14,698 nucleotides of DNA. It comes from Fibrobacterota bacterium (lineage in GTDB: Bacteria > Fibrobacterota > Chitinivibrionia > Chitinivibrionales > JANQEN01). Of the stretch, positions 1-14,698 are shown piece by piece. The notes beneath the pieces were generated by a model that saw only the letters and a list, made by a program, of their open reading frames with translations, was not told the origin of the DNA and ran no database searches. The stretch lies in contig JAUXBV010000017.1 of NCBI GenBank assembly GCA_030619215.1, positions 1 to 14,698 of the forward strand, read 5' to 3'. How positions within the stretch are numbered: the stretch's first letter is position 1; each line of letters starts with the position of its first letter. Made by a program: the position numbers and the translations under genes.

Positions 1-162
1 GAAGAAGCGGAGAAAGCAGAAACTAAAAAACCTGCGGAAATAGAAGATGAAAAATCCGAAGATGTAAAGATCGATGGCGATGAAAAGAAAGAGGAGGTAC
101 GCCGCCCCAGAAGACGCCGTGTAATCAGGAAAAAAGCAACAACTCTTTCCAATGACCAATAA
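1..162 (+). CDS. rpsB: 30S ribosomal protein S2, C-terminal end (partial)
   Basis: Reading frame 1 is open from the first base to a TAA at 160-162 and encodes the last 53 residues of a protein whose start lies outside the window. The visible part is low-complexity: a Glu/Lys-rich stretch, then a strongly basic patch (RRPRRRRVIRKK) and the end SNDQ. No S2 core is visible, so the identification rests on position: rpsB immediately precedes tsf in most bacteria, and S2 proteins of several phyla carry charged C-terminal extensions of this kind. The basic patch could contact rRNA, but that is inference. A 55-base gap without a terminator separates it from tsf, so the two are probably co-transcribed. 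Confidence 0.75.
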   Translation, partial: EEAEKAETKKPAEIEDEKSEDVKIDGDEKKEEVRRPRRRRVIRKKATTLSNDQ

Positions 163-217
163 AAATGGCTATAATCATCATACAGTTTTAGTTTAATTTA
201 TTATAAAGGAGTAAGAC

Positions 218-1099
218 ATGACAATAACGGCATCGCAAGTGATGAAACTGCGTGAAGCTACAGGCCTGGGTATGATGACATGCAAAAAGGCACTTACCGA
301 AGCTGATGGCGATACGGATAAAGCTATTGACAACCTCCGCAAACAGGGGCAGATAACAGCGGCAAAACGGGCCGGCAGAGCTGCAAAGGAAGGAAAGGTT
401 TGCGTTTTAATAAAAGACTCCGATGCTCTTGTCTATGAAGTAAACTCGGAAACAGATTTCGTTGCACGAAACAATGATTTCCTGACCTTTGCGGAAACAC
501 TCGGCACTGTTCTTTTAGAGAAAAAACCTGCTGATCTGGATTCGGCAATGGCATTGACCTCCCCTCTGTTCGCCGATCAAACTGTTGAAGCAAAAGTTCT
601 GGAAATTATGGGAAAAATCGGTGAAAAAATTTCATTTCGAAGATTTAAACTGATTTCAATAGATCAATCAAAAGAGCGTGCTTTCTCATACATCCATGGC
701 AACGGGAAAATTGGTGTTATCGTAATTATTACTGTGGATAAAAGTGAAATGCCGGATTCACAGGCAATTGCCGATCTTGGAAAAGATCTTGCAATGCAGG
801 TTGCCGCTTCAAAACCAGTAGCGGTGAATAGAGAGAGCGTGTCTCAGGATATTGTAGAAAAGGAGAAAGAAATATATCTCTCGCAGGTCAAGTCTTCAGG
901 AAAGCCTGAAAAGATATGGGACAAAATTGTCGATGGAAAACTCAATAAATTCTTCAGGCATTCCTCTCTTTTAGAGCAGGAATTTATTAAGGATACAGAT
1001 ATCACCGTTACCGATAGAATCAAGCAGGTTGAAAAGGAAAATGAATTAACGGTCACTGTCTCCTCTTTCGTGAGATTCGAACTGGGAGTGGAGGAATAA
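218..1099 (+). CDS. tsf: Translation elongation factor Ts
   Basis: EF-Ts is the cytoplasmic nucleotide exchange factor that releases GDP from EF-Tu. The 293-residue product is close to the usual ~280-300. The N-terminal UBA-like domain is clear (LREATGLGMMTCKKAL at about residues 11-26, then a GDTDKAI region). It is followed by the family signature EVNSETDFVARNNDF at about 74-88, whose TDFVARN segment belongs to the EF-Tu contact region. The start is fixed by a strong ribosome binding site, AAGGAG at 207-212, six bases before the ATG. It lies between rpsB and pyrH, and the gap to pyrH is only six bases, so the genes form one transcription unit. No anomalies seen. Confidence 0.97.
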   Translation: MTITASQVMKLREATGLGMMTCKKALTEADGDTDKAIDNLRKQGQITAAKRAGRAAKEGKVCVLIKDSDALVYEVNSETDFVARNNDFLTFAETLGTVLLEKKPADLDSAMALTSPLFADQTVEAKVLEIMGKIGEKISFRRFKLISIDQSKERAFSYIHGNGKIGVIVIITVDKSEMPDSQAIADLGKDLAMQVAASKPVAVNRESVSQDIVEKEKEIYLSQVKSSGKPEKIWDKIVDGKLNKFFRHSSLLEQEFIKDTDITVTDRIKQVEKENELTVTVSSFVRFELGVEE

Positions 1100-1105
1100 T
1101 TTTTC

Positions 1106-1825
1106 GTGGAGCCCTATTATAAACGCATCCTCCTTAAGATCAGCGGTGAGGCTCTTTCCGGTGAGCGTGGTTTTGGTATTGACAATGAAGTTATAAAGCA
1201 GGTAGTATCGGAAATAAAACCGGTTTATAATGCCGGTGTAGAGATCGCCATGGTTATCGGTGGTGGAAATATACTTAGAGGCGTCGAGGCCGCTGCCAAA
1301 GGTTTAAACAGAACCGCTTCGGACACCGTGGGTATGCTTGCAACGATTATTAATTCACTTCTTTTCAAAGAAGCGCTCCTTGGCGCCGGTATTGAAGCGC
1401 GGGTACTCTCTGCAATAAAGGTTGAAAAAGCGGCGGAATTTTACATCCCGCAGCGTGCAATTAACCATATGAATAAAAGGCGAGTGGTTATCATTGCAGG
1501 AGGAACAGGAAACCCGTACTTTACAACCGATACAGCCGCCGCGCTTCGCTGTGTGGAAACGCAGTGTGAGGTATTATTAAAAGCAACCAAGGTAGACGGG
1601 ATATACGATTCGGATCCGGTTAAAAACCCCGATGCCGTTAAACTGAATACCATTACCCATAGTGAAGCTCTGAAACGGGATCTCAGGATAATGGATGCCA
1701 CCGCATTCTCCCTGTGCATGGAAAATAATGTTCCTATTATTGTATTTAAACTCCTTGAGTCCGGAAACCTTCGCAAATGTATTGAGGGACATCAAATAGG
1801 CTCCATTGTAAATAAAGGAGAGTAG
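1106..1825 (+). CDS. pyrH: UMP kinase
   Basis: This cytoplasmic enzyme phosphorylates UMP to UDP with ATP in pyrimidine nucleotide synthesis; it belongs to the bacterial amino acid kinase fold, not the eukaryotic UMP/CMP kinases. At 239 residues it has the normal length. Family motifs are intact: the N-terminal phosphate loop LLKISGEAL, the glycine-rich VIGGGNILRG, the DTVGMLATIIN helix, AGGTGNPYFTTDTAA and KATKVDGIYDSDP. The start is a GTG at 1106, chosen because the following MEPYYKRILLKISGEAL is the expected N-terminus and because GGAGTGGAGGAA lies just upstream, overlapping the tsf end. The stop is four bases before frr, which suggests coupled translation. Confidence 0.96.
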   Translation: MEPYYKRILLKISGEALSGERGFGIDNEVIKQVVSEIKPVYNAGVEIAMVIGGGNILRGVEAAAKGLNRTASDTVGMLATIINSLLFKEALLGAGIEARVLSAIKVEKAAEFYIPQRAINHMNKRRVVIIAGGTGNPYFTTDTAAALRCVETQCEVLLKATKVDGIYDSDPVKNPDAVKLNTITHSEALKRDLRIMDATAFSLCMENNVPIIVFKLLESGNLRKCIEGHQIGSIVNKGE

Positions 1826-1828
1826 GAA

Positions 1829-2392
1829 ATGAGTGTAATCGAATCTGTCAATTCTGAAACAGAAGAGCGAATGGGGAAAACGGTTGAAAATCTAAAAAAG
1901 GAATTCTCACGAATTCGCACCGGCCGTGCCACACCATCGCTACTTGAAGGAATCACCGTTGAATATTACGGTACGCCCATGCCGGTAAACCAGGTTGCGA
2001 CCATTACCATTCCCGAAGCGCGATTGATTCTTGTGCAGCCGTGGGAAAAAAACATGCTCGGCCCCATTGAAAAGGCAATTCAAGCCTCTAACCTGGGGCT
2101 TAACCCGATGAATGACGGTAATATCATCCGCCTGCCGATTCCGTCACTCACCGAGGAGCGTCGAAAGGAGCTCTATAAGAACTGTAAAAAGGCAAGCGAA
2201 GACAGTAAAGTTGCTATCAGGAACATCCGCCGTGACAGCAATGAAAAGCTGAAAAAAGCGGAAAAGGATAAAGAGATAACGCAGGATGAACAGAAAATAG
2301 GCCTTGACGAAATTCAGGAGTTAACCGACAGGTTCATAAAAGCCATTGATGAGCAATTGACAATTAAAGAAAAAGAGATTATGGAAATATAG
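1829..2392 (+). CDS. frr: Ribosome recycling factor
   Basis: RRF works with EF-G to split the post-termination ribosome complex. The product has 187 residues (family ~185). It contains the conserved RTGRATPSLLEGI segment of the helical domain, the hinge and domain II region EYYGTPMPVNQVATIT, then QPWEKNMLGPIEKAI, the NDGNIIRLPIPSLTEERRKEL motif, and the C-terminal long helix rich in Lys and Glu. GGAG in the end of pyrH provides the ribosome binding site; only three bases separate the pyrH stop from the frr ATG. It is the last gene of this transcription unit, because a terminator hairpin follows about 95 bases downstream. Confidence 0.97.
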   Translation: MSVIESVNSETEERMGKTVENLKKEFSRIRTGRATPSLLEGITVEYYGTPMPVNQVATITIPEARLILVQPWEKNMLGPIEKAIQASNLGLNPMNDGNIIRLPIPSLTEERRKELYKNCKKASEDSKVAIRNIRRDSNEKLKKAEKDKEITQDEQKIGLDEIQELTDRFIKAIDEQLTIKEKEIMEI

Positions 2393-2486
2393 CTTGCAGA
2401 AAAACGTTCTTTTAAAGGAAGTGTCATCAGGGCGAATATTTTTTCAATTAAGCTATCCATTTTGAAAATCAGTATAATTAAATCAT

Positions 2487-2523
2487 AAACCCCTTTGACT
2501 TCACAAAAGGGGTTTTATATTTT
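2487..2523 (+). terminator. Intrinsic terminator after frr
   Basis: A perfect 10-bp stem, AAACCCCTTT (2487-2496) and AAAGGGGTTT (2506-2515), encloses a 9-base loop and runs into a U-rich tail (TTTTATATTTT). The 3' arm merges with the tail, as in a typical Rho-independent terminator. It separates the tsf-pyrH-frr unit from uppS and lies 34 bases before the uppS ATG. Since no convincing promoter lies between hairpin and gene, read-through or a weak promoter must supply uppS; partial attenuation is possible. Confidence 0.85.
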
Positions 2524-2556
2524 GCTCATTATCATTATATTTTTACTGTGAGAATT

Positions 2557-3264
2557 ATGAACGTTCCGAAACATATAGGCATAATCATGGACGGCAACGG
2601 CCGCTGGGCAAAAAAGCGCGGCCTGCCGAGAGTTATGGGGCACCGTAAGGGCACCGAAGCTACGCACAACATTGTCGAAGCATGCGGTGAGCTCGGCGTC
2701 TCGTATCTTACCATATATGTTTTTTCCGCTGAAAACTGGGGCAGGCCGGAAAGCGAGGTAAAATTTCTCATGGAGCTTCTTGTTGAGATGATTCACAAGG
2801 AAGTAGACCTGCTCAATAAAAATAACGTTCAATTACATGCAATCGGCGATTTGGCAAAACTGCCGGAAAGCACATATATAGAGGTTATCAAAGGAATTGA
2901 AAGAACAAAAGACAATAGCGGCCTCAACCTCATTCTCGCTCTCAGCTATGGCGGGCGCGACGATATTGTCAATGCGGCAAAACTTTTTACCAGGGACGCC
3001 GTAAAAGACCCTTCCCTCATTGACAAACTCGATGAAGATACTTTTCGGAAATATTTATACACATCACCCTATCCCGACCCGGAACTTATAATACGCACCG
3101 GGGGAGAGAAACGTATCAGCAACTTTCTTATATGGCAGATCGCCTATTCAGAGCTTTACATAACAGACACACTCTGGCCGGACTTTAATAAGGATTGCCT
3201 TGCAGAAGCTATTGAAGACTTCAACAGCCGCGAACGCAGGTTTGGAAAGGTCCAAAAGCCCTAA
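2557..3264 (+). CDS. uppS: Isoprenyl transferase, undecaprenyl diphosphate synthase type (cis-prenyltransferase)
   Basis: UppS condenses isopentenyl diphosphate units onto farnesyl diphosphate in cis, making the C55 lipid carrier for peptidoglycan and other cell wall polymers. The 235-residue product has the complete family set: HIGIIMDGNGRWAKKRG with the catalytic Asp at residue 12, the FSAENWGRP loop, SYGGRDDIV, IIRTGGEKRISNFLIWQ, the LWPDF motif and the C-terminal SRERRFGKV. The ATG at 2557 is preferred because the family starts a few residues before HIxIIMDGNG; an in-frame GTG at 2548 would add three residues and cannot be excluded. Neither start has a good Shine-Dalgarno sequence. The stop TAA abuts the cdsA ATG with no spacer. 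Confidence 0.96.
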   Translation: MNVPKHIGIIMDGNGRWAKKRGLPRVMGHRKGTEATHNIVEACGELGVSYLTIYVFSAENWGRPESEVKFLMELLVEMIHKEVDLLNKNNVQLHAIGDLAKLPESTYIEVIKGIERTKDNSGLNLILALSYGGRDDIVNAAKLFTRDAVKDPSLIDKLDEDTFRKYLYTSPYPDPELIIRTGGEKRISNFLIWQIAYSELYITDTLWPDFNKDCLAEAIEDFNSRERRFGKVQKP

Positions 3265-4176
3265 ATGAATATTGCTAACCTTAGAAAACGCGTCTTCTTT
3301 GCTTTATGGGCAGCACCGCTTGGATGGTGGGTTGTTAATTCAAAATTATCTCTTCTATCTTTCTTACCGGGTGCAATTACATCAAAATATTCCATTCATG
3401 TTTACCCGGCAAATGTTCTGGCTGTTATCCTTATCTTTTGGGCTGCTTCGGAATATATCGGTATGCTCAGAAGATTATACCCGAAACACGGCTTCTGGCT
3501 CATCTATATATGGCTCGGGTACCAGACCCTTGCCTACTTTGCTCCAGACAACCTTCTTACATGGAATAAAGACACCTATATTCTCCTGATCCTTGTTGCA
3601 CTGGAAGCGGTAGTATGGGGCAAGCATACAGGCCGCTGGAAACGCGCCAGCCTTCTTTTCAGCGGGACGTCATTTTTAATTATCGCGCTCTTTTCAATGC
3701 TTGATTTTTACGACGAACCGTTCCGGAAAATTTTCCCTGCCCAATATGCACATTCCATGCTTTCACAACTGGGTGTCGTTTTCGTGGTCGGATCAATATT
3801 TCTCTGTGATTCAGCGGCGTTTTTTGCGGGGTCGCTTTTTGGTAAACATCACTTCAGCTCCATATCTCCCAAAAAAACCGTTGAAGGGGGCATCGCAGGC
3901 CTCGTCGTATCGACCATCACCGTGGGAATCGGATGGTATTTTTTTGCTGACGACAAATATCCCCTTATTCTTGGTATTATCCTGGGCTTATTAACCGGCC
4001 TCTTTGCACAAATCGGGGACCTGTTGGTTTCACTGATAAAACGATATTTTCATGTTAAGGACACTTCAAACCTTATTCCCGGACATGGCGGTATCCTTGA
4101 TAGATTCGACAGTGTCTTTTTTGCCGCCCCGATTATTAACCTGTATGTAATCATTATTAACAGAGTTATACAATAA
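3265..4176 (+). CDS. cdsA: Phosphatidate cytidylyltransferase (CDP-diglyceride synthase)
   Basis: This inner-membrane enzyme makes CDP-diacylglycerol from CTP and phosphatidic acid, the branch point of phospholipid synthesis. The 303-residue protein is hydrophobic with about seven or eight predicted membrane segments. The CDP-diglyceride synthase signature lies at residues 256-282 (SLIKRYFHVKD, then PGHGGILDRFD), including the metal-binding Asp residues. The upstream CDSAAFFAGSLFGKH block (181-195) followed by SPKKTVEGG is the other conserved region. The ATG directly follows the uppS stop, so translation is probably coupled; dxr starts six bases after its stop. The 20-50 region is longer and less conserved than in compact homologues. 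Confidence 0.95.
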   Translation: MNIANLRKRVFFALWAAPLGWWVVNSKLSLLSFLPGAITSKYSIHVYPANVLAVILIFWAASEYIGMLRRLYPKHGFWLIYIWLGYQTLAYFAPDNLLTWNKDTYILLILVALEAVVWGKHTGRWKRASLLFSGTSFLIIALFSMLDFYDEPFRKIFPAQYAHSMLSQLGVVFVVGSIFLCDSAAFFAGSLFGKHHFSSISPKKTVEGGIAGLVVSTITVGIGWYFFADDKYPLILGIILGLLTGLFAQIGDLLVSLIKRYFHVKDTSNLIPGHGGILDRFDSVFFAAPIINLYVIIINRVIQ

Positions 4177-4181
4177 CAAAA

Positions 4182-5336
4182 ATGAAAATCTTACTCCTCG
4201 GCTCAACCGGATCGATTGGGAAAAGCACCCTGAACTGTGTACGCCGATTCAAAGACTCCTTTGAACTGGCTGGATTAACCGTGAATAACAACATTGAGGA
4301 TCTTGCAGTACAGGTTGATGAATTTAGTGTGTCATCCGTCTGCGTATGCTCTGAGGAAGCGGCTGAAGATGCACGAAAAATGCTGCCGTCGATAATAAAG
4401 ATTTTTAAAGGTAAAAAGGGACTTGAGGACATTGTAAACGAAACCGATTTTGACATACTGCTCAATGCCCTTGTCGGAGCTGTAGGCTTCAGGCCGACCG
4501 TTGCGGCACTTAAAAGGAAAAAGCGCGTCGCTTTGGCCAATAAGGAAAGCCTTGTTATCGGCGGTGAAATAATCTCTTCGCTTCTCAAAGAGGGATACGG
4601 TGAGCTGATCCCTGTTGACAGCGAGCACAGCGCGATCCTGCAATGCCTTAACGGCGAGGATCCGGAAGCTATTGAAAGTATTACCATCACCGCATCGGGC
4701 GGGCCTTTTCGCAATAAAAATATCGAGCATTTTAACACCATTACCCCGAAGGAGGCCCTCAACCATCCCACATGGTCAATGGGAAATAAAATTACAATAG
4801 ACTCCTCCACCCTGATTAACAAGGGATTCGAGGTAATAGAGGCTCACTATCTCTTCAAGCTGCCCTATGATAGACTCCACGTCATGATTCACCCCCAGTC
4901 AATCATACACTCAATGGTCACGTTTCAAGATGGCGCCGTGATGGCGCAGTGCGGCGTGCCTGATATGGAACTGCCTATCCAGTATGCCCTCAGCTATCCG
5001 AAAAGACTTCCCATAATGGGAACAAGGCTTGATTTAGTTGAAACCGGCTCATTGACATTTGCGGAACCTGATTTCAACCGCTTCCCATGCCTGAAGCTCT
5101 GCATTGAAGCTGGAAAACAGGGAGGGACCCTGACAACCGTGCTTAACGCAGCTAACGAAATTGCGGTGCAGCAGTTTCTCAAGGGCGGCATCAGCTTCAA
5201 CCAGATAGCTGAAGTGATTGGGCAGGCTCTAAACAAACATCAAAATCAAAAAGTGGGAACCGTTGAACAGATTGAAGAAATAGATGCACTGACCCGTAAT
5301 CAGGTATTGAAAAGTATTAAAGATATAAAGCACTAA
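4182..5336 (+). CDS. dxr: 1-deoxy-D-xylulose 5-phosphate reductoisomerase
   Basis: Dxr converts DXP to 2-C-methyl-D-erythritol 4-phosphate with NADPH, the first committed step of the MEP isoprenoid pathway, in the cytoplasm. The 384 residues match the family length. The NADPH loop is GSTGSIG at residues 7-13; ANKESLVIGG lies at 119-128; the metal ligands are Asp146 and Glu148 in PVDSEHS and Glu217 in the NKGFEVIEAHYLF block; the flexible substrate loop lies around SGGPF and HPTWSMGNKIT (196-205). There is no recognisable Shine-Dalgarno sequence, and the ATG lies five bases past the cdsA stop, suggesting coupling. It supplies precursors for the UppS product encoded two genes upstream. Confidence 0.97.
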   Translation: MKILLLGSTGSIGKSTLNCVRRFKDSFELAGLTVNNNIEDLAVQVDEFSVSSVCVCSEEAAEDARKMLPSIIKIFKGKKGLEDIVNETDFDILLNALVGAVGFRPTVAALKRKKRVALANKESLVIGGEIISSLLKEGYGELIPVDSEHSAILQCLNGEDPEAIESITITASGGPFRNKNIEHFNTITPKEALNHPTWSMGNKITIDSSTLINKGFEVIEAHYLFKLPYDRLHVMIHPQSIIHSMVTFQDGAVMAQCGVPDMELPIQYALSYPKRLPIMGTRLDLVETGSLTFAEPDFNRFPCLKLCIEAGKQGGTLTTVLNAANEIAVQQFLKGGISFNQIAEVIGQALNKHQNQKVGTVEQIEEIDALTRNQVLKSIKDIKH

Positions 5337-5375
5337 GCTATTTTTAAAGAAACTAACCATAGAAAGAATTAACAA

Positions 5376-6707
5376 ATGACATTTATGCTGCAGATCGTTA
5401 TCGGAATCTTCATACTTGGCATACTGGTGCTTATTCATGAGGCCGGGCATTTTCTCGTTGCAAAAGCATGTGGCGTGCGCGTACTTACCTTTTCAATCGG
5501 ATTCGGCAGGCCTCTTTTTGCAAAAACAATCGGTAATACGGAATATCGTATCAGCTCAATCCCACTTGGCGGATATGTCCACATGGCCGGTGAACATCCT
5601 GAAGACAGCCATGCAGGCGCTGAAGATGAATTTACCGGCAAGCCGGTCTGGCAACGCGCATCAGTGGCAATAGCAGGGCCGTTGGCAAATGTCATTACCT
5701 CCATAATGTTTCTCTGGATCCTCTATATGGTTGGTGTTCAAACCCAGGTATACCAGAAGAGTCCCATAATCGGAAAGGTGGAAAAGGATTCCCCTGCTTT
5801 TATTGTCGGGTTAGAACAGGGTGACAGTATTATCGCGATAAACAATTCCCCGGTACATGACTGGAACCGGATAAAAAAGGTATTCTCTCTGCAGGAAGAA
5901 GTTTACGAAATTTCTTTTATCCGAAAAGGTGAGAAGAAAGAAGCAGCTATTGAAATGTCCCAGGGTAAAAAAGGTGATATACCCGAATTCCCTCTTGCAG
6001 GTTTAGAGCCGGTATTCCCTCCCCGTATCGGCGAAGTTAATGAAGGCTCCCCCGCGGAAAAAAACGGCATCCTTCCGGGTGATCTAATACTCGCAATTGA
6101 TAATACCACCATTAACACCTGGACTCAGATTCCTGATCTGGTGTCAAACTATGACTCTCTCCTGGGCCCAACACAGCTTGTCATAATGCGGGATGACTCT
6201 GTTGTTATTATTAACGCAGTGCCTTCATATAACGCAGACTACAAGAGATTTCTTCTCGGTATTGCCCTGGAAACAGAAACCGTTCAGTATGGTGTAATCG
6301 AAGCAATCCCTAAAGCCCTGGAAAAATCGTGGGAATATACCACGCTCATTTTTGATATGCTTTCAAAGCTTGTGAAGCGGAAAGTCTCTCCAAAGCAGCT
6401 CGCAGGGCCGGTGGGGATCATACAGATGTCGGGGGCCGCGGCTCTCGGGAGTATTACATTCCTTTTGAATTTCATGGCGCTCATCGGCATCAACCTTGCA
6501 GTAATAAACCTGTTCCCCCTGATAATTACCGATGGTGGCGTCCTCTTCTTTCTGATCATTGAAAGTATAAGGAGAAAACCGCTTTCCCTCAAAACACAGC
6601 TTCTTCTTAATAAAATTGCCATTGCCTTCTTTATCGCTCTTTTCATCTTCGTTACCTTTAATGACATTATGAGGCTGCCGAAGATGTTTCAGCTTTTAGG
6701 GAAGTGA
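5376..6707 (+). CDS. rseP: RIP metalloprotease RseP (site-2 protease)
   Basis: RseP is a zinc protease of the inner membrane that cleaves transmembrane substrates such as anti-sigma factors and signal-peptide remnants. At 443 residues it has the two-PDZ layout: membrane segment 1 with the zinc motif HEAGH (residues 21-25), the GGYVHMAGE membrane-associated loop (65-73), a second membrane segment near 100-120, PDZ domains about 130-210 and 212-290, then NLFPLIITDGG (378-388) carrying the third zinc ligand Asp386. The usual form of that motif is LDGGH; here Leu is Thr385 and His is Val389, while the Asp is kept, so activity is plausible. It follows dxr by 39 bases with a weak AGAAAG ribosome binding site, and is the last gene of the cluster. 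Confidence 0.95.
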   Translation: MTFMLQIVIGIFILGILVLIHEAGHFLVAKACGVRVLTFSIGFGRPLFAKTIGNTEYRISSIPLGGYVHMAGEHPEDSHAGAEDEFTGKPVWQRASVAIAGPLANVITSIMFLWILYMVGVQTQVYQKSPIIGKVEKDSPAFIVGLEQGDSIIAINNSPVHDWNRIKKVFSLQEEVYEISFIRKGEKKEAAIEMSQGKKGDIPEFPLAGLEPVFPPRIGEVNEGSPAEKNGILPGDLILAIDNTTINTWTQIPDLVSNYDSLLGPTQLVIMRDDSVVIINAVPSYNADYKRFLLGIALETETVQYGVIEAIPKALEKSWEYTTLIFDMLSKLVKRKVSPKQLAGPVGIIQMSGAAALGSITFLLNFMALIGINLAVINLFPLIITDGGVLFFLIIESIRRKPLSLKTQLLLNKIAIAFFIALFIFVTFNDIMRLPKMFQLLGK

Positions 6708-6733
6708 AATTTTTTATTAATTATTAATTTTTC

Positions 6734-6866
6734 GTAACTACTCAGGTATCCTTCGCATAAAGCGTCATTGCGAGCGTAGCGAAGCAATCTCATCTTTTCG
6801 AATGCAGGGGATTGCTTCGCTTCGCTCGCAATGACACTGAGAAAACCGCATCACCTGAATAGTCAC
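6734..6866. repeat. Nested palindromic intergenic repeat (MITE/REP-like)
   Basis: Two concentric inverted repeats lie in the gap between rseP and the flavoprotein gene. The inner arms, 6764-6788 and 6811-6835, are 25 bases long with one mismatch and a 22-base loop; they start GTCATTGCGAGCG and would fold into a very stable hairpin. The outer arms, 6734-6747 (GTAACTACTCAGGT) and 6853-6866, match in 12 of 14 positions. The inner core resembles widespread palindromic intergenic repeats that I recall from many bacterial genomes. The outer arms make it look like a small element with terminal inverted repeats. No coding capacity. It could also act as a bidirectional transcription stop after rseP, although no clear U-tract follows. 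Confidence 0.8.
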
Positions 6867-6892
6867 ATTTTTTTTTACAATTAACTCAATTT

Positions 6893-8164
6893 ATGAAAAA
6901 CAATAAATACAACTTAGCGGTAATCGGTGGTGGACCAACTGGAATGATCGCGGCAGGACATGCGGGAGAACTCGGCTCCCGTGTTATTTTACTTGAAAAA
7001 AACGAACATCTGGGAGTAAAGCTTTTAATTACCGGAAAAGGCAGATGTAATATTACAAATGCAGAAGAAGATTTGAAAAAACTAATAAATATTTATGGAC
7101 AAAATGGTAAATTTCTATATCCTGCTTTAAATAAATTTTCCAACAAAGATGTGGTGGTTTTTTTTGAAAGTCACGGACTTAAAACAAAAGTGGAAAGAGG
7201 CGGGAGAGTCTTCCCTGTCTCAGATAATGCCAAAGATGTTGTAGGTTGTTTAAAAAAATATTTAAAAGATAACAATGTGGAAATCAGATTGAATAGTCCG
7301 GTTGAAAAAATAATTATCAGTACCGAAAACAGTAATGATAATAAAATAGATAAAATTATTTTAAAAAACGGTGAAGAAATTATTGCAGCTAATTTTTTAT
7401 TTGCAACCGGAGGGAAATCTTATCCCGGGACCGGTTCTACCGGCGATGCATATAAATGGCTTAAAAAAATAGGGCATACAGTGGTAGAACCAAAACCGGC
7501 GCTTACTCCTGTTATCGTTAAAGAAAAAATAGTTAAAAAGCTTGAAGGTTTGAGTTTGAAAAATGTAGAAGTAAGTTTATGGAAAAAACGTAAACTTGAC
7601 TCTTGTTTTGGTGAAGCGCTTTTTACCGAAAATGGTTTAAGTGGCCCAACAGTATTAAATTTGAGCAAAAAAATAGGTGAAAACAAAATAAAAGATTTAA
7701 AAATAAAAATAAATTTTAAACCTGCACTCGATTACCCAACTTTAGACAAAAGGATTCTAAGGGATTTTAAAGAGCAAAAAAACAAACAATTCAAAAACAG
7801 CTTAAATAAACTGCTGCCTAAAAAACTTATTCCTGTTATTATTAAATTATCCGGAATTGAAGAAAATAAAAAAGTAAATGAAGTAACAAAAATTGAAAGA
7901 AAAAAATTAACCAAACTTTTAAAAGAATTTGAGCTTAGTATTAAAGGGCTTGTTGGTTTCGAAAAAGCGATTGTAACTTCAGGTGGAGTGGACTTAAAAG
8001 AAGTTTATCCAAAAACAATGAAGTCAAAAATAATAGGTAATCTGTATTTTGCCGGGGAAGTTTTAGATATTGACGGCCCGACTGGTGGATATAACCTGCA
8101 AGTCGCGTGGAGTACCGGGTATTTGGCTGGTGAAAAGAGCAATACATGTCGTTTGTTCACCTAA
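6893..8164 (+). CDS. HI0933-family FAD-dependent oxidoreductase (YhiN/BaiN-like flavoprotein)
   Basis: The 423-residue product begins with a dinucleotide-binding motif IGGGPTG at residues 11-17 for FAD. It carries the family blocks LITGKGRCNITN, FLFATGGKSYPGTGSTGDAY, GEALFTENGLSGPTVLNLS, VTSGGVDLKEV and the C-terminal FAD-closing YFAGEVLDIDGPTGGYN followed by AWSTGYLAG. Homologues are cytoplasmic flavoproteins; some reduce bile acid intermediates, but for most the substrate is unknown. The gene is much richer in A and T than the cluster to its left, with long runs of Lys, Asn and Ile codons, suggesting separate acquisition. No Shine-Dalgarno sequence is visible before the ATG. The last seven residues (NTCRLFT) are not family sequence: they come from reading a DUF4258 gene remnant out of frame, which also supplies the stop. 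Confidence 0.93.
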   Translation: MKNNKYNLAVIGGGPTGMIAAGHAGELGSRVILLEKNEHLGVKLLITGKGRCNITNAEEDLKKLINIYGQNGKFLYPALNKFSNKDVVVFFESHGLKTKVERGGRVFPVSDNAKDVVGCLKKYLKDNNVEIRLNSPVEKIIISTENSNDNKIDKIILKNGEEIIAANFLFATGGKSYPGTGSTGDAYKWLKKIGHTVVEPKPALTPVIVKEKIVKKLEGLSLKNVEVSLWKKRKLDSCFGEALFTENGLSGPTVLNLSKKIGENKIKDLKIKINFKPALDYPTLDKRILRDFKEQKNKQFKNSLNKLLPKKLIPVIIKLSGIEENKKVNEVTKIERKKLTKLLKEFELSIKGLVGFEKAIVTSGGVDLKEVYPKTMKSKIIGNLYFAGEVLDIDGPTGGYNLQVAWSTGYLAGEKSNTCRLFT

Positions 8165-8243
8165 AGAAGATTTTTTAGCATTAATCACGTCTTATTTACC
8201 GGACGAAGCAAAATGGAGCTCGGATTATAAAACGAGGATATAA
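8136..8243 (+). pseudogene. 3' remnant of a DUF4258 (toxin-type) gene
   Basis: In the frame one base ahead of the flavoprotein, codons from about 8136 to the TAA at 8241-8243 read RAIHVVCSPKEDFLALI and then TSYLPDEAKWSSDYKTRI. This matches, from memory, the C-terminal third of DUF4258 proteins (a PLHVV...ITxYxPDPxxWxxDFKTR pattern), small proteins encoded just upstream of YgiT-type zinc-finger antitoxins. No start codon or N-terminal domain exists upstream, because that space is occupied by the end of the flavoprotein gene. The stop lies three bases before the ygiT-like ATG, the normal spacing for the pair. I read it as a toxin gene beheaded by a deletion or insertion with a breakpoint near 8130-8140. 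Confidence 0.75.
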
Positions 8244-8246
8244 TTC

Positions 8247-8459
8247 ATGGAATGTATCTATTGTAAATCAGAAATGCAAAGAGGAACAGCGCCTTATCAT
8301 ATTGACAGACATGGCTATCACCTTCTTTTAGATAAGGTCCCGGCATGGATTTGCTTACAATGCGGTGAACCATATTTTGAAGAGAAAGAAGTTGATGAAA
8401 TTCAAGCCGCAATTAGAGAAATGGATAAGCACGCATCAAAGCAGCAGACTTTCGCATAA
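8247..8459 (+). CDS. YgiT-type zinc finger protein (orphan antitoxin)
   Basis: This 70-residue protein has two CxxC pairs (Cys3/Cys6 and Cys36/Cys39) that would bind one zinc. The block VPAWICLQCGEPYFEEKEVDEI (residues 31-52) is typical of the YgiT/MqsA N-terminal family. There is no C-terminal helix-turn-helix as in full-length MqsA, so it belongs to the short form normally paired with a DUF4258 protein. GAGG at 8234-8237, nine bases before the ATG, serves as ribosome binding site and lies inside the end of the DUF4258 remnant. Because the toxin partner survives only as a fragment, this is probably an antitoxin without its toxin. Expression would depend on transcription through the flavoprotein gene. 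Confidence 0.88.
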   Translation: MECIYCKSEMQRGTAPYHIDRHGYHLLLDKVPAWICLQCGEPYFEEKEVDEIQAAIREMDKHASKQQTFA

Positions 8460-8473
8460 ATCTCAACCTGATC

Positions 8474-8551
8474 GTTATACTCGCAGTGTATAACATTGTG
8501 TAGAAGCAGGAAGGTCATTCTCATGCCCTTTTGCTTAACACAATGTTAATC
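8474..8551. repeat. attC-like inverted-repeat hairpin after ygiT-like gene
   Basis: The 7-mer GTTATAC (8474-8480) is followed after seven bases by its inverse GTATAAC (8488-8494). From there a long imperfect stem starts: TAACATTGTGT (8491-8501) pairs perfectly with ACACAATGTTA (8538-8548), then AAGCA (8504-8508) pairs with TGCTT (8532-8536) and AAGG (8511-8514) with CCTT (8527-8530), leaving unpaired bases and a 12-base loop. Ends in TAAC/GTTA with an interrupted stem recall an integron attC, with R'' at 8488-8494 and R' at 8545-8551. However, the segment that should be an unpaired spacer is perfectly paired here. It lies 28 bases after the ygiT-like stop. It may instead be a transposon-derived palindrome. 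Confidence 0.45.
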
Positions 8552-8552
8552 G

Positions 8553-8852
8553 ATAACATCCTTTATGAAAGGAGATGGAGGGAATCTCTTAATAGGAATA
8601 GATGGCGAAGGTGTTGTTCTTGGTCTTTTCCCCGATTACTCGACATTGAAAGATGGTAATAAGGACAAATTCGAATTACATCTGACACAAGTTTTAATCA
8701 AAGATTTCACACTTCCCACTTTCAAAGCTTACTGCAGAATTACATTCTTGCCATACGCTGAACATGAAGTATGTGTCGTTACTGTCAATCCCAGCATACA
8801 GCCCCATATCTCCTTTTTATTGATTGTCACAAGGTGCCAGCTTGCCTGGTAG
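8553..8852 (+). pseudogene. AlbA_2 / Schlafen-type domain gene fragment
   Basis: The frame from 8550 reads SITSFMKGDGGNLLIGIDG and continues through GLFPDYSTLKDGNKDKFELHL and EVCVVTVNPSIQP. This matches, from memory, the central part of AlbA_2 (formerly AAA_4) domains, whose pattern is AFxNxxGGxLLIGVxDDGxIxGL and later KEVCRVxVxPSxxPV. Both ends are missing: the LEFK-type start of the domain is absent upstream, where a palindrome lies instead, and after about 8805 the sequence turns into unrelated residues before a TAG at 8850-8852. A 95-codon reading frame from the ATG at 8565 exists but has no Shine-Dalgarno sequence at normal spacing, so I regard it as a decayed fragment. Its last bases nearly touch the gltP-like gene on the other strand. 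Confidence 0.7.
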
Positions 8853-8869
8853 AACGCACTTATTCTACG

Positions 8870-10099
8870 CTAACTCGAACTCTTTTTAACATTTAACTGA
8901 TCCACGATAATCGCACAGGTCGCATCTCCTGTTATATTCAGGGCCGTACGAATCATGTCGAATACCCGGTCAACCGCATACAGGAGCGGAAGACCTACAA
9001 TGGGAATATCGGCCGCTACAAGTACTGCGACAACAAGCAGGCTTGGCCCCGGCACACCTGCCTGACCTATGGAACCGATTGTGGCGGTCAAAAGAATGGC
9101 GACATATTGAGCCACGCCGAGTTCAATACCGAACAGCTGTGAAAAGAATATAGCTGCCAGTGCGTAATAGATGGCGTTACCGTCCATGTTAATCGTGGCA
9201 CCCAACGGAAGGACAAAGGAAGATGTGGCTTTTGAAACCCCCAGTTCCTCTTCGCACACCTCAAAATTTACCGGCAGGGTGGCCATGGAGGAGGAAGTTG
9301 AAAGAGCCACCAATTGTGCTTTGTAAATCTTAGAGAAGAATCTTTTAAGCGGCATTTTAGAGAATATTTTCAGCATCAGCGGGTAAAAACCGAAGCCGTG
9401 CAGAAGAATAACCACTATATAAATAATCAGTAGTTTTAAAACCAGTCCCAGTATCTCATAGCCAAAGGTTCCGATAGAGCTGGCCATCAATCCAAAAACG
9501 CCGAAAGGCGCAACTAACATAACGATGCGGATCATCCAGATAAACGCCTCTGTAAGATAATTAAAAATTTTCAGAAGGAAATCCTTCTTATCATTACTTA
9601 AAGTTGAAATTCCCAGTCCCAGGAAAAGGCAGAAAAACAGCACCTGTAAAATATTCCCGCTGACAAGGGCCTCAATGGGATTTACAGGAATAATTCCGAA
9701 AATTATCTGCCAGAAACCCGGTGTAGAGCCTTGCCCGGCTTTTTCAGCGGAAAACATGTGCTGCACAGTAGTTACATCAAGGCCTACACCAGGCTTAAAA
9801 ATCTCACCGAAGATAATACCGAGAATAACCGCGACAGCTGTGGTGCCCAGGTAATAGAAAAAGGTAGATATGCCGATTTTCCCTGCGTATTTTGTTCCGC
9901 CAAGCGAGGCCGCGCCGGAGATAACCGATACAGCAACCAGGGGGATCACAAGCATTTTGATCAGCTGCATGAAGAATTCACCGAGTGGTGCGAAAAAAAT
10001 TGCTTTTTCTCCCCAAATAGCTCCAACAACTATACCAAGGACCATTGCAATCAGAATTTGAATACCAAGGTTTCCTACTAATTTCCTGATTTTTTCCAT
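8870..10099 (-). CDS. Dicarboxylate/amino acid:cation symporter (DAACS, GltP/GltPh-type)
   Basis: This 409-residue inner-membrane protein is an SLC1-type secondary transporter. It shows the serine-rich HP1 tip TSSSMATLP (268-276), the TM7 motif NMDGN (304-308), the HP2 region IGQAGVPGPS (344-353) and the TM8 block DRVFDMIRTALNITGD (377-392). TM8 keeps the equivalents of GltPh Asp394 (Asp381), Arg397 (Arg384), Asn401 (Asn388) and Asp405 (Asp392); the Arg favours acidic substrates such as aspartate or glutamate over neutral amino acids. Two positions differ: NMDGN replaces the usual NMDGT, and HP2 has PGPS for PGAG. The start ATG has AGAGG upstream and a promoter (10138-10166). It is divergent from the kinase gene and monocistronic. 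No convincing terminator follows. Confidence 0.94.
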   Translation of the reverse strand: MEKIRKLVGNLGIQILIAMVLGIVVGAIWGEKAIFFAPLGEFFMQLIKMLVIPLVAVSVISGAASLGGTKYAGKIGISTFFYYLGTTAVAVILGIIFGEIFKPGVGLDVTTVQHMFSAEKAGQGSTPGFWQIIFGIIPVNPIEALVSGNILQVLFFCLFLGLGISTLSNDKKDFLLKIFNYLTEAFIWMIRIVMLVAPFGVFGLMASSIGTFGYEILGLVLKLLIIYIVVILLHGFGFYPLMLKIFSKMPLKRFFSKIYKAQLVALSTSSSMATLPVNFEVCEEELGVSKATSSFVLPLGATINMDGNAIYYALAAIFFSQLFGIELGVAQYVAILLTATIGSIGQAGVPGPSLLVVAVLVAADIPIVGLPLLYAVDRVFDMIRTALNITGDATCAIIVDQLNVKKSSS

Positions 10100-10137
10100 A
10101 AAAACCTCTTCCTCTAAGGTAAATAAATGTGGGAATT

Positions 10138-10166
10138 AATATATGTGTTCCAAGGTTTTTATTCAA
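10138..10166 (-). promoter_or_regulatory. Putative sigma70-type promoter for the DAACS transporter
   Basis: Read on the - strand, TTGAAT (10166-10161) is followed after exactly 17 bases by TATATT (10143-10138). Both hexamers match the vegetative consensus in four or five positions and lie about 40-65 bases upstream of the transporter ATG, leaving room for a short leader with the AGAGG ribosome binding site. No operator-like palindrome overlaps it. Confidence 0.5.
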
Positions 10167-10263
10167 TTAAAATTATTGTAATAATAAAAAAGGCAGGAAT
10201 AGTACAATTTTAAATGCTGACCAATTAGCCTTTTAATGATATAATTACTTTATCAGCGCCTTC

Positions 10264-10293
10264 TTGACTTAAAATATAAGGGACGAATAAAAC
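10264..10293 (+). promoter_or_regulatory. Possible promoter of the kinase-regulator operon
   Basis: TTGACT (10264-10269) is a good -35 match. The best -10 candidates at 17-18 bases, ATAAAA or TAAAAC (10287-10293), are weak. The surrounding 226-base divergent intergenic region is very AT-rich, and I see nothing else of note in it. The start would lie about 25 bases before the kinase ATG. Confidence 0.3.
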
Positions 10294-10325
10294 AGGATAT
10301 ATAATCATTTATAAGATATTCTATT

Positions 10326-11849
10326 ATGCACATTGGCAATATTGTAACTGTCGGTATTGATAACCAACCGTTTATCAATAATCTCGGAAAAAACGGTTAT
10401 ACCGTAATCCCTGTGGATGACATACCCCAGGTCCTTGACGTCAACGACCCATTCGACCTTATGCTGGTACGCGGGAGCCTTTTAGTTGACTTCAGCAATG
10501 AAGACCTGGAGCGGATCTACTTCACCAATAACCGCACCCCTGTTGCACTGATCATAAAAGATCCAACCACCGTTACTGAAAAATTGTCAAAGGTTATTAC
10601 AAGCGGCTCTTTTGATGTCCTGTACGAAGCTGAGATAGAAAACGATACGATCTATCCACGAATCGACAAATTATTTATCACTTCAAAATTAAATAAAAAG
10701 CTTGATAATATGCAGCAGGATTTCCACAGCAAGGAAACGTTAAAGGAAGAGATAACTCTTCGCGAGCAGATTCTGGCTCATGAGCGTGTGCTTAATACAA
10801 ACATTATTGCATCCATAACATCAGGGCTTATTATTATTGATATTAACGGAACAATCATCCTTGCCAACGAACACACCAGGCAGGTGCTTAAGGATCCTGA
10901 TGCCGAAATAATAGGCACTCCATATAACTCTTCTCTTTTGGCGGAAATAGGCAATACGGTCGATAATTTTTTAAAAAAAATCAATAAATCAAGCAGCAGT
11001 ATTTCTGCAAAGAAATTTAAAATTAAGGATTCGTTTTTCAGCGTCTACTGCTACCGTATGCTCGATTATGAAAACAATCCCACCGGCATCCTCATGCTTA
11101 TCAATGACATAACGGAACAGGAGACCTTAAACACATCGCTCTACCGCTCGGAAAAACTTGCAACCATCGGAACAATGCTTTCGGGTATAGCCCACGAGCT
11201 CCGCAACCCGCTTGCAATTATAAGTGCCCGAACCCTGCGCGCTTTGAAAAAAAATGATTTTGAAAAAGAGTGGACAAACAAATGCTTCCAGTCCATAGAT
11301 TCTCAAACAAAACGGTGCGCATCAATAGTCAACAACCTGCTTAACTTCACCCGGAACACTGCCACCACATCAGGATTTCATAAGATAAAAGATATACTGG
11401 AAGAAACGTTATCCTATGTAAACTACCAGAACACCTTTGACAACATTGCGGTAATAAAAAAGTATACGGACGGGCTTTTTGTGTATGGCGACCGGTCCCG
11501 TTTCGTGCAGATTTTTCTCAATTTAATCACCAATGCCGCTGATGCAATGGAAGGCAAGGGTGATCTGAAAATAATTACCAAACTGGCAGGCAATGCTGCC
11601 ACCACTGTTGAGATTAACGATACGGGTCCCGGTATTGACGAGGAATTAAAGAATAAGATTTTTGATCCGTTTTTCACTACAAAAGACCCGGGTAAGGGAA
11701 CCGGGCTCGGTCTTGCCATTGTCTATAAGATAGTTCAGGAAAGTGACGGGAAAATATGGCTCAAGTCAAAACCCGGCAATACCTCATTTTTTGTACAACT
11801 TCCCTCAAAAAAGGAACGTTCCTATGGCAGCTCGTATTCTGGTCGTTGA
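10326..11849 (+). CDS. PAS domain sensor histidine kinase, soluble
   Basis: The 507-residue kinase has no membrane segment, so it is probably cytoplasmic. Order: an N-terminal ~115-residue alpha/beta region that resembles a degenerate receiver domain; a coiled coil about 121-155; a PAS domain about 157-265 ([16 protein letters not shown] to [11 protein letters not shown]); HisKA with phospho-acceptor His290 in [11 protein letters not shown]; then HATPase_c with the N box (NLITNAADA, Asn403), G1 DTGPGI (432-437), F box FDPFFTTK and G2 [10 protein letters not shown]. This is the NtrB-like class. No Shine-Dalgarno sequence precedes the ATG. Its last 26 bases overlap the start of the receiver gene, so they form a translationally coupled pair. 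The signal is unknown; a soluble PAS sensor suggests an internal cue. Confidence 0.93.
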
Positions 11850-12732
11850 TGACGAAGTTGATTTTCTCGATGTAATGCACGAATTCCTCGAAGACGAAGG
11901 GTATGAAATTGAAACGGCCCTGAATGGGGAGGAAGCCCTCAATACCCTTGAAAAAAGCAGCTTTGACCTGCTGGTCTCCGATATAAATATGCCTGGTATA
12001 AAAGGATTTGAGCTTTTACATAAAGCATCACAGCTATATCCTGATCTCAAACGCATTTTGATTACAGCTTATGATGTACGGGATTATATCAACATGGCAA
12101 AAAATTATAATATTGGAAACATCATAACCAAAACCACACCATTCAATTTTGAAGAGATTCAGGTGTTTATTGATAATATCCTGACAGGTAATATCTTTGG
12201 TCTGGATAAATATGTTCAGGGGAAAATTCACCAGTCTTTTATAAGAACAAATAATGATATAACGAAAGCAAATAATGATGTTATTGACTTTATGAAAAGC
12301 GAACGGAATAAACGCAAATTCAAACAGGCCCTTGGCGAAATTGTAATCAATGCATTTTTCTATGGCGCAAAACAGGAGGATCCTGAAAAAAAGCAGAATT
12401 GGAGATTTGATACGACACTAAAGAAAAGCGAGCAAGTTGTAGTAAGCTGGGCAAGAGATAGTGAGAAAACAGGGGTTGCCGTAACCGATCAAAAGGGACG
12501 GCTCGCGAAAAAGGATGTTGTGTTCTGGCTTGAGCGAAATACCACAAAGGGAGAGGATGGATTATCAATCGGGCTTACGGACAGCCATGGAAAAGGACTC
12601 TTTATTACAAGAGAGGTGATCGATCGAATGATTATTAACATAGATCCGGGTAAAAGAACAGAAATAATTATGGTAAATTATGAGGAAGGCCTGTACGACG
12701 GGCACAGGCCTTTGTGGATTCAGGAATTATAA
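11824..12732 (+). CDS. Response regulator with RsbW-like HATPase output domain
   Basis: This 302-residue protein starts with a complete receiver domain (1-~120): acidic pair Asp9/Asp10, phospho-acceptor Asp53 in VSDINMPG, Thr81 and Lys103. A linker (about 121-165) leads to a GHKL ATPase-like domain: N box LGEIVINAFFYGA (Glu172, Asn176), G1-like VTDQKGRL (Asp222, Gly225) and G2-like DSHGKGLFI (253-261). That pattern is closest to anti-sigma factor serine kinases such as RsbW or SpoIIAB rather than sensor kinases; there is no DNA-binding domain and no HisKA. The ATG at 11824 is chosen over an upstream in-frame ATG (11743) because the receiver begins there and AAGGAA (11811-11816) fits as ribosome binding site. 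It probably relays the upstream kinase's signal to a partner-switching pathway. Confidence 0.88.
   Translation: MAARILVVDDEVDFLDVMHEFLEDEGYEIETALNGEEALNTLEKSSFDLLVSDINMPGIKGFELLHKASQLYPDLKRILITAYDVRDYINMAKNYNIGNIITKTTPFNFEEIQVFIDNILTGNIFGLDKYVQGKIHQSFIRTNNDITKANNDVIDFMKSERNKRKFKQALGEIVINAFFYGAKQEDPEKKQNWRFDTTLKKSEQVVVSWARDSEKTGVAVTDQKGRLAKKDVVFWLERNTTKGEDGLSIGLTDSHGKGLFITREVIDRMIINIDPGKRTEIIMVNYEEGLYDGHRPLWIQEL
12686..12712 (+). repeat. GC-rich hairpin in the 3' end of the regulator gene
   Basis: AAGGCCTGT (12686-12694) and ACAGGCCTT (12704-12712) form a perfect 9-bp stem with a 9-base loop within the coding sequence, 18-20 bases before the stop codon. The downstream TGTGGATT is not a U-tract, so it is not a standard terminator, but it could protect the mRNA 3' end or slow polymerase. 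Confidence 0.5.
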
Positions 12733-12761
12733 CAGTATGTTATACCTCTGTGAGGTATAAC
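12728..12761. repeat. Alternating TATAAC/GTTATA boxes and short hairpin
   Basis: TATAAC (12728-12733) is followed by its inverse GTTATA (12739-12744) and again TATAAC (12756-12761). GTTATACCTC (12739-12748) and GAGGTATAAC (12752-12761) form a perfect 10-bp stem with a 3-base loop. The stop of the regulator gene lies inside the first box. No U-tract follows on either strand. The last box is also the end of the attC-like site next to it, and the GTTATAC...GTATAAC pair recurs at 8474-8494. Confidence 0.6.
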
Positions 12762-12807
12762 GCAGAATTCAGCAGAACCCAACGGGCTTCTGCTGCAATG
12801 GTTATAA
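12755..12807 (-). repeat. attC-like recombination site (short), end of cassette run
   Basis: Read on the - strand the site runs from TTATAAC (R'', 12807-12801) to GCGTTATAC (R', 12763-12755). The outer boxes TATAAC/GTTATA pair; the next segments (12762-12769 and 12796-12800) do not; then CAGCAGAA and CCC (12770-12780) pair with GGG and TTCTGCTG (12784-12795), leaving one extra base at 12787 and a 3-base loop. Outer boxes, unpaired spacer, inner stem with an unpaired base and an R' starting GTT are the attC plan. At 53 bp it is at or below the lower size limit I know for attC, hence the moderate confidence. It lies 84 bases downstream of the stop of the 403-residue gene. Confidence 0.6.
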
Positions 12808-12890
12808 TTCTTTAGCCTCTTAACCCAAACAATGAATCCCTCTTAGATTTCCAATTTATATCATTTTTATTTTTAAAGCTTTTTAGTAAA

Positions 12891-12906
12891 CCTATTCCGA
12901 AATAGG
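12891..12906 (-). terminator. Weak hairpin at the end of the 403-residue gene
   Basis: CCTATT (12891-12896) and AATAGG (12901-12906) form a 6-bp stem with a 4-base loop that includes the stop codon of the - strand gene. The tail read on the - strand is TTTACTAAAAAG, only modestly U-rich, so termination here is uncertain. Confidence 0.25.
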
Positions 12907-14103
12907 ACTAAAGCACTTTACTGTACCTGGTTTTCTTAAAATAAACTCTGAAGTGTCGGGAGGGGTGCCAATAGGTTTTATATTATATGTTTTCTCCGCC
13001 CATGACACTATATTATTAAAAAGCTCCTGTACTTTTTTTCTACCACCATATAATTCAACCCTATTATCATCTGTCGGTCGCTCAGTAACAAAGCAAAAGT
13101 CATATTTGAACTCTGCTTCAGGATTAATTCGTAACAATGCTGAAATTATAGGAACTCTTATTGTGGTATAACCTCCACTAACATAAGGACTCTTGAATCT
13201 TTCTTTATCACTTATGGGAGAATAAAGAGCGCGGATAAGAGCTTTTGCACATTCTTTTGTTCCTGCAATACCTAATTTTTTTGCCAAAGCACTTTTCTTA
13301 CGGAAATTATTTTCTTCCTCAAATTTATCTATCAGCTTCTTTTCAGCTTTTTTATCACCAAGTCTTGCTCTGTACTCTAATGCACCTATTTTAATAGTAT
13401 CAAGTAAGTATTTTTTTTCTTTTTGTGACATAGGTAAAAGTAAATATAATTTGTCGTATATTGCTCTTTTTTCTATCTCTTTGTAATTATTTTTTAACAG
13501 TTTTTCGCCTTTTTTAATGTCTTTATTAATACTTTTTCTATCTTCCTTGGAAGAACTTCTCTTCAAGAATCCTCTAAGCTTTAGGATACGATCTTCAATT
13601 TCAGCTTCATATAATCTTGGAATATACTCCTTTATTTCATCACTGTATCTTGCCAGATAATCTTCTCTACCATATTTAATTAAAATTTCACGTGCTTTAT
13701 TTTTAACCGAGTAATTTTTATCTTTAAACGCATGTATACAAATTCTGAAAAACCTCTCATCTTCTATAAAAATGGATTGAAATCCCTGTTGCTTATTTAG
13801 ATTCACATATTTCAGGTTATTAATTGTTGAGATAGATCTTCCTATATAGCCAATACTACTCAGTATGTCGTATTTTTTTGTGCTAATACTTATTGGTATT
13901 TCTGCTTTAAAAAAACCATAAAATTTTAGTATTATTTCTTTGTGGGATATTAATGAGTCGTTCACCTTGTTGAGAATATATTGGCGATTCTGGTTTACAC
14001 TCTCAATAAAAATATCTTTTGCATCGCAATCCTTTCCTTTACTAAATAGCAAAGAATATAGCAAAAACTGTATCATTAGAAAATAATTAACACTTCTTTT
14101 CAT
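12892..14103 (-). CDS. Hypothetical exported protein with HEAT-like helices (cassette gene)
   Basis: I do not recognise this 403-residue protein. It begins MKRSVNYFLMIQFLLYSLLFSK, a likely signal peptide or anchor, followed by a Cys at residue 26. The rest is mostly helical and Lys/Glu-rich. Residues about 120-145 (AFKDKNYSVKNKAREILIKYG) and about 245-295 (GDKKAEKKLIDKF, then LGIAGTKECAKALIRAL) look like HEAT or PBS-lyase-type repeats, which are usually protein-binding surfaces. The C-terminal ~70 residues are less repetitive. The start is supported by AAGAGA 7-12 bases before the ATG. The ATG lies 14 bases after the R' end of the attC site at 14118-14198, and an attC-like site follows the gene, so it is probably a mobile gene cassette. 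The gene is much richer in A/T than the left-hand cluster. Confidence 0.8.
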   Translation of the reverse strand: MKRSVNYFLMIQFLLYSLLFSKGKDCDAKDIFIESVNQNRQYILNKVNDSLISHKEIILKFYGFFKAEIPISISTKKYDILSSIGYIGRSISTINNLKYVNLNKQQGFQSIFIEDERFFRICIHAFKDKNYSVKNKAREILIKYGREDYLARYSDEIKEYIPRLYEAEIEDRILKLRGFLKRSSSKEDRKSINKDIKKGEKLLKNNYKEIEKRAIYDKLYLLLPMSQKEKKYLLDTIKIGALEYRARLGDKKAEKKLIDKFEEENNFRKKSALAKKLGIAGTKECAKALIRALYSPISDKERFKSPYVSGGYTTIRVPIISALLRINPEAEFKYDFCFVTERPTDDNRVELYGGRKKVQELFNNIVSWAEKTYNIKPIGTPPDTSEFILRKPGTVKCFSPISE

Positions 14104-14117
14104 ATTAGGTCTCTTAT

Positions 14118-14198
14118 ATATAACGCTTAGGCTCAGCAGATTCCAGCCTAACCTTTTAAGCTTTCCATGCTGGATTCTGTTGCAGCCTCTTGTTACAC
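14118..14198 (-). other. Integron-type attC recombination site
   Basis: On the - strand the site runs from GTGTAAC (R'', 14198-14192) to GCGTTATAT (R', 14126-14118), 81 bp. The halves fold back on each other: TAAC/GTTA outer boxes; a mismatched spacer (about 14125-14128 with 14189-14191); AGGCT (14129-14133) with AGCCT (14184-14188); an extra unpaired C at 14183; then CAGCAGATTCCAGC (14134-14147) with 14169-14182, allowing one mismatch and one G-U pair; and a 21-base loop. This is the attC plan: two R/L box pairs, an extra-helical base on the R'' side, and sequence conserved only at AAC/GTT. It sits 16 bases after one gene's stop and 14 bases before the next gene's ATG, as in a cassette array read on the - strand. 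Confidence 0.8.
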
Positions 14199-14214
14199 AA
14201 ATACTATAAATGCT

Positions 14215-14595
14215 CTATTCCTCTTCCACAATAACAATCCAGGTTGACTGTGTTCCACTCCACTTCCAAGTCTTGCCAGTTTTCTGGTCAATTCTAATAT
14301 AAATTTCATACTCTTTCCTCGACTTTTCAAAATTATGGCAAAGCAGTTTGTATCTGGGCTCATTGCCACTTTCCAATTTAGAGTAATCTTTCCCCTCGGG
14401 GATAATTTTCCATCCTCCACCTAACGATTCGCTGTATTTCCACGTCTTTCCTGAGTAACGGTCGAGCTTGATATAGACCTCATATTTCCCCCTTTTAATC
14501 CGATAATTGTGTGTGCTTAGTATAAAACGGTTATCATTTGCCAGAACGACCGAAGTAAGATAAAAAAGCGAGACTAGTATTAGAATTGTTTTCAT
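14215..14595 (-). CDS. Small secreted protein with two tandem repeats (cassette gene)
   Basis: I do not recognise this 126-residue protein. It opens with a signal peptide (MKTILILVSLFYLTSVVLA, cleavage likely after Ala19). The mature part consists of two copies of a ~44-residue unit: residues 23-67 and 82-125 share HN[YF], KYE[VI]YI[KR][LI]D, [ST]GKTWK[YW]S and a closing W-x-I-I/V. The alternating hydrophobic pattern with Trp and Tyr suggests a small beta-rich domain. The ATG at 14595 is chosen because AAAGGA lies just upstream and the signal peptide starts there; the frame stays open 31 codons further upstream, but that part looks non-coding. The attC site begins 16 bases after the stop. The 103 bases upstream to the window edge show no further gene. 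Confidence 0.8.
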   Translation of the reverse strand: MKTILILVSLFYLTSVVLANDNRFILSTHNYRIKRGKYEVYIKLDRYSGKTWKYSESLGGGWKIIPEGKDYSKLESGNEPRYKLLCHNFEKSRKEYEIYIRIDQKTGKTWKWSGTQSTWIVIVEEE

Positions 14596-14698
14596 ATTTA
14601 TTCCTTTATGTTTGCTATTTGTAACTACTGTATGTGCTGATTTTTTTTCTGCTATCCCCAGTAAACTATTTATTGAGGATATTTTCATATCTTGATAA

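What the first reader, a model, noticed from the sequence alone, without database searches (positions are those of the whole stretch)
14118..14198. An integron attC site joins two exported-protein genes as a cassette array
Directly visible: an 81-bp imperfect inverted repeat with TAAC/GTTA ends, mismatched spacer, unpaired extra base on the R'' side and a 21-base loop, exactly between two same-strand genes with 16 and 14 bases to the neighbouring stop and start codons. Known: this is the layout of integron gene cassettes. Inference: the - strand genes from 12892 to beyond 14698 are cassettes, and the array continues past the right edge. No tyrosine recombinase IntI is in the window, so it is the tail of a chromosomal integron or an integrase-less attC cluster, unexpectedly close to core genes.
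Basis: partly seen in the sequence, partly recalled or inferred. Interest (0 to 1): 0.85.

Follow-up and report, generated by a model that had tools for sequence, protein, structure and literature searches.

The report
Two-cassette integron tail without integrase
This genome fragment ends in two genes, each followed by a hairpin-forming DNA site that matches the attC sites of integrons, so the two genes, at least one of them likely for an exported protein, were probably captured as mobile cassettes; this is a known kind of gene-capture array, here with no integrase gene found in the assembled genome and with more candidate sites scattered among ordinary genes.

Summary
The 81-bp site at 14118-14198 (- strand) has an attC layout: 48.9 bits with a covariance model built from six sites including it, and 30.9 bits, E 1.1e-4 per 114 kb, with a model that never saw it. 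Its 74-nt core recurs at 89-95% identity on two other contigs of the same genome, between unrelated genes, and the identity stops at AAC/GTT. If it is real, the window meets the published minimum for a CALIN (cluster of attC sites lacking an integron integrase). I count 15 candidate sites on 11 contigs, several near core genes. No integron integrase over cut-off was found in the assembled 3.64 Mb, but the genome is only 68.6% complete. Of 40 other genomes searched, 39 of the same order, 6 carry true IntI. This is a known kind of system. Less ordinary are the scatter of small clusters, one junction at G|TT in a dispersed repeat (suggestive only), and several predicted lipoproteins among the cassette genes.

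The parts
14118..14198 (-). attC site W1, 81 bp. R'' 14192-14198 (GTGTAAC), R' 14118-14124 (GTTATAT; predicted cut G|TT between 14124 and 14123), unpaired G at 14183, loop 14148-14168
R'' TTATAAC, R' GTTATAC (G at 12761)
   Evidence: R2 25.6 bits; R3 21.7 bits with filters off, not listed by R3 with default filters; fold z -3.9 and -5.1
14215..14595 (-). cassette gene 1: 126-aa predicted exported protein of two beta-rich repeats, no Pfam family; homologues P0007 (69%), P0008, P0009
12892..14103 (-). cassette gene 2: 403-aa protein; its N-terminus looks signal-like by eye but fails my hydrophobicity rule; predicted mostly helical, no Pfam family; 67% identical homologue P0002
12716..12761 (-). 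half of a dispersed palindromic repeat (full copies on contigs C61 and C389); the similarity starts at the G of the W2 R' G|TT
11824..12732 (+). chromosomal neighbour: response regulator, convergent with the cassettes
10326..11849 (+). chromosomal neighbour: PAS histidine kinase

Best explanation
The right end of the window is most likely the tail of an integron cassette cluster: two genes in a row on the - strand, each followed by an attC-type site, which an integron integrase would recognise and recombine. Shown here: the two model-matching sites, their gene-attC-gene-attC order, the recurrence of the first site next to other small genes on other contigs, and the end of the cluster beside a two-component system. 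Inferred: the folded bottom strand (the window's + strand) of each attC is bound by an IntI and cut between G and TT of R', so each gene moves as a circle and joins at another attC, at attI or at an off-target GTT. Inferred: the IntI acts or acted in trans, from the missing third of this genome or from an earlier or foreign source, since none was found in the assembled part. Because small clusters sit at several separate places among ordinary genes, off-target insertion of cassettes is the likeliest origin of this one.
For: attC model scores for W1 and W2, held-out model for W1. Validation of model R2: over the best 80 of 561 loci around IntI genes of named genomes it gives 17 hits at E <= 0.01 in 12 of 80 loci, and 17 of 17 lie on the strand opposite to intI, the canonical orientation. 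W1 core shared with C10 (94.6%) and C50 (89.2%) over 74 nt, while the 60 nt on either side match at only 15-21 of 60. C50 shows attC-gene-attC-two genes-attC-gene. W1 and W2 lie 1.3 kb apart on one strand; in the three contigs with two or more sites all seven sites agree in strand. 9 of the 15 sites have a same-strand gene ending within 120 nt before them. Cassette region GC 32.5% against 41.8% for window 1-12732. Of 40 other genomes 6 have IntI over the TIGR02249 cut-off, and G012 has IntI with two attC on the opposite strand (both are training sites of R2). Genes near other sites: ThiG, trigger factor and ThiC, EF-G, YbeY and CorC, an RnfB-like ferredoxin, a GH18 protein.
Against: No IntI found: 7 matches on four contigs of the own genome, all below the cut-off. 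The best one (C405, 111 bits) is cut by its contig end, and the full-length relatives that I aligned (P0010, P0011, P0014, P0016) lack the IntI-specific insert. No attI and no empty site could be shown. The C10 and C50a copies of the site do not fold better than shuffles (z -0.56 and -0.35), so parts of the collection may be inactive. The held-out model does not return C50a, C10, C58 3518-3590 and C534, nor W1 with filters off. W2 has unequal spacers and is weak. The sites of C161, C171 and C365 have no same-strand gene within 200 nt before them and C534 has none at all. The other end of this cluster is not assembled.
Confidence: 0.87

Rival explanations
1. The cluster is the far end of one large sedentary chromosomal integron whose integrase and attI lie in the unassembled third of the genome; the other contigs with attC are broken pieces of the same array.
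For: Draft assemblies split integrons, helped by similar attC sites (PMC9024848, passages seen). The cluster contigs C417, C50 and C58 end 0.1-0.5 kb before their first assembled site. W1, C10 and C50a share nearly the same attC, as is described for sedentary integrons (PMC8618304, passages seen).
Against: Five other contigs (C404, C161, C30, C574, C171) carry one site of 20 bits or more each, with core-type genes within about 2 kb, which one continuous array would not give. No IntI over cut-off in 3.64 Mb.
Confidence: 0.3
2. The inverted repeat is a transcription terminator or a REP/MITE-like palindrome that merely resembles attC.
For: The same genome has a dispersed multi-hairpin palindromic repeat, in several copies directly at stop codons, and W2 abuts half of one. 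W1 and W2 lie between genes.
Against: The model finds sites in the canonical orientation at known integrons and hits only 1 of 40 relative genomes at E <= 0.001 (limited recall). W1 has the TAAC/GTTA boxes, a spacer pair, a one-sided unpaired base and no T run, and its copies sit behind unrelated genes with homology ending at AAC/GTT.
Confidence: 0.06
3. W1 is a true attC, but W2 is only the convergent terminator and palindrome between the response regulator and the last gene, so the window holds one complete cassette and a last gene without attC.
For: W2 is weak (25.6 bits), its spacers are unequal, it abuts a palindromic module, hairpins are expected between convergent genes, and the held-out model does not list it with default filters.
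Against: It is the second-best R2 hit of the window and the best R3 hit with filters off, 21.7 bits against 13.4 for the next; it is in the expected place and strand, and its R'/R'' boxes pair in the predicted fold.
Confidence: 0.25

Closest known systems
CALIN (cluster of attC sites lacking an integron integrase)
   Same: Two attC candidates less than 4 kb apart with no IntI found (criterion in PMC9668308, passages seen)
   Different: Absence of IntI is not proven, because the genome is 68.6% complete and the contig ends in the array
Off-ilvD CALINs of Xanthomonas (PMC12444791, passages seen)
   Same: Small attC clusters at several separate chromosomal places (seven loci there), away from intI
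   Different: Here one to three sites per contig, in an unnamed incomplete genome with no IntI locus seen
Sedentary chromosomal integrons
   Same: Near-identical attC sites behind unrelated genes of mostly unknown function
   Different: No intI-attI platform and no long array seen
Cassette insertion at attG sites (Loot et al. 2024, seen only as cited in PMC12444791)
   Same: Clusters among ordinary genes; the W2 junction lies at a G|TT of another sequence
   Different: No empty site and no second junction shown here

Membership tests
attC site | R'' (RYYYAAC) and R' (GTTRRRY) boxes that pair (consensus recalled) | tested here: met
   W1 GTGTAAC/GTTATAT, one mismatch to consensus in each, 7 of 7 pair counting G-T; W2 TTATAAC/GTTATAC
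attC site | L''/L' stem with spacers and an extra unpaired base on the L'' side (recalled) | tested here: met
   W1: unpaired G at 14183, spacers 3 and 4 nt. W2 fits less well, with unequal spacers
attC site | Covariance-model match | tested here: met
   Home-made models R2 and R3 (against: W1 not listed with filters off). IntegronFinder's own model could not be run
attC site | Recombined by IntI through the folded bottom strand | not testable with these tools
   needs an assay
CALIN | Two or more attC less than 4 kb apart | tested here: met
   W1 and W2 are 1.3 kb apart on one strand; depends on W2 being real
CALIN | No integron integrase nearby | tested here: inconclusive
   None over cut-off in the 3.64 Mb assembled, but 68.6% complete and the contig ends in the array
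complete integron | intI gene with attI next to the array | tested here: not met
   no recombinase among the window's ORFs; no IntI over cut-off in the assembled genome; attI was not searched for
gene cassette | Modular ends: homology between cassettes stops at G|TT | tested here: met
   W1 against C10 and C50a: 74-nt core then 15-21 of 60

The most novel reading that the evidence does not exclude
In this lineage integron cassettes live as a dispersed population: an integrase has scattered single cassettes and small clusters, several of them with lipoprotein genes, into many chromosomal sites, and here it used the G|TT of a dispersed palindromic repeat as a landing site, so that the repeats serve as a reusable docking platform in place of attI.
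Probability: 0.15. Interest if true: 0.65.

Novelty: new member of a known kind. Interest (0 to 1): 0.4.

Why it matters
If off-target insertion is confirmed, it shows how cassettes become ordinary chromosomal genes, and why exported proteins and toxin-antitoxin pairs may spread this way.

Tried and rejected
Rfam: no family reaches its gathering score in the window; RF01698, my first guess for attC, is another family. The response regulator as a probe in genome contigs gave no relatives. Model R1 was built with a misplaced structure line and was not used. An intI of the own genome was sought in C405 and rejected: the relatives P0010, P0011, P0014 and P0016 that I aligned lack the IntI insert. 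G012 was dropped from that alignment because my script did not find its frame. Empty site: five relatives of the response regulator show no attC by R2 at E <= 1 in the stretch held (up to 1.5 kb on either side). Of the four whose downstream side I looked at, two (G006, G005) share one neighbour gene and two (G008, G002) have others; the downstream side of G010 was not looked at. No empty site was built. The dispersed-repeat junction: similarity to C61, C334 and C389 starts at the G of G|TT, but that is also the edge of the palindrome itself, and the other half was not found at another array end, so I keep it as suggestive only. Taxonomy: not settled; one distant integrase relative is named Fibrobacteria (P0027), which is weak. 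Fold search of the 403-aa model: no match at E <= 0.001; the top rows are mostly helical-repeat proteins. A late literature search for lipoproteins in chromosomal integron cassettes gave five papers by listing, none opened.

Full report
What is there. From the right edge leftwards the - strand carries a gene (126 aa, 14215-14595), attC W1 (14118-14198), a gene (403 aa, 12892-14103) and attC W2 (12755-12807); then come, convergent on the + strand, a response regulator and a histidine kinase.

Is W1 more than chance. As single-stranded DNA the bottom strand (window + strand) folds with z = -3.53, 0 of 200 shuffles as well, and in that fold part of the R boxes, the stem and the unpaired base appear as in an attC. 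A geometry scan written for this purpose gives 17.8; shuffles of the 14 scanned sequences (361,949 bases) give 1 hit at 16 or more and none at 17. At its lowest threshold (14) the scan is not selective: 10 hits in 120,685 real bases, 14 in the shuffled ones, and it does not list C10 3342-3421 or C50 621-701. I built a covariance model (R2) from the arms of six sites: W1, two sites of contig C50, two of relative G012 and one of relative G035. It gives W1 48.9 bits. As W1 was in its training set, I built a second model (R3) from four sites without W1 and its near copy: W1 then scores 30.9 bits, E = 1.1e-4 for 114 kb. R3 with filters off, on the window alone, does not list W1 and lists W2 as best with 21.7 bits.

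Is the model good. On 80 loci around IntI genes of named genomes (the best 80 of 561) R2 gives 17 hits at E <= 0.01 in 12 of 80 loci, and all 17 are on the strand opposite to intI, where cassettes lie in integrons. So its sensitivity is low on distant integrons and its specificity good. In 40 genomes other than our own it hits one at E <= 0.001 (G012, which has IntI and gave two training sites); that tool scored at most 146 candidates per genome and missed the other strong G012 site, so the count is a lower bound.

Other sites in this genome. The whole-genome search (150 of 435 candidates scored) gave 14 places at E <= 10. Full scans of the contigs concerned give 15 sites of 20 bits or more on 11 contigs: C417 two, C50 three, C58 two, and one each on C404, C30, C365, C161, C574, C171, C534, C10. 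Three of the 15 (W1 and two of C50) are training sites of R2. With R3, 9 of the 14 sites not in its training set return at E <= 0.1 in the joint search and W2 only in the filters-off search; C50 621-701, C10, C58 3518-3590 and C534 do not return. A systematic sample of 92 of 579 contigs (every fifth up to C460, 575,927 bases) shows six sites of 20 bits or more on four contigs, all already known. Eight further own contigs gave nothing.

Cassette character. The W1 core is 94.6% identical to C10 and 89.2% to C50a over 74 nt; outside AAC...GTT the flanks match at 15-21 of 60. That is how cassettes look when the same attC is joined to different genes. C50 has three sites and four small genes in one direction. 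Of the 15 sites, 9 have a same-strand gene ending within 120 nt before them, two (C50 106-160 and C58 3518-3590) lie 105 nt from a contig end, and four do not fit well: C171 (206 nt), C161 (276 nt), C365 (318 nt), and C534, which has no same-strand gene before it. C30 carries a PIN toxin with a ribbon-helix-helix antitoxin and C404 a DUF6932 gene before their sites. Of the eight genes in the C417, C50 and C10 clusters, five pass a simple lipobox rule against 16 of 429 background genes, and a sixth (C10, 146 aa) looks like one by eye; seven of eight pass a lenient hydrophobic-N-terminus rule against 142 of 429, the 403-aa gene being the one that fails; of the nine genes tabled at other sites none passes the lipobox rule. 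The choice of these three clusters was made after seeing them. A review puts signal peptides at 10-30% of cassette proteins (PMC8618304, passages seen).

Scattered or one array. C404, C161, C30, C574 and C171 have core-type genes within about 2 kb of their sites (ThiG; trigger factor and ThiC; an RnfB-like ferredoxin, the name recalled; EF-G; YbeY and CorC). That is hard to fit into one long array cut by assembly, although the cluster contigs C417, C50 and C58 do end 0.1-0.5 kb before their first assembled site. In Xanthomonas, CALINs at seven places outside the main integron are described (PMC12444791, passages seen), and the review names off-target insertion as one origin of CALINs.

The integrase. 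TIGR02249 gives seven matches on four contigs of the own genome, none over the cut-off. The best one, at the cut end of C405, belongs to a family whose aligned full-length members (P0010, P0011, P0014, P0016) lack the insert that the IntI of the relatives show. Of 40 other genomes (39 of the same order, one of the same phylum), 6 have IntI over the cut-off. So the order has integrons; whether this genome has lost its IntI or it is simply unassembled cannot be told.

The junction. Downstream of W2 the sequence matches half of a dispersed palindromic repeat, and the match to C61, C334 and C389 starts at the G of the W2 G|TT. This is what insertion of a cassette at a GTT of that repeat would leave. 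But the palindromic module has its own edge at the same base, shorter variants exist (C323), and no contig shows the other junction. I rate it as suggestive.

The cassette proteins. Neither has a Pfam family at E <= 0.001. The 126-aa protein has no second copy in the own genome and three homologues in the protein collection, the nearest 69% identical and of the same length; its model is poor (pLDDT 61). The 403-aa protein has five homologues, the nearest 67% identical, weak partial matches in 3 of 39 other genomes of the order, and a model of pLDDT 79 that is mostly helical, without a PDB match at E <= 0.001. Their functions stay unknown.

Literature. A list of phyla with integrons from 2021 does not name Fibrobacterota (PMC8618304). 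Searches for Fibrobacter or Fibrobacterota with integron (and attC) gave five papers, seen by title and abstract listing only, none about integrons of that phylum as far as the listing shows. Since the phylum of this genome rests on one weak name, I make no claim of a first report.

Verdict. The finding is real and correctly read; it is an ordinary kind of element, with a second attC candidate added here and a scattered distribution that deserves a closed genome.

Noticed in passing
window 12716-12761; L162 3263-3354; L164 3775-3866; L165 1-107; L163 3037-3085: Dispersed palindromic repeat of about 92 bp with AACAGT...ACTGTT ends made of hairpin modules, in several copies starting directly at a stop codon; looks like a MITE or REP-like family.
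   Followed up: partly
window 8247-8459 and 8565-8852 (+): Small MqsA-type zinc-finger antitoxin-like gene (22.9 bits, below Pfam cut-off) and a short AlbA_2-like gene (24.1 bits, below cut-off); no attC hit near them.
   Followed up: no
L020 1-893 (contig C405): Tyrosine recombinase with a long N-terminal extension, cut by the contig end; the relatives aligned (P0010, P0011, P0014, P0016) resemble IntI in architecture but lack the IntI insert.
   Followed up: partly
L040, L042, L047 (relatives G002, G008): Same-order IntI proteins carry an extra N-terminal region of roughly 110 residues before the usual IntI start; hits in some other taxa cover it too.
   Followed up: no
L268, L271, L273, L274 (G009 contig C25, 25045-28883): Four neighbouring genes related to the C-terminal half of the 403-aa cassette protein, without attC by model R2 in the stretches held.
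   Followed up: partly
L154 382-1077 (contig C30): PIN/RHH toxin-antitoxin pair directly before a 48-bp attC-like site, next to an RnfB-like gene.
   Followed up: partly
L159 610-670 (contig C171): Possible further weak attC behind the 177-aa gene (17.9 bits with R3 only), which would make that gene a second cassette of C171.
   Followed up: no
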